A DNA stretch of 64,000 nucleotides from Methylobacterium gnaphalii (GTDB taxonomy: Bacteria; Pseudomonadota; Alphaproteobacteria; Rhizobiales; Beijerinckiaceae), in contig NZ_BJZV01000012.1 in assembly GCF_007992215.1 (NCBI RefSeq), positions 1 through 64,000 of the forward strand, in the 5' to 3' direction. Under the pieces are notes generated by a model that worked only from the letters and a program-made list of their open reading frames with translations, was not told where the DNA came from and searched no databases. Position 1 is the stretch's first letter; the number at the start of each line of letters is the position of its first letter. Shown here one piece after another: positions 1-64,000 of this stretch. The position numbers and the translations under genes are program-made.

Positions 1-275
1 GCCACAGGTCCATAACAGCCTCTAGACACGGGCGCCGAATCTGTGAGCCTCGTGTGCTGCCTCCGCAATATAGGCCGCCGTAATCAGCAGCTTCGACAGC
101 ATGCAGTTGCCGCGGGCGCAGTTCGTGCCCCCTTGGCCCCCGCTTAATCAGGTCGATCTCGCGCCGGTACCGAGGTGGCCCTTTACCGTGAAGCCTGCTT
201 TGCCAGCCTAGATCACCGCGACGTCACCGATGATGTCTCGCATCGGCGTCAACCAGACGCCACATGCAGGTCGCC
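1..275. other. gene-poor stretch downstream of eutC
   Basis: No convincing gene is seen here. A 26-codon reading frame runs on the minus strand from an ATG at 102 to a TAG at 22-24 and ends in a helix-like Ala/His-rich tail (AYIAEAAHEAHRFGARV). It lacks a good ribosome site and could be the tail of a decayed gene. Close to the eutC stop, CCGATG (227-232) pairs with CATCGG (241-246) around an 8-base loop, with GACG/CGTC flanking. This may be a weak end-of-operon hairpin, but it has no T run on the minus strand. Confidence 0.3.
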
Positions 276-1055
276 TCAACGGGGACTGTCAATTTCTGCC
301 TGCATCTCGGGCGCCTCAAGCGCCGCGTCGCTCTCGTCTTTGAGGTTTACGCCGGTCAGCCCGCGCGTCAGGGCCTGCTCGATCAGCCAGTGGAGCTTGA
401 ACGCGGCCAGCTCGTAAGAGAGTCCGGCCGGACGAATGTTCGAGATGCAATTGCGCTCCGCATCCGAGCGCCCGTGACGCGGAGCGAAGGTGAGGTAAAC
501 GCCGAGGCTGTCGGGCGACGAGAGCCCCGGCCGCTCTCCGATCAACACGGCCACGGCACGTGCCTTCAAGAATTCGCCGACGGCATCGCCCAGAGCGACC
601 CGCGCCTGAAGCGCGATCACGACCGGCGCGAGGCTCCAGCCAGATTTCTGGACGAGCGGCTTCAGAGCCACCAGCAGCGCCGCCGCCCCCTCATGGACCG
701 CGCGAGCCGAGAGGCCATCCGCCACCACGATGGCGAGATCAACAGGCTCGCCTGCGGCCTGCTTCAGCGCGGCCTCGCTTACCTCAGAGAGCCGGCGGCC
801 GTGATCGGGACGCCGCAGATAAGCCGCACGGTCGGCGGCCTGTGATGCGACGGTGAGCGAGGAGAACCCCAATCCCTCGATCGCGGCGACGACGGCGACG
901 GCATCGAGCGGCGCGTGGACGGCGTCGCGGGCTTGGGCATGGGCGAGACCGAAGCTCAGGACTTCACGTGTCGGAAGCCCCGCGCCGGCGCGACCGAGGC
1001 CGATCCGGGCCGGCGTCAGCCGGGACAACCGCCTCCAGAGATCCTCGTCGCTCAC
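276..1055 (-). CDS. eutC: ethanolamine ammonia-lyase small subunit EutC
   Basis: Small subunit of adenosylcobalamin-dependent ethanolamine ammonia-lyase, which converts ethanolamine to acetaldehyde and ammonia in the cytoplasm. The 259 residues carry the family signatures LTPARIGLGRAG (13-24), RPDHGRRL (82-89), a GERPGLSSPDSLGVY stretch near 173-187 and ISNIRPAGLSYELAA near 204-218. The length is slightly under the enterobacterial protein, whose N-terminus is longer. The start is a GTG that overlaps the eutB stop as GTGA, so the subunits are translationally coupled. No eutE, eutD, reactivase EutA or microcompartment shell genes are visible nearby, so acetaldehyde must be handled elsewhere. 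The enzyme needs B12; bluB for its lower ligand lies at 43.2 kb in this window. Confidence 0.96.
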   Translation of the reverse strand: MSDEDLWRRLSRLTPARIGLGRAGAGLPTREVLSFGLAHAQARDAVHAPLDAVAVVAAIEGLGFSSLTVASQAADRAAYLRRPDHGRRLSEVSEAALKQAAGEPVDLAIVVADGLSARAVHEGAAALLVALKPLVQKSGWSLAPVVIALQARVALGDAVGEFLKARAVAVLIGERPGLSSPDSLGVYLTFAPRHGRSDAERNCISNIRPAGLSYELAAFKLHWLIEQALTRGLTGVNLKDESDAALEAPEMQAEIDSPR

Positions 1056-2434
1056 GCGGCAAGATCCGGTGCAGCAGTGAGCAGCGCGGTGCCTGCCCCA
1101 CCAGGCAGCAAGGTGCCCTGCCCGTCCGTCAGGCCGATGCTTTGGAGCCAGGCCTCGAATTCGGGAGCGCGTTTGAGACCAAGAACTTCGCGCACATAGA
1201 GTGCATCGTGGAACGAGGTGGACTGATAGTTCAGCATCACGTCGTCGGCGCCGGGCACGCCCATGATGTAGGTGCAGCCAGCCGCACCAAGCAGTGTCAG
1301 CAGCGTGTCCATGTCGTCCTGATCGGCCTCGGCGTGGTTGGTGTAGCAGACGTCAACGCCGAGAGGCACGCCCATGAGCTTGCCGCAGAAATGGTCTTCC
1401 AGCCCAGCTCGGATGATCTCCTTGCCATCGTAGAGATATTCGGGGCCGATGAAGCCGACGACGGTGTTGACCAGAAGCGGCCGGTAGACGCGAGCCACGG
1501 CATAGGCCCGCGCCTCCAGTGTCTGCTGGTCGATGCCGTGATGCGCATCGGCCGAGAGCGCCGAGCCCTGGCCGGTCTCGAAATACATGACGTTGTCGCC
1601 GAGCGTCCCGCGCTTCAATGCTAGGGCCGCCTCGTGCGCCTCCTTGAGGAGCGGCAGCGTCACGCCGAAACTCGCATTGGCGGCCTGCGTGCCTGCGATC
1701 GACTGGAAGACGAGGTCCACCGGCAGGCCGCGATTCATCGCGTCGAGGGTGGTGGTGACGTGGGTGAGCACGCAGCACTGCGTCGGGATGGCGAGCCGCT
1801 GGATCACATCGTCGAGCAGGCGCAGCAGATCTGACAGCGTGCGGATCGAATCCGAGGCCGGGTTGATGCCGATGACCGCATCGCCACAGCCATAGGACAG
1901 CCCGTCGAGGATCGATGCGGTGATGCCTTTCGGATCGTCCGTCGGATGGTTCGGCTGCAGCCGCACCGCCAGCGTGCCTGGCAGGCCGATCGTGTTGCGG
2001 AACTTGGTGACGACCCGGCATTTGCGCGCGACGAGGATCAGATCCTGGTTGCGCATGATCTTGGAGACCGCCGCCGCGATCTCCGGCGTCACGGCCGGCG
2101 CGATGCGGGCGAGCGTCTCGGGCGAGGCCGTGAGCAGGAACTCCCGGAAATCGCCGACGGTGAGATGGGCGATCTCGGCGAAGGCAGCCTGATTGTGCGT
2201 GTCGAGGATCAGCCGGGTGACGTCGTCGTCCTCGTACGCGATCAGCGGCTGCGCCAGGATCTGTGAGAGCGGTACCTCGGCGAGGCACCAGCGCGCCGCC
2301 ATGTTTTCTTCCGCCGACTCCGCCGCGATGCCGGCCAGCCTGTCGCCGGAACGAACGGGCGTCGCCTTGGCCATGAGCGTGGCGAGGTCGCCGAAGACAT
2401 GCGTGCGCGGGCCGACGACGTGGCGAAAAACCAT
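1052..2434 (-). CDS. eutB: ethanolamine ammonia-lyase large subunit EutB
   Basis: Large catalytic subunit (460 residues; enterobacterial EutB is about 453) forming the TIM barrel that binds ethanolamine and cobalamin. Recognisable EutB blocks include MRNQDLILVARKCRV, TIGLPGTLAVRLQPNHP, GYGCGDAVIGINPASDS-like text (here SYGCGDAVIGINPASDS), YFETGQGSALSADAHHG and DVCYTNHAEADQDDMD. The ATG at 2434 is chosen because CAGGAG sits 7-8 bases upstream and the length then matches the family; the frame stays open further upstream but would overlap lutC. It follows lutC by 68 bases on the same strand and overlaps eutC by 4 bases, suggesting one lut-eut transcription unit. No cobalamin riboswitch fits in the short gap. 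Confidence 0.96.
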   Translation of the reverse strand: MVFRHVVGPRTHVFGDLATLMAKATPVRSGDRLAGIAAESAEENMAARWCLAEVPLSQILAQPLIAYEDDDVTRLILDTHNQAAFAEIAHLTVGDFREFLLTASPETLARIAPAVTPEIAAAVSKIMRNQDLILVARKCRVVTKFRNTIGLPGTLAVRLQPNHPTDDPKGITASILDGLSYGCGDAVIGINPASDSIRTLSDLLRLLDDVIQRLAIPTQCCVLTHVTTTLDAMNRGLPVDLVFQSIAGTQAANASFGVTLPLLKEAHEAALALKRGTLGDNVMYFETGQGSALSADAHHGIDQQTLEARAYAVARVYRPLLVNTVVGFIGPEYLYDGKEIIRAGLEDHFCGKLMGVPLGVDVCYTNHAEADQDDMDTLLTLLGAAGCTYIMGVPGADDVMLNYQSTSFHDALYVREVLGLKRAPEFEAWLQSIGLTDGQGTLLPGGAGTALLTAAPDLAA

Positions 2435-2502
2435 CCGGTGTCTCCTGACATCACCGGCCGGCAGGATGCCAGGATTGGGCCAGCTGTCGAGCCTCGCCCG
2501 CC

Positions 2503-3093
2503 TCAGCGCGGCAGCATCACCACGGTCAGCGAGCGCACGCCCTGCGCGCCATGGATCAGCACGCCCTCGATATCCGCCGTGGCCGACGGCCCGGTATGGA
2601 GCACGGCATAGGCGGAGCGACCGAATTCCGGCCGGCGGTAGGCGGACTGCACCGTGTCGACGAGATCGGCCGGGTCGAGCAGTACGATGAGGTGCTGGGC
2701 GAGATAGGCGACTGAGTTCACGATTAGCTCGGCCTGCGTGAACAGCACGGAGCCCGACTCCGCGATCCCGAAGGCGGCGCGCACTACGGCGATGTCGACG
2801 TCCTCGAGATCGCCGGGCTTTGCGACCGACGTGAGGTCGCGGTTGCCCGCGACCTCGGGCACCGCCGAGGCGAAGATTTTCGCGCCGGCAAGACGCTCGC
2901 GGATGCCGGCCAGCGGGTCGTTGCCCTCGGCAACCGGTTCGATCCGGCCGCCCATGCGCTTCAGCCGCTCGCCGAACTCGGCGACGAGATCCTCGCCGAC
3001 CAGCGGCGCGAAGGCCGGGATCGGCGGCAGCGGAAAATCGCCCTTCGGCCGGTTTGCCCGGATGGCGGTAAGCGTCGCCTCGCGGCTCGTCAT
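2503..3093 (-). CDS. lutC: lactate utilization protein LutC
   Basis: LUD-domain subunit of the LutABC L-lactate dehydrogenase complex, which oxidises L-lactate to pyruvate. The 196 residues contain the LutC blocks AAFGIAESGSVLF (about 107-119), LAQHLIVLLDPADLV and a C-terminal GPSATADIEGVLIHGAQG, the usual signature of the YkgG/LutC family. The start ATG (3091-3093) overlaps the lutB stop as ATGA, so it is coupled to lutB. It is the last gene of the lutA-lutB-lutC run and is followed by eutBC. Functional assignment rests on domain signature plus the conserved three-gene order. Confidence 0.94.
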   Translation of the reverse strand: MTSREATLTAIRANRPKGDFPLPPIPAFAPLVGEDLVAEFGERLKRMGGRIEPVAEGNDPLAGIRERLAGAKIFASAVPEVAGNRDLTSVAKPGDLEDVDIAVVRAAFGIAESGSVLFTQAELIVNSVAYLAQHLIVLLDPADLVDTVQSAYRRPEFGRSAYAVLHTGPSATADIEGVLIHGAQGVRSLTVVMLPR

Positions 3094-4655
3094 TTCGCGC
3101 CATCCTTCATGCGGTTTTGCTTGTACCAGGCGTGAAAGCTCTGCTTGGGCGCCTCTGGCATCTCGCGCTTCTTCCCCCAGGTGTTGACCGGGTTGTAGAC
3201 GGCGAAGCGCGGCAGCGCCTTCAGCGCGGAATCCGCGGCGCCGATTGCGGCGCGGTAGGCGGCCGGGCGGCTCAGCACGGCGCCGGCAGCCTTCATCATG
3301 CCCTGCTTGAGCAGCGGGATCTGGTGCTCCTCCGCCAGCACCTTGCGCCAAGCGAAGATCTGCTCGTGGATGTTGATCTTCACTGGGCAGACATTGGTGC
3401 AGGAGCCGTTCATCGTTGAGGAGAACGGCAGGGTTGAATACTTTCGCTTGTTGAAGGTTGGGTCGATGATCAGCCCGATCGGCCCGGAATAGGTCGCGCC
3501 GTAGGAGAGCCCGCCCGAGCGCCGGTAGACCGGGCACGTGTTCATGCAGGCGCCGCAGCGGATGCATTTCAGCGAGGTCCAGAATTCTTCCATCCCGAGC
3601 CGGGCGGAGCGGCCGTTATCGACCAGGACCATATGCATCTCGGTGCCCTTTCGTGGCGCACGGAAATGCGAGGTGTACTGGGTGATGGTCGAGCCGAGCG
3701 CCGACCGCGCCAGCACGCGGATGAACACGCCGAGATGCTCGATCCGCGGAATCAGCTTCTCGATGCCGATGGAGTGAATCTGCAGCTTCGGGACATTGCC
3801 GGAGAGATCGGCATTGCCCTCGTTGGTGCAGGTGACGACGGTGCCGGTCTCGGCGATGGCGAAGTTGCAGCCGGTCATGCCGGCATCGGCTTGCAAAATC
3901 AGCGGGCGCGTCGTCACGCGCTGGCTCTCAGCGAGGTAATGCGCGTCGTCGTTGGTCGGGTCGGTGCCGAGGGTGCGGGCGAAGACCTCGGCGACGTCGA
4001 TGCGAGTCTTGTGGACTGCAGGCATCACCACGTGGCTCGGCTCCTCCTCGTCGAGCTGCTGAATGCGCTCGCCGAGATCGGTCTCGATGATGTCGATGCC
4101 GTTGGCCGCCATATAGTGGCGAAAACCGCACTCTTCGGTGAGCATCGACTTCGACTTGATCAGCGTCTTGGCGCCGTGGTCTAGCAGGATGCCGTGGACG
4201 ATGCGGTTGTGCTCGGCCCCGTCCGCCGCCCAGTGGACATGGACGCCGTTCGCCTTAGCTGCCGCCTCGAACTGTTCGAGGTAGGCGTCGAGGTTGGCCA
4301 GCGTGTGCGTCTTGATCTGCGAGGCGAGTTCGCGAAGTTCTTCCCATTCCGGAATCGCCTGAGTGGCGGCGTCACGCTTCTTACGGACGTCCCAGAGTCG
4401 AGCGTCGTGCGCGGCCTGGTGCAGCGGCGCGGCGATGAAGCGCTCGGCTGCCTCGGCCTGGTCGATCGGCTTGTTGCCGCGTATCTTGGCGCCGCGGGGC
4501 TGGGCCTCCCGAACAGCCGGCGCACGCACAGGCTTCGAGGCGCCCTCTGCGTGGTGCAAACGCTGACCATCCTGGCCACGTTCACTCTCGTCGTCGGGCG
4601 GCCGGACCTGCGGGTGGAGCGGGTCATCCTGGGAACGCATGCCTTCGGCGCTCAT
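3090..4655 (-). CDS. lutB: iron-sulfur subunit LutB of lactate oxidation complex
   Basis: LUD domain fused to a ferredoxin-like domain; with LutA and LutC it oxidises L-lactate and passes electrons to the respiratory chain. Of 521 residues, about 75-320 are LUD-like (GMTGCNFAIAETGTVV, CTNEGNADL). The cluster-binding part begins with CIRCGACMNTCP (Cys 364, 367, 370, 374) and continues with SCTNVCPVKINIHEQ (Cys 419, 423). The first 60 or so residues are hydrophilic, charged and unlike the usual LutB N-terminus, so a later start is possible although no internal ATG is well placed. The start overlaps the lutA stop by ATGA. The C-terminal region matches the LutB tail (WGKKREMPEAPKQSF). Confidence 0.94.
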   Translation of the reverse strand: MSAEGMRSQDDPLHPQVRPPDDESERGQDGQRLHHAEGASKPVRAPAVREAQPRGAKIRGNKPIDQAEAAERFIAAPLHQAAHDARLWDVRKKRDAATQAIPEWEELRELASQIKTHTLANLDAYLEQFEAAAKANGVHVHWAADGAEHNRIVHGILLDHGAKTLIKSKSMLTEECGFRHYMAANGIDIIETDLGERIQQLDEEEPSHVVMPAVHKTRIDVAEVFARTLGTDPTNDDAHYLAESQRVTTRPLILQADAGMTGCNFAIAETGTVVTCTNEGNADLSGNVPKLQIHSIGIEKLIPRIEHLGVFIRVLARSALGSTITQYTSHFRAPRKGTEMHMVLVDNGRSARLGMEEFWTSLKCIRCGACMNTCPVYRRSGGLSYGATYSGPIGLIIDPTFNKRKYSTLPFSSTMNGSCTNVCPVKINIHEQIFAWRKVLAEEHQIPLLKQGMMKAAGAVLSRPAAYRAAIGAADSALKALPRFAVYNPVNTWGKKREMPEAPKQSFHAWYKQNRMKDGAK

Positions 4656-5395
4656 GCGGCGGCTCCGTTCAGCACCTGTGCGATGTGAATATACTTCGTC
4701 GGCAGGCCAAGCCGCTCAGCGCAGCCCTTCTGGTGCATCAGGCAGGAGGAATCGGCGGAGACGACGTAGTCTGCGCCGGCTTTGGACTGATCGGTGACCT
4801 TGTCGTATCCCATCTTGGCCGAGACGGCGGGCTCAAACACCGAGAAGGTTCCACCGAAGCCACAGCACTCGTCGGGCCGGGCGAGATCCACGATCTCGAT
4901 GCCTTTCACCTTCTTCAGGAGGTCGAGAGGCTTGGAAAAGAACGGTTTGTTCAGCTCGGACGGGCGGGCGTGGTGGATGCCGCGCAATGCATTGCAGTTG
5001 TTGTGATACGCGACCCTGTGCGGAAACTCGGCCCAGGGTAATTCCTCAATTTTCAGGATGTCGTGCAGGAACTCGACCAGTTCGAAGGTCCTGGCCCGAA
5101 CTGCCTTCACCTCGTCCGTCTGCGGTATAGCGGTGAGGTGCTCACGGACCTGATGCACGCAGGAGCCAGACGGCGCTACGATATAGTCGAACGCCGAAAA
5201 ATTCTTCACGAACAGGGCTTCGGTCGCAGCGGCCTCGGCATGACATCCAGTGTTCGTCATAGGCTGGCCGCAGCAGGTCTGGTCGTAGGGGTATTCGACC
5301 TTGAGGCCGAGGCGCTCCAGCAACTCCAGCGCGGCGATACCTACCTCGGGCTCGAAAGCATCGACGTAACAGGGGACGAACAGCCCGACGCGCAT
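4652..5395 (-). CDS. lutA: Fe-S oxidoreductase LutA
   Basis: First gene of the lut operon, a 247-residue protein with the duplicated cysteine-rich (CCG) domain of LutA/YkgE, related to heterodisulfide reductase and glycolate oxidase iron-sulfur subunits. Two CCG motifs are visible: QTCCGQP (Cys 41-42) and DECCGFGG (Cys 177-178), with additional Cys at CYVDAFEP, SGSCVHQV and HNNCNALRG as usual for the family. It is translationally coupled to lutB by an ATGA overlap. It lies 113 bases downstream of the TPP-enzyme gene on the same strand, so the lactate-to-pyruvate step and a pyruvate-using enzyme may be co-expressed. Confidence 0.95.
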   Translation of the reverse strand: MRVGLFVPCYVDAFEPEVGIAALELLERLGLKVEYPYDQTCCGQPMTNTGCHAEAAATEALFVKNFSAFDYIVAPSGSCVHQVREHLTAIPQTDEVKAVRARTFELVEFLHDILKIEELPWAEFPHRVAYHNNCNALRGIHHARPSELNKPFFSKPLDLLKKVKGIEIVDLARPDECCGFGGTFSVFEPAVSAKMGYDKVTDQSKAGADYVVSADSSCLMHQKGCAERLGLPTKYIHIAQVLNGAAA

Positions 5396-5508
5396 GGGTT
5401 TTCCGGCTCGATTGTGGTCCGAGGCTCAGCGTCGTCATCCCGAGCCGCACAGCGGAGCCCGGAACGACGTCGCGTGCGGTAGACTGGAACCTTTGTAACC
5501 TGGGCGAT

Positions 5509-7269
5509 CTAGCGCAGCAGGTTCGTCTTGGCGAGATCGAGAACGGAATCGCCGCGGCCACTCATCACGGCGCGCAGGACATAGAGGCTGAACCCCCTTA
5601 CCTGTTGCCCATCGATTTTGGGAGGCATCGACAGTTCGTTCCGGGCCACGACCACATCCAGTAGGGCTGGCCCGTCATGCGCGAACACGTCGCGTGCTGC
5701 AGCTTCGAGTTCGCCAGGTTCTTCGACCCGCACGCCGTGGACGCCGACGGCTCGCGCCACCGCCGCGAAATCCGGGTTCTCGAGCCCGACGCCTGTCTCG
5801 ATGTAGCCGGCAGCCTTCATCTCCATTTCGACGAAGCCGAGCGAGCCATTGTTGAACACGACGATCTTGGCCGGAAGCTCCTCCTGGCGCAGCGTCAGCA
5901 GGTCACCCATCAGCATGGCGAAGCCGCCATCGCCCGAGAGCGAGACCACCTGCCGATTGCGGTCAGCCGCCTGCGCGCCAATCGACTGCGCCATGGCGTT
6001 CGCCATCGAGCCATGCACCCAGGAGCCTAGCAGGCGGCGCCGTCCATTCATCTTGAGATAGCGCGCTGCCCAAATCGTCGGCGTGCCGACATCAGCCGTG
6101 AACACCGCATCATCCGCCGCGACATCGCTGACGACCTTTGCGACATATTGCGGATGGATGATCGGCTTGTCGCGCTTCAACCCAAGCCAGCCGCGCACGG
6201 GCTTCGGCGTCGCGAGCTCGTCGAGTCCTTCGCGGGCCTTCTCGTAGTGCCTCAGACTATCGTCGAGGAATGAGCGATCGGTCTTTCCGCGCAGCTTCGG
6301 CAGCAACGCGTTGATCGTGGCGCCGACATCGCCGACGAGGGCGAGATCGAGCTTGCAGCGCCGCCCGAGATTTTCTGGCCGGATGTCGACCTGCGCAATC
6401 TTGGCGTCGCCCGGGTAGAACTGACGGTAGGGAAAGTCAGTGCCGAGCATCAGAAGTACGTCGCAGCTCATCATCGCGGCGTAGCCTGAGGAGAACCCGA
6501 TCAGCCCGGTCATGCCGACATCGTAGGGATTGTCGTATTCCACGTGCTCCTTGCCGCCGAGCGCGTGCACGATCGGGCTTTTCAGCCTCTCGGCGAGGCG
6601 CAGCAGACCGCCATGCACCCCCGCGCATCCGCGCCCACACAGCAGCGTCACGCGCGACGAACCGTTCAGAAGCTCGGCCAGAGCATCGAGATCTGGCTCG
6701 GCCGGACGAACCACCGGCTTGCGTGGGATCAGGCCGGCAACAGACGCGACACCGCGTGCAGGCGCGTCGGCCATGGCCACGTCGCCGGGGATGACGATGA
6801 CCGCGACGCCGCTCTGGCCGACGGCGGCGCGGATCGCGGCTTCGATCACTTGCGGAAGCTGGGATGCGTCGGAAACCAGCTCGCAATAGTGGCTGCACTC
6901 GCGGAACAGATTCTGCGGGTGTGTCTCTTGGAAATAGCCTGAGCCGATCTCTGCCGAGGGGATATGCGCCGCGATGGCAAGCACCGGCACCCGGGTGCGA
7001 TGGCAGTCGAAAAGTCCGTTGATCAGGTGGAGGTTGCCCGGGCCACACGACCCTGCACAAACCGCCAGTTTGCCGGTGACCTGGCTTTCGGCACCGGCAG
7101 CGAATGCCGCGACTTCCTCGTGCCTGACATGGACCCAGTCGATGCCCTCGCGGGTCCGGATCGACTCCGTGATCGCATTCAGGCTGTCGCCGACGAGGCC
7201 ATAGACTCGTTCGATGCCGGCCTGAACGAGAGTCTCGACGAAGAAGTCGGCGACGTTGTTGATGGCCAT
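5509..7269 (-). CDS. thiamine pyrophosphate enzyme, pyruvate oxidase/dehydrogenase (PoxB-like)
   Basis: A 586-residue member of the acetolactate synthase/pyruvate oxidase superfamily. The N-terminal domain has the catalytic Glu in VRHEEVAAF (Glu 51); the C-terminal domain has the TPP/Mg motif GDGGF (446-450), closed about 25 residues later by FNNGSLGF. Length and the [22 protein letters not shown] central domain fit ubiquinone-linked pyruvate dehydrogenase (PoxB) and its alphaproteobacterial relatives, but the exact substrate is not proven by sequence. The ATG at 7269 is favoured by CAGGAG 8 bases upstream; an in-frame start 20 codons earlier lacks this. Position upstream of lutABC suggests it uses pyruvate made from lactate, yielding acetate and CO2. 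Confidence 0.85.
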
Positions 7270-7349
7270 CGGTCCGGCTCCTGCTGCTTGGAGCCTGAAC
7301 AGCCGAGGCGCCGGGGTGTTCCGCGCCAACTGATGCGATGGGCGCGGGA

Positions 7350-7949
7350 TCAGTCCGGAATATCAGTATGCCGCGGCGCCACCACCGCGAAGAGGTCGCC
7401 GAGCGCTGCGAGGCTTGCTGCCTGCAGAGCTTCAGCCTTCACGACGGATCCGTCGGCCGAAGGCAGATCCCGTGTCGCCGTAGCGGCGGCCACGACGGTT
7501 GGCGAGAAACCAAGATTGAAGGCCCCACGCGCGGTCGAGTTCACGCACATATGCGTCATGAACCCGGTGATGATCAGGTTCTTTACGCTGGCCGTCTCCA
7601 GCCGCGCCTGTAGGTCGGTGCCGACAAAGGAACTCGGATAGCCTTTGGTGATTACCGGCTCGTCGCCCTGCGGTGCGACCTCATCACTGATCTGACCGAT
7701 CCGCGTCTCGACATCGTAGGGCGAGCCGGCCCCGGCATTGTGGCGGATGTGAAAGATCGGAATGCCGGCCTTGCGGGCGCGATCGAGCAGCGCCTTAGCC
7801 TCAATGATCGCCGGCTCGACGCCCGAGAGCTGCATCAAGCCTTCGCGATAGGTGTTCTGCAGATCAATCATCAGCAGCGCCGAGCCGCGCAACGGCGCCG
7901 GGTTCGGGCCGAGACCGGAGACATCGCGAAGAGTCTTGAGATCCGACAT
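7350..7949 (-). CDS. isochorismatase-family cysteine hydrolase
   Basis: A 199-residue alpha/beta hydrolase of the isochorismatase/nicotinamidase superfamily. The Asp-Lys-Cys catalytic triad is intact: Asp 29 in [10 protein letters not shown], Lys 102 in [10 protein letters not shown] and Cys 135 in [15 protein letters not shown]. The substrate cannot be told from sequence; family members hydrolyse isochorismate, nicotinamide, N-carbamoyl compounds and related amides. It is the most upstream gene of the minus-strand catabolic run, 80 bases before the TPP enzyme, and may share its transcript. A tRNA-Arg gene lies just upstream on the same strand. Confidence 0.85.
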
Positions 7950-7990
7950 CGGCGGCCTTCCTTGCGGCGTTGTCTTGGCTTGAGAGGCAA

Positions 7991-8067
7991 TGGCGACCCC
8001 GGTTGGGTTCGAACCAACGACCTGCCGCTTAGAAGGCGGCTGCTCTATCCAGCTGAGCTACGGAGTC
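7991..8067 (-). tRNA. tRNA-Arg (anticodon TCT)
   Basis: Full 77-nt cloverleaf on the minus strand: acceptor GACTCCG pairs with CGGGGTC (one G-T pair), D arm GCTC/GAGC, anticodon stem GCCGC/GCGGC with loop CTTCTAA giving anticodon TCT, T arm GTTGG/CCAAC with TTCGAAC loop, discriminator G and an encoded CCA end. It reads AGA codons. Confidence 0.97.
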
Positions 8068-8221
8068 TGACATGCCCGAAAGGGCAGAAGCCACGCGGGG
8101 CTTTCTCGGTCAACCCTCCGAGCGGCCGCGCCTGCCTGCCTGCGAGAGCATCGCTCCGCACAGATGTTGATATGTCCGCGCACGTCTTACTCAAGCTTGG
8201 GGCACGCTGTACCAGCAGCGT

Positions 8222-9115
8222 GTGACCTCGCTACGGAACGGCTTCCACTACGCTCTCGGCCTCGCGGCGCTCGCTGCGGCGAGCCTGCGTCATCGCATCG
8301 GCGGCTATACGCGTCCGACGGACTTCTCACCGGATGACTGGCCGACGGCCGTCACGCATGTGCACGAGATCGTCGAGGATTGGCGCCGTCATCTCGCGGG
8401 CCAGGACGGCCAACCATACGGTCTGACAGGCCTCGACATCTTAGAGCTTGGTCCTGGCGCCACCCTCGGCACGGGCGTTCTGCTCGTAGGCCTCGGCGCC
8501 CGCTCCTACCGCGCCATCGACGCATTCGCCCTCGCAAAACGCACACCGTCCGAGTTCTATTGGGTGCTGACGCAGACCGTGCAGGGTCCTGAACTCGATC
8601 AGGCGCGGCTTCGTGATGCCGTCGATGGGCTGGTCAGCGGGCGATCGGACCCGATCACATACGTTGTCGATCCCAGCTTCGATATCGTGCACGGGGCCGC
8701 TGGTCGTTCGTTCGACCTCATCTTGAGCTCAGCGGCCTTCGAGCATTTCGATGATATCGAGCGTGTACTCGGCCAAGTGAGCGAAGTCGCCCGATCGGGT
8801 GCTATCTTCCTGGCAGGCATCGATTTTCAGACGCATACGCGGGGGGTTCGCGGGCGCGATCCTAACAGCATCTATCGGTTCTCGCCGGGCCTCTATCGGA
8901 GCCTGTCCTTCCCGGGCCAGCCGAACCGGCAGCGACCGGCCGACTACCTCCGGATTCTGGAAAAGTTCGGCTGGGCGGATGCCGAAATCCGTCCCGTCGA
9001 CGTCGCCGATCCGGGCTACATCGCCTGGAGCACATCGGGCCTCGACGCGAATTTCCAGAGTTCTTCCGCGGACATGCACGTCCTGACCGGCTTCGTCCGC
9101 GCCGTGAAACGATAA
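8222..9115 (+). CDS. class I SAM-dependent methyltransferase, EPS-locus associated
   Basis: A 297-residue protein with the Rossmann SAM-binding motif LDILELGPGATLGTG (71-85) and a later motif FDLILSSAAFEHFDDIERVL that resembles motifs II-III of class I methyltransferases acting on small molecules, sugars or proteins. It starts with GTG; no strong ribosome site is evident. It stands alone, 217 bases before the polysaccharide gene run, on the same strand. A role in methylating a sugar residue of the polysaccharide is an inference from position only. Confidence 0.75.
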   Translation: MTSLRNGFHYALGLAALAAASLRHRIGGYTRPTDFSPDDWPTAVTHVHEIVEDWRRHLAGQDGQPYGLTGLDILELGPGATLGTGVLLVGLGARSYRAIDAFALAKRTPSEFYWVLTQTVQGPELDQARLRDAVDGLVSGRSDPITYVVDPSFDIVHGAAGRSFDLILSSAAFEHFDDIERVLGQVSEVARSGAIFLAGIDFQTHTRGVRGRDPNSIYRFSPGLYRSLSFPGQPNRQRPADYLRILEKFGWADAEIRPVDVADPGYIAWSTSGLDANFQSSSADMHVLTGFVRAVKR

Positions 9116-9176
9116 ATCGCGGGAATCTTCCACAGCATTTAGTTAGATATGCTATGAAAGACCACGATTGGTTCTG

Positions 9177-9203
9177 TCGGTTTGTTAAATCTCGTCAGAC
9201 CGA
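9177..9203. promoter_or_regulatory. hairpin in low-GC leader before the polysaccharide operon
   Basis: The gap 9116-9332 is noticeably AT-richer than its surroundings and contains TCGGTTTG (9177-9184) pairing with CAGACCGA (9196-9203), one G-T pair, 11-base loop. No clear -35/-10 pair was recognised, but the operon promoter should lie in this gap. Confidence 0.3.
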
Positions 9204-9332
9204 TACGTCGAACTCTCAGATGGAAGTAAGAACTGCTTAAGTACGAAGATCGGGTATCGCGGCCTGCCCGGGGGTGAAAGAGCTGGGCATGTCGACTTAT
9301 CTGGCACGGCTTCCGACATCGCCGGCGGCGGG

Positions 9333-12300
9333 ATGAGAGGCATGGACGGCATTCCGACGGACGGGCATCTGAACCTGCATGGCGCCCCGGGCACTGTGCG
9401 CGCTGAGAACATGATCACTGTGATCATCAAAGCCCTCAACGAGGAGGCGCATATCCGCCGCGCGGTGGAGAGCGCGTGGGAAGCCCTGCGCGTCGCCGAA
9501 ACGGCCGGTTGGGGCGCGGGCGAGGTGGTGCTGGCCGACAGCCGGTCGACGGACCGCACCGTCGAGATTGCCCTGGCCGGCGGCGCGCGTGTCGCCCGGC
9601 TGGCGGACGATGTACCGCGCGGTTGTGGGGTCGGGCCTCAGCTCGGCTATCAGTATGCCCGCGGCCAGTTCGTCTGCCTCATCGACGGCGACATGGTGCT
9701 CGACCGGGACTTCCTGAATGCCGGGATGCGGTACCTCGAGGAGCATCCGCGCGCAGCCGGCGTCGGCGGCGGGGTGCGCGACGTCAATGTCGTGAACCTC
9801 GAGTTCAAGCGCCGGGCCATCCGCGGTGCGGCCGACCTTCGGGCCGGGCCGGTCGACCGATTGAACGGCGGCGGTCTCTACCGCCGGGAGGCCATCGCGG
9901 GTGTCGGCCATTTCAGCGACCGGAACCTGCACGGCTACGAGGAATTCGATCTTGCCGTGCGGCTTCGCGCGGCGGGATGGTCGCTCCACCGTCTGGACGC
10001 TCCCTTCGTCGACCATCATGGCCATGTGATCGGCGGCTACGCCTTGCTGCGGCGGCGTATCCGCAGCCGATACCTCGACGGGATCGGCGAGCTGTTGAGG
10101 GCCGCACTCGGTCAACTGCATCTGGGGACGACCCTGCGGGACCTTCCCGAAATTCGGCTCTGGCTTGGCGTCTATTGCGGCTGGCTCATCGCGGCCGGCA
10201 TCGCCGTGGCGGTTCCCGGCTGGGCGAAATTTGCCTCGCTTGCTGGTCTGATGGCCCTGCCGATCGCGGTCCTGGGCCTGCGCTACCGCTCGGCTGCGCT
10301 CGGGCTCTACGCCTTCGTCGCCTGGAACGCCCACGCCTTCGGCATGGCCCGAGGCTTCCTTCGATCGAGAATCCCGCCGGGGGAGTGGATCGCGAGCACG
10401 ATGGCCGAATCGGGCAGCGTCGCCGCGACGGCGCGCAGCCCATCGCCGTCACTCCGGCCGGCCCAAGCCGTTGTGGTCTGTCTGGCGATCGCTGCGGCCG
10501 CCTCGGCTCTTGCCGGGAGACCCGCCGATGCCAGGCAGGCAGAGACGCGATGGGTTCCGGTCAAGGACCGCAACCTCGCCATCGCCGAGGGCAGCCCGCT
10601 CGATTTTTCTGCCCTCTCGCCGCCCGGCCCCGCCGGTGGAAGCGGCCGCGTGATCGCCAACCCGGCCGGCCAGCTCGCGCTCGCCGACAGGCCGGATGCC
10701 CGCATCCGGTTCCTGTGCGCCTCGCTCGCCTGGAGCCCCGCCTCCGGCAGCTACCCCGACAAGCCCACCGCCGACCGTTACGCGCGCCAGCTGCGCATCC
10801 ACGGCTACAACATCGCCCGGCTGCACTTCGCCGACGCCATCCTGATGAACGGGCGGGCAAACGACTTCGATCTCGATCCCGAGCAGTTCGACCGGTTCCA
10901 CTACTTGCTGGCCGCATTGAAGCGGAACGGCATCTACTGGATGATCGACGGCATGACGTCCAAGGCCGGCGGCCTCGGCGGCGTCGACGATCGCTGGGGC
11001 AACGAGAAGGATCTGAAGCTCGCCGTCCATGTCGACAAGACAGCCCGCCTTCACTGGCGGCGGCTCGTGGAGGCGATTTATGGCGGCGTGAATCCCTATA
11101 CGGGATTGACGACCTTGGCCGATCCAGCCTTGGCCCTCGTCGTTCTCGTCAACGAGAATACCGTCGAGTTCACGACGATCCTCGCCGAGCCGTCGGCGGG
11201 CAAGCCCTACCCCGACAAGCTTCGCCAGCCCTTCAACGCCTGGCTCGAGAAGACCTACGGAAACACGGCTGCCCTGCGCGCTGAGTGGAAGAGCCTCCCC
11301 CCCGGTGAGTCCATTGAAACGCGCAATGTGAGCCTGCCGAGCAGTCGGACCGAGCGGGGTCCGCGCATGCGGGACCTCCAGCGTTTCTTCGTGTCGCTGG
11401 AAGCGGACACCCTGGCCTGGATGAAGGCCGAGATTGCGAAACTCGGCTATGGCGGCCTCGTCACCGCCTACAACAACTGGTTCACGACCGAGACGGATGT
11501 CAGCCGGATCGGCCTGCCGGTCGTCAGCATGAACGCCTATTTCGACGAGGTGCCCTCGCTCGATCCGGGCACGACGATCACGCAGCAGAGCTCCCTCGAC
11601 ACAAGGGCGGATTATCTGCGGGAGCTCATCGCGCGCCGTCGCTACGGCCGGCCCTTCGTCGTAACGGAATACGACCACCTCTTCTGGAACCAGTTCCGCC
11701 GTGAAGCCGGCCTCGTGGGTCCTGCCTACGCAGCATTGCAGGGTTGGGATGCCATCTGTCGCCATGGATCGGGTCCGATCGACCTGAGTTTCGATCAGCC
11801 CTGGCCGCACAAGCGAGCCATGCTGCCTTACGGCATCTCGCTCGATCCCGTGGCGCGAGCCGGCGAGACGCTGGCTGCACTGCTGTATCGCCGGGGCGAC
11901 GTAGCCCAAGCCAGAACCGGCGTCGCGCTTCCCTTCCAGTCTTTTGCCGACGTCACCGAAGACGGTCAGGGTCGGCTGCCGGACGCGATGACCGAACTCG
12001 GCTTGCTGACGCGCTTCGGCCTCCTATCGGGCCCTGCACCCGATGGCGTCGCGATTCTTCCTCGCCGCGCACACACCGCTGCAGACAGCTTCGCCGATCG
12101 CGTCGACGCGTTGCGCCGTGACGGCGGGATCGAGAGCAACAACGCGACGAGTGCATCCAGCGGCGTCTTCGAAAGCGCGGGCCGTGAGATCCGTCTCGAT
12201 ACGCAGAATCGTCTCGCGCGCGTCGTCACTCCGCGGACGGTCGCGGCAAGCTATGCCGCCGCACCCGTTCCGCTGCAGCTCGGCCCCTTGACGATCGAGG

Positions 12301-12665
12301 CCGCGAGCGGTCCGGCCCTCCTCGCCGCGAGCGCGCTCGATGGGCGCGATCTGGCGAGGTCGCGGCGCGTACTGCTGATCTTCGCGACCGACGCCATGAA
12401 TACCAGGATGCGCTTCCGCGACACCGAGCGCCGGGTCGTCGAGGATTTCGGCAGAATGCCGGTGCTCCTGGCCCGGCAGACGGCCCGCATCAGGCTCGCA
12501 TCCGAGACGACGACCCGCTGGCAGGGTCGATCGCTGCACCTCGACGGATCACCCGGAAGCGCGCTGCATCTGACGACGGGCGGGCACGACGTCGTGCTCG
12601 ATCTCGACAACGCCGCGACGAGTCACGGCCCCACGACCTTCTTCTTGCTTGAGGCGCTGCGATGA
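9333..12665 (+). CDS. fusion protein: GT2 glycosyltransferase, membrane segments, glycoside hydrolase
   Basis: A 1110-residue fusion. Residues 27-250 are a GT-A family 2 transferase: MITVIIKALNEE, the DGD metal site at 118-120 and a distal YEEFDLAVRLRAAG acceptor motif. About 273-340 hold two or three membrane helices, and a further helix or internal signal lies at about 376-394 (AQAVVVCLAIAAAASALA). Residues about 405-800 form a clan GH-A-like TIM barrel with VLVNEN (Glu 608, likely acid/base) and VVTEYDHLFWN (Glu 779, likely nucleophile). The last 230 or so residues look beta-rich. Inferred topology: sugar transfer in the cytoplasm, hydrolase in the periplasm. The start is uncertain (ATG 9333, 9342 or 9411). 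It overlaps the next gene by ATGA. It likely builds and trims one polysaccharide; neither substrate is known. Confidence 0.8.
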   Translation: MRGMDGIPTDGHLNLHGAPGTVRAENMITVIIKALNEEAHIRRAVESAWEALRVAETAGWGAGEVVLADSRSTDRTVEIALAGGARVARLADDVPRGCGVGPQLGYQYARGQFVCLIDGDMVLDRDFLNAGMRYLEEHPRAAGVGGGVRDVNVVNLEFKRRAIRGAADLRAGPVDRLNGGGLYRREAIAGVGHFSDRNLHGYEEFDLAVRLRAAGWSLHRLDAPFVDHHGHVIGGYALLRRRIRSRYLDGIGELLRAALGQLHLGTTLRDLPEIRLWLGVYCGWLIAAGIAVAVPGWAKFASLAGLMALPIAVLGLRYRSAALGLYAFVAWNAHAFGMARGFLRSRIPPGEWIASTMAESGSVAATARSPSPSLRPAQAVVVCLAIAAAASALAGRPADARQAETRWVPVKDRNLAIAEGSPLDFSALSPPGPAGGSGRVIANPAGQLALADRPDARIRFLCASLAWSPASGSYPDKPTADRYARQLRIHGYNIARLHFADAILMNGRANDFDLDPEQFDRFHYLLAALKRNGIYWMIDGMTSKAGGLGGVDDRWGNEKDLKLAVHVDKTARLHWRRLVEAIYGGVNPYTGLTTLADPALALVVLVNENTVEFTTILAEPSAGKPYPDKLRQPFNAWLEKTYGNTAALRAEWKSLPPGESIETRNVSLPSSRTERGPRMRDLQRFFVSLEADTLAWMKAEIAKLGYGGLVTAYNNWFTTETDVSRIGLPVVSMNAYFDEVPSLDPGTTITQQSSLDTRADYLRELIARRRYGRPFVVTEYDHLFWNQFRREAGLVGPAYAALQGWDAICRHGSGPIDLSFDQPWPHKRAMLPYGISLDPVARAGETLAALLYRRGDVAQARTGVALPFQSFADVTEDGQGRLPDAMTELGLLTRFGLLSGPAPDGVAILPRRAHTAADSFADRVDALRRDGGIESNNATSASSGVFESAGREIRLDTQNRLARVVTPRTVAASYAAAPVPLQLGPLTIEAASGPALLAASALDGRDLARSRRVLLIFATDAMNTRMRFRDTERRVVEDFGRMPVLLARQTARIRLASETTTRWQGRSLHLDGSPGSALHLTTGGHDVVLDLDNAATSHGPTTFFLLEALR

Positions 12666-14149
12666 GGCGATCACGCGCCTTCATTACAGCGCGGCCGGCC
12701 GGCGGAACATGCGGCGATGGAGCTGCTCTAGCTCCGTTGGAGGACGGCCGCGCGCGCCTGCCTTCCGGCTTGCAACCCGATGATGCGCCATCGTCGCAGT
12801 CGTCCCCATCGCGGGCACCCGCTTCCGATGGTCTTTCCGCGACCGCGCAGTCGCCGGGTCTCCCATTCGGTTCGTCGATCACGGCAGACGACGTCGTCGC
12901 GACGACGCTGTTCCTGGCGGTTTTCCTCTTCTTCTGGATCTCGATCACGCCGTTCGTCGATTTGACGGACCCCGCCGTGCTCCTTCCGCAGACGGGTTCC
13001 AATACCGCCAATCAGGCTGTCGTGATCGGCCTCGCCGGAAGTCTCGTTCTCTACGCCGTCTACGCGCAGAAGCGTTGGTTCACCCCGGTCCTCAACACAC
13101 CGCTGATCCTTCTCTTCGCCTGGCTCGTGGTCTCGACGGCCACATCCATCGATCCCAGCCTGTCCGGCCGCCGCGTCGTGTTGACGGCGATCGTCTTCGT
13201 GATTGTCGCCGTCACCCTGCTATTGCCCAAGGACGTCGAGCGCTTCGCAGACCTGATCGCAGCGGCGGCACTGATCGTTCTGGTGATTTCGTATGGCGGC
13301 GTGATGCTGGCGCCGCACTATGCGGTTCACCAAGCCGGTGAGCTTCTGGAGCCGGAACATGCCGGCCATTGGCGCGGCCCGTTCACGCATAAGAACGGTG
13401 CGGGCGCGGCCATGGTGATGTGCGTCTTCATGGGCCTCTATGTCGCCCGCAGGCGAAGCGCCTTTGTCGGTTGGTTCATTACGGCGGCCGCGGCGCTCTT
13501 TCTCGTATGCTCCATGGCGAAGACCTCGATCGCGCTCCTGTTGCCGAGCCTTCTCCTCGCCTGGGTGATATCGAAGCTGCGCTCGACCTCCCGGCGCCTC
13601 CTCGTCGTCGGCGGCCTTCTCAGCCTTCTCCTTCTTCTCACCGTCGGTTCGGTGCTGGTGCCAGTGGTCGCCTCGTTCAATGCGAGCGTCATGGCCGACC
13701 CGTCCTTCACGAACCGCACCGACATCTGGCGCTTCGCCTTCTCGGCCGTCGCCGCGCGACCGATCTTCGGGAGCGGCTTCGAGGCATTCTGGGGCTCCGA
13801 GGATGTCTTCTTCGGCGAGAGCACGAGTTGGGCCAACCGCGCAGCGAACTCACATGACGGCTACCTGGACGTCCTCCTCGGCACCGGCTTTCCTGGTCTT
13901 TGCATCGTCGTATGGCTCTTCATCGTCGAGCCGATTCGAAATTTGAAGATCATCGAAGACGCCCAGAGCGATCCGGTGACGGCTTTGTTCTTCACACAAC
14001 TGTGGATCTACGGCGTGTTCTTTGCCGGACTGGAGACGTTTTTCTTCACGAATGGCGGTCCGGTCTGGTTCATGTTCCTGATGGCCATTCTCGGCCTGCA
14101 GTTCCAAGCCAAAGCGCGCCATCGCAGCCGATCGGTGTCCACGCCATGA
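12662..14149 (+). CDS. O-antigen ligase/polymerase-like membrane protein (Wzy/WaaL/ExoQ family)
   Basis: A 495-residue polytopic membrane protein. About 70 hydrophilic residues precede roughly ten membrane helices. The large periplasmic loop has the family hallmark: an arginine/histidine-containing stretch GPFTHKNGAGAAMVM (near 240) and further on NRTDIWRFAFSAVAARPIFGSGFEAFWG, then NSHDGYLDVLLGTGFPGL, closely resembling ExoQ-type polymerases and O-antigen ligases (NSHNxYL motif). It probably polymerises or ligates lipid-linked repeat units at the outer face of the inner membrane. The start overlaps the upstream fusion gene and its stop overlaps the deacetylase gene, both by ATGA. No Wzx flippase or Wza/Wzc exporter gene lies in the window. 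Confidence 0.85.
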   Translation: MRRSRAFITARPAGGTCGDGAALAPLEDGRARLPSGLQPDDAPSSQSSPSRAPASDGLSATAQSPGLPFGSSITADDVVATTLFLAVFLFFWISITPFVDLTDPAVLLPQTGSNTANQAVVIGLAGSLVLYAVYAQKRWFTPVLNTPLILLFAWLVVSTATSIDPSLSGRRVVLTAIVFVIVAVTLLLPKDVERFADLIAAAALIVLVISYGGVMLAPHYAVHQAGELLEPEHAGHWRGPFTHKNGAGAAMVMCVFMGLYVARRRSAFVGWFITAAAALFLVCSMAKTSIALLLPSLLLAWVISKLRSTSRRLLVVGGLLSLLLLLTVGSVLVPVVASFNASVMADPSFTNRTDIWRFAFSAVAARPIFGSGFEAFWGSEDVFFGESTSWANRAANSHDGYLDVLLGTGFPGLCIVVWLFIVEPIRNLKIIEDAQSDPVTALFFTQLWIYGVFFAGLETFFFTNGGPVWFMFLMAILGLQFQAKARHRSRSVSTP

Positions 14150-14955
14150 GTTCGCGAAGCGCAGAACTCGGGCGCGTTGTCAGCCAGGCCGACCGTGAGC
14201 CGCTGCGGCTTCGTCTTGCGCGGCTCGCCGCGCGCACGATCCGCACGCGGACGGTGCAGGCGCGGCCACATCCGCCGCTGGTCAGCTTCACCTTCGACGA
14301 TATCCCGGCGACAGCCGCGGAGCGCGGTGCCGCGATCCTCGAACAGAGCGGCGCGCGCGGCACGTTTTACATCGCCGGCGGTCTTGTCGGGACGGTCGAG
14401 CCGGGGCGGCGCCTCGTTACGGCGGAGCAGTGCGGCGACCTGCATCGCCGCGGCCACGAGATTGGCTGCCACACCTTCTCGCACCGGGCCGTCTCAGGCC
14501 TGTCGAGGCCGGCGCTCGCCGACGATCTCGCGCGCAACGCCGCCTTCCTCGCCGGGGTGGCGCCGCAGATCGCGCCGACGAACTTCGCCTACCCGTTCAA
14601 CACGACCTCGCTGAGGGCCAAGCGGCAGCTCGAGCGGCATTTCGCGAGCTGCCGCGGCGGTGTGCCGGGGATCAATACCGGGCGGATCGATCTCGGCTTC
14701 CTGCGCGCGGTCGAGCTCGCCGACGGGTACTGCGATGAGGCGATGATGCGCGGCTGGATCGCCCGGACGGTCGCGACGCGCGGCTGGCTGATCTTCTTCA
14801 GCCACGGCGTCAGCGAGTACCCGGAGCCCTATGGCTGCCACCCGGACCTGCTGCGCCTTGCCGTCGCCGAGGCGCGCGCCGAGGGCGCAACCATCGTCAC
14901 CATGCGCGAGGCCCTGCGGCAGGTGATCGGCGGTAACGCGGCGGGCACGGCATGA
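14146..14955 (+). CDS. polysaccharide deacetylase (NodB/CE4 domain)
   Basis: A 269-residue CE4 family enzyme. Motif 1 is VSFTFDDIP (Asp 51, 52), motif 2 is HTFSHRAVS (His 109, His 113) for zinc binding, and a later FFSHGVSEYP contains the usual terminal His. No signal peptide is visible, so it may act in the cytoplasm on lipid-linked sugars or be exported without a classical signal. The start ATG overlaps the ligase stop (ATGA) and its own stop overlaps the next gene (ATGA). Substrate inferred: N-acetylated sugar of the local polysaccharide. The upstream frame is open but would run through the ligase gene, so the coupled start is preferred. Confidence 0.88.
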   Translation: MSSRSAELGRVVSQADREPLRLRLARLAARTIRTRTVQARPHPPLVSFTFDDIPATAAERGAAILEQSGARGTFYIAGGLVGTVEPGRRLVTAEQCGDLHRRGHEIGCHTFSHRAVSGLSRPALADDLARNAAFLAGVAPQIAPTNFAYPFNTTSLRAKRQLERHFASCRGGVPGINTGRIDLGFLRAVELADGYCDEAMMRGWIARTVATRGWLIFFSHGVSEYPEPYGCHPDLLRLAVAEARAEGATIVTMREALRQVIGGNAAGTA

Positions 14956-16238
14956 TGGCCCTCGCCCAAAGGACCGGTCTCGAAGACATGCCTGCGGCTT
15001 CGCCGTCGGGCGGACGGCTCTTGTCGATCAACAACTACCATTACCGCCGCGGCGGCGCGGAGGTGGTCTTCCTCGAACAGAACCGCCTGTTCGAGGAGAT
15101 TGGCTGGGACGTGGTGCCCTTCGCCATGCGTCACCCACGCAACCTGCCCTCGGCCCACGAGCGCCACTTCGTTGAGGAGATCGAGTTCGGCCACGCCTAC
15201 GGGCCGCTGACGCGGCTACGGCATGCCGCGAGCATCATCTACTCGCGCGAGGCCCGCGCCCGGCTTCGCGATATCCTGGCCGAGGCGCGGCCGGACGTGG
15301 CGCATCTGCATAACGTCTATCACCACCTCTCTCCGTCCTTCCTGCCGCTGCTGCGCCAGGCTGGCGTACCGGTTGTGATGACGGTGCACGACCTGAAGCT
15401 CGCCTGCCCCGCCTACACGATGCTGCGCGACGGCCATGTCTGCGAGAGCTGCAAGGGCGGGCGCGTTCATAACGTCGTCGTGAACCGCTGCATCAAGGGA
15501 TCGCTGCCCCTGAGCGGGCTGGTCATGCTGGAAACCACCGTCCACCGGACGCTCGGGCTCTATCGCGATACCGTCGACGCCTTCGCCGTCCCGAGCCGTT
15601 TCTACATCGACAAGCTGGTGGAATGGGGCTGGCCGCGCGAGCGCTTCGTCCACGTGCCGAACTTCGTCGACGCCGCAGCCCTGCGGCCGGAAACCCAGGC
15701 GGGCGACGGCTTCCTCTATGTCGGCCGGCTCAGCCCGGAAAAGGGCCTCGACACACTCGTGCGGGCCGGCGCCCTGTCGCGCCAGCCGGTGACGATTGTC
15801 GGAACCGGCCCGATGGAGGAGACGCTGCGCGCGCTCGCCGCCGAGACCGGCGCTGATGTGCGCTTCCTCGGCTTCCGCACTGGCGAGGCGCTGCACGAGG
15901 CGATACGCGGCTGCCGTGCCGTCGTGCTACCGGCAACCTGGTACGAGAACGCCCCGATCAGCGTGCTCGAGGCCTACGCCCTCGGGCGCCCCGTGATCGG
16001 CACCCGCATCGGCGGATTGCCGGAGATGATCCGCGAAGGCGAGACTGGCGCCATCGTGCCGCCCGGAGACGCCGAGGCTCTCGCGGCCGCGCTCACGCGC
16101 TTCGCCGCGCTTCCGTCGGAGTCGCTCTCCGCCATGGGCCGGGCCGGGCGGCTCTGGGTCGAGACCGACTTCTCGCGCGAGGCCTACCGGGATCGTCTTC
16201 TCGCGCTCTACGCCTCTCTGCGCGGGGGCCGTCGATGA
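14952..16238 (+). CDS. glycosyltransferase family 4 (GT-B)
   Basis: A 428-residue GT-B transferase. The N-terminal half opens with LSINNYHYRRGGAEVV, the acceptor-side glycine-rich motif; the C-terminal half has LYVGRLSPEKGLDTLV, VTIVGTGPMEE and the donor-binding EX7E motif in WYENAPISVLEAYALGRPVI. A cysteine cluster, CPAYTMLRDGHVCESCKGG followed by NRCIKGS, in the N-terminal half is typical of a WbnH/WcaL-like subgroup. Sugar donor and acceptor are unknown. It is part of the ATGA-linked EPS gene chain, between the deacetylase and a second GT4. Confidence 0.92.
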   Translation: MMALAQRTGLEDMPAASPSGGRLLSINNYHYRRGGAEVVFLEQNRLFEEIGWDVVPFAMRHPRNLPSAHERHFVEEIEFGHAYGPLTRLRHAASIIYSREARARLRDILAEARPDVAHLHNVYHHLSPSFLPLLRQAGVPVVMTVHDLKLACPAYTMLRDGHVCESCKGGRVHNVVVNRCIKGSLPLSGLVMLETTVHRTLGLYRDTVDAFAVPSRFYIDKLVEWGWPRERFVHVPNFVDAAALRPETQAGDGFLYVGRLSPEKGLDTLVRAGALSRQPVTIVGTGPMEETLRALAAETGADVRFLGFRTGEALHEAIRGCRAVVLPATWYENAPISVLEAYALGRPVIGTRIGGLPEMIREGETGAIVPPGDAEALAAALTRFAALPSESLSAMGRAGRLWVETDFSREAYRDRLLALYASLRGGRR

Positions 16239-17443
16239 AGCCTCCGATCAAACCGCGCCGGCGGGCGCCCGGCCGGCCGCTCAAGGTCATGATGCTCGGG
16301 CTTCGCGGCTTGCCGCGCTTGCAGGGCGGCGTCGAGCGCCATGTCGAGGAGCTGGCCTCGCGCCTCGCCAGGGCCGGCTGCTCCGTCGAGATCCTGGCGC
16401 GGCAGCCCTATGTCGAGCGGAAGGGGCCGCATCGCTGGTCCGGCCTTCTCGTCATGCCGCTGCCGGCGCCCCGGGTCCGGTCGCTGGAGGCCGTGGTGCA
16501 CACCTTCGTCGGCGTCATCCATGCGGCGCGGCGCGGGCCGGACATCCTGCACATCCACGCCGTCGGTCCCTCGCTGCTCGTTCCGGTCGCCCGCGCACTC
16601 GGCCTGCGCGTCGTCGTCACCCACCACGGCTTCGACTACGACCGCGCCAAGTGGGGGCGTGTCGCGAAGACGGCGCTCCGGCTCGGCGAGTGGGCCGGCA
16701 TGCGCTTCGCCGACCGGCGCATCGCGGTCTCGCACGCCATCGCGGGCACCATGACGGAGCGCTACGGCGTGCCCGTCGCCACCGTGCCGAACGGCGTGAC
16801 GCCGCAGGCTCGGCCCACCAGCACGGGCGCCCTGGAGCGTTTCGGCCTGACGCCCGGGCGCTACGTCGTCATCGTCAGCCGCCTTGTACCGGAGAAGCGG
16901 CATTTCGACCTGATCGAGGCCTTTGCCCAGGGCGCGCCCGAGGGCTGGCAACTCGCCATCGTCGGCGCGGCCGATCACGAGGACACCTATTCGCGCCTCG
17001 TGCTCTCGGCGGCCGAGGCGACGCCGGGCGTCGTCGCCACAGGTTTCCAGAGCGGCCTCGCGCTGCGCGAGTTGAGGGCGCATGCGGGGCTGTTCGTGCT
17101 GCCATCGAGCCATGAGGGCCTGCCGATCGCCCTGCTCGAGGCGCTGGCCGATGGCCTGCCCGTGATCGCCAGCGACATCCCCGCCAACCGCGAGGTCGGA
17201 CTGCCGGAGGAGTGCTACGTGCCGGTGGGCGACATTCCAGCGCTGGCGGCCGCCATTGCCCGCTCCTGCGCGCGGCCGCTCACCGAGGCCGAGCGAGATG
17301 CGGCACGGGCGCGGGTGAGCCACGCCTACGACTGGGACACGATCGCCGGGGAGATCCGCCGGATCTACGAGAGTCTGCACCAGAACGAGGACCGCGAGCC
17401 CGACACCGACGGCCTCATTCCGATTCCCCGCCCTTCACCGTAG
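16235..17443 (+). CDS. glycosyltransferase family 4 (GT-B), second copy
   Basis: A 402-residue GT4 enzyme: KVMMLGLRGLPRLQGGVERHVEEL at the start, PDILHIHAVGPSLLVPVARALG, VVIVSRLVPEKRHFDLIEAF and the EX7E motif in SSHEGLPIALLEALADGLPVIAS. The GLRGLP..GGVE start resembles transferases that act early on lipid-linked polysaccharide precursors. Its start overlaps the preceding GT4 gene by 4 bases. Its 3' end overlaps the convergent acetyltransferase-like gene by 29 bases (17415-17443), so the two reading frames share sequence in opposite directions. Confidence 0.92.
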   Translation: MKPPIKPRRRAPGRPLKVMMLGLRGLPRLQGGVERHVEELASRLARAGCSVEILARQPYVERKGPHRWSGLLVMPLPAPRVRSLEAVVHTFVGVIHAARRGPDILHIHAVGPSLLVPVARALGLRVVVTHHGFDYDRAKWGRVAKTALRLGEWAGMRFADRRIAVSHAIAGTMTERYGVPVATVPNGVTPQARPTSTGALERFGLTPGRYVVIVSRLVPEKRHFDLIEAFAQGAPEGWQLAIVGAADHEDTYSRLVLSAAEATPGVVATGFQSGLALRELRAHAGLFVLPSSHEGLPIALLEALADGLPVIASDIPANREVGLPEECYVPVGDIPALAAAIARSCARPLTEAERDAARARVSHAYDWDTIAGEIRRIYESLHQNEDREPDTDGLIPIPRPSP

Positions 17444-18623
17444 GCGCCGGGCTACGCCTCAGCGTGCGCAGGATCACCCACTTATAGGGCCGCAGCCGCT
17501 GCCAGAGTTGCGACGCGCGAAGGCGCTCGAGCACCGCACCGGACCGGACATAGAGCCGGCCCCGCAGGGTCACCGGGATCACCGCGACGTGAAGCGGCAC
17601 GACGATGTCGCAATACTCGTCCTTGTAGACCTCATCGCCGATGCCGAAGTCGAACCAGCGGTAGCCGTTGGCATGACACCAGCGGATCAGCTCGTCGTTG
17701 AGGATGCGGCCGGGTGAGTATTTGCGCCACTCGCCCCCGGCATAGGCGGTCATCAGGAAGTAGAACCGGTCGCCGAAGATGAGGCCCCAGTGGCTCGCCA
17801 CCACCGTCTCGCCCGCCCTCACTGCCGAAAGGTGGATCGGAGCGAGGTTCGGCAGCCGCCGCGTCGCCTCGTCGTAGAAGGCGCGCTTGCCTGGAACCTC
17901 GAAGCCCGGAACGCGGGTCTCGTGAAACTTGCGCGTCTTGTTCTCGATCATGTCGTCGAGGAAGACCCGAGCCCGCTCGGCCGTCTCGGCCACCTCCAGC
18001 GCGACCGACTGATCCTTGGTGAGCTGGCGCATGTAGCGCTGGTGACGCTTCGAGACTGGAATGCGTGCCTCGAGCTCTTCGCGACTGCCGGACAGGCTCA
18101 TGACGTGGCCCGAGACGGGCATGGCCTCGGCACCGAGATGCATCAGTGGGTTGGCTTGGCCGCCGATCTCGACCGGCATCTTGTCGAGCAGTGCGACGTC
18201 GAATCCGGGCAAGGCGGATCGGATGCGCTGCCAGAGCCGCGTCATCGCCGCGCCGTCGATCTGCGCCGCGGAGGGGAACAGCACCGGCTGACTGTAATCG
18301 ACCACCGTTCCGTCGAGGAAACCGAGCACGCGGATCCCGCGCACGCGCTCGATCCCGAGCGGCAGCAGCATCACCGTGGCTCCGGCCGCGGTCGAGACAC
18401 CCACGAAAAGCGGGCGAATGCGCCGCGCCCGGCCGATCGTGTCGAGCCAGACCTCCAGGACGTCGGCGCATTGGAAGACGTGGCAGCGCGCCTGTCTGGG
18501 CTCGCCGGTGCGCGGCCAGTCCGGGAAGGCCGAGGGCGCATCGGCCACGCGCACCTGCAGATCGTCGATCGGGCCGAGCCCGGTCGAGGCCGTGTTCACA
18601 GCTTCGGGATCCAACCGGAGCAC
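17415..18623 (-). CDS. GNAT/FemAB-like acyltransferase, CelD/BcsL type
   Basis: A 402-residue protein of the GNAT_like (CelD/BcsL, FemAB-related) family found in polysaccharide loci. The central LSGSREELEARIPVSKRHQRYMR, the GETVVASHWGLIFGDRFYFLMTAYA stretch and SPGRILNDELIRWCHANGYRWFDFGIGDEVYK are typical of this fold. It likely N- or O-acylates a polysaccharide sugar; the substrate is unknown. It begins with GTG and no nearby ATG is available. It faces the EPS genes and overlaps the last one at its 3' end, so its transcript is separate from the main EPS operon. Confidence 0.8.
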   Translation of the reverse strand: MLRLDPEAVNTASTGLGPIDDLQVRVADAPSAFPDWPRTGEPRQARCHVFQCADVLEVWLDTIGRARRIRPLFVGVSTAAGATVMLLPLGIERVRGIRVLGFLDGTVVDYSQPVLFPSAAQIDGAAMTRLWQRIRSALPGFDVALLDKMPVEIGGQANPLMHLGAEAMPVSGHVMSLSGSREELEARIPVSKRHQRYMRQLTKDQSVALEVAETAERARVFLDDMIENKTRKFHETRVPGFEVPGKRAFYDEATRRLPNLAPIHLSAVRAGETVVASHWGLIFGDRFYFLMTAYAGGEWRKYSPGRILNDELIRWCHANGYRWFDFGIGDEVYKDEYCDIVVPLHVAVIPVTLRGRLYVRSGAVLERLRASQLWQRLRPYKWVILRTLRRSPAPTVKGGESE

Positions 18624-18759
18624 GTCGATTCCTTAGGCTCGGTACAGCACTGCTCGCCGGATGATGTGAGGCTCAAGCCCGGCGTGGGACAAGCGTTCTC
18701 GCCCGCCGCAAGAAGATTGCACCGCATGGTGAAGATGGCGCGACGCAAAACCTGACAGC

Positions 18760-19077
18760 TCACGCAATCTCCGGATCGTGCCCGGCGGCCTCGATCACTT
18801 CCAACGTCCTGAGAATCGCCATGCCGACCACGTCGGCATCCGCCTCGCCTTCCGGCAAAGCCGGCAGAATCGCAACGGCCTCGACCTCATTGCCCGTGGT
18901 CGGGCCGACCACGACCTTGAGCGCAGGGCCGGTACGGTCGTCGTCATCCTGGATGAGCGCGACGGTGTAGCCCGCAGCCTGACCGAAGATGCGCAAGGCA
19001 CGGTGTTCAGCCGCCGGCGGTGACGGGGCGTCGGTCTTCGGGCGCGTGCCGAAGGTCGGTCGGATCACGTTGTTCAT
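18760..19077 (-). CDS. small conserved-looking hypothetical protein
   Basis: A 105-residue soluble acidic protein that I do not recognise. It starts MNNVIRPTFGTRP, has a core LRIFGQAAGYTVALIQDDDDRTGPALKVVVG and ends in two acidic helices. Composition, good codon use and a divergent arrangement with the small gene at 19245 make it a real gene. No cofactor or membrane motif is visible. Confidence 0.65.
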   Translation of the reverse strand: MNNVIRPTFGTRPKTDAPSPPAAEHRALRIFGQAAGYTVALIQDDDDRTGPALKVVVGPTTGNEVEAVAILPALPEGEADADVVGMAILRTLEVIEAAGHDPEIA

Positions 19078-19244
19078 TCAGCTTTATAACCTCACCGGGC
19101 GACAAAGGCAGCCGGTCTCAGGTCCGTCAGAGCCTTCCCCCATGCGCCAGCTCGGCACGATGCGGCAGAGGCAGGGAATACGGAACCTTCGAGGCCGGCC
19201 TGCGCTCTCTTCGGTATCCCGAGGAGCATCCCGAGGAGCCCGCC

Positions 19245-19394
19245 ATGGCGACAACGAAGCCCGCCCAACCGACGAAGGATACCCCGAAGGTGCCGGATAC
19301 CGGCGGCCCGACCGCGCCGTCGTCCGTGGGCAAGAAGGAGCCGGACGACCGAAAGCCTGCTGACAACAGGAAAGGCGGCTACGGCGCTGGCTGA
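19245..19394 (+). CDS. short Lys/Pro-rich hypothetical protein
   Basis: A 49-residue, strongly hydrophilic protein rich in Lys, Pro, Asp and Thr, ending in GGYGAG. GAGGAG lies 8 bases before the ATG, which is the main reason for calling it. It resembles disordered small proteins common in Hyphomicrobiales; no function can be inferred. It precedes the gene at 19434 by 39 bases. Confidence 0.5.
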   Translation: MATTKPAQPTKDTPKVPDTGGPTAPSSVGKKEPDDRKPADNRKGGYGAG

Positions 19395-19433
19395 TCCGCG
19401 CCCGCGACCCTCGGTCCTCGCCGCGGAAGCGCC

Positions 19434-19751
19434 ATGGCAAGCGTTCTGGCAACCCCGGATGGCCGCTACATCGTCGTACGCGGCCGGCTCTGGCGCCGCC
19501 AGCGGCCGGATCTCACGCCGCCCGAGCGCGACCGCCTCGTGCGGCAACTCATGAATGGCCGCCGTTCTGTCCGCGCAGCCAAACAAAGCGGTGACGCCAG
19601 TGCCCTCGCCGAGGCCCGAAGTGCCGTCGATGCGGCGAAGCACGGGCTCGGTGAACGCGGGCCAGTCTGGTGGACCGACGGATCACCTGACCTCAACAGG
19701 CACCTGGTCAAGAATACGCCCTACGCCGCGTGGTACGCTGGCCTCAGCTGA
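19434..19751 (+). CDS. conserved hypothetical protein
   Basis: A 105-residue soluble basic protein with a helical middle (PPERDRLVRQLMNGRRSVRAAK) and a distinctive C-terminus WWTDGSPDLNRHLVKNTPYAAWY. I recall similar small proteins of unknown function in alphaproteobacterial genomes. It is convergent with the solute-binding-protein gene, ending 10 bases from it. No enzymatic motif is visible. Confidence 0.65.
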   Translation: MASVLATPDGRYIVVRGRLWRRQRPDLTPPERDRLVRQLMNGRRSVRAAKQSGDASALAEARSAVDAAKHGLGERGPVWWTDGSPDLNRHLVKNTPYAAWYAGLS

Positions 19752-19761
19752 CTGTCCGGCC

Positions 19762-20688
19762 TCAATCGCGCAGGCCCATCACCGCGAAGGCCGTCTTCAG
19801 TTCCTCGGACATCGGGATGTCGAGCCGTTCTCCGTTCGGAAGCCGCTTGATGAACCATTTCTCGTAGGTCCAGCGCAGCTCACGTGTCTCGGCGAGGCGT
19901 TCGAAGGTGCTGGTCACCAGCGCCGACAGCGCCGGGTCGTCCTTGCGGAACATGATCGCGTAGGGCTCGAAGGAGAGCTTCTCGGGCAGCACCGTATAGG
20001 TGGACCCTTCGGCCCCGGCGTCAGCCTTGAGCCCATAGAGCAGGACGTCGTCGGTGGCGAAGGCGTCGGCGCGGCCGTCCTTGACCATGGCAAAGGATTC
20101 CGCGTGGTCCTTGCCGACCAGGATCTCGGCCTGAATCTTGGACTTTGCGAGAATGTCGCGCAACGCGGCCTCGTTGGTCGTGCCAGCCGTGACGACGACC
20201 TTCCTGCCCCCGAGGTCGCGGTACGAGGCAATTCCGGCATTGCGCTTCACCAGCAGCTTCGTCGCGCTGATGAACATCACCGGCGAGAAGCCCACGCTCT
20301 TGCGCCGCTCGGCATTGGTGGTGGTCGAGCCGCATTCGAGGTCGATCTTGCCCGACGTCACCGCTGCGATGCGCGTCTCGGACGTGACCGGCTCGTAACG
20401 GATCTTGAGTCCTGCGCGGCCGCTCGCCCTGGCAATGTCGTCCGCGATCTCCTGGCAGATGTCGACGGCGTAGCCGACCGGGCGCTCGCTCTGGCCCAGC
20501 TTCTCCACGAAGGAGAACGGCACCGAGCTCGCGCGGACCCCGATCACGACTTCTCCCCGCTCGGCAGCCTTCTTGATGGTGCCCGTGAGGATCTCGACGG
20601 CTTGGCCCGGCGTAGCGGCCACAACCATCAGCACGGCGGCGAGTGCCCCCGAGAGCCACGCCGAACCGCGTGTTCCGGCAAGCGTCAT
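19762..20688 (-). CDS. periplasmic amino acid-binding protein (GltI-like), paralog 1
   Basis: A 308-residue solute-binding protein of the polar amino acid family. A signal peptide covers about residues 1-29 (cleavage after TPGQA). The binding domain carries GVRASSVPFSF, YAVDICQEIADDI, IDLECGSTTTNAERRKSVGFSP and GRADAFATDDVLL, as in glutamate/aspartate-binding proteins. It is clearly paralogous to the protein at 24281-25192. Instead of ABC permease genes, its upstream neighbour is a DctA-type symporter 23 bases away on the same strand. Ligand glutamate/aspartate or a C4-dicarboxylate is inferred. The start at 20688 is the ATG immediately before the signal peptide. Confidence 0.9.
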   Translation of the reverse strand: MTLAGTRGSAWLSGALAAVLMVVAATPGQAVEILTGTIKKAAERGEVVIGVRASSVPFSFVEKLGQSERPVGYAVDICQEIADDIARASGRAGLKIRYEPVTSETRIAAVTSGKIDLECGSTTTNAERRKSVGFSPVMFISATKLLVKRNAGIASYRDLGGRKVVVTAGTTNEAALRDILAKSKIQAEILVGKDHAESFAMVKDGRADAFATDDVLLYGLKADAGAEGSTYTVLPEKLSFEPYAIMFRKDDPALSALVTSTFERLAETRELRWTYEKWFIKRLPNGERLDIPMSEELKTAFAVMGLRD

Positions 20689-20711
20689 GGCGCAGCTCCG
20701 GCCCCGTCTCA

Positions 20712-21995
20712 CTACTCGGCAGGCGACGGCAACGGTGCCGTGTCTCGGTCGAGGCTCTGATCGGTCGTGGCGAGCTGCCCCTCCCATTTGGCAACCGCTA
20801 CCGTCGCAACGCTGTTGCCGAGCACGTTGGTCGCCGAGCGCCCCATATCGAGGAACTGGTCGATGCCGATGATCAGCAGCAGGCCGGCCTCGGGAATATT
20901 GAACTGCGACAGCGTCGCCGAGATGACGACGAGCGAGGCGCGCGGTACGCCGGCCATGCCCTTCGAGGTCACCATCAGCAGAAACAGCATGGTGAGTTGC
21001 TGCCCCCAGGTCAGGGGGATGTTGTAGGCCTGCGCGATGAACATCACCGCGAAGGTGCAGTACATCATCGAGCCGTCGAGGTTGAACGAGTAACCCATCG
21101 GCAGGACGAACGAGGTGATCCGGTTGGGGACGCCGAACTTCTCGAGGTTCGACAGCGTCTTCGGATAGGCCGCCTCGCTCGATGCCGTGGAGAAGGCGAG
21201 GACGAACGGCTCCTTGATCAAGTTGAGCAGCCGCATCAGGCCGCCGGCACCCAGGAGCAGGAAGCCGGCAAAAGCCAGCGCACACCAGAGCACGCCCAGG
21301 CTCAGGTAGAACTCGACGAGGAACTTGCCGTAGGTGATGAGCACACCGATGCCCTGTGTCGTAATCGTCGCCGCGATGGCGGCGAACACGGCGACGGGCG
21401 CGAACATCATGACGTAGCCCGTGACCTTGAGCATCACCTCGGCGAGTTGCTCAATGCCCTGAGCCAGGGCGTGACCCTTCTCGCCGAGCGCGGCGAGACC
21501 GACGCCGAAGAAGATCGAGAACACGACGATCTGCAGGATCTCGTTGTTCGCCATCGCCTCGACGGCGCTCTTCGGCACGAGATGCGTCACGAACTCCTTC
21601 AAGGAGAGAGAGGCAGCTTTCAGACCGGTCCCGGCTCCGACATCCGGCAGCGGCAGGTTCAGGTTGTGTCCGGGCTGCAGCAGGTTGACGAGGATCAGCC
21701 CCAGCATCAGCGAGCAGAAGGAGGCACCAACGAACCAGACCAAGGCTTTTCCGCCGACGCGACCGACTGATGCGGTGTCGCCCATATGCGCGATACCGAC
21801 CACGAGCGTCGAGAATACCAGCGGCGCGATGATCATTTTGATCAAACGCAGAAAGACATCGCTGATCAGCGCGATGTAGCCCGAGATTTCCTTGGCAGTT
21901 TGTGGGTCAGGCCAAGTGATACTGCAGAGGTATCCAACGGCGATGCCGAGTACCATGCCGATGAAAATCATCGTGGTCAGCCGACTGCCGCTCAT
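20712..21995 (-). CDS. dctA: dicarboxylate/amino acid:cation symporter (DctA/GltP family)
   Basis: A 427-residue secondary transporter with eight membrane helices and two re-entrant loops. Diagnostic blocks are ASSEAAYPKTL (serine-rich hairpin 1), LPMGYSFNLDGSMMYC, TSKGMAGVPRASLVVI (hairpin 2) and GIDQFLDMGRSATNVLGNS, as in DctA and glutamate symporters. It imports succinate, malate or fumarate, or glutamate/aspartate, with protons or sodium; the sequence alone does not decide. The ATG at 21995 has GAGGAG 7 bases upstream and gives a normal DctA N-terminus; the reading frame extends 113 codons further without support. It is followed by a solute-binding protein gene on the same strand. Confidence 0.9.
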   Translation of the reverse strand: MSGSRLTTMIFIGMVLGIAVGYLCSITWPDPQTAKEISGYIALISDVFLRLIKMIIAPLVFSTLVVGIAHMGDTASVGRVGGKALVWFVGASFCSLMLGLILVNLLQPGHNLNLPLPDVGAGTGLKAASLSLKEFVTHLVPKSAVEAMANNEILQIVVFSIFFGVGLAALGEKGHALAQGIEQLAEVMLKVTGYVMMFAPVAVFAAIAATITTQGIGVLITYGKFLVEFYLSLGVLWCALAFAGFLLLGAGGLMRLLNLIKEPFVLAFSTASSEAAYPKTLSNLEKFGVPNRITSFVLPMGYSFNLDGSMMYCTFAVMFIAQAYNIPLTWGQQLTMLFLLMVTSKGMAGVPRASLVVISATLSQFNIPEAGLLLIIGIDQFLDMGRSATNVLGNSVATVAVAKWEGQLATTDQSLDRDTAPLPSPAE

Positions 21996-22520
21996 GATCG
22001 CTCCTCGGCCCATCGCTCTGCTTTTTATTGCAACTGAGTTTGAAGCACGATTTGAGCCAAGCGCAAGTGGCAGAGCACGCTTTGCCGCGAAATCAGCTGA
22101 CCGGCATCGAATTCTTTCATCGCCGCAATGATCGACGAAGGGCAGCCCCGTCTGTGCCGGCCGTTGTCGCGTGGCCGTTCTGGCATTGTGCGCAAAAGGA
22201 CACACACGCGCGGCACATGCTCTTAATCCCGCCGGCGATGCGGAAATGGACTTGTGTCCACGCTTGAACGTCGTTCGAATTCCTCTCGGGCCTGATGAAC
22301 AGACGCTGCTTACAAAAAGCACAACGGCGCACAAGAACTGATCATCGACCTTCGAAATACGTGGAATGCGTGATCGATTGCCGCATCGGGGGCACTAAAC
22401 ATTTCGACAACAAGACCGATTGGTCACGGAACGTTTCGCTCCCGACACTGACAGTATTACGCTGCGGGATCCATTGCATTCGATCAATGGACCGTGGGCA
22501 TCGGGCCGGGGGATGGCGGG
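21996..22520. other. divergent intergenic region between dctA and porin
   Basis: About 525 bases, lower in GC than the flanking genes, that should hold both divergent promoters. A minus-strand reading frame (22117-22332, 71 codons) encodes a cysteine-rich peptide with CAFC, CRAC and CAQC pairs, which could be a small zinc-ribbon protein or chance. No unmistakable promoter pair was recognised. Confidence 0.4.
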
Positions 22521-24161
22521 ATGTACGGGATTCGATCGGTACTGCTCGGCGGAACCGCAGGCATTGCTGCGCTGGGAACCGCCCACGCAGCGGATCTGCC
22601 CGTCAAGAAAGGGGCGCCGATCGAATACGTCCGCGTTTGCGGCGCATACGGAGCGGGATTCTTCTATATCCCGGGCACCGACACCTGCCTTCGCATCTCG
22701 GGCCGGGCGCGGTTCGAGGCCGGCACCATCCCCAATCCCGACCGCAGCCGTGGCTCGGGTGACGCATCGCAGTTCCGCGGACTTCTGCGCATCGCGCTCG
22801 ATGCACGGACCCAGACCGATTACGGTACGCTGCGCGCCTTCGTTCGCGCGGAAATGGCGAGCCGTTCGGGAACGCTGCTCTCGTCTGCGACGCAGCTTCG
22901 CATCGCCAACTCGTTCTATGCCACCGGCCAGGATGCCTTCAGCCGCGTGCAGAATTTCGTGGTGACGGAGAAGGCCTTCATCCAGTTCGCCGGTCTGACG
23001 GCGGGCCGCGCCTCCTCGTTCTTCGATTTCTATGCTCACGACTACGAGCTCATCGGCACGACCGGCGGCTCCGACATCTCCTCGACCAACCTGCTTGCCT
23101 ATACGAAGACTTTCGACGGCGGGCTCTCCGCCACCATCTCGATGGAAGACCCGGCTTTCCGCCGGCAGCCGGTCTACTCGCCTTCCTTCACCACGACGGG
23201 GGCCACCGTAGGCGCCTCGACGTTCCTCGGCATCGGATCGAATGCGCCGGCACCGATCATCCTGACCATGAACGGCTTCGACGCGACGAACGCCGCCTAT
23301 CTCGATGCGGTCCAGCGCAGCCGCCTGCCCGACTTCGTCGGAGCCCTTCGCTACGACGCGCCCTGGGGTTCGGCACAGCTCTCGGCTGCTCTGCACGAGA
23401 CCAATGTCGGCGGATTCCTGACGACGGCCGGCGTGGGCGGTGCGGCGGGACCGGGCCCCGCCGCCACCCAGGCCCTCCTCGCCGCGCGGGGCATCCGCTC
23501 CGGCGCGCAGACCGCCGACGGTTGGGCCGTCCAGGGCGGCGTCAAAGTGAACCTGCCGATGATCGCGCCGGGCGACGGCTTCTACCTGCAGGGCGCCTAC
23601 GCGGAGGGCGCCATCCTCTATACCGGCTACACCTACCTGACCGGCAGCTACTCGACGAACCTGACCCCTGTTCAGGGCGCCTCGTTCAACCAATACGTGC
23701 CCGACGCGGTCATCAATCCTCTGACCGGCAAGCTCGACCTGACGAAGGCCTTCACGGTCTCGGCCGCCTACCTGCATTACTGGACGCCGCAATGGCGCTC
23801 GGCATTCTTCGGCAGCTACGGCCATGTGAACTTCAGCAAGGGCACCCGCCAGGCCTTCAGCCTACTCGGCACCAATTTCCCCACCGGCACGCCGCCGAAC
23901 GCCTTTACCAATCCAGCGGCCTTCGCGCTCAGCCCGGTCCTCAGGGATAACGGCCAGATCACCGCCGGTGCGAGCATCATCTGGTCGCCGGTCAAGGATC
24001 TCGATATCGGCGTCGAGGGCACGTATATCGGCACCAGCGTTCTCGAAGGGCGCGTGGCCGACGCGACGAGGCCGGGCAACGACGCCAACGGCGTTCCGAT
24101 CCATACGGTCAAGCGCTACGACGCCACTCAGATCCGCATGCGCGTGCAGCGCGACTTCTGA
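22521..24161 (+). CDS. outer membrane porin (alphaproteobacterial Omp2/Porin_2 family)
   Basis: A 546-residue beta-barrel porin. A 23-residue signal peptide ends THA before ADLPVKKGAP, the usual mature start of rhizobial porins. Early conserved text VRVCGAYGAGFFYIPGTDTCLRISGRARFE and the terminal Phe of RVQRDF, needed for outer membrane assembly, are seen. It is longer than typical members, with extended loops rich in Gly, Ala and Thr. The ATG at 22521 is preferred over an in-frame GTG at 22494 because it follows a purine-rich GGATGGCGGG and leaves a normal signal peptide. It sits between two acidic amino acid uptake gene sets, suggesting the outer membrane step of that uptake. Confidence 0.93.
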   Translation: MYGIRSVLLGGTAGIAALGTAHAADLPVKKGAPIEYVRVCGAYGAGFFYIPGTDTCLRISGRARFEAGTIPNPDRSRGSGDASQFRGLLRIALDARTQTDYGTLRAFVRAEMASRSGTLLSSATQLRIANSFYATGQDAFSRVQNFVVTEKAFIQFAGLTAGRASSFFDFYAHDYELIGTTGGSDISSTNLLAYTKTFDGGLSATISMEDPAFRRQPVYSPSFTTTGATVGASTFLGIGSNAPAPIILTMNGFDATNAAYLDAVQRSRLPDFVGALRYDAPWGSAQLSAALHETNVGGFLTTAGVGGAAGPGPAATQALLAARGIRSGAQTADGWAVQGGVKVNLPMIAPGDGFYLQGAYAEGAILYTGYTYLTGSYSTNLTPVQGASFNQYVPDAVINPLTGKLDLTKAFTVSAAYLHYWTPQWRSAFFGSYGHVNFSKGTRQAFSLLGTNFPTGTPPNAFTNPAAFALSPVLRDNGQITAGASIIWSPVKDLDIGVEGTYIGTSVLEGRVADATRPGNDANGVPIHTVKRYDATQIRMRVQRDF

Positions 24162-24280
24162 CACGGCACGCGCCTTGCGCGGACCCGGATGACAAGTCCG
24201 GGCTGCGGGCACACTATGCCCGTACCAGTCCCGGTCGTCGGCTCCCCCGAACCGGACCTTTCACGCGAGAAGGATGCGCA

Positions 24281-25192
24281 ATGCGCCTGAGACACGTGCT
24301 GTTCCTGACCTCGCTCGCGGCCATGGCGGTAAATGCGCCTGCGCGGGCCGAGGAGCTCACGGGCACGCTCAAGAAGGTCAAGGATTCGGGAGCGATCACG
24401 ATCGGCTACCGCGACTCGTCCGTGCCCTTCTCCTATCTCGACGGCGACCAGAAGCCGGTGGGCTACGCCTACGAGATCTGCCGCAAGGTGGCGGACGCGG
24501 TGAAGACGCATCTCAAGCTCGACAAGCTCGAAGTGAAGCTCAACCCGGTGACCTCCGCGACCCGCATCCCGCTGATCGCCAACGGCACGATCGACCTCGA
24601 ATGCGGCTCGACCACCAACAATGCCGATCGCCAGAAGCAGGCGAGCTTCACCAACACGCACTTCCTCACCGCGACGCGCTACCTCGCGAAGAAGGACAAG
24701 AAGCTCGACAAGATCGAGGACCTGAAGGGCCGCACCGTCGTTTCGACGTCAGGCACCACCAACATCAAGATGATCAACGAGGCCAACACCGCCCGCTCGC
24801 TCGGCCTCACCATCCTGCCCGCCAAGGATCATGCCGAGGCATTCCTGATGGTCGAGACCGGCCGTGCCGACGCGTTCGTGATGGATGACGTGCTGCTCGC
24901 CTCGCTCGCCGCGAGTTCGAAGACGCCGGATGCCTACGCGATTTCGAGCGAGGCGCTCTCCAAGCCCGAGCCCTACGGCATCATGCTGCGCAAGGACGAC
25001 GCGCCGTTCAAGGCCGTGGTCGATGCCGCCACCAGCGCTCTCTACAAGAGCCCGGAGGGCAAGGCGCTCTACGAGAAGTGGTTCACGCAGCCGATCCCGC
25101 CGCGTGGCATCAATCTCAAGCTGCCGATGAGCGAGGCGATGCAGAAGCAGTTCGCGAGCCCGAGCGATAGCGCCGATCCGGCCGCGTACTGA
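24281..25192 (+). CDS. gltI: glutamate/aspartate ABC transporter substrate-binding protein
   Basis: A 303-residue periplasmic binding protein with a signal peptide (about 1-22, ending PARA). Ligand-domain motifs GYRDSSVPFSYLDG, YEICRKVADAV, IDLECGSTTNNADRQKQ and GTTNIKMI match GltI. GAAGGA lies 7 bases before the ATG. It starts the four-gene set gltI-gltJ-gltK-gltL, with 10 bases to the first permease gene. It is paralogous to the protein at 19762-20688. Confidence 0.94.
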   Translation: MRLRHVLFLTSLAAMAVNAPARAEELTGTLKKVKDSGAITIGYRDSSVPFSYLDGDQKPVGYAYEICRKVADAVKTHLKLDKLEVKLNPVTSATRIPLIANGTIDLECGSTTNNADRQKQASFTNTHFLTATRYLAKKDKKLDKIEDLKGRTVVSTSGTTNIKMINEANTARSLGLTILPAKDHAEAFLMVETGRADAFVMDDVLLASLAASSKTPDAYAISSEALSKPEPYGIMLRKDDAPFKAVVDAATSALYKSPEGKALYEKWFTQPIPPRGINLKLPMSEAMQKQFASPSDSADPAAY

Positions 25193-25202
25193 CCTCGCCT
25201 CG

Positions 25203-25925
25203 ATGAACTACAACTGGAACTGGAGCATCTTCTTCGAGCCGTCGCCCGAAGGTGTCGGCACCTACGCGGACATGCTCCTGTCCGGCCTCGTCTGGACGAT
25301 CGCGACCGCCCTCTCCTCCTGGGTGATCGCGTTCTGCCTCGGCTCGGTGGTCGGCGTGATGCGCACGCTGCCGTCGAAGGCCGCGCAGGCGATCGGCACG
25401 GCCTATGTCGAGCTGTTCCGCAACATCCCGCTGCTGGTGCAGATGTTCCTCTGGTACTTCGTCGCGCCCGAGCTTCTTCCGGAAAAGCTCGGCTCGGCGA
25501 TCAAGCAGCTGCCGAACGCGCCTTTCTACACGGCGGTCGTCTGCCTTGGTCTGTTCACCGCCGCCCGCGTCGCCGAGCAGGTGCGGGCCGGCATCCTCGC
25601 ACTGCCGCGCGGACAGCGCATGGCGGCAACGGCTCTGGGTCTGACGGTTGCTCAGAGCTACCGCTACGTCCTGCTCCCGAACGCCTACCGCATCATCCTG
25701 CCGCCGCTGACCTCGGAATTCCTGAACAACCTCAAGAACACCTCCGTCGCGCTGACGATCGGGCTGCTCGAACTCACGGCGCGGGCCCGCGCCATGCAGG
25801 AATTCTCGTTCCAGGTCTTCGAAGCCTTTACGGCGGCGACGGTGCTCTACATCGCGATCAACCTCGTCGTGATCGTAGCGGCGACGCTGCTCGAACGCGC
25901 CGTCGCCGTGCCGGGAACCCGCTGA
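25203..25925 (+). CDS. gltJ: glutamate/aspartate ABC transporter permease GltJ
   Basis: A 240-residue inner membrane permease of the HisM family with about five helices. It begins MNYNWNWSIFFEP as GltJ does. The cytoplasmic coupling loop that contacts the ATPase reads LPRGQRMAATALGLTVAQSYRYVLLPNAYRIILPPL, the EAA-type motif. The stop overlaps the next gene start by one base (TGATG). It forms the channel with GltK, receiving substrate from GltI. Confidence 0.94.
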   Translation: MNYNWNWSIFFEPSPEGVGTYADMLLSGLVWTIATALSSWVIAFCLGSVVGVMRTLPSKAAQAIGTAYVELFRNIPLLVQMFLWYFVAPELLPEKLGSAIKQLPNAPFYTAVVCLGLFTAARVAEQVRAGILALPRGQRMAATALGLTVAQSYRYVLLPNAYRIILPPLTSEFLNNLKNTSVALTIGLLELTARARAMQEFSFQVFEAFTAATVLYIAINLVVIVAATLLERAVAVPGTR

Positions 25926-26617
25926 TGTTCTCGAATTTTGACTTCGGGGTCATCGCCTCGTCCCTGCCCTACCTGTTCGGACAGGGCATGGTGTTCACCG
26001 TAACGCTGACGGCGCTGGCAGCGGCGATGGGCGTTGTGTTCGGCACCCTGATCGCGATGATGCGGCTCTCCGGCATCCCTGGCATCTCCCATCTCGCGAA
26101 GGGTTACGTCGAGCTGATGCGCTCGCTGCCGCTCGTGCTGGTGATCTTCTGGTTCTACTTCCTGGTGCCGTATATCGGCGCCTGGGCGACGCGCTCGCCG
26201 ACGCCGATCCAGGTCGGCGCCTTCTCCTCGGCGCTGATCACCTTCACGCTGTTCGAGGCGGCCTTCTTCTCGGAGATCATGCGCGCGGGCATCCAATCGA
26301 TTCCGAAAGGGCAGACCGCAGCAGCCCAGGCGCTCGGCATGACCTACTGGCAGACCATGGCGACGGTGGTGCTGCCACAGGCCTTCCGCAACATGCTGCC
26401 GTTGCTGCTGACCCAGACGATCGTGCTCTTCCAGGACACCTCGCTCGTCTACGTGCTCTCGCTGACCGACTTTCTCGGCGCGGCGTCCAAGGTTGCCCAG
26501 CGCGACGGGCGGCTCGTCGAGATGTATCTGTTCGCAGCGGTCGTCTATTTCGCGGTCTGCTTCACCGCCTCCTTCCTGGTGCGACGCCTGCACAGCCGCG
26601 TGGCGATCATTCGATGA
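25925..26617 (+). CDS. gltK: glutamate/aspartate ABC transporter permease GltK
   Basis: A 230-residue HisM-family permease, starting MFSNFDFGVI, with helices near residues 20-45, 60-80 and 190-215 among others. The EAA loop reads SIPKGQTAAAQALGMTYWQTMATVVLPQAFRNMLPLL. It overlaps gltJ by one base and is followed, after 64 bases, by the ATPase gene. GltJ and GltK together make the membrane heterodimer. Confidence 0.94.
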   Translation: MFSNFDFGVIASSLPYLFGQGMVFTVTLTALAAAMGVVFGTLIAMMRLSGIPGISHLAKGYVELMRSLPLVLVIFWFYFLVPYIGAWATRSPTPIQVGAFSSALITFTLFEAAFFSEIMRAGIQSIPKGQTAAAQALGMTYWQTMATVVLPQAFRNMLPLLLTQTIVLFQDTSLVYVLSLTDFLGAASKVAQRDGRLVEMYLFAAVVYFAVCFTASFLVRRLHSRVAIIR

Positions 26618-26681
26618 GAGCATTGCCGAGCGAAGTGGCCGCCGGATCGCGTGAAGACAGAGCGGCAAAGGAGTCTGGCCG

Positions 26682-27542
26682 ATGACCTCCACACCGATGC
26701 CGGCTCCGGGCAGCGGCGCTCCCGTTGCGACCGGATCCGAGGCGATCGAGGATCAGGGTCTGCAGAAGGGTCCGCTGGTTACCCCTTCGCCCGCCACGGC
26801 AACGGGCGTGCCGATGATCGCCATAGACGGCATCAGCAAGTGGTACGGCAGCTTCCAGGTGCTGACCAACTGTACGACGCAGGTCGCGAAAGGCGAGGTC
26901 GTGGTGGTCTGCGGCCCATCCGGCTCGGGTAAGTCGACCCTGATCAAGTGCGTGAACGCGCTCGAGCCGTTTCAAGAAGGCCAGATCACGGTCGATGGCA
27001 CTAGGGTCAAGGACAGGGCCACAAACCTGCCGAAGCTGCGCTCCCGTGTCGGCATGGTGTTCCAGCATTTCGAGCTGTTTCCGCACCTGTCGATCATCGA
27101 CAACCTCTCGCTCGCCCAGCGCAAGGTGCTTGGGCGCAGCGCGGAGGATGCGGGCAAGCGCGGCCGCGACCTGCTGGCACGCGTCGGCCTGAGCGCGCAC
27201 GCGGACAAGTATCCGGGTCAGCTCTCGGGCGGTCAGCAGCAACGTGTGGCAATCGCACGGGCGCTCGCCATGAACCCGATCGTGATGCTGTTCGACGAGC
27301 CGACCTCAGCGCTCGACCCGGAAATGGTCGGCGAAGTCCTCGACGTCATGGTCGAGCTTGCCCGTGACGGCATGACCATGATGGTCGTTACCCATGAGAT
27401 GGGTTTTGCCCGCAAGGTCGCGGACCGGGTGATCTTCATGGACAAGGGTGAGATCGTCGAGGACGCGCGGAAGGACGACTTCTTCGGCCAGCCGCGCAGC
27501 GAGCGCGCACAGCACTTCCTCTCGAAGATCCTCCAGCACTAG
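26682..27542 (+). CDS. gltL: glutamate/aspartate ABC transporter ATP-binding protein GltL
   Basis: A 286-residue ABC ATPase. After an atypical 45-residue Pro/Ala/Gly-rich N-terminal extension, the domain starts [14 protein letters not shown]. Walker A is [10 protein letters not shown], the Q loop [15 protein letters not shown], the signature [17 protein letters not shown], Walker [15 protein letters not shown] and the switch His in VTHEMGF. The extended start has AAGGAG about 9 bases upstream, so the extension is probably real; a start at residue 46 (26817) has no clear ribosome site. It powers GltJ/GltK uptake. Confidence 0.95.
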
Positions 27543-27886
27543 CAGGGGCGTCCGCATCTGCCCGGGATGCCGCAGCTGGGCGAATCCGCACGAGGCCAGT
27601 CGACACGTTTGATCGTCGGGCGACACGATCAGGTGCCGCCCATCACGGACGGAATGCTGCGAAAGCCGATGTAAGAATTCGGCTGCCCCTGCAACCTTGG
27701 GCGGAGCTCGACCGGTGGCCGCAAGACCACTTCCAAGTGCCCACTCTCTGACGGGGCAGAGGCCGGTCGGCTCGCCGACCTGGTCATCGATACCGTTGAT
27801 CGCCCCATCACTCGGTTGCCTCGGCTCGCCGAGGAACAGCGCTCCCTGAGAGACCGTTACATCGGCTCAATCAGGGAGATCCAAGC
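27543..27886. other. intergenic region with a possible gene remnant
   Basis: No intact gene. On the minus strand a short open stretch ending near 27629 codes for PNSYIGFRSIPSVMGGT, whose NSYIGFR resembles the end of formylglycine-generating/SUMF-type domains. Upstream of it nothing recognisable remains, so at most this is a relic. No terminator with a T run was seen after gltL. Confidence 0.3.
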
Positions 27887-28120
27887 ATGGTCGACGTTGC
27901 ACAGATCAGGGAACACGCAGAGGTCATCGGGTCTGACGGCGCCCACGTCGGTACGGTCGATCACATCGACAAGGGAGAGATCAAGCTCACCAAGAAGGAT
28001 GCCGACGCGGGCGGCTTGCACCACTTCATCCCAGTCGACTTCGTGCAGAGTGTCGACGGCAACACGGTGCGCCTCGATCGGCCGGCCGAGGAGGTGAAGC
28101 GCGAGTGGTCCACCTCATAG
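27887..28120 (+). CDS. DUF2171 family protein
   Basis: A 77-residue protein of the PRC-barrel-like DUF2171 type: IREHAEVIGSDGAHVGTVDHIDKGEIKLTKKDA, then HHFIPVDFVQSVDGNTVRLDRPAEEV. Members are small soluble beta proteins with the pattern ...GxxVGTVDxV..., often expressed under stress, function unknown. GGGAGA lies 8-9 bases upstream of the ATG. It is a single gene. Confidence 0.85.
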   Translation: MVDVAQIREHAEVIGSDGAHVGTVDHIDKGEIKLTKKDADAGGLHHFIPVDFVQSVDGNTVRLDRPAEEVKREWSTS

Positions 28121-28292
28121 TCGACAGGCGATCGCGGGCAGTATCCCAAACAGTCTGTGACTTGCCGGTTGGCGCGGCTGACGCACGGGAGCATCGACCG
28201 GAGGGCCCTCGTCACAATCGCCCTTGGCCTCGGCGGCTCGTTCTGCAGGCTGCGCCAACCAAAACCGCCAGCCGATGAGGCACAGGTCGAAC

Positions 28293-28627
28293 ATGATTGA
28301 TCGTCCCAGCTTTGGGCCGGTCGTCAGGTTGTCAAAGCCGATCGGCTTCGTCGTGACAGGCTTCACGATTGCGGTCGGCCTAGGAGTCGGCGCCTTTGTC
28401 AGCCTCAACGATTATGGGATGCCGGTCTTCCACCTGTTTCTGCCCATCGCCGGGATGCTTCTGGCTGAAGTGATTGTCGTGGCGAGCGCACGCGATATGG
28501 CGGCGATCCAGTTCAAGCTCGCCCCCTGCTGAAGGCGGCCACTCGCGTTGACGACATGCTCACCGAGTCCGAGGAATGCACGCTCGACGCACTCGGTCGG
28601 GCGAAGATCATGAGCGCCACTACCTGA
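28293..28627 (+). pseudogene. frameshifted small membrane protein, low-affinity iron permease-like
   Basis: The first frame (28293-28532) gives two membrane helices followed by DMAAIQFKL and then a premature TGA. Shifting frame at about 28518-28526 continues as LLKAATRVDDMLTESEECTLDALGRAKIMSATT and stops at 28627, ten bases before the next gene. The joined sequence AIQFKL-x-x-LLKAATRVDDML matches the C-terminal pattern of the low-affinity iron permease family (AIQLKLDELIRATRGA...). Restoring one base (GAC GCC for GCCCC) would rejoin the frames, so a single-base loss or a sequencing error explains it. If the first stop is real the product is a 79-residue two-helix protein. Confidence 0.5.
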
Positions 28628-28636
28628 GGCTTCTCC

Positions 28637-28900
28637 ATGAGCACTTCGACGTGGCTGCCGCTACTGGCCTTCCTGGCTCCGATCCCGCCGATGCGGCCCG
28701 AGCCCGAACGGACGCCTCCAGGCTGGCTTCCGGGCTTTCTGATGGCCGCGCTAACCTTCATCCTGGTGGCACCGATGATCGCGATATGGAGCTTTCACCG
28801 ACCTGAGGACGCGCTAAGGGCCGAATGCGCGGCGGCCGGCGGGAAGCTCGTATACCGCTCGGTTTCGGGCGATAGGCCACCGAAATGCAGCAAGCCGTAA
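28637..28900 (+). CDS. small membrane protein, hypothetical
   Basis: An 87-residue protein with one or two hydrophobic segments (WLPLLAFLAPIPP and FLMAALTFILVAPMIAIWSF) and a hydrophilic tail with two cysteines, ECAAAGGKLVYRSVSGDRPPKCSKP. TGAGG lies 7 bases before the ATG. I do not recognise the family. It follows the broken gene by 9 bases. Confidence 0.45.
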   Translation: MSTSTWLPLLAFLAPIPPMRPEPERTPPGWLPGFLMAALTFILVAPMIAIWSFHRPEDALRAECAAAGGKLVYRSVSGDRPPKCSKP

Positions 28901-29132
28901 GTTTCGCGCTCATCATCGAAACGAGCAGTCAGAAGACCTGCGCTCGAGCGCAGATGGCAACTCCCTGCCACAGCAACTCATGCTGCAGCCGACCTTTATT
29001 CGTGGGCGGCACCTACGTTTGATTGCGGCTTGCCGATAGATACACGCTATCCAAGTGCCAGCCAGCTATGCGGCAGCGCTCCCGAATGAGCACCGCCCCC
29101 GAGGTAACCTACTCAAATTATTGAGGAAATAC

Positions 29133-29207
29133 TGGTGCTGCGAGAGAGGATTGAACTCTCGACCTCTTCATTACCAATGAAGTGCTCTACCACTGAGCTA
29201 CCGCAGC
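29133..29207 (-). tRNA. tRNA-Thr (anticodon GGT)
   Basis: A 75-nt cloverleaf on the minus strand: acceptor GCTGCGG with TCGCAGC (terminal G-T), D arm GCTC/GAGC, anticodon stem CTTCA/TGAAG with loop TTGGTAA giving anticodon GGT, T arm GAGAG/CTCTC with TTCAATC loop, discriminator A and encoded CCA. It reads ACC/ACT codons. Confidence 0.97.
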
Positions 29208-29308
29208 ATGCGGGGACGAGCGAAGCGGCTCCGTCCGGCAGGTGGCGGCTCTAACGGATCGGATCGGGCTTGGCAACGGCCTAGGCGACACGTTTCGCAT
29301 CGATTCCG

Positions 29309-29337
29309 TTGACGCGATCCTAAGCCCTGTCTATAGA
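29309..29337 (+). promoter_or_regulatory. sigma-70-like promoter of rpsT
   Basis: TTGACG (29309-29314) and TATAGA (29332-29337) are separated by exactly 17 bases. This is the best -35/-10 match found upstream of a highly expressed gene in the window. Transcription would start near 29344, giving an rpsT leader of about 125 bases. Confidence 0.6.
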
Positions 29338-29468
29338 GCAGCCTCTGCCTCCGGACGCGCTTCGCGGACCGGCTGCGTCGCTTTTGCCTGATCACACCTG
29401 ACGCGTCGACCGAATGCGTGCCTGTCACAAGGCCGCGGCGGGAGCGCCCATAGAGACGAGGATGCCCC

Positions 29469-29735
29469 ATGGCCAACACCGTGTCGGCCAAGAAAATGAC
29501 CCGCAAGATCGCCAAGCGCACGGCGATCAACCGCTCGCGCCGCTCGCGGATGCGTACCTTCGTCCGCAAGGTCGAGGAGGCCATCGCCTCCGGTGATCAG
29601 ACCCAGGCCGCCGCTGCGCTCCGCGCTGCCGAGCCCGAGCTGATGAAGGCCGCTCAGAACGGCATCGTTCATAAGAACAACGCTTCGCGGAAGGTCTCGC
29701 GCCTCGCCGCCCGCGTGAAGGCGCTCGCCGCCTAA
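29469..29735 (+). CDS. rpsT: 30S ribosomal protein S20
   Basis: An 88-residue basic, helical protein, [23 protein letters not shown]..., binding 16S rRNA in the small subunit. Conserved ribosomal S20 features are the Lys/Arg-rich N-terminal helix and the [23 protein letters not shown]-terminal region. A purine-rich GACGAGGAT precedes the ATG. It lies directly upstream of dnaA, an arrangement common in alphaproteobacteria, and ends in a good terminator. Confidence 0.98.
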
Positions 29736-29760
29736 GACGCCGTACCCGGCATCGCTGACG

Positions 29761-29791
29761 AAAAGAGCCCGGCCCTCGCGCTGGGCTTTTT
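29761..29791 (+). terminator. rpsT rho-independent terminator
   Basis: AGCCCGGC and the facing GCTGGGCT form a GC-rich stem around a short loop, followed by TTTTT and preceded by a matching A run. Confidence 0.75.
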
Positions 29792-29794
29792 CGT

Positions 29795-30567
29795 GCGCGA
29801 TGTCGCTCCTCAGCTCAGCTGAGGCGGCTACGGCGAGACACCGCGCCTGCCTCCCTGTCTTGCGACAAGCGGACTGCGCGGCTCTCTCCGCCGGCGACGA
29901 GAAGACCTAACGCTCTTCCCTGCCGACTGGCCGAATGGCCGAGTGGCGACGACGCTGTCGCGGCTGAGGGCCAGCGTCTGGCGGCCTGCGATCGAGGCGC
30001 CACGCGCAGAATACAACGTGTGCAGCAGGCAACCGGGAGCGGATCTGCTGACCGCTTGGCCCTCTGCAGGCGGTCGACTGGAATTTTCCCGGTCTTCCAC
30101 GGCCTTGCCAGAGTTGTTCACAGCTTCGTGGAAGTTGTCCCAATCCGCCCCTTGAACCCTGGCAGCAAGGACCGGTTCAGACCGCGTTAACGCTAAACTG
30201 AATCGTTCTAGTTGCGTTTAGCCCGCCTCCACCTGTAGCTTAACAAAACCTTGCCGAGGCGGATCAAGTTCGAAGTGTCAACGGCTTGCGCTCGAGTCGT
30301 CCCCAAGATCCTCACTGTGGGATAGACCGGTCAAGGCGTGTCAGACGCGGTTGCAGGTGCGCAGAAACTATCCCCGCACTTCCCGGTGTTAGGAGAACGA
30401 TAGAGGATTGTTGATAGACCGGTTCTGCCGGTCGTTGGGCCCGTTCTTGGGCTTGACAGGGCAAGTCGATACAGGGGCCTCGCGACTCGCGGAGGTCTCG
30501 TTCAAGTAGCGTGAGCGTACGCATCCCCGGCGGGCCACCCCACCCAGGATGCGAGGAGAGTCAGGTT
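29795..30567. other. dnaA leader region and possible replication origin area
   Basis: About 770 bases without a gene between rpsT and dnaA. It includes an AT-richer stretch (about 30180-30260) with the inverted repeat GCTAAAC (30191-30197) and GTTTAGC (30215-30221), a DnaA-box-like TTGTTCACA near 30114, and TATCCC/TCCCCA-like weak boxes near 30300-30375. These are suggestive of DnaA regulation or an origin, but no strict TTATCCACA cluster is seen. In many relatives the origin is elsewhere (near hemE/parAB), so this stays tentative. Confidence 0.35.
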
Positions 30568-32082
30568 ATGCAGCTCGACGGCAGCAGGACGGACGGCAGC
30601 GGCGACGGCAGCAACGGCAATGGCGCCGGCACTATCCAAGCAGCCTGGACCCGCGTGAAGCGGCGCCTGCGCGCCGAGCTCGGCGAGGACGTCTTCGCGA
30701 GTTGGTTCGCTCGACTCGAACTCGAGGACGTAACCGCCGGCGTCGCACGGCTCACCGTTCCCACGCGTTTCCTCAAGAGCTGGATCGAGTCGCACTATCT
30801 CGACCGGGTGCTGAACACGTTCAAAGCCGAGCTCGACGACGTCGTACGCCTCGATGTCGGCGTGCGCGGACCGTCCTCATCGCCGCGTCCCGTGGCCGGG
30901 CTCGCCAAACCGGCCGCCCCCGCCGGCCCGCTGGCACGCTATCAGTCTGCCGGGGCACCCGCCCCCGTCCAAAGCACCAACGCCAGCACATCTTCTGATG
31001 CTGCGGCAGCGTCCCGAGCCGCCGATGGAGCGGCAGGCGATCTGAGCAGCGCGCCGCTCGATCCCCGCCTCACCTTCGCGAGCTTCGTGGTCGGACGCTC
31101 GAACGCCCTAGCCCATGCCGCCGGCGAACGCGTCTCGCGGCATGATGGTGAGGGCGCGCTCTACAACCCGCTCTACGTCCATGCCGGCGTCGGCCTCGGC
31201 AAGACCCACCTGCTGCACGGCGTCGGCCACGCTGCCCGCGAGGCAGGCCGCCGGGTGATCTATCTCACTGCCGACCGCTTCATGTACGGCTTCGTCAACG
31301 CGCTGAAGACCCAGAACGCCCTCGCCTTCAAGGAGCGCCTGCGCGCCATCGACCTGCTCATCCTCGACGACGTGCAGTTCATCCAGGGCAAGTCGATCCA
31401 GGCCGAGTTCGGCCACACGCTGAACGCCCTGATCGATGCCGGCAAGCAGGTGGTGGTCGCCTCCGACCGTCCGCCGACCGAGCTCGAAGCCCTCGACGAG
31501 CGCGTTCGCTCGCGCCTCGCCGGTGGCCTCGTCGTCGAGATCGGCACCCTGGACGAAGGCCTTCGCGCCTCGATCCTGCAGGCGCGCCTCGCCGCCGTGC
31601 GGGTGACGCATCCCGGCTTCGATGTCGCCCCGGCCGTCGCCGCCTATGTTGCCAAGGCGATCACCGCCAACGGCCGCGACTTGGAAGGCGCCGTCAATCG
31701 CCTTCTGGCCCATTCCACGCTTACCGGCGCCCCGGTGACAGTGGAGACGGCCGAGGCCGCGATCCGCGACCTCGTGAAGAACCGCGAGCCGAAGCGGATC
31801 AAGATCGAGGACATCCAGAAGCTGGTGGCCTCCCGCTACAACGTCTCTCGCTCGGACATTCTCTCCGAGCGCCGCACCGCCGCCGTGGTGAAGCCGCGCC
31901 AGATCGCGATGTACCTCTCAAAGGTGCTGACGCTGCGCTCGCTGCCCGAGATCGGCCGGCGCTTCGGCGGCCGCGACCACACCACCGTGCTCCATGCGGT
32001 TCGCAAGATCGAGAAGCTGATCGGCGACGATCCGGTGCTCGGCGACGAGGTCGAGCTCCTGAAGCGGATGCTGCAGGACTAG
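30568..32082 (+). CDS. dnaA: chromosomal replication initiator protein DnaA
   Basis: Initiator ATPase of 504 residues. Domain I (about 20-110) includes [27 protein letters not shown]; a Pro/Ala/Ser-rich linker spans about 110-170; domain III has Walker [12 protein letters not shown] (Lys 212), Walker [10 protein letters not shown] (Asp 267-268) and the arginine-rich box; domain IV has the DNA-binding signature [12 protein letters not shown] (from about residue 467). The ATG at 30568 is chosen for GAGGAGAG about 9 bases upstream; an in-frame start at 30511 adds residues unlike DnaA. It is followed by a strong hairpin and then dnaN. Confidence 0.98.
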
Positions 32083-32114
32083 CCTCGGCTGAGCGCTTCA
32101 CGGCCCGAGAACGT

Positions 32115-32147
32115 CATCAGGCGCAGCACATTACGCTGCGCCTGATG
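32115..32147. promoter_or_regulatory. perfect 13-bp hairpin between dnaA and dnaN
   Basis: CATCAGGCGCAGC (32115-32127) and its exact complement (32135-32147) flank the loop ACATTAC. It starts 32 bases after the dnaA stop and lacks a T run, so it may act as a weak terminator, an RNA-stability element or a protein site controlling dnaN expression relative to dnaA. Confidence 0.75.
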
Positions 32148-32281
32148 CGCATCCGCGCCAATACGCGCGGGAAGGCGCCCTTGTCTCTCTTGCCTTGAGC
32201 GTGCGCCTTCGCCAAGCTCGCAGCCCCGATCCGCATATGCGGTGGCGGCTCGCGTTCTTCCGAAGTTCAGAGTTTGTTGCG

Positions 32282-33403
32282 ATGAGAGTGACTGTCGAGC
32301 GCGCGGCCCTCCTACGGTCGCTCGGCCACGTGCACCGCGTCGTCGAGCGGCGCAACACGATCCCGATCCTGTCGAACGTGCTCCTGCGCGGCTCGGCCGA
32401 GGGTCTCCAGCTCAAGGCCACCGACCTCGACATCGAGGTGACCGAGACGATTGCTGCCGACGTTGCCACGGCCGGCGCAACGACGGTGCCGGCTCACGTG
32501 ATCTACGACATCGTCCGCAAGCTGCCAGACGGCTCCCAGGTCTCGCTGGAGACTAGCGAGGAGACCGGCCAGATGACCATCCGCTCCGGCCGCTCGCGCT
32601 TTGCTCTCGGCGCGTTGCCGGAGGCCGATTTTCCGGATCTCGCCGCGGGCGAGCTACCGCATGCCTTCTCGATCGCCTCGCTCGACCTCAAGCGCCTGAT
32701 CGACAAGACGCAGTTCGCGATTTCGACGGAGGAAACGCGCTACTACCTCAACGGCATCTACCTGCACACGATCGAGGTCGACGGCGCCCTCAAGCTTCGC
32801 GCCGTGGCCACCGACGGCCACCGCCTCGCACGCGTCGAGATGGACGCCCCCGAGGGCAGCCGCGGCATGCCGGGCATCATCGTGCCGCGAAAGGCCGTCG
32901 CCGAGATTCAAAAGCTCGTCGACGATGGCGGCGACAGCGTCTCTATCGAGATTTCGCCAGCCAAGATCCGCCTGTCCTTCGGAAGCGGCGTGATGCTGAT
33001 CTCGAAGCTGATCGACGGCACCTTCCCTGACTATCAGCGTGTCATCCCGACAGGGAACGACAAGCGCCTGACGGTGGAGCGCGACGCTTTCGCCCGCGCC
33101 GTCGACCGCGTCTCGACGATCTCATCCGAACGTGGCCGCGCCGTGAAGCTCGCCATGTCGGACGGGCGCCTCGCTTTGTCCGTCAACAACCCGGATTCCG
33201 GGTCGGCAACCGAGGAGCTCGACGTCGATTACGACGCGGCCGGGCTCGATATCGGCTTCAACGCCCGCTACCTCCTCGACATCACCGGGCAGCTCGAGGG
33301 TGACACAGCTCAGTTCCGGCTCGCCGACCCGGGCTCGCCTACCGTGATCCAGGACCGCGAGGGCGCGCCGGCCCTCTATGTTCTGATGCCGATGCGCGTC
33401 TGA
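32282..33403 (+). CDS. dnaN: DNA polymerase III beta subunit (sliding clamp)
   Basis: A 373-residue clamp loader target that tethers polymerase III to DNA. All three clamp domains are present, with family text NTIPILSNVLLRGSAEGLQLKATDLDIEV, YYLNGIYLHT, VATDGHRLAR and the C-terminal PTVIQDREGAPALYVLMPMRV. The ATG at 32282 (MRVTVERAALL) matches the family N-terminus; the frame is open 29 codons upstream without similarity. It lies in dnaA-dnaN-recF order. Confidence 0.98.
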   Translation: MRVTVERAALLRSLGHVHRVVERRNTIPILSNVLLRGSAEGLQLKATDLDIEVTETIAADVATAGATTVPAHVIYDIVRKLPDGSQVSLETSEETGQMTIRSGRSRFALGALPEADFPDLAAGELPHAFSIASLDLKRLIDKTQFAISTEETRYYLNGIYLHTIEVDGALKLRAVATDGHRLARVEMDAPEGSRGMPGIIVPRKAVAEIQKLVDDGGDSVSIEISPAKIRLSFGSGVMLISKLIDGTFPDYQRVIPTGNDKRLTVERDAFARAVDRVSTISSERGRAVKLAMSDGRLALSVNNPDSGSATEELDVDYDAAGLDIGFNARYLLDITGQLEGDTAQFRLADPGSPTVIQDREGAPALYVLMPMRV

Positions 33404-33446
33404 GACGGGCTATTCAGGACACGCCTGGCATCCTACATCGCGTGGC

Positions 33447-34607
33447 ATGGATACGATGCCGGGCGGGGGCGCTCGCCCCACTCGCCTGATCGCCCGCGAT
33501 TTCCGCAATCACACCGAGCTCGACCTGCCGATCGGCCGCCGCTTCGTGGCGCTCGTCGGTGAGAACGGCGCGGGCAAGACCAATCTGCTCGAAGCGCTCT
33601 CGCTGTTCTCGCCCGGGCGCGGATTGCGCCGGGCGGACCTCTCCGGCATGGCGCGGATCGGCGGTCCCGGCGGTTTTGCCATTTCGCTGACACTCGGCGA
33701 GCGTGAGGATGGCCACCGCCTCGGCACAGGCTGCGAACCGCCGGGCTTCGACGGCCGCGCGAGCCGCCTCTGCCGCATCGACGGAGCCGGCGTCGGCTCA
33801 CCGGTCGCATTCGCCGAGTTCCTGCGCGTCGTCTGGCTGACGCCGGATCTCGACGGCCTGTTTCGTGGTCCAGCCGGAGACCGTCGCCGCTTCCTCGACC
33901 GTCTCGTCCTCGCGGTCGATGCGACCCATGGCGGCCGGGTCAGCGCGATGGAACGGGCGCTACGCTCGCGCAACAGGCTGCTGGAGGAGCGCCCCGATGA
34001 TGGTCGCTGGCTCGATGCAATCGAGCGCGAGGTGGCCGAGCTCGGCGTTGCCGTCGCGTTGGCTCGCCGCGAGACTGTCGAGCGGCTCGACCGGCTGATC
34101 GGCGAGAGCCGCGACGACAACCAGCCCTTTCCGTGGGCGGCCATACGGCTCGAAGGCGAACTCGACGATCTCGTTGCCGTCTGGCCGGCGCTTGAGGCAG
34201 AGGACCGCTACCGATCCGCTCTCCGCCAAGGCCGACATCGCGACCGAGCAGCCGGACGTTCGCTTATCGGGGCACAAAGCTCGGACCTCGTCGTACGCCA
34301 CGGTCCCAAGGACGTACCCGCCGCCACCGCCTCCACGGGCGAGCAGAAGGCGCTGCTGATCGGGCTGGTGCTTGCTCATGCGCGGCTGGTCCAGGCGATG
34401 AGCGGGCTCGCCCCGGTCATCCTGCTCGACGAAGTCGCCGCCCATCTCGATCCACGCCGCCGCGCCGGGCTTTACGACGCGCTCGACGCGCTCTCGGGCC
34501 AAGTCTGGATGACAGGGGCCGATCCGGCGCTGTTCGCCGAGTTGGGCGAGCGCGCCGACATTGTGAAGGTCGTTGATGGACGGATCGTATCGCCCGAAAC
34601 GGCCTGA
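33447..34607 (+). CDS. recF: DNA replication and repair protein RecF
   Basis: SMC-like ATPase of 386 residues that helps load RecA at gaps. Walker A is VGENGAGKTNLLEALS (Lys 44), the family LxxxDFRNH motif is near residue 15, the signature region is STGEQKALLIGLVLAHA and Walker B is VILLDEVAAHLDPRRR, all intact. It is 43 bases downstream of dnaN, in the standard order. Confidence 0.97.
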   Translation: MDTMPGGGARPTRLIARDFRNHTELDLPIGRRFVALVGENGAGKTNLLEALSLFSPGRGLRRADLSGMARIGGPGGFAISLTLGEREDGHRLGTGCEPPGFDGRASRLCRIDGAGVGSPVAFAEFLRVVWLTPDLDGLFRGPAGDRRRFLDRLVLAVDATHGGRVSAMERALRSRNRLLEERPDDGRWLDAIEREVAELGVAVALARRETVERLDRLIGESRDDNQPFPWAAIRLEGELDDLVAVWPALEAEDRYRSALRQGRHRDRAAGRSLIGAQSSDLVVRHGPKDVPAATASTGEQKALLIGLVLAHARLVQAMSGLAPVILLDEVAAHLDPRRRAGLYDALDALSGQVWMTGADPALFAELGERADIVKVVDGRIVSPETA

Positions 34608-35012
34608 GCGCGGTCAGGTCATCGCTGACCGCATATCCGTCTGCGAGAAGCTGTTGTCTACGAAGGTCATCCGCACGTTGTGAGCGAGGGCACAGGCATC
34701 GACGAAGAATCAGGGTGGCCGGACTGGCAAGCGATCACCGCAGCAATGGCCGAGGCGTCGACGAAAATCATAGCCCCCCGCTCATCTCGTCGAGCGATGC
34801 CTGATCAGCCTGCAAACACGTCCGAAGGGAGGCCACAATTCCATTGTAGATCGGCTTGAGACGCTGCTGCAGCGACGCCAGCTTGTCGGGGAGCCAGTTC
34901 TCCTCTTCGCCGCGTCGGTTCAGCGGCTTCGTTGCCCGCATGTAGACATCACGATGACGGCGTCTACACAGCCGATCTTCGAGCACATCCCAGCCCCCGC
35001 GAAAGACATCGG
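34608..35012. other. intergenic region between recF and recQ
   Basis: About 405 bases. A minus-strand frame (GTG at 34986 or ATG at 34941 to 34768) codes for a 57-72 residue helical peptide (GEEENWLPDKLASLQQRLKPIYNG), which has protein-like composition but a weak start and no recognised relatives. Nothing else stands out. Confidence 0.35.
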
Positions 35013-36872
35013 ATGACCCGCCTCGACGAGGCCCGCGCCGCCCTCCGCAAGACGTTCGGCTACGATGATTTCCGGCCAGGGCAGGACGAGGTCATCGGAG
35101 CGGTGCTCGACGGGTCCGACGTGTTCGCGGTGATGCCGACGGGCTCCGGCAAGTCGATGACCTATCAGTTGCCGGCCCTCGTCGATGACGGGCTCACCGT
35201 GGTGATCTCGCCGCTCATCGCGCTGATGCACGATCAGGTTCAGCAGATGGTCGGCTTCGGCGTCGAGGCGGCAACGCTGAACTCGACGGTTGCGGAGGCC
35301 GCGTCGCGTGAGACCTGGCGCAAGATCCGTTCGCGCGATCTGCGCCTGCTGTTCGTCTCGCCCGAGCGTCTGCTGATGGACGGCTGCATGGAGGCGCTGC
35401 GGAACGCCGGCGTACAGCGGCTTGCGGTGGACGAGGCCCACTGCGTCTCACAATGGGGCCACGATTTCCGGCCGGAATACCGAGAGATCGCCCGTGCCCG
35501 CGAGGCGCTCGGGAACGTGCAGACGCTGGCGCTGACGGCTACCGCCGATGCGGCGACCCGCACCGACATCGCCGAGCGCCTGTTTCCGGCCGGGCGCGGG
35601 GTCCGGACCTTCGTCCATTCTTTCGATCGGCCGAACATCCGTCTGACCTTCGCCGCCAAAGACAACCCGACCCGGCAGTTGGAGCGCTTCCTGCGCAACC
35701 GGCGGGCGGAGAGCGGCATCATCTACTGCTCGTCGCGCAAGCGCGTTGAACAGCTCGCCGACACCCTGAAGGCCGACGGCTTCAACGCCCTGCCCTATCA
35801 TGCCGGGCTCGACCAGGGCACGCGGATGCGCAACCAGGACACCTTCCTGCAGGAGGATGGTGTCGTGATGACTGCGACGGTCGCCTTCGGCATGGGCATC
35901 AACAAGCCGGACGTACGCTTTGTCTGCCATGCCGACATGCCGACCAATGTCGAGGGCTATTACCAGGAGATAGGCCGTGCGGGCCGCGACGGGCTGCCGG
36001 CCGACACGCTCACGCTCTACGGTCTCGACGACATGGCCCTGAGGCGCCGCCAGATCGACGAGAAGGAGGTGCCGGACGAGCGCCGTCGCGTCGAGCGCCG
36101 CAAGCTTGAGGCGATGATTTCGCTTTGCGAGGGCGCCGCCTGCCGGCGCCAGTCGCTGCTCTCGTATTTCGGCGAGGCGAGCGAGCCCTGTGGACGCTGC
36201 GACCTCTGCCGCGGTGGCGTCTCGCTGATCGATGGTACCGTGGAGGCGCAGAAGCTTCTGTCCGCCATCGTGCGCACCGGGCAGCGCTTCGGCGCAGCCT
36301 ATGTCTGTGATGTGGTGCATGGCAAAGAATCCGAGCAGGTCCGCCGCAACGGCCATAGCCAGCTCAAGACCTTCGGCGTCGGTGCGGATAAGCCCGTGAC
36401 CGCCTGGCGCGCCATCCTGCGCCAGCTCTTCGCTGCGGGTGCAGTGGCCGAGAATGCCGACGGCTTTGGCGGCCTCACCATGACCGAGAAGGGCGAGGCG
36501 ATCCTGTTCGGCCGCGAGACAGTGCAGGTCCGGCCCGATCCTGAGCCACGCAAGGCAGAGCCCCGTAGCCGCCGCGCGGCGGCGCGGGACGACGAAGCGT
36601 TGCAGCTCGGCGAGGCGGACGAGGCCCTGTTCCAACATCTGCGCGGCCTTCGCGCCTCGATCGCCCGCGCCGAGAACGTGGCCGCCTTTATCGTCTTTCC
36701 GGACCGCACGCTGATCGAGATGGCACGGGCGAAGCCGGTCGACCTTTGGGCCCTGCGCAGCGTACACGGCGTCGGCGAGCGCAAGCGTGAAGCCTACGGG
36801 CAGCGTTTCGTCGAAGCGATCGCAGAATTCTTAGCCGATGATGGGCGACGTGGTCGGGTTGCAGCAGATTGA
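35013..36872 (+). CDS. recQ: ATP-dependent DNA helicase RecQ
   Basis: A 619-residue 3'-5' helicase for recombination repair. Walker A MPTGSGKSMTYQ (Lys 47), DEAH box VDEAHCVSQWGHDFRPEY (Asp 140), TALTATA-like motif III (LALTATADAA), motif VI YYQEIGRAGRDGLP, the RecQ zinc-binding cysteines in CEGAACRRQSLLSYFGE and PCGRCDLC, then RQC and a C-terminal HRDC domain (LRGLRASIARAENVAAF). The ATG at 35013 starts MTRLDEARAALRKTFGY, the normal RecQ beginning. Confidence 0.97.
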   Translation: MTRLDEARAALRKTFGYDDFRPGQDEVIGAVLDGSDVFAVMPTGSGKSMTYQLPALVDDGLTVVISPLIALMHDQVQQMVGFGVEAATLNSTVAEAASRETWRKIRSRDLRLLFVSPERLLMDGCMEALRNAGVQRLAVDEAHCVSQWGHDFRPEYREIARAREALGNVQTLALTATADAATRTDIAERLFPAGRGVRTFVHSFDRPNIRLTFAAKDNPTRQLERFLRNRRAESGIIYCSSRKRVEQLADTLKADGFNALPYHAGLDQGTRMRNQDTFLQEDGVVMTATVAFGMGINKPDVRFVCHADMPTNVEGYYQEIGRAGRDGLPADTLTLYGLDDMALRRRQIDEKEVPDERRRVERRKLEAMISLCEGAACRRQSLLSYFGEASEPCGRCDLCRGGVSLIDGTVEAQKLLSAIVRTGQRFGAAYVCDVVHGKESEQVRRNGHSQLKTFGVGADKPVTAWRAILRQLFAAGAVAENADGFGGLTMTEKGEAILFGRETVQVRPDPEPRKAEPRSRRAAARDDEALQLGEADEALFQHLRGLRASIARAENVAAFIVFPDRTLIEMARAKPVDLWALRSVHGVGERKREAYGQRFVEAIAEFLADDGRRGRVAAD

Positions 36873-37090
36873 GTGAAACGACCAGAACGGTCGAAACGCG
36901 AGCGACGTGATCGACGTAGGGAGTGGGAGCAGAGTTTGCGCGAGAATCGTTTCGACCTTTTCGCAGCCTAGTCTCGCTCGCGCCCTGCACGAGCGTGCTC
37001 AAAACTGCCAGATAGCTGAGCCGTTCATAGATCCGCTCGCCCCCCGGACCGCTCCAACCGAGTACCTGCGCCATTTCGACAATCCGCGAT

Positions 37091-38290
37091 ATGCCGAAGC
37101 TGCGTCAGGTCTTCTACCTGCCAGGCTTCGATCCCCGCGAGCCCGAGGCCTATTGGGGCCTGCTGCGGCGCGAGAGCAGGCTGACGGCCGGCCGGCGCGG
37201 CATGACCCTCGCCGTCGGTGACCCTGTCCGCTCCGCAGACGGCCTCAGCCTCGACTGGACGATCGAGAGAATCGAGGACGGCGCCGCGACCCGGATCCGC
37301 TACGCCCTGTTGCGCTGGGACGACATCGTGCGCACGCGCTTTCCCCGATCGGATCTCAGACGGCTGATTGCGATCCCGAGGCTGTGGTGGCGTCTCTGGA
37401 AGAGTGGCTATCTCCGGGCCTTCCGGTCGGAGGCGTGGCAATTCTCGACGGTCATCTTTGTCGTCCACCTTCTCTATGCCGGCCTGGTCGGCCTTAGCCT
37501 CGCCCTGGCCGGGCTCCTGGTGGCGGCGCTCCCGCTTGGAGACGGTGCCGCGCTGCTGCGATGGGTTCTGCTGCTACCCGCCGCCTACGGCATCCTCGGC
37601 CTACTGACGCGGTTCACGAAGGGGCGACCGTTCTTCATCACCCACCTTGTCGACGATGCCGCTTTCACGCACGAGCACGCGTCTGGCGACGACCAGGACA
37701 TGCAGGCGCGGCTCGATGCCTGGGCGGAGCGCATCCATGCGGCCGAGTCGGAAGCCTCTGAGATTGTCATCATCGGGCATTCTTCGTCGAGCTTCCTCGC
37801 GCTCGAAGCGCTCGATCGGGTTCTGACGCATGATCCAGGCTTCGGCAGCCGGGGCGTTCCGGTCACCCTGGTGACGCTCGGCGGAGTGATCCCATGGATC
37901 ACGCTCGACCCCCAGGCCGAGGCGACGCGCCATGCCGTGCTCCGGATCGCCAGCACCGAGACCATCGGCTGGTTGGATCTGCGCGCGCCTTGGGACTGGC
38001 TCTCGATCCATCTGCGCAGCCCGGTTGCATCGGTCGACCCGGCTAGCGTGAAACCGAACCGGCCAATGATCCGCAGCATCAGGATCGCCGATCTCATCGA
38101 GCCGAGTACCGTCGCCACCCTTCGCTGGAATTTCTTCCGCATGCATTTCCAGCTGCTCATGTCGAGCCGCGAGCGCACGGCCTTCGACTACATCGCGCTG
38201 ATCTCCGGAGCCGAGCCGGTGCATCGCGCGGTGGAGGCGATCGAGGAATCGCCTGTTCATGTGGCCTCTGGGCCGCCGCCGGCTGCCTGA
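37091..38290 (+). CDS. membrane protein with alpha/beta-hydrolase-like segment
   Basis: A 399-residue protein. N-terminal soluble part starting KLRQVFYLPGFDPREPEAYWGLLRRE, two or three membrane helices at about 120-175 (FSTVIFVVHLLYAGLVGLSLALAG and the following segment), then a soluble domain with EIVIIGHSSSSFLALEALD, a GxSxS nucleophile-elbow-like motif. This suggests a membrane-bound serine hydrolase or lipase-like protein, but catalytic Asp and His cannot be assigned with confidence. Similar uncharacterised proteins occur in related genomes, as far as I recall. It is a single gene between recQ and purL. Confidence 0.65.
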   Translation: MPKLRQVFYLPGFDPREPEAYWGLLRRESRLTAGRRGMTLAVGDPVRSADGLSLDWTIERIEDGAATRIRYALLRWDDIVRTRFPRSDLRRLIAIPRLWWRLWKSGYLRAFRSEAWQFSTVIFVVHLLYAGLVGLSLALAGLLVAALPLGDGAALLRWVLLLPAAYGILGLLTRFTKGRPFFITHLVDDAAFTHEHASGDDQDMQARLDAWAERIHAAESEASEIVIIGHSSSSFLALEALDRVLTHDPGFGSRGVPVTLVTLGGVIPWITLDPQAEATRHAVLRIASTETIGWLDLRAPWDWLSIHLRSPVASVDPASVKPNRPMIRSIRIADLIEPSTVATLRWNFFRMHFQLLMSSRERTAFDYIALISGAEPVHRAVEAIEESPVHVASGPPPAA

Positions 38291-38448
38291 GCGTCGCGAC
38301 GTGCGCGGCGATCTTTGCGGACAGCGGTGCAGCGGGGTTTGCAGTAGAGCCGCTGCCGATCTAATCCCTGCCGCGATGCAGGGAGGTCCGAAGCCGGTGC
38401 CTTCCCATGGCGAGCCGACCGCGACGCCAGTCCCAGGCGAGAGACCGA

Positions 38449-40674
38449 ATGTTTCGCAACGACGTCCCGATCACGCCGGAGCTCGTGCGCCAGCACGGCC
38501 TGACGCCCGACGAGTACGACCGCTTTCGCGGCTTGATCGGTCGCGACCCGACGCTGACCGAACTCGGCATCGTCTCCGCCATGTGGAACGAGCACTGCTC
38601 GTATAAGTCCTCGCGCAAGCATCTTCGCGGGCTGCCGACCAAGGCGCCATGGGTGATCCAGGGGCCGGGCGAGAACGCGGGCGTCATCGATATCGGCGAC
38701 GGGCTGGCCTGCGTCTTCAAGATGGAGAGCCACAACCATCCGAGCTTCATCGAGCCTTACCAGGGTGCAGCGACCGGCGTCGGCGGTATTCTCCGAGACG
38801 TCTTTACGATGGGCGCGCGGCCGATCGCGGCGCTGAACGCCCTGCGCTTCGGCTCGCCGGATCATCCGCGCACCCGCCACCTTGTCTCGGGTGTCGTCGC
38901 GGGCGTCGGCGGCTACGGCAATTCCTTCGGCGTGCCAACGGTTGGCGGCCTCGTCGGCTTCCACAAGCGCTACGACGGCAACATCCTGGTCAACGCCATG
39001 GCCGTCGGCCTCGCGAAGACGGATGGCATCTTCTACGCGGCGGCCACCGGTGTCGGAAACCCGATCGTCTATCTCGGCTCCAAGACCGGCCGCGACGGCA
39101 TTCACGGCGCGACCATGGCCTCGGCCGAGTTCGACGAGGAGACGGAGGCAAAGCGTCCGACCGTGCAGGTCGGTGACCCCTTCGCCGAGAAGCTGTTGCT
39201 CGAGGCCTGCCTCGAGCTGATGGCCTCTGGCGCCGTCATCGCGATTCAGGACATGGGCGCGGCTGGCCTCACCTGCTCGGCCGTGGAGATGGGGGCCAAG
39301 GGCGATCTTGGCGTCGAGTTGGACCTCAACGCCGTGCCGGTGCGCGAAGCCGGCATGACACCCTACGAGATGATGCTCTCGGAGAGCCAGGAGCGCATGC
39401 TCATGGTGCTCAAGCCTGGCATGGAGGCCGAGGCCGAGGCGATCTTCGTGAAATGGGGTCTCGACTTCGCAGTGATCGGCCACACCACCGACACGCTGCG
39501 CTTCGTCATCAAGTGGAACGGCGAGACTGTCGCGGACCTGCCGATCAAGGAACTCGGCGACGAGGCCCCGCTCTACGACCGCCCGCATATTGCCAACACG
39601 CATCAGCCCGTGGTGAAGGCGACGGATGTCGCCGCGCCTGTCTCGAACGGCGAGGCCCTGCGCAAGCTGATCGGCTCGCCCGAGCTCGCCTCGAAGCGTT
39701 GGGTGTACGAGCAGTACGATCACTACATTCTCGGCAACACGGTCCAGAAGCCCGGCGGCGACGCAGCGATCGTACGCGTCGAGGACGGCCCCAAGGGGCT
39801 CGCCATCTCCACCGACGTGACGCCGCGATACTGCGAGGCCGACCCTGTCGAGGGCGGCCGACAGGCTGTGGTGGAGGCATGGCGCAACATCACCGCTGTC
39901 GGCGGCCAGCCGCTCGCCATCACCGACAATCTCAACTTCGGCAATCCGGAGAAGCCCGAAGTGATGGGCCAGCTCGTCGGCTGCCTGAAGGGCATCGGCG
40001 AGGCCTGCCTCGCCCTCGACTTCCCCGTCGTCTCAGGCAACGTCTCGCTCTACAACGAGACCAACGGCGTCGGCATTCTGCCCACCCCGACCATCGGCGG
40101 CGTCGGCGTGCTCGACGATGTGGCCGTCCACGCGACCCTCGCGTTGAAGCGCGACAGCGACGTGCTCGTCCTGCTCGGCGAGACCGAAGGCTGGCTTGGC
40201 CAGTCGCTCTACCTCTCCGAGATCGCGGGACGCGAAGAAGGCGCTCCTCCCCCGGTCGATCTGGCGACCGAGCGTAAGACCGGCGACTTCGTACGCAGCC
40301 TGATCCTGGGCGGCATCGCGGACACGGTCCACGACCTCTCCGACGGCGGCCTCGCCGTGGCGCTCGCCGAGATGGCGATGGCCGGCGATCGCGGGGCAAC
40401 CCTGGCCGGAGCCGATGCCGGCCCGGTGCCCCATGCGTGGCTGTTCGGTGAGGACCAGGGCCGATACCTGCTCTCGGTCCCGGCAGCCGCAGCCGACGAC
40501 TTGCTCTACAGTGCGCAAGCGCAGGGCATCGCTGCCACCCGTATCGGAACGACGGGCGGGAGCGGTTTGACGCTGCCCGACGGCGAGACCATACCGGTCG
40601 CTGAGCTTCGCGCGGCCAATGAGAGCTGGTTCCCGGCCTACATGGCGAGTCAGCCGGCCCCGCCCGCCACCTGA
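38449..40674 (+). CDS. purL: phosphoribosylformylglycinamidine synthase subunit PurL
   Basis: A 741-residue small-type PurL that uses ATP and ammonia, delivered by PurQ, to convert FGAR to FGAM in purine synthesis. Family blocks include [76 protein letters not shown] and [14 protein letters not shown]. The ATG at 38449 ([13 protein letters not shown]) has GGCGAGAG upstream; a start 14 codons earlier adds a basic stretch not seen in PurL. It is followed by bolA and grxD on the same strand. purQ and purS are not in the window; purH is at 49.0 kb. Confidence 0.97.
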
Positions 40675-40706
40675 TCCGAACCGACTTCGACCCTGGAGAC
40701 ACCCCG

Positions 40707-40943
40707 ATGCCGATGGATGCGCGCGAGATCGAGACAATGATCCGCGAGGCGCTGCCCGACGCGCAGGTCGAGATCAAGGATCTCGCCGGCGATGGCGATC
40801 ACTACGCCGCCACGGTCATCTCCTCGGCCTTCAAGGGCAAGACACGGGTGGCGCAGCACCAGATGGTGTACGGCGCACTGCAGGGGCGCATGGGCGGCGT
40901 ACTTCACGCCCTTGCGCTGACCACAGGCGTACCCCAGGATTAG
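40707..40943 (+). CDS. bolA: BolA family protein
   Basis: A 78-residue BolA-like protein. The fold's hallmark is seen in HYAATVISSAFKGKTRVAQHQMVYGALQGRMGG...HALAL, including the conserved His of RVAQHQMVY, which can coordinate an Fe-S cluster together with a monothiol glutaredoxin. The following gene is exactly such a glutaredoxin, 33 bases away, so the pair probably acts in Fe-S trafficking or iron sensing. It lies 32 bases after purL. Confidence 0.94.
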   Translation: MPMDAREIETMIREALPDAQVEIKDLAGDGDHYAATVISSAFKGKTRVAQHQMVYGALQGRMGGVLHALALTTGVPQD

Positions 40944-40976
40944 GTCAGAAACCGAGCTGCACACGAGGACAAGACG

Positions 40977-41318
40977 ATGAGCGACGTCAACACCGCGATC
41001 GAGAACGAGATCAAGTCACAGGACGTGGTCGTGTTCATGAAGGGCACCGCGCAGTTCCCGATGTGCGGCTTCTCAGGTCAGGTCGTGCAGATCCTCAATT
41101 ACCTGGAAGTGCCGTTCAAGAGCGTGAACGTGCTCGATGACATGAGCATCCGCGAGGGCATCAAAGCCTATTCCAACTGGCCGACCATCCCGCAGATCTA
41201 TGTGAAGGGCGAGTTCGTCGGCGGCTGCGACATTGCCCGCGAGATGTTCCAGTCCGGCGAGTTGCAGAGCTTTCTTGCCGAGAAGGGCATCCCGGTGAAG
41301 AACAGCGCCGCCGCTTGA
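40977..41318 (+). CDS. grxD: monothiol glutaredoxin (Grx4/GrxD type)
   Basis: A 113-residue CGFS glutaredoxin. Active site FPMCGFSGQ has the single Cys 30; WPTIPQIYVKGEFVGGCDIA binds glutathione. These proteins hold a bridging [2Fe-2S] cluster, often with BolA, the upstream neighbour. The gene ends before a strong terminator at 41343-41365. Confidence 0.97.
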   Translation: MSDVNTAIENEIKSQDVVVFMKGTAQFPMCGFSGQVVQILNYLEVPFKSVNVLDDMSIREGIKAYSNWPTIPQIYVKGEFVGGCDIAREMFQSGELQSFLAEKGIPVKNSAAA

Positions 41319-41342
41319 TCGAAGAGCATCAGCAAGAACGAG

Positions 41343-41365
41343 AAGGGCGCTTCGGCGCCTTTTTT
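41343..41365 (+). terminator. rho-independent terminator after grxD
   Basis: AAGGGCGC-TTCG-GCGCCTTT, an 8-bp stem with one G-T pair and a TTCG tetraloop, running into a T tract. Confidence 0.85.
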
Positions 41366-41437
41366 CGTGCGAGGATCAGGTTACGAGGCAACGAAACAGG
41401 CTCCTCCGGCGTCCCTTGCGCGAGGGAGGACTGAGCA

Positions 41438-42340
41438 ATGCGCGATGTCATCATCGTGGGTGGAGGCCCGGCTGGGCTCAATGCGGCGCTGATCCTCGGC
41501 CGCTGCCGCCGCGACGTGCTGCTCTGCGATGCAGGAAACCCGCGCAATGCGGCGACCCCGCTGACATGGGGCGTCTTCACGCGTGACGGCACGCCACCCT
41601 TCACCCTGCGCGAACAGGCGCATGCCGACCTCGACCGCTACGACACGGTCGAGCGCCGCGAGATCGAAGTGGTCGCGGCACGGCGTGGAGAACGAGGCTT
41701 CGAGGTCGAGCTTGCGGACGCCACCCGCGAGAGCGCGCGGCGGCTGATCCTCGCCACAGGACTTCGGCAGGATCTGCCCAAAGTCGAGGGGTTCGAGACC
41801 TACTGGGGCACCGGGGTCCATTCCTGCCCATATTGCGACGGCTACGAGAACCGCGATCAGGCCATCGTCGCCTATGGCCGTGGCCATGCCAGCTGCGGGC
41901 TCGCTCTGGAGCTGAGCTGCTGGAGCCGTAACGTCACGCTCTGCACGGACGGCGCTGACGAGAGCCTCGACGCGAAGGATCGTGAACGGCTCGCGCGCAA
42001 CGGCATACGGATTGTCGAGACGCCGATCGCACGGCTATCGGGCGACGGGCAGCAGGCGGAGAGGCTGACATTCCAGGACGGACAGACGATCCCCTGCTCG
42101 GGTGTCTTCCTCATGCCGGTCGATTGTGAGCCCTCGCATCTCCTAAGGCAGCTCGGCTGCGACATCAAAGAGACCGGCGTGGTGCCGACTAAGAACGACT
42201 ACGAGAAGACCAACGTGCCTGGCCTGTTCGTGGCCGGCGATGCCTCACGCCGGGTCCAGTTCGCGGTCGTCGCGGCGGCCGAGGGCGCCATGGCGGCGTT
42301 CGCGATCAACATGGAGCTGATTGCGGAGGATACGGCATAA
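41438..42340 (+). CDS. FAD/NAD(P)-dependent oxidoreductase, thioredoxin reductase-like
   Basis: A 300-residue flavoprotein. FAD-binding VIIVGGGPAGLNAAL at residue 4, redox-active CPYCDG (as in TrxB CxxC), a second partly degenerate nucleotide-binding segment IVAYGRGHASCGLALEL where the canonical GxGxxG is altered, and C-terminal GLFVAGDASRRVQFAVVAAAEGAMAA. The altered NAD(P) motif (GRGHAS) suggests it may not be a standard NADPH thioredoxin reductase but one of the related bacillithiol/ferredoxin-dependent or general disulfide flavoproteins. It is a single gene. Confidence 0.85.
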   Translation: MRDVIIVGGGPAGLNAALILGRCRRDVLLCDAGNPRNAATPLTWGVFTRDGTPPFTLREQAHADLDRYDTVERREIEVVAARRGERGFEVELADATRESARRLILATGLRQDLPKVEGFETYWGTGVHSCPYCDGYENRDQAIVAYGRGHASCGLALELSCWSRNVTLCTDGADESLDAKDRERLARNGIRIVETPIARLSGDGQQAERLTFQDGQTIPCSGVFLMPVDCEPSHLLRQLGCDIKETGVVPTKNDYEKTNVPGLFVAGDASRRVQFAVVAAAEGAMAAFAINMELIAEDTA

Positions 42341-42399
42341 AGGCCGATAGCGATGCGGCTGGCGTCATCCGAGATGCGCGCCTAACCGACAAACCCGTC

Positions 42400-42774
42400 T
42401 CACACCGCCCGCAGCGGCTTCTCCAGCGCGGCGATCACGCGGGCTAGGTCGTGCCCGCGCTTCAGCACCAGTCCGCTCGCGGCGATCACGGCATAGGCAC
42501 CCTGCCGGCGGGCAAGCTTCGGATCCTTCTCGATCCGGTAGAGTGGCATCTCGGAGCTGCGCCGGTAGATCGAGAAGACCGCCTTGTCCCTACGAAAGTC
42601 GAGGGCATAGTCGCGCCATTCGCCCTCGGCCACGCGGCGGCCGTAAAGATTGAAGATGGTTCTCAACTCTGTACGATCGAAGGCGATTTGCGGAGTTGAC
42701 GCACCGGACGGGAACGGGATCACGCGAGAACTCGGGTCCTCGCTCTGCGTATCGACGCTGTGCCACTCGCTCAT
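42400..42774 (-). CDS. DUF2794 family protein
   Basis: A 124-residue protein of the alphaproteobacterial DUF2794 family: FDRTELRTIFNLYGRRVAEGEWRDYALDFRRDKAVFSIYRRSSEMPLYRIEKDP, followed by RQGAYAVIAASGLVLKRGHDLARVI. Function unknown. The ATG at 42774 follows GGGAGAGACG, a good ribosome site; an earlier in-frame start at 42843 lacks one. It is divergent from the candidate noncoding RNA and bluB. Confidence 0.9.
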   Translation of the reverse strand: MSEWHSVDTQSEDPSSRVIPFPSGASTPQIAFDRTELRTIFNLYGRRVAEGEWRDYALDFRRDKAVFSIYRRSSEMPLYRIEKDPKLARRQGAYAVIAASGLVLKRGHDLARVIAALEKPLRAV

Positions 42775-42917
42775 CGTCTCTCCCGTGCGAGGCCGCCGCA
42801 GCGGCCGGACCGGGATGATGGGGCTACCTTTGCTGGCTCGCAAGCCCGTCGGGCGCCCGCAACGAGGCGAAACACTCGGCCATCGTGTCGCCGCGTTCTC
42901 GCCCTCGCAGCGCCTTG

Positions 42918-43090
42918 CTGAAACGATTGACTGTCACTTGGAACCTCGTCGGCCTCGGGCCCCGAGGCGGCCCCGCACCCCAGCTCCCCAGCCCGCGGCG
43001 GTCGCCGAGGATACGGCTCGCGTCCGACACTCCGAGGTTTCGAGACCCAAGGACTTCAGGCGGCCTCTCCGGAGCGCCGCCTCTTTTTTG
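42918..43090 (+). ncRNA. candidate rod-shaped noncoding RNA (possibly 6S-like)
   Basis: The 384-base gap between DUF2794 and bluB contains a long-range, discontinuous helix: CTGAA (42918-42922), GTC (42933-42935), CTTGG-AACCTCG (42937-42948) and TCGG (42949-42952) pair in order with CCGA (43024-43027), CGAGGTT (43033-43039), CCAAG (43047-43051), GAC (43052-43054) and TTCAG (43055-43059). The apex holds a CCTCGG-gcc-CCGAGG hairpin (42953-42967). A T-run terminator follows. The size (about 170 nt), end-to-end rod and bulged middle recall 6S RNA, and GCGGCGG near the 3' part recalls its 3' segment. The promoter was not clearly found. Identity as 6S is an inference. Confidence 0.4.
43058..43089 (+). 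terminator. rho-independent terminator before bluB
   Basis: AGGCGGC (43058-43064) and GCCGCCT (43076-43082) form a perfect 7-bp stem around an 11-base loop, followed by C and six T. No protein gene on the plus strand ends just before it, which argues for a transcribed RNA upstream. Confidence 0.8.
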
Positions 43091-43158
43091 TCCGACGTAC
43101 CGCTCACGAATTCGTTAGACTGAACCGTCGGACATCCCGCCCGTCGGAACCAAAGACC

Positions 43159-43794
43159 TTGCCTCCCGAATTCGACGCCGCCTTTCGCGACCGTCTCGCC
43201 GACCTGTTCGCGTGGCGCCGGGACGTGCGCCGCTTCCGCAGCGATCCGATCGACGAGGGCACGCTCGCAACCTGCCTCGCTCTGGCGAGCCTCGCTCCTT
43301 CGGTGGGAAACAGCCAGCCCTGGCGTTTCGTGCGGGTTTCAGATCCCGGTCGCCGCGCGGCCGTCGTCGAGACTTTTGCCCGTTGCAATGCGGCGGCCTG
43401 CGCCTCCTACGCGGATGAGCGGCGCGACCTCTATGCCAGCCTGAAGCTCGAAGGTCTGCGCGAGGCGCCCGTGCATCTGGCGGTGTTCTGCGACGAGGCG
43501 ACGGAGGCGGGCCATCGCCTCGGTCGGGACACGATGCCGGAGATGCTGCGCTACTCGGTGGTGACTGCCGTCCACAGCTTCTGGCTCGCCAGCCGGGCGC
43601 ACGGCATTGGGGTCGGTTGGGTCTCGATCCTCGAGCCCGAGGCGGTGACGCAGCTCCTCGACCTACCCCGCTCCTGGCGGCTCGTCGCCTATCTTTGCGT
43701 CGGCTATCCGGTGGAGGAGCATTGCGACCCTGAGCTCGTCCGGCATGGGTGGCAGGAGCGGCTGCCGGGTTCTGCTCGACTGACCGAACGCTGA
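43159..43794 (+). CDS. bluB: 5,6-dimethylbenzimidazole synthase BluB
   Basis: A 211-residue flavin-destroying enzyme that converts reduced FMN to 5,6-dimethylbenzimidazole, the lower ligand of vitamin B12. BluB-specific text: FDAAFRDRLADLFAWRRDVRRFRSDP at the start, LASLAPSVGNSQPWRFVRV, YAxLKLEGLREAPVHLAVFCDE, the DxxRLGRxTMPEMLRYSVVTAVHSFWLASRAHGIGVGWVSIL block. It starts with TTG; no better ATG or GTG exists near the family N-terminus. Downstream are cell-wall genes, so it is alone. It plausibly supports the B12-dependent EutBC at the other end of the window. Confidence 0.93.
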   Translation: MPPEFDAAFRDRLADLFAWRRDVRRFRSDPIDEGTLATCLALASLAPSVGNSQPWRFVRVSDPGRRAAVVETFARCNAAACASYADERRDLYASLKLEGLREAPVHLAVFCDEATEAGHRLGRDTMPEMLRYSVVTAVHSFWLASRAHGIGVGWVSILEPEAVTQLLDLPRSWRLVAYLCVGYPVEEHCDPELVRHGWQERLPGSARLTER

Positions 43795-43867
43795 ATCTTA
43801 CGAGTCTTCGACTCAGGTTTGGCCGGACTCGACTGAGTTCGACTACGGCTTGTTAGCCCTCCACCTG

Positions 43868-43881
43868 GAATTACGTAATTC
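43868..43881. promoter_or_regulatory. 14-bp perfect palindrome upstream of the first L,D-transpeptidase
   Basis: GAATTACGTAATTC lies 91 bases before the ATG at 43973, in a gap that also has GAGTC/GACTC short inverted repeats around 43800-43845. It may be an operator for the downstream gene; the regulator is unknown. Confidence 0.45.
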
Positions 43882-43972
43882 GCCGACGCGTAACCATGCC
43901 GGGTAACAGGAACGACAAGCTTCGCTGCGAATTGTCCCGTCGCGTAAGGTCACGCTTGAAGGACGAAATCCG

Positions 43973-44488
43973 ATGTTCGGGACAGGGAGATTGGCCGTTT
44001 GTGTCGCCGGCGCGATGACTGCCGGCTTTTTTGCAACCGCGCCGGTCCAGGCGCGCGAGATTGTTCCGTTCAACGAGCCGGGACTGGCTGGATCGCTGGT
44101 CGTGCGGACCTCCGAGCGCCGGCTCTACCTCGTGAACTGGGACGGCACGGCGATCCGCTACCCCGTCGCCGTCGGCAAGCCCGGCAAGCAATGGGCCGGA
44201 CGCACGGAGATCGACGGCAAGTATTTTCAGCCGGATTGGTCACCGCCCGCTGACGTGAAGCGCGACCATCCTGGCCTGCCGAACATCATCCGCGGTGGAA
44301 CGCGCGGCAACCCGATGGGCGTCGCCGCCATGACGCTGCGTGGGGGTGAATACGCCATCCACGGCACCAACCGTCCGAACTCGATCGGCACTTTTGCGTC
44401 CTACGGCTGTATCCGTATGTACAACCAGGACATCACGGATCTCTACCAGCGCGTTTCTGTCGGCACGCAGGTCTACGTCACTCGTTAG
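43973..44488 (+). CDS. L,D-transpeptidase (YkuD/ErfK family), tandem copy 1
   Basis: A 171-residue secreted enzyme that forms 3-3 peptidoglycan cross-links or attaches proteins to peptidoglycan. Signal peptide about 1-27 (ending VQA). The YkuD domain has VVRTSERRLYLVNWDGTAIRYPVAVGKPGKQWAG, then HGTNRPNSIGTFASYGCIRM containing the catalytic His and Cys. Closely similar in length and sequence to the next gene (44758-45273); a tandem duplication. Ends in its own terminator. Confidence 0.93.
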   Translation: MFGTGRLAVCVAGAMTAGFFATAPVQAREIVPFNEPGLAGSLVVRTSERRLYLVNWDGTAIRYPVAVGKPGKQWAGRTEIDGKYFQPDWSPPADVKRDHPGLPNIIRGGTRGNPMGVAAMTLRGGEYAIHGTNRPNSIGTFASYGCIRMYNQDITDLYQRVSVGTQVYVTR

Positions 44489-44510
44489 ATTTCACGGTTT
44501 TTAACATTGG

Positions 44511-44549
44511 CACCGCGGTCGAGGGCGATACCTCGCTCGCGGTGTTTTT
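44511..44549 (+). terminator. terminator after L,D-transpeptidase copy 1
   Basis: CACCGCG (44511-44517) pairs with CGCGGTG (44538-44544) and an inner CGAGG/CCTCG extends the stem, followed by TTTTT. Confidence 0.85.
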
Positions 44550-44757
44550 GCTTTTGGGACATCAATAGAAAATCAATCCACTAGTATTAACAATGCCTTT
44601 CACTAAACTGTATTGATCGACAAAAATTGCGCGCATCGCCTTATCAATGAACAAAAAATAGCGAGTCCTTGCTGTCGAACAAATCGCTAGCAAGCAAATC
44701 TCAAACTTGATCGAACACAATTCTACGAATGACACTGTGTTCGAAGGGTTGAGTTCG
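44550..44757. other. AT-rich spacer between tandem L,D-transpeptidase genes
   Basis: About 200 bases with long A/T stretches (for example around 44560-44660), much lower in GC than everything nearby. No gene is seen. It must hold the promoter of the second copy and may be the trace of the duplication junction. Confidence 0.5.
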
Positions 44758-45273
44758 ATGTTTGGGAAGTCTTTGCCGGCCGCGGGCCTGGTTGCCGCTC
44801 TGTGGTCCGGGATGTTCGTAGCCGCTCCGGCGCAGGCACGAGAAGTCGTTCCGTTCACGGGCAGCGGCATGCCCGGTACTGTGGTGGTGCGGACTTCGGA
44901 GAGGCGGCTCTACCTCGTCAACGGTGACGGCACCGCAATCCGCTATCCCGTCGCCGTGGGCAAGCCGGGCAAGCAATGGGCGGGTCAGACCATGATCGAC
45001 GGCAAGTACTACCAGCCCGACTGGTCGCCGCCGGCCGTGGTGAAGCGCGACCATCCCCATCTACCGAACCTGATCCGCGGCGGAACGCCGGGCAACCCGA
45101 TGGGCGTCGCTGCGATGACCCTGCGCGGTGGCCAATATGCGATCCACGGCACCAACCGACCGGAATCCATCGGTCGCTTCGCATCCTACGGCTGCATCCG
45201 CATGCTGAACCAGGACATCACCGACTTGTTCGAGCGGGTCTCGGTGGGCACACAGGTTACCGTGGTGCGCTGA
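44758..45273 (+). CDS. L,D-transpeptidase (YkuD/ErfK family), tandem copy 2
   Basis: A 171-residue paralog of the preceding gene. Signal peptide about 1-27 (ending PAQA), then REVVPFTGSGMPGTVVVRTSERRLYLVNGDGTAIRYPVAVGKPGKQWAG and the catalytic HGTNRPESIGRFASYGCIRM. The ATG at 44758 follows GAAGGG by 9 bases and gives the same length as copy 1; a TTG 17 codons earlier is less likely. A third member lies at 60770-61432. Confidence 0.93.
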   Translation: MFGKSLPAAGLVAALWSGMFVAAPAQAREVVPFTGSGMPGTVVVRTSERRLYLVNGDGTAIRYPVAVGKPGKQWAGQTMIDGKYYQPDWSPPAVVKRDHPHLPNLIRGGTPGNPMGVAAMTLRGGQYAIHGTNRPESIGRFASYGCIRMLNQDITDLFERVSVGTQVTVVR

Positions 45274-45285
45274 GAACCATCACCG

Positions 45286-45498
45286 TCAGAAGTCGACGGC
45301 GATGCCTTTGACCTCCCAATCCTCGTAGCGGACCGGTTCAAGGCCGCCGCGGCCGCTGGTCTCGCGCTTGGCAGCGATCTCAGCCGCGCGGGCATCGATC
45401 GCCGCGCGCCGCTCGGCTGCCTCGGCAAGGGCGCGCTGCGCCGCCGGGCTCAGCTTGCGCGGCGCGGCCTCCTCGCGGGGCAAGGTCTCGTCATTCAT
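45286..45498 (-). CDS. DUF1674 protein, succinate dehydrogenase assembly factor 4 homolog
   Basis: A 70-residue protein. The C-terminal GRGGLEPVRYEDWEVKGIAVDF is the DUF1674/SDHAF4 signature (GPxGxEPTRYGDWExxGRxxDF). Family members help assemble flavinylated succinate dehydrogenase subunit A. The ATG at 45498 has GAGGA 6 bases upstream; an in-frame ATG at 45513 lacks this. It ends 12 bases from the convergent L,D-transpeptidase gene and is divergent from rsmB. Confidence 0.88.
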   Translation of the reverse strand: MNDETLPREEAAPRKLSPAAQRALAEAAERRAAIDARAAEIAAKRETSGRGGLEPVRYEDWEVKGIAVDF

Positions 45499-45591
45499 CG
45501 AAGTCCTCGTCATCGATCCCTTGCATCGCGCGGCTGCGGATGGGAGTGCGTCCGGCAAGACATCGCAGCACGCACCCCGAAAGTGGCATTC

Positions 45592-46968
45592 ATGACCCCT
45601 CGCCGCAACGCGGCCTCGTCGAGCGACACATCGGACGGGGCCGTGGCCGGACTCGCAGCGCGTCGCACCGCCCACGAGGCCGTCGCTGCTTTGCTCGGGA
45701 AGGGACGCGCCTTCGCCCTAGAGGACGCGCTTGCCCAGGCCGGCGGGAGGCTTGATCCGGGCGAGGCGGCGCTCGCACGCGCTATCGCGACGGCAACGTT
45801 CCGGCGCTTCGGCCTCCTGCGGAGCGTGCTCGCCGAGCGCATGAGCCAGGGATTGCCGGAGGATCAGCCACGCCTCCTGGCACTCCTTGCCACCGGCGCC
45901 GCTCAAATCCTCGATCTCGCCGTGGCCGACCACGCTGCGGTCGATCTCTCGGTGCGGCTCGCCAAGGCCGATCCGGATCTCGGCCATCTGGCGGGCCTTG
46001 TGAACGCAATCCTCCGGCGCCTTACGCGCGAGCGTAATGCTATCCTCGCGGCCGGCGGCGACCCGCTCGACACCAACACGCCGGATTGGCTCGCCGCCCG
46101 CTGGCGAGCGGCCTACGGCGAAGATGCCGCCCGCCGAATCGCGGCCGCTCATCTCGAAGGCGCAGCGGTAGATCTCACCATCCGGGCCGATACGGCCGCC
46201 TGGGCAGAGCGGGTCGGCGGAGTGGCGCTCGGCCTCGGCAGCGTCCGGCTCACCGATGTCGATGCGCCGGTCGTCTCACTGCCCGGATACGACGAGGGCG
46301 CCTGGTGGGTGCAGGATGCCGCCGCGGCACTGCCGGCCCGTCTGCTCGGGGCGGTATCGGGAGAGACGATTGCCGATCTCTGTGCCGCGCCGGGCGGCAA
46401 GACCGCGCAGCTCGCTGCCGCCGGCGCTACAGTCGTCGCCGTCGATCGCTCGGGCGCGCGCCTCGACCGTCTGCGAAAGAACCTCCAACGCCTCGGCCTG
46501 AGCGCGGAGGTCCGCGTCGGGGATGCTCTCGCTCTCAACGAGGATGGCGCGTTCGACGCCGTACTGCTTGACGCGCCCTGCTCGGCCACCGGCACGATCC
46601 GCCGTCACCCCGACGTTGCCTGGACCAAGACCGAAGCCGATCTCGGCCGCCTCGCCGACCTGCAGCGCCGCCTCCTCGACAAGGCCGCCGCCCTGGTGAA
46701 GCCAGGCGGGCGGCTGGTCTACTGCACCTGCTCGCTGGAGCCTGAGGAGGGTGAAGCCCAGGCAGACGCCTTCCTGAGCCGGCACCCCGGTTTCGAGCGG
46801 ATCCCCGTGACCGCGAATGAGGTCGCGGGACAGACCGAGATGGTCGGCAGGCACGGCGATCTGCGCACTCTCCCCTGCCATCTTCCGCTCTTGTCCAGCG
46901 GCGAGACCGTTGCGCGCCGCGGTGGCCTCGACGGCTTCTTCGCGACACGTCTCCGGCGGATTGCATGA
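45592..46968 (+). CDS. rsmB: 16S rRNA cytosine-C5 methyltransferase RsmB
   Basis: A 458-residue enzyme methylating C967 (E. coli numbering) of 16S rRNA. N-terminal NusB-like helical domain (about 20-150), then the SAM domain with IADLCAAPGGKTAQLAA, VVAVDRSGARLDRLRKNLQRLG, LLDAPCSATGTIRRHPD (Cys 330) and VYCTCSLEPEEGE (catalytic Cys 380). An in-frame GTG at 45583 is an alternative start. It is followed by the heparinase-like gene and purH on the same strand, an order I recall from other alphaproteobacteria. Confidence 0.93.
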   Translation: MTPRRNAASSSDTSDGAVAGLAARRTAHEAVAALLGKGRAFALEDALAQAGGRLDPGEAALARAIATATFRRFGLLRSVLAERMSQGLPEDQPRLLALLATGAAQILDLAVADHAAVDLSVRLAKADPDLGHLAGLVNAILRRLTRERNAILAAGGDPLDTNTPDWLAARWRAAYGEDAARRIAAAHLEGAAVDLTIRADTAAWAERVGGVALGLGSVRLTDVDAPVVSLPGYDEGAWWVQDAAAALPARLLGAVSGETIADLCAAPGGKTAQLAAAGATVVAVDRSGARLDRLRKNLQRLGLSAEVRVGDALALNEDGAFDAVLLDAPCSATGTIRRHPDVAWTKTEADLGRLADLQRRLLDKAAALVKPGGRLVYCTCSLEPEEGEAQADAFLSRHPGFERIPVTANEVAGQTEMVGRHGDLRTLPCHLPLLSSGETVARRGGLDGFFATRLRRIA

Positions 46969-47112
46969 TGGTCGTCTTCCGAGGGGCGCCCCTGGGAAGA
47001 CACAGCGTTAGCCGATGGTTAAGAGGCAGGCGCTAGTTTGAGGGAAAGGCCGGAAGGCCGGTCGTCAGCGTCCCGACGGGGCAATCCCGACACACCAGAG
47101 AGAGGGTACGAC

Positions 47113-48837
47113 GTGGCGCGCGGCCATGAGCGCTGGGTGTTGTATCGGCTCGCCATGCGCGAGGCGGTACGCACGATGCGCGGCGCCATTGCGCGCCTTA
47201 CCGCTCCTCCAGACCTGCTCGCGGGCGCACGCGTCACGGCGCTCGTCATCGCGCCGCACGACCTGCGCACCAGCGACGCGACTTTCGCCGACGACATCTA
47301 TTCCGGCCTGTTCGTCTTTGCCGGTCGCTCGCTCTCGGTCAGCGGCCGCTCGCCCTTCGATTACGACCCGCCCTCTCCCGAATGGGCCGAGGTTCTCTAC
47401 GGCTTCGGATGGCTACGCCACCTGCGCGCCGCCGACACCGCGCTCGCTCGCGCAAATGCCCGCGCCTTTGTCTCAGACTTCCTCGCCAACCGCGGCGATC
47501 CCGCCCTCGCCCGGCCGGTTCCGATCGCCGCGCGGCGGCTGATCTCATTCCTGTGCCAGTCCCCGTTGGTGCTGGAGGGGGCCGACCACACCTTCTACCA
47601 GGCCTTCCTGAAGGCGATCGGGCGCAGCGCGCGCGACTTGGAGCGCGCCATACGGCGCGGCACCGAGCGGCCATCGCGCCTGCTGGCGGCGGTGGCTCTC
47701 TGCTATGCTGGCCTGTGCTGCGAAGGGCTACAACCGATCCTGCGGCGGGCGACGCGCGTGCTGTCACGGGAGCTCGACCGCCAGATCCTGCCCGATGGCG
47801 GCCACCGCAGCCGCAATGCGCGCTTCGCGGTCGAGCTGCTGCTCGACTTGTTGCCATTGCGCCAGAGCTACCTCAGCCGCAGTCTGGAGCCGCCGGAGGC
47901 GCTGCTGCGCGCCATTGACCGGATGCTGCCGATGCTGCGCCTGATGCGGCATCCCGACGCGTCGCTCAGCCATTTCAACGGCATGGGCACCACGGATGCC
48001 GACCATCTCACCACGCTGCTCATCTACGACGGCGCCATGGTCGAAACCATGCGGCACGCGCCCTTCTCCGGCTACGAGCGGCTGGAAGGTGGCCGGGTCG
48101 TGCTCGTGGCCGACGTCGGCGGGCCGCCCCGACAATCCTATTCCAAGTTGGCCTGCGCGGGCTGCCTCTCCTTTGAGATGTCGAGCGGCCTGCAACGGAT
48201 CGTTGTCAATTGCGGCGCACCAGCCAGCGGAGGCGAACAGCGTCGCATGTCACGGAGCACGGCGGCCCACTCCACGGCCACTGTCGCGGGGACCTCCTCC
48301 TGTCGCTTCCTCACCGACGAAGACGGCTGGTGGGGTCGCCGGCTGGTCGGACGGTGGCTTCTGAGGCGTTGGGGGCCGATTATCCTGCGCGGGCCAAGCC
48401 CCGTAGCGATCGACCGACGCAATGAGCCCGGGCGCTCCATCCTCGCGGGCCGCCACGATGGCTATCAATATCCGTTCGGGGTGGTCCACGAGCGGCGCTG
48501 GGAGCTGTCGACCGACGGCAACCGCCTCCAAGGCGAGGACTCCTTTTTGCGCGAAGGTCGGGGTAGACCCCGAGCGCGCGACGTCGCCATCCGTTTCCAT
48601 CTGCATCCGACGGTCAGCGTCGAGGGTGGCGAGAACGGGCGTCTGGTGCTGACGACGCCGCTCGGCGGGACCTGGATGTTCTCGTCGGAAGGCGCGGAGG
48701 TTGCGATTGAGAGCAGCGTCTTCTTTGCCGGCGTCGCCGGCCCTCAACGCAGCAAGCAGATCGTTTTGCACCTGGGATTGGCGAACGAGGCTCGCGTGCA
48801 CTGGGCATTCGAACACAGGGAGCCGGTAGCCGCCTGA
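47113..48837 (+). CDS. heparinase II/III family protein
   Basis: A 574-residue protein. The N-terminal half is an alpha/alpha toroid (YDPPSPEWAEVLYGFGWLRHLRAADT..., FLCQSPLVLEGADHTFYQAFLKAIGRSARDLERAI), and the C-terminal half is a beta-sandwich of the heparinase II/III type (HDGYQYPFGVVHERRWELS..., AIRFHLHPTVSV). Family members cleave acidic polysaccharides, but this alphaproteobacterial subgroup is uncharacterised and lacks an obvious signal peptide. The GTG at 47113 is preferred because AGAGAGGG lies 6 bases upstream; the frame is open 25 codons further from a TTG. Confidence 0.85.
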   Translation: MARGHERWVLYRLAMREAVRTMRGAIARLTAPPDLLAGARVTALVIAPHDLRTSDATFADDIYSGLFVFAGRSLSVSGRSPFDYDPPSPEWAEVLYGFGWLRHLRAADTALARANARAFVSDFLANRGDPALARPVPIAARRLISFLCQSPLVLEGADHTFYQAFLKAIGRSARDLERAIRRGTERPSRLLAAVALCYAGLCCEGLQPILRRATRVLSRELDRQILPDGGHRSRNARFAVELLLDLLPLRQSYLSRSLEPPEALLRAIDRMLPMLRLMRHPDASLSHFNGMGTTDADHLTTLLIYDGAMVETMRHAPFSGYERLEGGRVVLVADVGGPPRQSYSKLACAGCLSFEMSSGLQRIVVNCGAPASGGEQRRMSRSTAAHSTATVAGTSSCRFLTDEDGWWGRRLVGRWLLRRWGPIILRGPSPVAIDRRNEPGRSILAGRHDGYQYPFGVVHERRWELSTDGNRLQGEDSFLREGRGRPRARDVAIRFHLHPTVSVEGGENGRLVLTTPLGGTWMFSSEGAEVAIESSVFFAGVAGPQRSKQIVLHLGLANEARVHWAFEHREPVAA

Positions 48838-48896
48838 TCTCGCGAAGGCACCACCTCCTCTGCGCAGATAGAAAAAGGAAGGCCGAACGCACTCTG

Positions 48897-48920
48897 AAGT
48901 GACGAATCAGGCCGTCACTT
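48897..48920. promoter_or_regulatory. hairpin in the leader of purH
   Basis: AAGTGACG (48897-48904) and CGTCACTT (48913-48920) form a perfect 8-bp stem around an 8-base loop, 60 bases after the heparinase-like gene and 111 bases before purH. No T run follows, so it could be a processing or regulatory element rather than a terminator. Confidence 0.4.
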
Positions 48921-49031
48921 GGCCCCATAATGACAGGACGCCGCTCATGTTGCGTCGCACGCGCTGGTTCCGCCGGTGGGTTTCGTGTTACCGGCGCGCA
49001 TCACCGATGGACCGACGACCGGACACGCCCG

Positions 49032-50630
49032 ATGCCGCGCGACACAACCCCCGTTACCCGCGCCCTCCTCTCGGTCTCGGACAAGACCGGGCTCGTCGAC
49101 TTCGCTCGCTCCTTGTCCGAACGTGGCATCGCCCTCGTCTCGACTGGCGGAACGCATAAGGCGCTGGCCGAAGCCGGCCTGCCCGTCACCGAAGTCTCCG
49201 AGCTCACCCGCTTCCCCGAGATGATGGACGGGCGGGTCAAGACGCTGCATCCGGCCGTGCATGGCGGACTGCTGGCGATCCGAGACAATCCCGAGCATCA
49301 GGCCGCGCTTGCCGCTCATGGTCTGCAGGCAATCGACCTGCTCGTGGTCAACCTGTACCCATTCGAGGCGACCCTGGAGGCCGGACGGCCCTTCGACGAG
49401 TGCATCGAGAACATCGACGTCGGTGGCCCCGCGATGATCCGCGCCGCAGCCAAGAACCACGCCGACGTCGCTGTAGTGGTCGACGTGGCGGATTACGCTA
49501 CCGTTCTCGCCGAGTTGCAGACACATGACGGCGCCATCGGCTCCGAGATGCGCCGCAGGCTCGCTCAGAAGGCGTTCTCGCGCACCGCGTCCTACGACGC
49601 CGCGATCGCCAACTGGTTCGCCGGAGAGATCGGCAAAGAGGACGCTCCCGCCTTCCGGGCCTTCGGCGGAAACCTCGGCCAGAGCCTGCGCTACGGCGAG
49701 AACCCGCACCAGTCGGCGGCCTTCTATCGCTCGCCCGGCATCGCGCGTCCCGGCATCGCCACCGCACGCCAGATCCGGGGCAAGGCGTTGTCCTACAACA
49801 ACCTCAACGACACCGACGCCGCCTATGAATGCGTTGCCGAGTTCGACCCGGCATGCTCGGCGGCCGTGGCGATCATCAAGCACGCCAACCCCTGCGGTGT
49901 CGCGGAGGCGTCGAGCCTGCTGGAAGCCTACGAGCAGGCCTTGGCCTGCGATCCGACATCAGCCTTTGGCGGCATCGTCGCGCTCAACCGGACGCTCGAC
50001 GTCGAGGCTGCGAAGAAGATCGTCGAGATCTTCACGGAAGTGATCATCGCTCCGGACGCCTCGGACGAGGCCATGGCAATCGTCGGCACGAAAAAGAACC
50101 TCCGGCTCCTGTTGGCCGGTGCCCTCCCCGATCCTCGCGCGGCGGGTGAGATCGTGCGCACGCTCGCGGGCGGCCTCCTGATCCAGGGCCGCGACAGCGC
50201 AGTGGTCGACGACATGCCGCTGCGTGTCGTGACGCGGCGGGAGCCGAGCGAGGCTGAGTTCGCGGACATGCGCTTCGCTTACAAGGTGGCTAAGCACGTC
50301 AAGTCGAACGCCATCGTCTATGCTCGCGCCGGGGCCACGGTCGGCATCGGTGCCGGGCAGATGTCGCGCGTCGACTCCTCTCGCATTGCCGCCTGGAAGG
50401 CTGCCGAGGGCGCCAAGCGCATCGGCGCCGCGGAAAGCCTCGCCAAAGGCTCGGTGGTGGCCTCCGACGCCTTCTTCCCCTTCGCCGACGGCCTGATCGC
50501 TGCCGCAGAGGCCGGCGCCACTGCCGTGATCCAGCCTGGCGGCTCGATGCGCGACGACGAGGTCATCCGCGCTGCCGACGAGGCCGGGCTGGCGATGGTT
50601 TTCACGGGGACGCGCCATTTCCGGCATTGA
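49032..50630 (+). CDS. purH: bifunctional AICAR formyltransferase/IMP cyclohydrolase
   Basis: A 532-residue enzyme for the last two steps of IMP synthesis. The N-terminal cyclohydrolase has [28 protein letters not shown] and [18 protein letters not shown]; the C-terminal transformylase has [39 protein letters not shown] and [12 protein letters not shown], ending in [13 protein letters not shown]...[11 protein letters not shown], the normal terminus. The ATG at 49032 gives a normal N-terminus; the ribosome site is weak. With purL at 38.4 kb it represents dispersed purine genes. Confidence 0.97.
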
Positions 50631-50678
50631 AGACCCGATCGACGCAAAGCCGGTCGGTGGATCGCCCGTTGTGTTTCG

Positions 50679-51788
50679 TCAGCAAGCCGCTCCTGATCGG
50701 ACGGCGTCTCGGATCTGCCGCCCGATGATCGCTCGGACGCCGTAGTCGAGTTCCGCCTCCATCGTCATGGACAGCGCCAATTGCTGTCCCTGGCGCCCGA
50801 TTTCGTGGGCAAGTTCGGGGCGCGATCTGAAGTACGCGACCAGTTCGAACAGGTCGCCGAGATCGCTGCGAACGGGGACGTAGTTCTCGAACGGGCGCAG
50901 GCGATCGTAAAACCACTGCCGATGACCGAAGGGCGGATCGACCTTGAACACGAGGCCGCCGGTCAGGAGCTTGAGCATCAAACCCGGCCACGAATTCGTA
51001 TGGCCGTCGATGTCGATATGGTAGCGGTACTGCCCAAACTCGGTCCACGGCATGGGCGGGACCATGAGCCCTAACTGCTCGATGCGCTCGCGATCCGCCT
51101 CCCCCTGCGCTGCGATCGCAGTCAACCCGACGTCGAAGACGCCGGACGTGTCGGCCCGGCACATCCGACAGAGGGCGACCCGCGGCAGCTCCGGGTTCGT
51201 GCCGACGAGTTGCCCTGATGAGATGCCCCGCCACACCACCGCGTCGCGCCGGTCATCCCAGGCAACGGCGCGGGCCTGGAAATGCTCGCGCGCATCGGCA
51301 TAGCCTCGCGAATCGAGGAAGAAGTTGTCGGGGATCAGCGTGAAGGTCTCGTGGTTGGCGCAGAAGGCGAAGCCATCGTCGCAGCCGTCATCGTTCATGT
51401 TGAAGACAGCATCGATCGGCAGCGGCAGCCTCGTATTCGCAAGCGCAGCGAAGAGCGCGATCGATCCCTTGAAACGCTCGAATAGACATTTGGCGACGTC
51501 GTCGAGACTCGGCTGGGGCAAGAACACGAATTCCAGCTGGTCGTTCTCGTAGCGCAGCCGGAAGCTCAGTCTGCCGAAGCGTTCGGTCTCGTCGTAGGTG
51601 ATCGTCGCCGGTCTGCCGAAATAGGCGGACAGCGTGGCGCTGAACGGCCGCGGGTCACCGTCCACGAAGGTGGTGAGGAGGCGTCGAGTTTCCGCTTCGA
51701 CATAGGCGGGATCCCGTTCCAGTGCGGTGGCCTTACGCTTGCGCGCAGCCGCACCGAACGATTGCCACAACCGTTTCACGTCCTGCAT
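50679..51788 (-). CDS. glycosyltransferase family 90 (CAP10-like)
   Basis: A 369-residue protein resembling CAP10/GT90 (capsule-associated, lipopolysaccharide-modifying) transferases. Diagnostic segments: [11 protein letters not shown] (W-R-G motif), [46 protein letters not shown], with the conserved Y-R/K-Y-x-x-x-x-D-G core. Donor and acceptor unknown; relatives add xylose or glucose to glycans. It has no membrane anchor. It is convergent with purH and lies away from the EPS locus, so it may act on LPS or another glycan. Confidence 0.85.
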
Positions 51789-51890
51789 TCGAGGCCCTAT
51801 TCACACACGCCGATCGCGGCACCGCCCATCGGCCGCACAATCGGTGAGAGGATCGCGAGCAAACGGCGGCAAGCACAGCGTCTAAAATGA

Positions 51891-51917
51891 AGAAGGCGCC
51901 CCGAAAGGGCGCCTTCT
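51891..51917 (-). terminator. terminator of the MHS transporter gene
   Basis: AGAAGGCGCCC (51891-51901) and GGGCGCCTTCT (51907-51917) are perfectly complementary, 11 bp with a 5-base loop. On the minus strand the stem is followed by a T-rich stretch. It lies 29 bases past the stop at 51947. Confidence 0.85.
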
Positions 51918-51946
51918 CGGCTTCTGTTACATGCTCGCGCCGGTCA

Positions 51947-53629
51947 TCACTCGGCGAAGATGTCCCGGTCCTTCGTCTCCGGCACGAAGATGAGGCCGAT
52001 GATGAAAGTCATCACCGCGATCACGATCGGGTACCAGAGGCCGTAGTAGATATCGCCAGTGGCGGCCACCATCGCGAAGGCGGTGGCAGGCAGAAGGCCA
52101 CCGAACCAGCCGTTGCCGATGTGGTAGGGCAGCGACATCGCCGTGTAGCGGATCCGGGTTGGGAACAACTCCACGAGGGCGGCAGCGATCGGGCCGTAGA
52201 CCATGGTCACGAAGAGCACGAGCACGAAGAGCAGGCCGATGACCTTGGCAACCTGCGGCCTGAAGATGTCGAAGGGACTCGACATCTTCACGATCGCGGG
52301 GTCACCCGCCTTCGGATAGCCAGCACCCTGGAGTGCAGCCGCCGCAGACTTGGCGAAATCCGCTGCCGGCATGCCAGCGGTGTAGACCACCTCGGTGTCG
52401 TTCACCTTGATCTTGGTCGGCTGACCGGCCGGGCCGTTCTCGGTCGTGTATTTCACCGACGACTTGGCAAGATAGTCACGGGCGAGGTCGCACGGCGTCT
52501 CGAACTTGCGGGTACCCACCGGGTTGAACAGGCTGCCGCATTCCTTCGGGTCAGCGATCACGCTGACCTTCACGGATTCGACGGCCTTCTCCAGGTTCGG
52601 ATTGGCGACCGTCGTGATCTGCTGGAAGACCGTGAAGTAGGAGACTGCAGCGATCAGGCAGCCGGCCAGGATGATCGGCTTGCGGCCGATCTTGTCCGAG
52701 AGCCAGCCGAAGAACACGAAGAACCCGGTGCCCAGCAGGAGCGACCAAGCGACCAGCAGGTTCGACGTATAGCCGTCAACCTTCAGGATCGATTGCAGGA
52801 AGAACAGCGCATAGAACTGGCCAGTGTACCAGACGACGCCCTGGCCGGCGGTGAGGCCGAGCAGCGCGATCAACGCGAACTTGGCGTTCTTCCATTGACC
52901 GAAGGCTTCGGTCAGCGGCGCCTTCGACGTCGTGCCCTCTTCCTTCATCTTCTGGAAGGCCGGAGATTCGTTGAGCTTCGTCCGGATCCAGACCGAAACG
53001 GCGAGCAGCAGGACCGACACCAGGAACGGAATGCGCCAGCCCCAGGCTTTGAACGCGTCCTCGCCGGTGAAGGTGCGGGTGGCCAGGATCACGATCAGAG
53101 ACAAAAACAGGCCCATGGTGGCCGTCGTCTGAATCCAGCTCGTGTAGAAGCCGCGACGGCCCTGCGGAGCGTGCTCAGCGACGTAGGTCGCCGCACCGCC
53201 ATATTCACCACCGAGCGCGAGGCCCTGGAGCAGTCGCAGCGTGATGAGGATGATCGGGGCCGCGATCCCGATGCTCTCGGCATTGGGCAGAATGCCGACG
53301 ATGAAGGTCGACAAGCCCATGATCAGGATGGTGACGAGGAAGGTATATTTGCGGCCGACAAGGTCACCAACCCGGCCAAAGACCAGGGCGCCGAAGGGAC
53401 GCACGAGGAAGCCTGCTGCGAAGGCGAGCAGAGCGAAGATGTTGCGGGTCGATTCGGGATACGCTGAGAAGAACTGCGCACCGATGATCGCAGCAAGCGA
53501 TCCGTAGAGATAGAAGTCATACCATTCGAATACGGTACCGAGTGAAGAGGCCAAAATGACCTTCTTCTCGGACGCCGTCATCGGTCGCGCGGCGCCTCCC
53601 GCTTGCGACGCTGCTGCTGCCACAGCCAT
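51947..53629 (-). CDS. MHS-family MFS transporter
   Basis: A 560-residue metabolite:H+ symporter (ProP/ShiA/KgtP-like) with 12 expected helices. MHS signatures: SLGTVFEWYDFYLYGSLA in helix 1, GDLVGRKYTFLVTI and RLLQGLALGGEYGGAATYV. A roughly 110-residue hydrophilic insertion follows the helix ending AAVSYFTVFQQ and precedes FRPQVAKVIGLL; it has two Cys (ADPKECGSLF and FETPCDLA), and could form an extracytoplasmic domain. Substrate likely a carboxylate; adjacency to acs, yjcH and an actP remnant suggests an acetate-related role, inferred only. The ATG at 53629 follows AGGAAT by about 8 bases. Confidence 0.88.
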   Translation of the reverse strand: MAVAAAASQAGGAARPMTASEKKVILASSLGTVFEWYDFYLYGSLAAIIGAQFFSAYPESTRNIFALLAFAAGFLVRPFGALVFGRVGDLVGRKYTFLVTILIMGLSTFIVGILPNAESIGIAAPIILITLRLLQGLALGGEYGGAATYVAEHAPQGRRGFYTSWIQTTATMGLFLSLIVILATRTFTGEDAFKAWGWRIPFLVSVLLLAVSVWIRTKLNESPAFQKMKEEGTTSKAPLTEAFGQWKNAKFALIALLGLTAGQGVVWYTGQFYALFFLQSILKVDGYTSNLLVAWSLLLGTGFFVFFGWLSDKIGRKPIILAGCLIAAVSYFTVFQQITTVANPNLEKAVESVKVSVIADPKECGSLFNPVGTRKFETPCDLARDYLAKSSVKYTTENGPAGQPTKIKVNDTEVVYTAGMPAADFAKSAAAALQGAGYPKAGDPAIVKMSSPFDIFRPQVAKVIGLLFVLVLFVTMVYGPIAAALVELFPTRIRYTAMSLPYHIGNGWFGGLLPATAFAMVAATGDIYYGLWYPIVIAVMTFIIGLIFVPETKDRDIFAE

Positions 53630-53868
53630 TACATATTCCTCCACTCGGCGGGGCGTCTTGCGCAAGCCCGCTCGCTTTTATCGTTCCCGACGCTCGTGAT
53701 TGCTCAACCGGCAAACGAGCGTGCCTTCCATTGTTACTTTAGTGTCGCGCGATGCCAAGGACAAAACAGCAACAACAACGGCGCGAACGCGCTTAAACAC
53801 ACATTTACAATAGAAAAAGCGCGACTCCCGCCGGACCGTTTTAATTCCTCTCGAAGCAAGATTCTTTT

Positions 53869-54174
53869 TCAGAGGGCATGGAGGCCGCTGGCGCCGACAC
53901 CAGTCTCCGAGCGCTGGAACTGCGCGTCGAAGGCCGCCCGCTCTCGTCGGTCGGCCGCGTATTGCCGGGCTTCGACACAACGAAAATGGTCAGGAAGACG
54001 CGAGGCACCGAGAACAGCGTCAGGCGGCAGTACTGGAACACCGCCCCGGTATGCCAAAGGTTGTCATCCAGACCAACTTCGGGAGCACCGCCGTTAGAAG
54101 GTCGACAAAGCCGCCGTCGTGAGCCCGGTGATGCGCGCGGTGCCGAGACAACCCAGGATGTGCGGGCGGGTCAT
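53869..54174 (-). pseudogene. actP: actP (cation/acetate symporter) remnant
   Basis: Fourteen bases after yjcH, where actP normally starts, an ATG at 54174 opens MTRPHILGCLGTARITGLTT but soon stops. Further on, one frame reads LFSVPRVFLTIFVVS and then, in another frame, VEARQYAADRRERAAF followed by DAQFQRSETGVGASGLHAL and a stop at 53869. This tail matches the end of ActP proteins (...RAAF.AQFxRSxTGxGA...). Around 1.5 kb of permease core is missing and the rest is frameshifted. So acetate permease is decayed here; identity rests on tail pattern and position. Confidence 0.6.
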
Positions 54175-54188
54175 CGGACCAAGCTTCG

Positions 54189-54536
54189 TCAGAATTCAGC
54201 CGACCGACGATCGAAGCGGGAATTGGCTCGCGTGACGTAGATGCCGGTGAGGATGAAGGCGAAGACGATGACGCCGAACCCCATGAACAGGTCGAGCGAC
54301 GTCGCGCCAGAGAAGTTAGTGGCGAGCAGCTGCTTGTCGAAGGCGATCAGGCCGATGAAGCCGAAATAGACGGTCAGCATCAGAATCGTCAGGAGCCAGC
54401 CAAAGCTGGTGCGTTCGCGGACCAGCGTCTGGACTACTGAATTGGTGGTGACGCGGTCGAGCCTGGGATCGGGTGTATTGGCGGCCGCGGCACGTTTGGA
54501 TGTCGCGGCGGTACCCGCCGCCTGTGTGACGCTCAT
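54189..54536 (-). CDS. yjcH: DUF485 membrane protein YjcH
   Basis: A 115-residue protein with two membrane helices (FGWLLTILMLTVYFGFIGLIAF and LDLFMGFGVIVFAFILTGIYVTRAN) and DUF485 features: VQTLVRERTSFGWLLT, then FDKQLLATNF. It is normally the partner gene between acs and the acetate permease actP. Here acs is upstream (147-base gap) but actP is only a remnant, leaving this gene an orphan of its operon. Confidence 0.93.
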   Translation of the reverse strand: MSVTQAAGTAATSKRAAAANTPDPRLDRVTTNSVVQTLVRERTSFGWLLTILMLTVYFGFIGLIAFDKQLLATNFSGATSLDLFMGFGVIVFAFILTGIYVTRANSRFDRRSAEF

Positions 54537-54683
54537 GAATTCCTCCCGCCGACATGGACGCTCTTCGCGGCATCCAGCGGCTTCAGCCTCGTCGAACGTG
54601 CCCGCCGATTTCCCGTCTCGTGTCGTGCCACGTTCAGGAGAGCTGGGCGGATGGACCGCGCGCCCATCCAGCCCGAGTTGCGT

Positions 54684-56633
<1,950 letters not shown>

Positions 56634-56764
56634 GCCGTTTCTTCCCTTCGAGGCGCCCGATCGTATCGCAAAGGTTCGCGCAGCCGGGACTTCCAATCGC
56701 TAACTAGTTGCACCGCCCCAAACGCCGGGACAAGCACCAAAAGGTCTAGAACCGTGGGTGACCA

Positions 56765-59434
56765 TCAAGCGCTCCGGGCCTGCAGCAGCGGAAACAGCAT
56801 CTCGACGAGTGTGCCCTCGTTCTTGCGACTGGAGATCCGGAAGCGGCCGCGATTGGCTTCGACGAGCGCCTTGGTCACTGTCAGTCCGAGGCCGATGCTG
56901 GCGCGTCCGCCCAAGATGTCCCCGCTGCCGCTCGCCATCAGCGCCCGTTCGATCTCCTCCTGCGTCATGCCGACGCCGGTATCGCGCACGCGGAAGGCTA
57001 TTTCACCGCGCTCGTCGGTCGTCGAGACGATCACCTGTCCGCCGGCCTCGGTGAGGCGGATCGCGTTGGCGATCACGTTGAGGGTGGCCTGACGCATGGA
57101 GCGCTCGTCGGCAACGAGCGGCCGCAGATTGGGCGAGAGGCTGGTGCGCACGACGATGCGGTCGCGCGCTGCCTGCGGCTGCATCAGCGCGATGCAACCC
57201 GACACCACGTCGTTGAGGGCGATATCGGTGAAGGTCAGTGCATCCCGTCCTGCTTCGATCCGGACGAGATCAAGGAGGTCGTCGATCACGCCGACGACGT
57301 GCTGGCTGGAGTGATGGATCTCGTGAAGGTAGTCGCTGCTGCGCCCGCTTCCGGGCTGCCCGAACGGCTCGGAGAGAAGGATCTCCGTGCGGTCGGCAAT
57401 CCGCACGATCGGCGCACGGATCTGATCGGATACGATTGCAGCGAAGTCCGTCCGGAAACGCCTCTCCGGCTCAAGGCTCGGCGTGCCGGCCGACGGTAAC
57501 GAAGCCGGTTCGCTCAAGGTCACGCAGAATCGGGCCGTCGCAGTTGCCGGGAGCTGTGCAACGCGCAGGCGAAGCGCGCCGTCCTGCGGCCCCGTGCGCG
57601 GGGTCGCTTTGCAGGTCGCGCCGGTGCCGGACTCTCGCGCCTCTTCGAGGCAGGCAGTGATGGCCGGCTCGCTATCGGCCGTGAACAGGTCCGCGAGCCG
57701 ACCGCCGACCACCTCTCGCGCCTCGCTCGACAGCATGGCGCGTGCACTCGCGTTGAGGCTCAGGATGCGACCGCCAACGTCGAGCGAGGCGACGCCCTGC
57801 TCGATATGGTCGAGAAGATGCTGGGCGTCGCGCTCGCGCACCGTGTCGCGCGCCTCCAAAAGCCCTCGCGCGATCTGCTCGCGCGCATGATCGGCTTGGA
57901 CTGCGACCCGGGCCAGAAGCAGTTCGGCCGAGCTGCCATCCCAATCGACCCGCGAGCGCTCGATCAGCAACGACAGCGGCAGGCCGCTCGCAGTGGTCAT
58001 TGTGACAAGCGTATCGGGGAGGATACCGTCTCTCAGGGGAGGCAACTCCGCCAACAATTGCACGACGCACCCGGACGCCTGGAGAGTTTCGCGGTCCTGA
58101 TATCCGGTGAGACCGAGGAACCTGCCGTTCGCGTAGAGGATCGCGCTGCCGCGATGGACAAGAACGCCCACCGGCAGCCGATCGAGCGCGGCGACGATCG
58201 CCACGTCGATGGACGAGGCTACGCTTGCTGGCGCACTCACCGGGAAGGCCATTACCGAGCCGCCGCGCTGCGGCTCAGTCCGTTCGGCGTCGTCGTCTCC
58301 CGCGAAGCGAGCTCCTAGCGCACGCGCGATCTCGCGAAAGGCCGCATGCTCGTGCGTCGAGAGATCCGAATTCGGCTGCGGCGGCGCGCGTTCCTCACGC
58401 ACGTCCTCGTCGTCGACGGCGACGTCCACAGTGAAACCGGCCTGCCGATCGGGCGAAGCGCCCGCATCCGTGTCATTCGGCGAGGCGGCTGTGGCGACGT
58501 CGCCCGTGGCCGGCACCGCAGCTTCCACGTCCGCCTCTTCGCCGGCTGTCTGTGTCAGGACTTCATCGTTTCCTTCGTTGGTCGATGGCAACGACGAGTC
58601 GTCCGCAGTGATAACCGGTACGGGAGCCACGTCATGCTGAGCGGTGCGAATCCCGCGCAGGACGCCGAACCCCGAGAAGCCGGAAAACGGCTGCGATGCG
58701 CGCCCGGAGGGCGTTCCGGACAATTCGACCTCGATCTCCTGGTCGGTTCCGGACGGGCGAAGGACGACGGAAAGGGCGCGAAAAGTGCGATGGGCCCCCA
58801 GCGCTTCCAGCAGGCTCGGCCCTAGGATGGCTCCAGTTTCGCCGAGCGTTGTCCAGGACTTGCCAAGGAGATGCGCGGCAATCTCGGAGGATCCGCCCGA
58901 TAGCTGCGTGACGAGGTGGTTCTCGTCGCTGCGCCAGACGAACCGCTTCGAGACGGGCGGCCCCGGAACCGTCTGTTGAGGAACGACCTCCGCAACGGGT
59001 GCCGGTTTGGTCGGCGGGCGCTCGCCCGCACTGCGCCGCGCCGGCAGGGCTTCGGTCGGCGCGAGAAGCAGGAGGGTTTCGCCCTTCGCGCTCACCACCA
59101 ACATGATCAGGCAGGTGATCGGCCGACGTATGCCCCGCGTATCGAGGCGAAGCCGGACGAGGCGTGGACCAGTGCCCGGCTCGCCGACGGACCGAACCTG
59201 TTGCGGTAGCCTCAATCCGGGGTCGACGGTGCCGTCCGGGCGCGCGATCGCTGCCCGTACAGGCACCGCGTCGCCATGGGAGCCGAGCACTCTTTGCGCG
59301 GCTCGATCGAGGATCAGGATCGCGCCGCCGCGCACCGCGAAGAGAGGGGCGAGACGTGCATCGGCAGACCAGCGCGCGATGTCAGCGGCGAGCGTCACGT
59401 CGTCGCCATCGGACTGCTGTGCGCGGTCGGACAT
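56765..59434 (-). CDS. PAS-containing histidine kinase-like protein lacking the H-box histidine
   Basis: An 889-residue protein of PdhS/CbrA-like architecture: N-terminal sensor-like region, acidic low-complexity linker (about 265-360), PAS domains (about 410-510 and 545-640), dimerisation helices and an ATPase domain. The H-box normally reads SHEIRTP, but here it is SDQIRAP with Asp 670 in place of the phospho-acceptor His. The rest of the helix pair (DYLHEIHHSSQHVVGVIDDLLDLVRIEAG), the N box NVIANAIRLTEAGG, G1 RVRDTGVGMT and G2 ASIGLGLTVTKALVEA remain. It therefore cannot autophosphorylate at the usual site and may act as a pseudokinase or adaptor, as DivL does. It is divergent from phasin. 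Confidence 0.85.
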   Translation of the reverse strand: MSDRAQQSDGDDVTLAADIARWSADARLAPLFAVRGGAILILDRAAQRVLGSHGDAVPVRAAIARPDGTVDPGLRLPQQVRSVGEPGTGPRLVRLRLDTRGIRRPITCLIMLVVSAKGETLLLLAPTEALPARRSAGERPPTKPAPVAEVVPQQTVPGPPVSKRFVWRSDENHLVTQLSGGSSEIAAHLLGKSWTTLGETGAILGPSLLEALGAHRTFRALSVVLRPSGTDQEIEVELSGTPSGRASQPFSGFSGFGVLRGIRTAQHDVAPVPVITADDSSLPSTNEGNDEVLTQTAGEEADVEAAVPATGDVATAASPNDTDAGASPDRQAGFTVDVAVDDEDVREERAPPQPNSDLSTHEHAAFREIARALGARFAGDDDAERTEPQRGGSVMAFPVSAPASVASSIDVAIVAALDRLPVGVLVHRGSAILYANGRFLGLTGYQDRETLQASGCVVQLLAELPPLRDGILPDTLVTMTTASGLPLSLLIERSRVDWDGSSAELLLARVAVQADHAREQIARGLLEARDTVRERDAQHLLDHIEQGVASLDVGGRILSLNASARAMLSSEAREVVGGRLADLFTADSEPAITACLEEARESGTGATCKATPRTGPQDGALRLRVAQLPATATARFCVTLSEPASLPSAGTPSLEPERRFRTDFAAIVSDQIRAPIVRIADRTEILLSEPFGQPGSGRSSDYLHEIHHSSQHVVGVIDDLLDLVRIEAGRDALTFTDIALNDVVSGCIALMQPQAARDRIVVRTSLSPNLRPLVADERSMRQATLNVIANAIRLTEAGGQVIVSTTDERGEIAFRVRDTGVGMTQEEIERALMASGSGDILGGRASIGLGLTVTKALVEANRGRFRISSRKNEGTLVEMLFPLLQARSA

Positions 59435-59598
59435 CGAGAGCCTAGAGGTCCATCACAAGGTGGGAAACAGGCTGCAGTCTTAAACTTCCAGCGAGGCTGT
59501 CATAGACACGAAGGCGATCTGACACACGTTAATCAATGCTTAACCCTAACACGCGGCCTGCAGCCGCAGCAGGGCTGGCGCCGCATGAATTATATGTT

Positions 59599-59615
59599 AT
59601 TGTGCACCGCACAAT
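59599..59615. promoter_or_regulatory. PhaR-like operator upstream of phasin
   Basis: ATTGTGCACCGCACAAT is a perfect 7-bp inverted repeat with a 3-base centre. Its TGC-N3-GCA core resembles the published PhaR binding core (as I recall it), and PhaR represses phasin genes until PHA granules form. It sits 34 bases before the phasin ATG. Confidence 0.6.
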
Positions 59616-59649
59616 GATGAAATCGTGGGCATCTAGAAAGGAAACGACC

Positions 59650-60114
59650 ATGAGCAGCAGCCCGAATCCTAACTACGAAGTGCCGGCCGAAATGCGCGAA
59701 TTCGCCGAGAAGAGTGTCGATCAGGCGCGTAAGGCGTTCGATTCGTTCTTGGGCGCCGCGCGCCGCACCGCCGACACCGTGAAGGGCTCTGCTGAGCTCG
59801 CCCGAACCAATACGTCCACACTGTCCTCGCGGTCTTTCGAGTTCGCCGAGCAGAACGTAAACGCGGCATTCGATCTCGCGCAGAAGCTCGTCCGGTCCAA
59901 GGACGTCCAAGAGGCGATGCAGCACCAGGCCGAGTTCGTGCGTTCGCAGTTCGCCAACATTCAGGCGCAGGCCAAGGAGTTCGGTGGCCTCGCGCAGAGC
60001 GCGCTTCAGCAGGGTGCCGAGAACGCCAAGAGCGCCGTGCAGCAAGGCCAGAACGAGGCGCGCCAGGCCTTCGAACAGGGCGCCGCGGCAGCCAAGGAAA
60101 AGCCCACCGCCTGA
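59650..60114 (+). CDS. phasin family protein
   Basis: A 154-residue amphipathic helical protein coating polyhydroxyalkanoate granules. Phasin_2 pattern: EVPAEMREFAEKSVDQARKAFDSFLGAARRTADTV, then SFEFAEQNVNAAFDLAQKLVRSKDVQEAMQHQAEFVRSQFANIQAQAKEF. The Gln/Ala-rich C-terminus resembles granule-binding tails. The ATG at 59650 has AAGGAA about 7 bases upstream. No pha biosynthesis genes lie in the window. Likely controlled by the palindrome at 59599. Confidence 0.93.
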   Translation: MSSSPNPNYEVPAEMREFAEKSVDQARKAFDSFLGAARRTADTVKGSAELARTNTSTLSSRSFEFAEQNVNAAFDLAQKLVRSKDVQEAMQHQAEFVRSQFANIQAQAKEFGGLAQSALQQGAENAKSAVQQGQNEARQAFEQGAAAAKEKPTA

Positions 60115-60162
60115 CGGTACAGGTCGCTCGCTCTCCAATGAGCGGCCATTCAGGTCAACGAG

Positions 60163-60194
60163 ATCGGCTCGCCCCCGTGCAGGCGGGCCGATTT
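60163..60194 (+). terminator. terminator after phasin
   Basis: ATCGG (60163-60167) pairs with CCGAT (60188-60192), extended by inner CGCC/GGCG pairing, followed by TT. Confidence 0.55.
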
Positions 60195-60320
60195 CCTGCG
60201 GCCAAGCCCTATCCGCTTTGGCGGTAGGCTGCCTTCTTTCGGCCGATCCCGGCTCTTAGCGAAGCGTATCCTGTGCCGCGACCCGGCGCGGGCTCACGCC
60301 ATTGAGAGAGATCGACCTCC

Positions 60321-60656
60321 ATGCGCCCTGCCTATCGTCTCAGCGTCGCGGCCGCGATCGTCCTCGGTGCGCTCGGCTCTCAAGGTGCTCGCGCGCAGTA
60401 CGACGATGACGGCTACTATGATGCGCCGCCTCCGCCCCGTGGCCGTTACGAGTCCCGCTACGAGCGCCGCCCGCCGCCGCCATCGCGTCGAGCCGTCGGC
60501 CTGAACTGCGATGCGATCCAGCCCGGCATGTTCGGGCCGAAGCCGTTCTCGTGCCCCCTCCCCGGTCCGCGCCCGCTCGGCGCCCGCTGCTTCTGTGATA
60601 CCCCGGTGGCCCCCCTGAGCGGCGGCGATACCGTTGCAGGCCGCGTCGTTCCGTAA
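60321..60656 (+). CDS. secreted Pro/Arg-rich hypothetical protein
   Basis: A 111-residue protein with a signal peptide (about 1-25, ending GARA), a Tyr/Asp/Pro/Arg-rich middle (APPPPRGRYESRYERRPPPP) and a C-terminal part with four Cys (LNCDAI, FSCPLPGP, ARCFCDTP) that could form two disulfides in the periplasm. I recall similar proteins of unknown function in related genomes but no named family. It shares a bidirectional terminator with the convergent L,D-transpeptidase. Confidence 0.7.
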   Translation: MRPAYRLSVAAAIVLGALGSQGARAQYDDDGYYDAPPPPRGRYESRYERRPPPPSRRAVGLNCDAIQPGMFGPKPFSCPLPGPRPLGARCFCDTPVAPLSGGDTVAGRVVP

Positions 60657-60715
60657 CGACACCGCCCCGACAGCTCATTCGTCGAAGAGCGCATCGACAG
60701 CCCGACGGAATCGAA

Positions 60716-60747
60716 AAGCCCGCCCCGGTCTGGACCGGAGCGGGCTT
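60716..60747. terminator. bidirectional terminator between convergent genes
   Basis: AAGCCCGC (60716-60723) pairs with GCGGGCTT (60740-60747), and CCGGTC faces GACCGG inside. The minus strand runs into TTTT and the plus strand into TTCTTGTTG. Confidence 0.85.
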
Positions 60748-60769
60748 CTTGTTGTTCGAATCAGGGAGA

Positions 60770-61432
60770 TCAGTTCAGCACGACGACCTTGGCGCCGACG
60801 CGGACGCGCTCGTACAGATCGGTGACATCTTCGTTCGTCATGCGGATGCAGCCCGAGGAAACGGCTTGGCCAATCGTGTCTGGCTCGTTGGAGCCGTGGA
60901 TGCGATACTCCGTGCCGCCGATATACATGGCGCGGGCGCCGAGCGGGTTCTCGACACCGCCGGCCATGTAGCGCGGCAGGTCGGGACGGCGGGCAAGCAT
61001 CGCCTTCGGCGGCACCCACGAGGGCCATTCCTTCTTGGCGACGACCTTCTTCACGCCTGACCACTCGAAGCCGGGGCGGCCGACGCCAACGCCGTAGCGG
61101 ATGGCCTCGCCGGGCGCAGTCACGAAGTAGAGGCGACGCTCGGAGGTAGAGACCACGATGGTCCCGGCCGGGTACCGCGAATCGAAACGAACCATCTCGC
61201 GCGGGATCGGCGCGACCTGTGCCTGGGGAGCGGCCTGAGCGCCCTGGCCGTAGCCGTATTGGCTGCCGTACGGATCATATTGCTGAGCTCCGGAGCGACC
61301 ATAGGTCTGACCGGAATAGTACTCGTCGGCGTCGTTCGTCCCGAACGGGTCGTAGGGCGCAGACATCGCGGGTGCTGTTGCAAGAACACAGACGCCGATG
61401 ACGCCGGCGAGGGCAGAGGCCAGGGTCTTCAT
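60770..61432 (-). CDS. L,D-transpeptidase (ErfK/YbiS family), third copy
   Basis: A 220-residue secreted L,D-transpeptidase. Signal peptide about 1-24 (ending SAPY), a Gln/Tyr/Gly-rich linker (about 40-72), then the YkuD domain: STSERRLYFVTAPGEAIRYGVGVGRPGFEWSG, PLGARAMYIGGTEYRIHGSNEPDTIGQAVSSGCIRMTNEDV with catalytic His and Cys. It is longer and more distant from the tandem pair at 43973-45273, so this is the canonical alphaproteobacterial type. Confidence 0.95.
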   Translation of the reverse strand: MKTLASALAGVIGVCVLATAPAMSAPYDPFGTNDADEYYSGQTYGRSGAQQYDPYGSQYGYGQGAQAAPQAQVAPIPREMVRFDSRYPAGTIVVSTSERRLYFVTAPGEAIRYGVGVGRPGFEWSGVKKVVAKKEWPSWVPPKAMLARRPDLPRYMAGGVENPLGARAMYIGGTEYRIHGSNEPDTIGQAVSSGCIRMTNEDVTDLYERVRVGAKVVVLN

Positions 61433-61638
61433 GGGTTGATGCCTACCTGTGCATTTATCTTGACTTTACAAGCGTGACCGTGGCCACGCGGTTCCACGCT
61501 TGTTGGATGAATTTGTGCGTAACGCCGTGCGAACTCACACGACGCTTACCGGCAAGCTTCCGCGATCACTTTGCTGTTACGGATAGAGCAGCAGGATAGC
61601 AGCCTTAGCCGACGGTCGTAGCCGGCACCTCAGCATCG

Positions 61639-62232
61639 TCACGCGACGGCGGGTGGGGCCTCGCTCGCTGCCCGTCCTGCCTCGACGAGCACGTCGATCG
61701 GGCGCCAGGGCTTCGGGATGAACACGGCCCGGTCCGGAATTTCGTCGCAGCGCTCCGGAGCGACACCGGAGGTGACAACGAGCCGTGCCTTCGGCCAAAG
61801 CGTGGCGACGGCATTGGCAAGCTGGATCCCGTCCATCTGGCCAGCAAGGCGGATGTCGGCGAAGACCAGCGCGACGTCGCCCCCAGACTCCCGGAGAACT
61901 GAGAGCGCTTCCTCGGCGCTGTCGCAGCCCACGACCGAGAGCTCGGTCTCCTCGAGCAGCGTCTCGGCGAGGCCGCGCACGTCCGGATCATCCTCGACCA
62001 CGAGGGCCAGTCGGCCACACTTGGACACGCTGTCGAGATCGCTGTGTTTGACCTGCCGCACGAGCGCGGCGAGGTGTTCCGGGACACCTTCGGCGACGAG
62101 CGCGTCGTAGGCCGAGGCAAGGGCCTGCCCAATCTGGTCGAGCGGCATACCGGGCAGGAGCGGATCGAGCGTATGACTATGGCCGGCCCTCCGGCGCGAT
62201 CCATCGAGCGACGCTGAGTTCGGCTTCTGCAC
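61639..62232 (-). CDS. NepR-like domain fused to response-regulator receiver
   Basis: A 197-residue protein. Residues 30-64, PLDQIGQALASAYDALVAEG plus VPEHLAALVRQVKHSD, match the NepR anti-sigma helix pattern (IGxxLRxxYDxVxxEPVPxxFxxLLxxL). Residues 75-185 are a receiver: acidic pocket EDD 80-82, phospho-acceptor Asp 126 (VFADIRLAGQMDG), Thr 154 and Lys 174 (PKPW). NepR normally is a separate protein that binds the EcfG sigma factor and PhyR in the general stress response. The fusion suggests phosphorylation-dependent control within one chain, but no ecfG or phyR gene is visible nearby. Identity of the N-terminal helix as NepR is an inference. Confidence 0.7.
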   Translation of the reverse strand: MQKPNSASLDGSRRRAGHSHTLDPLLPGMPLDQIGQALASAYDALVAEGVPEHLAALVRQVKHSDLDSVSKCGRLALVVEDDPDVRGLAETLLEETELSVVGCDSAEEALSVLRESGGDVALVFADIRLAGQMDGIQLANAVATLWPKARLVVTSGVAPERCDEIPDRAVFIPKPWRPIDVLVEAGRAASEAPPAVA

Positions 62233-62347
62233 GTGATGTCCTCACATCTCGCTACCGCGGAATGGCGCGGCGATTCTGATGTGAATGTCGCCAGCAGGCC
62301 GTCAGTTGCGTCCGCCAGCCGTTTTCATTGGCCCGAAAAGGATGACG

Positions 62348-63493
62348 TTACTGACCCGCCGCGTCGGCATAGGCCATCACACCTGCCACCGAGGTCACAT
62401 CGCGGTAGCGGTCGCCGCGCGTGCTCATCATCGCTTCGAACTTCTCGTGCACCTGGGCGACGGAAAGGCTCGTTGCCTTCTTCTTGGCGTGGCGCCCGCG
62501 ACCGGTGCGGCCGGCATGGGCAGCGAAGAAGATGGAGCGATTGGCGCGGGCCGGACCGGGGAGAAGTGCGGCAGCGGCGGCATCCGGCTTGTCGACCACC
62601 TTCGAGAGGAAGCTCTCGGCGTCGTTCGGGCCGAGGAAGTGCGCGAGGTAGACTTCGCCGAGGGAGAGCTCGCGGCCGATGGTCTGTGCGATGCGCCCTG
62701 CATCGCGCTTCAGCATCTCGCCAGCCATCAGGGCCGACAGGTATGGGTCACGGCGGAGTTCCAGGACCCGGTTGCGGTCGGCCTGGTTGGTGATGACCGG
62801 CTTGTCGTTGGCATCGTTCGTGACGAGCGCCGCCTCCTGGGCAAGCCCGTATTTCGGACCGAAATCGCGGATCACGCCGAGCCAGGTGCGCTCGATGAAC
62901 TGGTAGAGACCGGTGGCCGACGAGGTCTTGGCCTGCACGGCCGTGATGAAGCTCGATTCCTTGTCCGCAATCGCCATCAGCAGGACGGGATCGGTCTGGA
63001 CCGCCTGAGCCGCTTTGACGATCGTCTGAACGATATGGCGGCGGATCTTCATCGGCCCAAATTCGAGGATGTCGTTCGGGTCGCCGGTGGCGGTCTGCGA
63101 GAGCAGGAAGTCGTAGGAGACGCGGTCGACGCTGTTGCCGCCGAGTTCGGTGTCGAGATCGTGGACAGGAGCGAAGCTCGACGCAGCGGCCAGGGCGATC
63201 GGCGGCTGGGGCGCCTCGGGCGCCAAGGCCTGCACGCGGGGCTTGGGCATGGCGAGTTCGTGACCGACCTTGGTCGATGCCTCGGCGCGGCCGAAATCGG
63301 TACCGGCATTGAGCAGCACGGCACCGAGGCCGCCCGCAACCAGAGACACCGAGAGCACGGAACGGATCAGCGCGGTGCGGCTGCCATGGTTACGGCCGAC
63401 CTTGGTCGAGAGAGCGATGACATCGTGCTGAGCGCCAGCACCGAAGCGGCGCACGGGAGTGGTCGTCTGCGAACGGTTCGCGCGGCCCTGCAT
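62348..63493 (-). CDS. lytic transglycosylase (SLT domain)
   Basis: A 381-residue envelope enzyme. After a cytoplasmic N-terminus, one membrane anchor (ALIRSVLSVSLVAGGLGAVLLNAG, about residues 39-62) is followed by a linker and an SLT-like lysozyme domain (about 120-330): DPVLLMAIADKESSFITAVQAKTSSATGLYQFIERTWLGVI, with the catalytic Glu in KESSF. It cleaves peptidoglycan to 1,6-anhydro-muropeptides. The ATG at 63493 is preferred; the frame continues 72 codons upstream with no family likeness. Confidence 0.9.
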   Translation of the reverse strand: MQGRANRSQTTTPVRRFGAGAQHDVIALSTKVGRNHGSRTALIRSVLSVSLVAGGLGAVLLNAGTDFGRAEASTKVGHELAMPKPRVQALAPEAPQPPIALAAASSFAPVHDLDTELGGNSVDRVSYDFLLSQTATGDPNDILEFGPMKIRRHIVQTIVKAAQAVQTDPVLLMAIADKESSFITAVQAKTSSATGLYQFIERTWLGVIRDFGPKYGLAQEAALVTNDANDKPVITNQADRNRVLELRRDPYLSALMAGEMLKRDAGRIAQTIGRELSLGEVYLAHFLGPNDAESFLSKVVDKPDAAAAALLPGPARANRSIFFAAHAGRTGRGRHAKKKATSLSVAQVHEKFEAMMSTRGDRYRDVTSVAGVMAYADAAGQ

Positions 63494-63741
63494 GATCGGT
63501 CGCTTATCCCCTGAATTGCCGCTGTTCACGGCCTCATGTCGATGGCTGATCTTTTCTTGACCGGTGTGGCGACAACACGGCTGTGCTTGTGGCAGACCGA
63601 AGGCAGTGCAGAGAAAATTCACCGGCGAGACCAGCCGTACGACCACGCTTTGGGCGGGACAGCTGAGCCGAAGCGCGACGTTTGCGGACAAGCGTGGCAC
63701 AACGGCCACGCTTTAGGGGCCGTTCGCGGCAGCCGATCCGG
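63494..63741. other. promoter region between coaA and lytic transglycosylase
   Basis: About 248 bases with no gene. It should contain the promoter for the transglycosylase gene. No distinct promoter or terminator was recognised. Confidence 0.4.
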
Positions 63742-64000
63742 TCAGAGGCGGCGCAGGGCGACGCTCTCGATTCGGTGGCTGGCGCCCTTGGCGAGAATCA
63801 GGCTGGCACGCTGGCGCGTGGGCAGGATGTTGTCGCGCAGGTTGGGCAGGTTGATCGTCATCCAGAGCCGATCGGCATTCTCGAGTGCCTCGGCCTCGCT
63901 GCCCTCAGCGTACTTGCGGAAGTAGGAGAGCGGGTTGCGGAACGCGGTCTGCCGCAGCCGCATGAAGCGGTTGACGTACCAGCGGTGCAGGTCGTCCTCG
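63742..64000 (-). CDS. coaA: type I pantothenate kinase, C-terminal part
   Basis: The last 85 residues of CoaA, which phosphorylates pantothenate in coenzyme A synthesis; the rest lies beyond the window end. [32 protein letters not shown] and [30 protein letters not shown] are conserved to the E. coli tail (NxxNLxxNILPTRxRASLILxKxxxH). The partial gene ends normally at 63742. Confidence 0.92.

Follow-up and report, generated by a model that had tools for sequence, protein, structure and literature searches.

The window that we have analysed is a stretch of 64,000 nucleotides at the start of contig NZ_BJZV01000012.1 of Methylobacterium gnaphalii; it contains a single frame in which a family 2 glycosyltransferase (GT2) domain, membrane helices and a linker are followed by a glycoside hydrolase (GH) domain of the GH-A type, among genes of polysaccharide synthesis (Table 1). 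The sequence-only reading of this DNA had described an uninterrupted frame of 1110 codons with a GT2 domain and then a GH-A barrel, and this description has held: the frame is open, the GT2 domain is recognised by Pfam, and the GH half is modelled with confidence. The fused frame is real and is a variation on a known theme: chains that join a GH, transmembrane helices and a GT2 are already known from the GH17-GT2 proteins of pseudomonads; the new elements are a group of GH-A domains, encoded in polysaccharide loci of rhizobia and without a Pfam family, and the joining of this group to a GT2 that lacks the QxxRW motif. In the titles and abstract openings of the open-licence papers listed, the fusion is not described.

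Table 1. Features of the fused gene and of its neighbours in the window. Residue numbers refer to the fused protein; L021 and L022 are two other named Methylobacterium genomes, and L077 is Methylobacterium sp. Leaf108.
Feature	Coordinates	Strand	Basis or remark
Methyltransferase-domain gene, conserved upstream neighbour in nearest relatives	8222..9115	+	PF08241, 24.3 bits vs cut-off 21.2
Fused gene: GT2, membrane helices, linker, GH-A	9333..12665	+	1110 aa, frame open for 1110 codons
GT2 catalytic domain, residues 28-260	9414..10112	+	PF00535 and full-length model; DGD 118-120; E203, E204, D206
Helices 273-293 and 296-317, third helix 321-343 (membrane-spanning or interface)	10149..10361	+	Full-length model, charge pattern
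Junction: linker 346-376, hydrophobic segment 377-396, A-x-A 398-400	10368..10532	+	pLDDT, identity by region, hydropathy, alignment of three proteins
GH-A (beta/alpha)8 barrel, residues 436-855	10638..11897	+	Model and structural matches
Glu608, likely acid/base (Asn-Glu after strand 4)	11154..11156	+	Invariant in 43/43 rows; model
Glu779, likely nucleophile (strand 7)	11667..11669	+	Invariant in 43/43 rows; model
C-terminal beta-sandwich, residues 946-1108	12168..12656	+	Strand pattern of the model
Wzy_C / O-antigen ligase-type membrane protein, overlapping the fusion by 4 bases	12662..14149	+	PF04932, E 2.9e-12
Polysaccharide deacetylase (HfsH-like)	14146..14955	+	PF01522, E 1.5e-17; start chosen at ATGA overlap
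GT4-type glycosyltransferase	14952..16238	+	PF00534, E 4.5e-33
GT4-type glycosyltransferase	16235..17443	+	PF13439, E 5e-24
GNAT-type acetyltransferase, convergent cluster end	17415..18623	-	PF13480, E 2.7e-27; conserved in L021, L022, L077

The GH half has been modelled with AlphaFold2 as residues 401-1110 (pLDDT 88.2, pTM 0.92), and the model contains the TIM barrel that had been anticipated after residue 400. Glu608 is predicted to lie four residues past the strand at 600-604 and Glu779 within the strand at 775-780, which are the fourth and the seventh of the barrel, counted by eye; N607, E608 and E779 are invariant in the 43 aligned GH rows (alignment A1, built from 43 of 60 stretches, the 17 left out being mostly near-copies, with the window present once, as L001). 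The features that mark clan GH-A, i.e. a (beta/alpha)8 barrel with an Asn-Glu pair following its strand 4 and a Glu in its strand 7, are all found in the sequence and the model, which support the earlier assignment of Glu608 as the putative acid/base and Glu779 as the putative nucleophile. A further alignment (A3) holds 48 rows, and one homologue (L068) lacks the beginning of its GH domain.

The GH-A-like character of the barrel is also supported by structural matches to enzymes of the GH5 and GH42 types: GH5 mannanases and mannosidases occupy the top four rows of VIA-align 2 (Z 25.0-26.3, rmsd 3.0-3.4, 308-319 residues), beta-galactosidases of the GH42 type rank first in Foldseek, and beta-1,2-glucosyltransferase chains also occur among the matches; GH5 mannanases are the nearest among the VIA-align matches listed, which leaves room for other GH families. 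The profile alignment with the GH5 mannosidase 1uuq is weak, consisting of two stretches of 7.6 and 4.6 bits, neither of which is significant alone; the first ends on a paired "NE" at chain position 215, and Glu779 is paired with Glu 330, this glutamate and that of the "NE" being, as we assume, the catalytic residues of 1uuq. The window protein is below every Pfam cut-off in its GH half: the GH5 profile gives 13.5 bits against a cut-off of 23.5 (E 0.052), the GH42 profile 10.6 bits against 21 (E 0.34), and GH17 has no match up to E 1. Among the 43 members, 29 reach E 0.1 or better with the GH5 profile (best 6.6e-05) and 17 with the GH42 profile (best 0.0014). The domain search that had been proposed as a check has thus been borne out in its GT2 part, which is over the cut-off, and not in its GH5/GH-A part.

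For the GT2 half, the Pfam match (residues 29-160, E 1.5e-13) scores 51.5 bits against a cut-off of 23.3. In the 29 GT rows (alignment A4, 29 of 65 stretches, with the window once, as L001), D69, D118, D120, E203 and E204 are invariant and position 206 is D or E; the DGD motif noted at 118-120 is therefore a conserved one, and the GT-A fold, the DxD-type motif and the acidic catalytic residue of the GT2 family are all found. This half has been compared by structure within the full-length model, in a match listing common to both halves: GT2 structures align at Z 20-21 over about residues 25-254 (VIA-align 2), and the GT rows among the best 50 matches are 6p61, WrtF, RmlT and TarP, which we take to be non-processive enzymes.

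Processive GT2 synthases of the BcsA/HAS type are defined by QxxRW, and a bundle of several helices forms their channel. QxxRW occurs in none of the 29 GT rows, and the GT half has at most three predicted helices plus one linker segment. The GT2 had earlier been cast as a polymer synthase; because it has no QxxRW, few helices and matches of a presumably non-processive type, and is encoded beside a Wzy/ligase-type gene and two GT4s, it is probably not one, and this part of the proposal is not supported. More likely, a lipid-linked unit would receive a sugar from the GT2, and a periplasmic GH would trim the polymer in the manner of PslG.

Two sets of membrane helices had been noted, and both are supported by the predictions: the pair 273-293 and 296-317, with a third helix at 321-343 in the full-length model, and the hydrophobic segment 377-396, in which a helix is predicted at 381-393 with low confidence. 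The linker that precedes this segment is poorly conserved, and pLDDT is below 50 at 362-403; the relative placement of the two halves is not given, because the full-length model has a pTM of 0.65. The mean number of K+R, over the 29 rows, is 2.41 before helix 1, 0.72 in loop 1, 2.45 in loop 2 and 2.79 in the tail, a pattern that fits a cytoplasmic GT tail followed by an outward segment. Helix 321-343 is apparently hydrophobic enough to cross the membrane, which would place the GT tail outside and misplace the GH; the predicted topology thus depends on the charge bias. Of the earlier proposal of synthesis inside and editing outside, the location of the GH outside is favoured by this charge pattern and by the starts of the separate GH homologues, which resemble signal peptides as judged by eye and by hydropathy; the polymer-synthase part is not supported.

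The segment 377-396 comes after an Arg-bearing stretch and is followed by A-x-A, which is ADA, AEA and ADA in the three fused proteins, against an identity of only 15-50% over the segment; A-x-A is a possible signal peptidase site. Since all three fused proteins have such a signal-peptide-like segment with A-x-A behind it, the chain may be cut here into two ordinary proteins. The 19-residue scores of the fused segments are 2.04, 2.06 and 1.55, those of the separate starts have a median of 1.38 and a highest value of 1.98 (49 of 56 starts were long enough, and some were shortened by our choice of start), which tips the comparison towards an anchor in two of the three fused proteins. As a test of cleavage, the simple A-x-A rule has been set aside as unselective: it fires in 56/56 separate starts and in many places along each fused segment. 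A restart of translation at Met357, which would yield a separate GH, is likewise not favoured: the ATG is found in the window and in L021 and is absent from L022, and between the ATG and the purine-rich stretch before it (window, GGGGGAG; L021, GGAGG) lie 15-17 bases, which exceeds the usual spacing to a start codon; it would be conceivable in the two proteins that have the ATG.

From the fusion through the second GT4 gene, all four junctions are 4-base overlaps, the deacetylase start being our choice, and the deacetylase matches NF050820 at E 1.4e-52 but with 178.9 bits against a cut-off of 400. The fusion had been described as heading an exopolysaccharide operon: a polysaccharide operon is indeed present, but the fusion may not lead it, since the methyltransferase-domain gene lies on the same strand 217 bases upstream and its homologue precedes the GT2 in L021, L022 and L077. 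A scan of 9000-19000 gave no promoters, and the number of terminator-like sites was 6, where shuffled sequences have 4.3 (sd 2.1). Flippase, export and chain-length genes are absent from the operon in the window, so the Wzy route is assembled by inference; export, flippase-type and chain-length homologues are found on other contigs, and the flippase-type family also matches 14/14 control genomes.

The same fused frame, without a stop and at 69-73% identity, is found in L021 and L022. Within the genus, 3 of 111 genomes hold the GH domain, all in open frames of 1117-1158, although they may be of the same species as the named holders. Of 64 loci, mostly rhizobial, 58 carry GT2 and GH on different frames, two are fused, two have the GH only and two the GT only; the two domains lie within 300 bases of each other in 50 of the 58 separate-frame loci, and homologues of the Wzy/ligase, the deacetylase and the two GT4s accompany them in 50 of the 60 loci holding both domains. 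These counts come with limits of their searches: the whole-protein search for relatives scored at most seven candidates per genome, and its GH absences carry little weight, while the contig scan looked for exact occurrences of six peptide words and is not a census. Among 397 genomes drawn from the order, the GH is matched at E 1e-10 or better in ten: two are of the same genus as the window, with frames of 1158 and 1117, and the other eight have frames of 744-902, two of which (G387 and G334) match only part of the GH profile. The plasmid collection gives 92 matching records, 84 of them over at least 80% of the query and none above 60% identity. The fused rows group on a single branch in the GT tree (support 97/97) and likewise in the GH tree (100/99), which fits a single origin of the fusion. 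In L077 no GH remnant is matched by tblastn at 1e-8; its GT2 ends in a 100-residue tail with a hydrophobic stretch, which may be the leftover of a lost fusion, or chance.

The halves of the fusion are homologous to two adjacent genes of Sinorhizobium meliloti pSymB, Q1M65_12040 (GT2, 48%) and Q1M65_12035 (GH, 49%), whose cluster also holds Wzy/ligase, deacetylase and GT4 homologues and adds Wzz/GNVR, VanZ-like and DHDPS-like genes; a 2009 paper by Jofre and Becker reportedly names in its title the locus tag SMb21506, which we take to be the GumC-type gene of this cluster. Elsewhere, BcsA and BcsZ are a processive synthase and its matching hydrolase, encoded by separate genes in one operon; PslG is a member of GH39, and GH17 belongs to clan GH-A. 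The pseudomonad "Orphan" and NdvB proteins likewise combine, in one chain with membrane helices, a TIM-barrel GH in the periplasm and a GT2 in the cytoplasm (PMC10237404, in excerpt). They differ from the fusion in that their GH is N-terminal and of GH17, and their BcsA-like GT2 has a column of helices and Q(Q/R)xRW, named there as the motif of BcsA-like GT2 (PMC10237404, in excerpt), whereas in the fusion the GH is C-terminal and GH5/GH42-like below the Pfam cut-offs, and the GT2 has no such motif and few helices; since its GT2 precedes its GH and GH17 is not matched, the fusion falls outside the pseudomonad type of cyclic glucan synthase. Cgs, with its GT84, GH144-like CY and GH94-like domains, is also a single membrane chain of a GT2-like transferase and glycosidase-type domains, but all its soluble domains are on the cytoplasmic side and its product is cyclic beta-1,2-glucan (PMC10901819, in excerpt), the likeness being one of description, not of sequence. 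PslG of the Psl operon is, similarly, a polysaccharide-operon glycosidase at the inner membrane, and both its attachment there and its activity as a hydrolase are important for Psl (PMC6813494, in excerpt), but it is a separate protein, unlike the fusion.

The explanation that we prefer, to which we give an even chance, starts from a conserved gene pair of Rhizobiales-type bacteria, in which a secreted GH-A glycosidase comes after a membrane GT2. In a small Methylobacterium clade the two would have merged into a single frame, and what was once the signal peptide of the GH would, from its new place in mid-protein, take the GH domain into the periplasm. There, by Glu608 as acid/base and Glu779 as nucleophile, the GH would cut or transfer the polymer of the adjoining Wzy-type enzyme and, as PslG may do for Psl, set its chain length or remove misplaced polymer; if the internal segment is uncut, the attachment of the GH to the inner membrane would be permanent. 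A serious alternative, somewhat less probable, is that signal peptidase cuts the internal segment of a polyprotein, giving the same two proteins as in rhizobia, so that the fusion would mainly fix a 1:1 ratio. The Arg-preceded segment, the A-x-A kept in all three fused proteins and the signal-peptide-like starts of separate GHs at the same place agree with cleavage, but the A-x-A rule is unselective, and two of the fused scores exceed the separate maximum. A precedent for a cut polyprotein is FbcH, the cytochrome b/c1 polyprotein from Bradyrhizobium, although with no usable match in the open-licence literature. The polyprotein and the preferred explanation differ only in the fate of the chain.

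Compatible with either fate, but rather unlikely, is that the GH half is a transglycosylase that branches, cyclises or ligates. GH-A barrels are capable of either hydrolysis or transfer, and a fixed place beside synthesis would favour transfer; the sequence does not tell the two apart, and the closest folds are mostly named hydrolases, though with the beta-1,2-glucosyltransferase chains listed too. The GH17 domains of two pseudomonad proteins have been assayed as transglycosylases (PMC10237404, in excerpt). The same proteins, close in plan, are the precedent for a still less probable arrangement, in which the GT2 makes and extrudes a polymer that the GH processes directly (PMC10237404, in excerpt): the C-terminal membrane helices of the GT2, the Chlorella virus and Xenopus hyaluronan synthases among its Foldseek matches, and a chondroitin synthase as best sequence match of its profile point that way, while the missing QxxRW, the two or three helices, the Wzy_C and two GT4 genes, and the lack of a membrane synthase among the GT rows of the best 50 VIA-align 2 matches (shared with the GH half) argue against it. 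That a sequencing or assembly frameshift joined two genes might be suspected from the separate pair in most loci and from a window genome in 120 draft contigs, but the chance of this is negligible: the intact fused frames of L021 and L022, and the open frames of all three holders in the genus (perhaps the same species), refute it.

In a reading that we offer tentatively and consider rather doubtful as a whole, the chain would remain uncut and would pair, across the membrane, a non-processive repeat-unit glycosyltransferase with a periplasmic GH-A domain of no known class; the enzyme that commits a sugar to the repeat unit would thereby keep beside it, at one place in the membrane, the enzyme by which the finished polymer is trimmed or transferred. 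The GH would be the first of a new family of polysaccharide-operon glycosidases, perhaps active on beta-mannoside-like linkages and conserved from Sinorhizobium to Methylobacterium. As recently as 2022, the reason why a polysaccharide operon needs a glycosidase was described as elusive (PMC9075953, in excerpt). A natural GH-GT fusion, together with the unfused pair of its relatives, offers a ready comparison of one set of enzymes in a tethered and in a free state; it draws attention, too, to a GH-A group, below the Pfam cut-off in the window protein, in a conserved and little-studied cluster of the S. meliloti symbiotic megaplasmid and many other rhizobia.

The uninterrupted frame of 1110 codons claimed by the sequence-only reading has been borne out, and the fusion protein that it encodes has one match in its own genome (a draft of 4.78 Mb on 120 contigs). 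Pfam places a GT2 domain at residues 29-160 (E 1.5e-13); NCBIfam returns ten matches on the transferase half, none of them over its own cut-off, and no match on the glycoside hydrolase (GH) half.

Judging by its model, the second half of the protein is a GH-A enzyme. Residues 401-1110 have been modelled by AlphaFold2 from the 43 rows of the GH alignment (pLDDT 88.2, pTM 0.92), and Foldseek against the PDB puts beta-galactosidases on top (E 9.7e-14), with entries titled GH42 lower down and with GH5 mannanases, GH167 and GH164 ranking behind the beta-galactosidases; in VIA-align 2, where Z differences within 1 are treated as ties, GH5 beta-mannanases/mannosidases are on top with both the domain model (Z 22.5, rmsd 3.1, 315 residues) and the full-length model (Z 26.3, rmsd 3.0, 308 residues). 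The model and the structural matches agree with the GH-A-like barrel that had been proposed to follow residue 400. The GH domain of the window protein is claimed by no Pfam family at the cut-off, the GH5 and GH42 matches in this half all lying under it; among the 43 GH members, 29 touch the GH5 profile (best 6.6e-05) and 17 the GH42 profile (best 0.0014) at E 0.1 or better. Glu608 and Glu779, previously predicted as the catalytic pair, are unchanged in all 43 rows: in the AlphaFold2 model, Asn607-Glu608 directly follows strand 600-604 and Glu779 lies inside strand 775-780, i.e. the 4th and 7th barrel strands as counted by eye, and a weak profile alignment pairs Glu residues of the GH5 mannosidase 1uuq with both. 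Because of this invariance, the strand positions and the weak pairing, the predicted assignment is very likely right.

The first half of the protein is a GT2, though no typical polymer synthase: of what the sequence-only reading had proposed, the GT2 stands, whereas the polymer synthase is not supported. Residues D69, D118, D120, E203 and E204 are unchanged in all 29 rows of the GT alignment, and QxxRW, the motif of processive synthases, occurs in none of the 29. In the full-length model, helices span residues 273-293, 296-317 and 321-343, and the GT rows among the best 50 VIA-align 2 matches are 6p61, WrtF, RmlT and TarP (Z 19.6-21.0), the last three of which we take to be non-processive transferases. 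Two results count against the non-processive reading: hyaluronan synthases are also among the Foldseek matches of this half, and chondroitin synthase is the best PDB match of the GT2 by sequence profile.

Averaged over the 29 rows of the GT alignment, the K+R count falls from 2.41 ahead of helix 1 to 0.72 in the loop joining helices 1 and 2, then rises to 2.45 past helix 2 and to 2.79 past the third helix. Read by the positive-inside rule, this bias would leave the GT tail in the cytoplasm, with the third helix not crossing the membrane and the linker segment leading outward. The GH would then be periplasmic, a location also suggested by the signal-like starts that separate GHs have. Given how hydrophobic the third helix is, some doubt attaches to this topology.

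The fusion is confined to one lineage. Six peptide words, searched for across the species-genome collection, have yielded 64 loci: two are fused (L021, Methylobacterium sp. C25, and L022, M. haplocladii), 58 have the two parts on separate frames, two hold the GH only and two the GT only. The two domains lie on the same strand, at most 300 bases apart, in 50 of the 58 separate-frame loci; in L031, L036, L049, L054, L058, L063 and L073 the distance exceeds 800 bases, leaving room for an intervening gene. The GH occurs in 3 of 111 genomes of the genus, with open frames of 1117-1158, and the two such genomes other than that of the window may be of the same species as L021 and L022; across the order it occurs in 10 of 397 genomes, with frames that long only in two from the window genus. 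The fused rows form a single branch in both the GT tree (97/97) and the GH tree (100/99), which fits a single origin. The GT2 of L077 (Methylobacterium sp. Leaf108), which lacks the GH, stands beside the fused branch in the GT tree, and an older fusion whose GH was later lost in L077 would fit too. At its end, the L077 GT2 carries a tail of 100 residues that includes a hydrophobic stretch, perhaps a remnant of a lost fusion. The window and L021 are paired in the GT tree (97/98) and L021 and L022 in the GH tree (99/96), a conflict that may reflect either a GH half that has changed faster in the window or recombination inside the gene.

Coordinates of the fused gene and of other stretches in the window and in related loci
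Sequence	Positions	Strand	Content
Window	9333-12665	+	Fused gene
Window	1052-5395	-	Ethanolamine ammonia-lyase large subunit adjoining LutB-like and CCG-domain genes
Window	24281-27542	+	ABC transporter set with family-3 solute-binding protein; porin gene upstream
Window	30511-32082		dnaA
L074 (Duganella sp. BJB480)	7839-10184		GH match; fetched stretch lacks a GT2 homologue
L077 (Methylobacterium sp. Leaf108)	7884-14936		Homologues of methyltransferase, deacetylase, both GT4s and GNAT, with the sister GT2; neither GH nor Wzy match at 1e-8
L082 (Brucella oryzae)	8872-10008		Partial GH frame; fetched stretch lacks a GT2 homologue
L085 (S. meliloti R14 pSymB)	4891-18192		Polysaccharide cluster: GNAT (as annotated), DHDPS-like, Wzz/GNVR, Wzy/ligase, deacetylase, GT4s, VanZ-like, GT2 and GH genes

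Downstream of the fusion lie a Wzy_C/O-antigen ligase-type gene, a polysaccharide deacetylase gene and two GT4 genes, with 4-base overlaps at all four junctions from the fusion through the second GT4, beyond which a GNAT gene runs convergently. Of the 60 loci with both GT2 and GH, 50 carry homologues of the Wzy_C/ligase-type, the deacetylase and both GT4 genes, and six have none of these four within the fetched stretch; S. meliloti pSymB has all four, plus a Wzz/GNVR and a VanZ-like gene. For the tags SMb21499-SMb21504, which we take to be this pSymB polysaccharide cluster, no publication was found in the open-licence literature searched. The window operon contains no flippase, export or chain-length genes; elsewhere in the genome, there are candidates for export on contigs C2 and C21, for flippase-type proteins (a broad family) on C13 and C26, for the initiating transferase on C2, C8 and C21, and for chain length on C2, C3, C13 and C21.

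One-chain combinations of a GH and a GT2 have precedents: according to PMC10237404, the pseudomonad GH17-GT2 proteins span the membrane in models, and PMC10901819 presents Cgs in another layout. The fusion is new in its domain order, in a GH-A group with no Pfam match over the cut-off and in a GT2 of non-processive look. The closest working model for its GH is PslG, whose membrane association and activity both matter for Psl according to PMC6813494; the glycosidase requirement in such polysaccharide operons is called elusive in PMC9075953.

The main rival to a chain that works whole is a polyprotein that is cut into two ordinary proteins, and the junction between the halves bears on this choice. 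Among the 15 inspected separate pairs with a GT row, with starts chosen by the analyst, the GT stop and the GH start overlap by four bases in eight, by one base in two and over a longer stretch in three, and lie about 770 bases apart in two. Where the halves are fused, the tail of the GT leads through a poorly conserved linker (32-61% identity) and a hydrophobic segment (15-50%) to A-x-A at 398-400, the GT domain and the barrel being 81-86% and 73-85% identical. The segment is most simply a former GH signal peptide; by 19-residue hydropathy, two of the three fused segments score above all 49 separate GH starts long enough to measure, so the balance leans towards an anchor, though the segment may still be cleaved. 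The GH half could also work as a transglycosylase, and since this suits a whole or a cut chain, the confidences of the readings overlap. Most likely, the GT2 would transfer a sugar onto a lipid-linked unit within the cell, the Wzy-type enzyme would make the polymer outside, and the GH would trim or transfer that polymer there.
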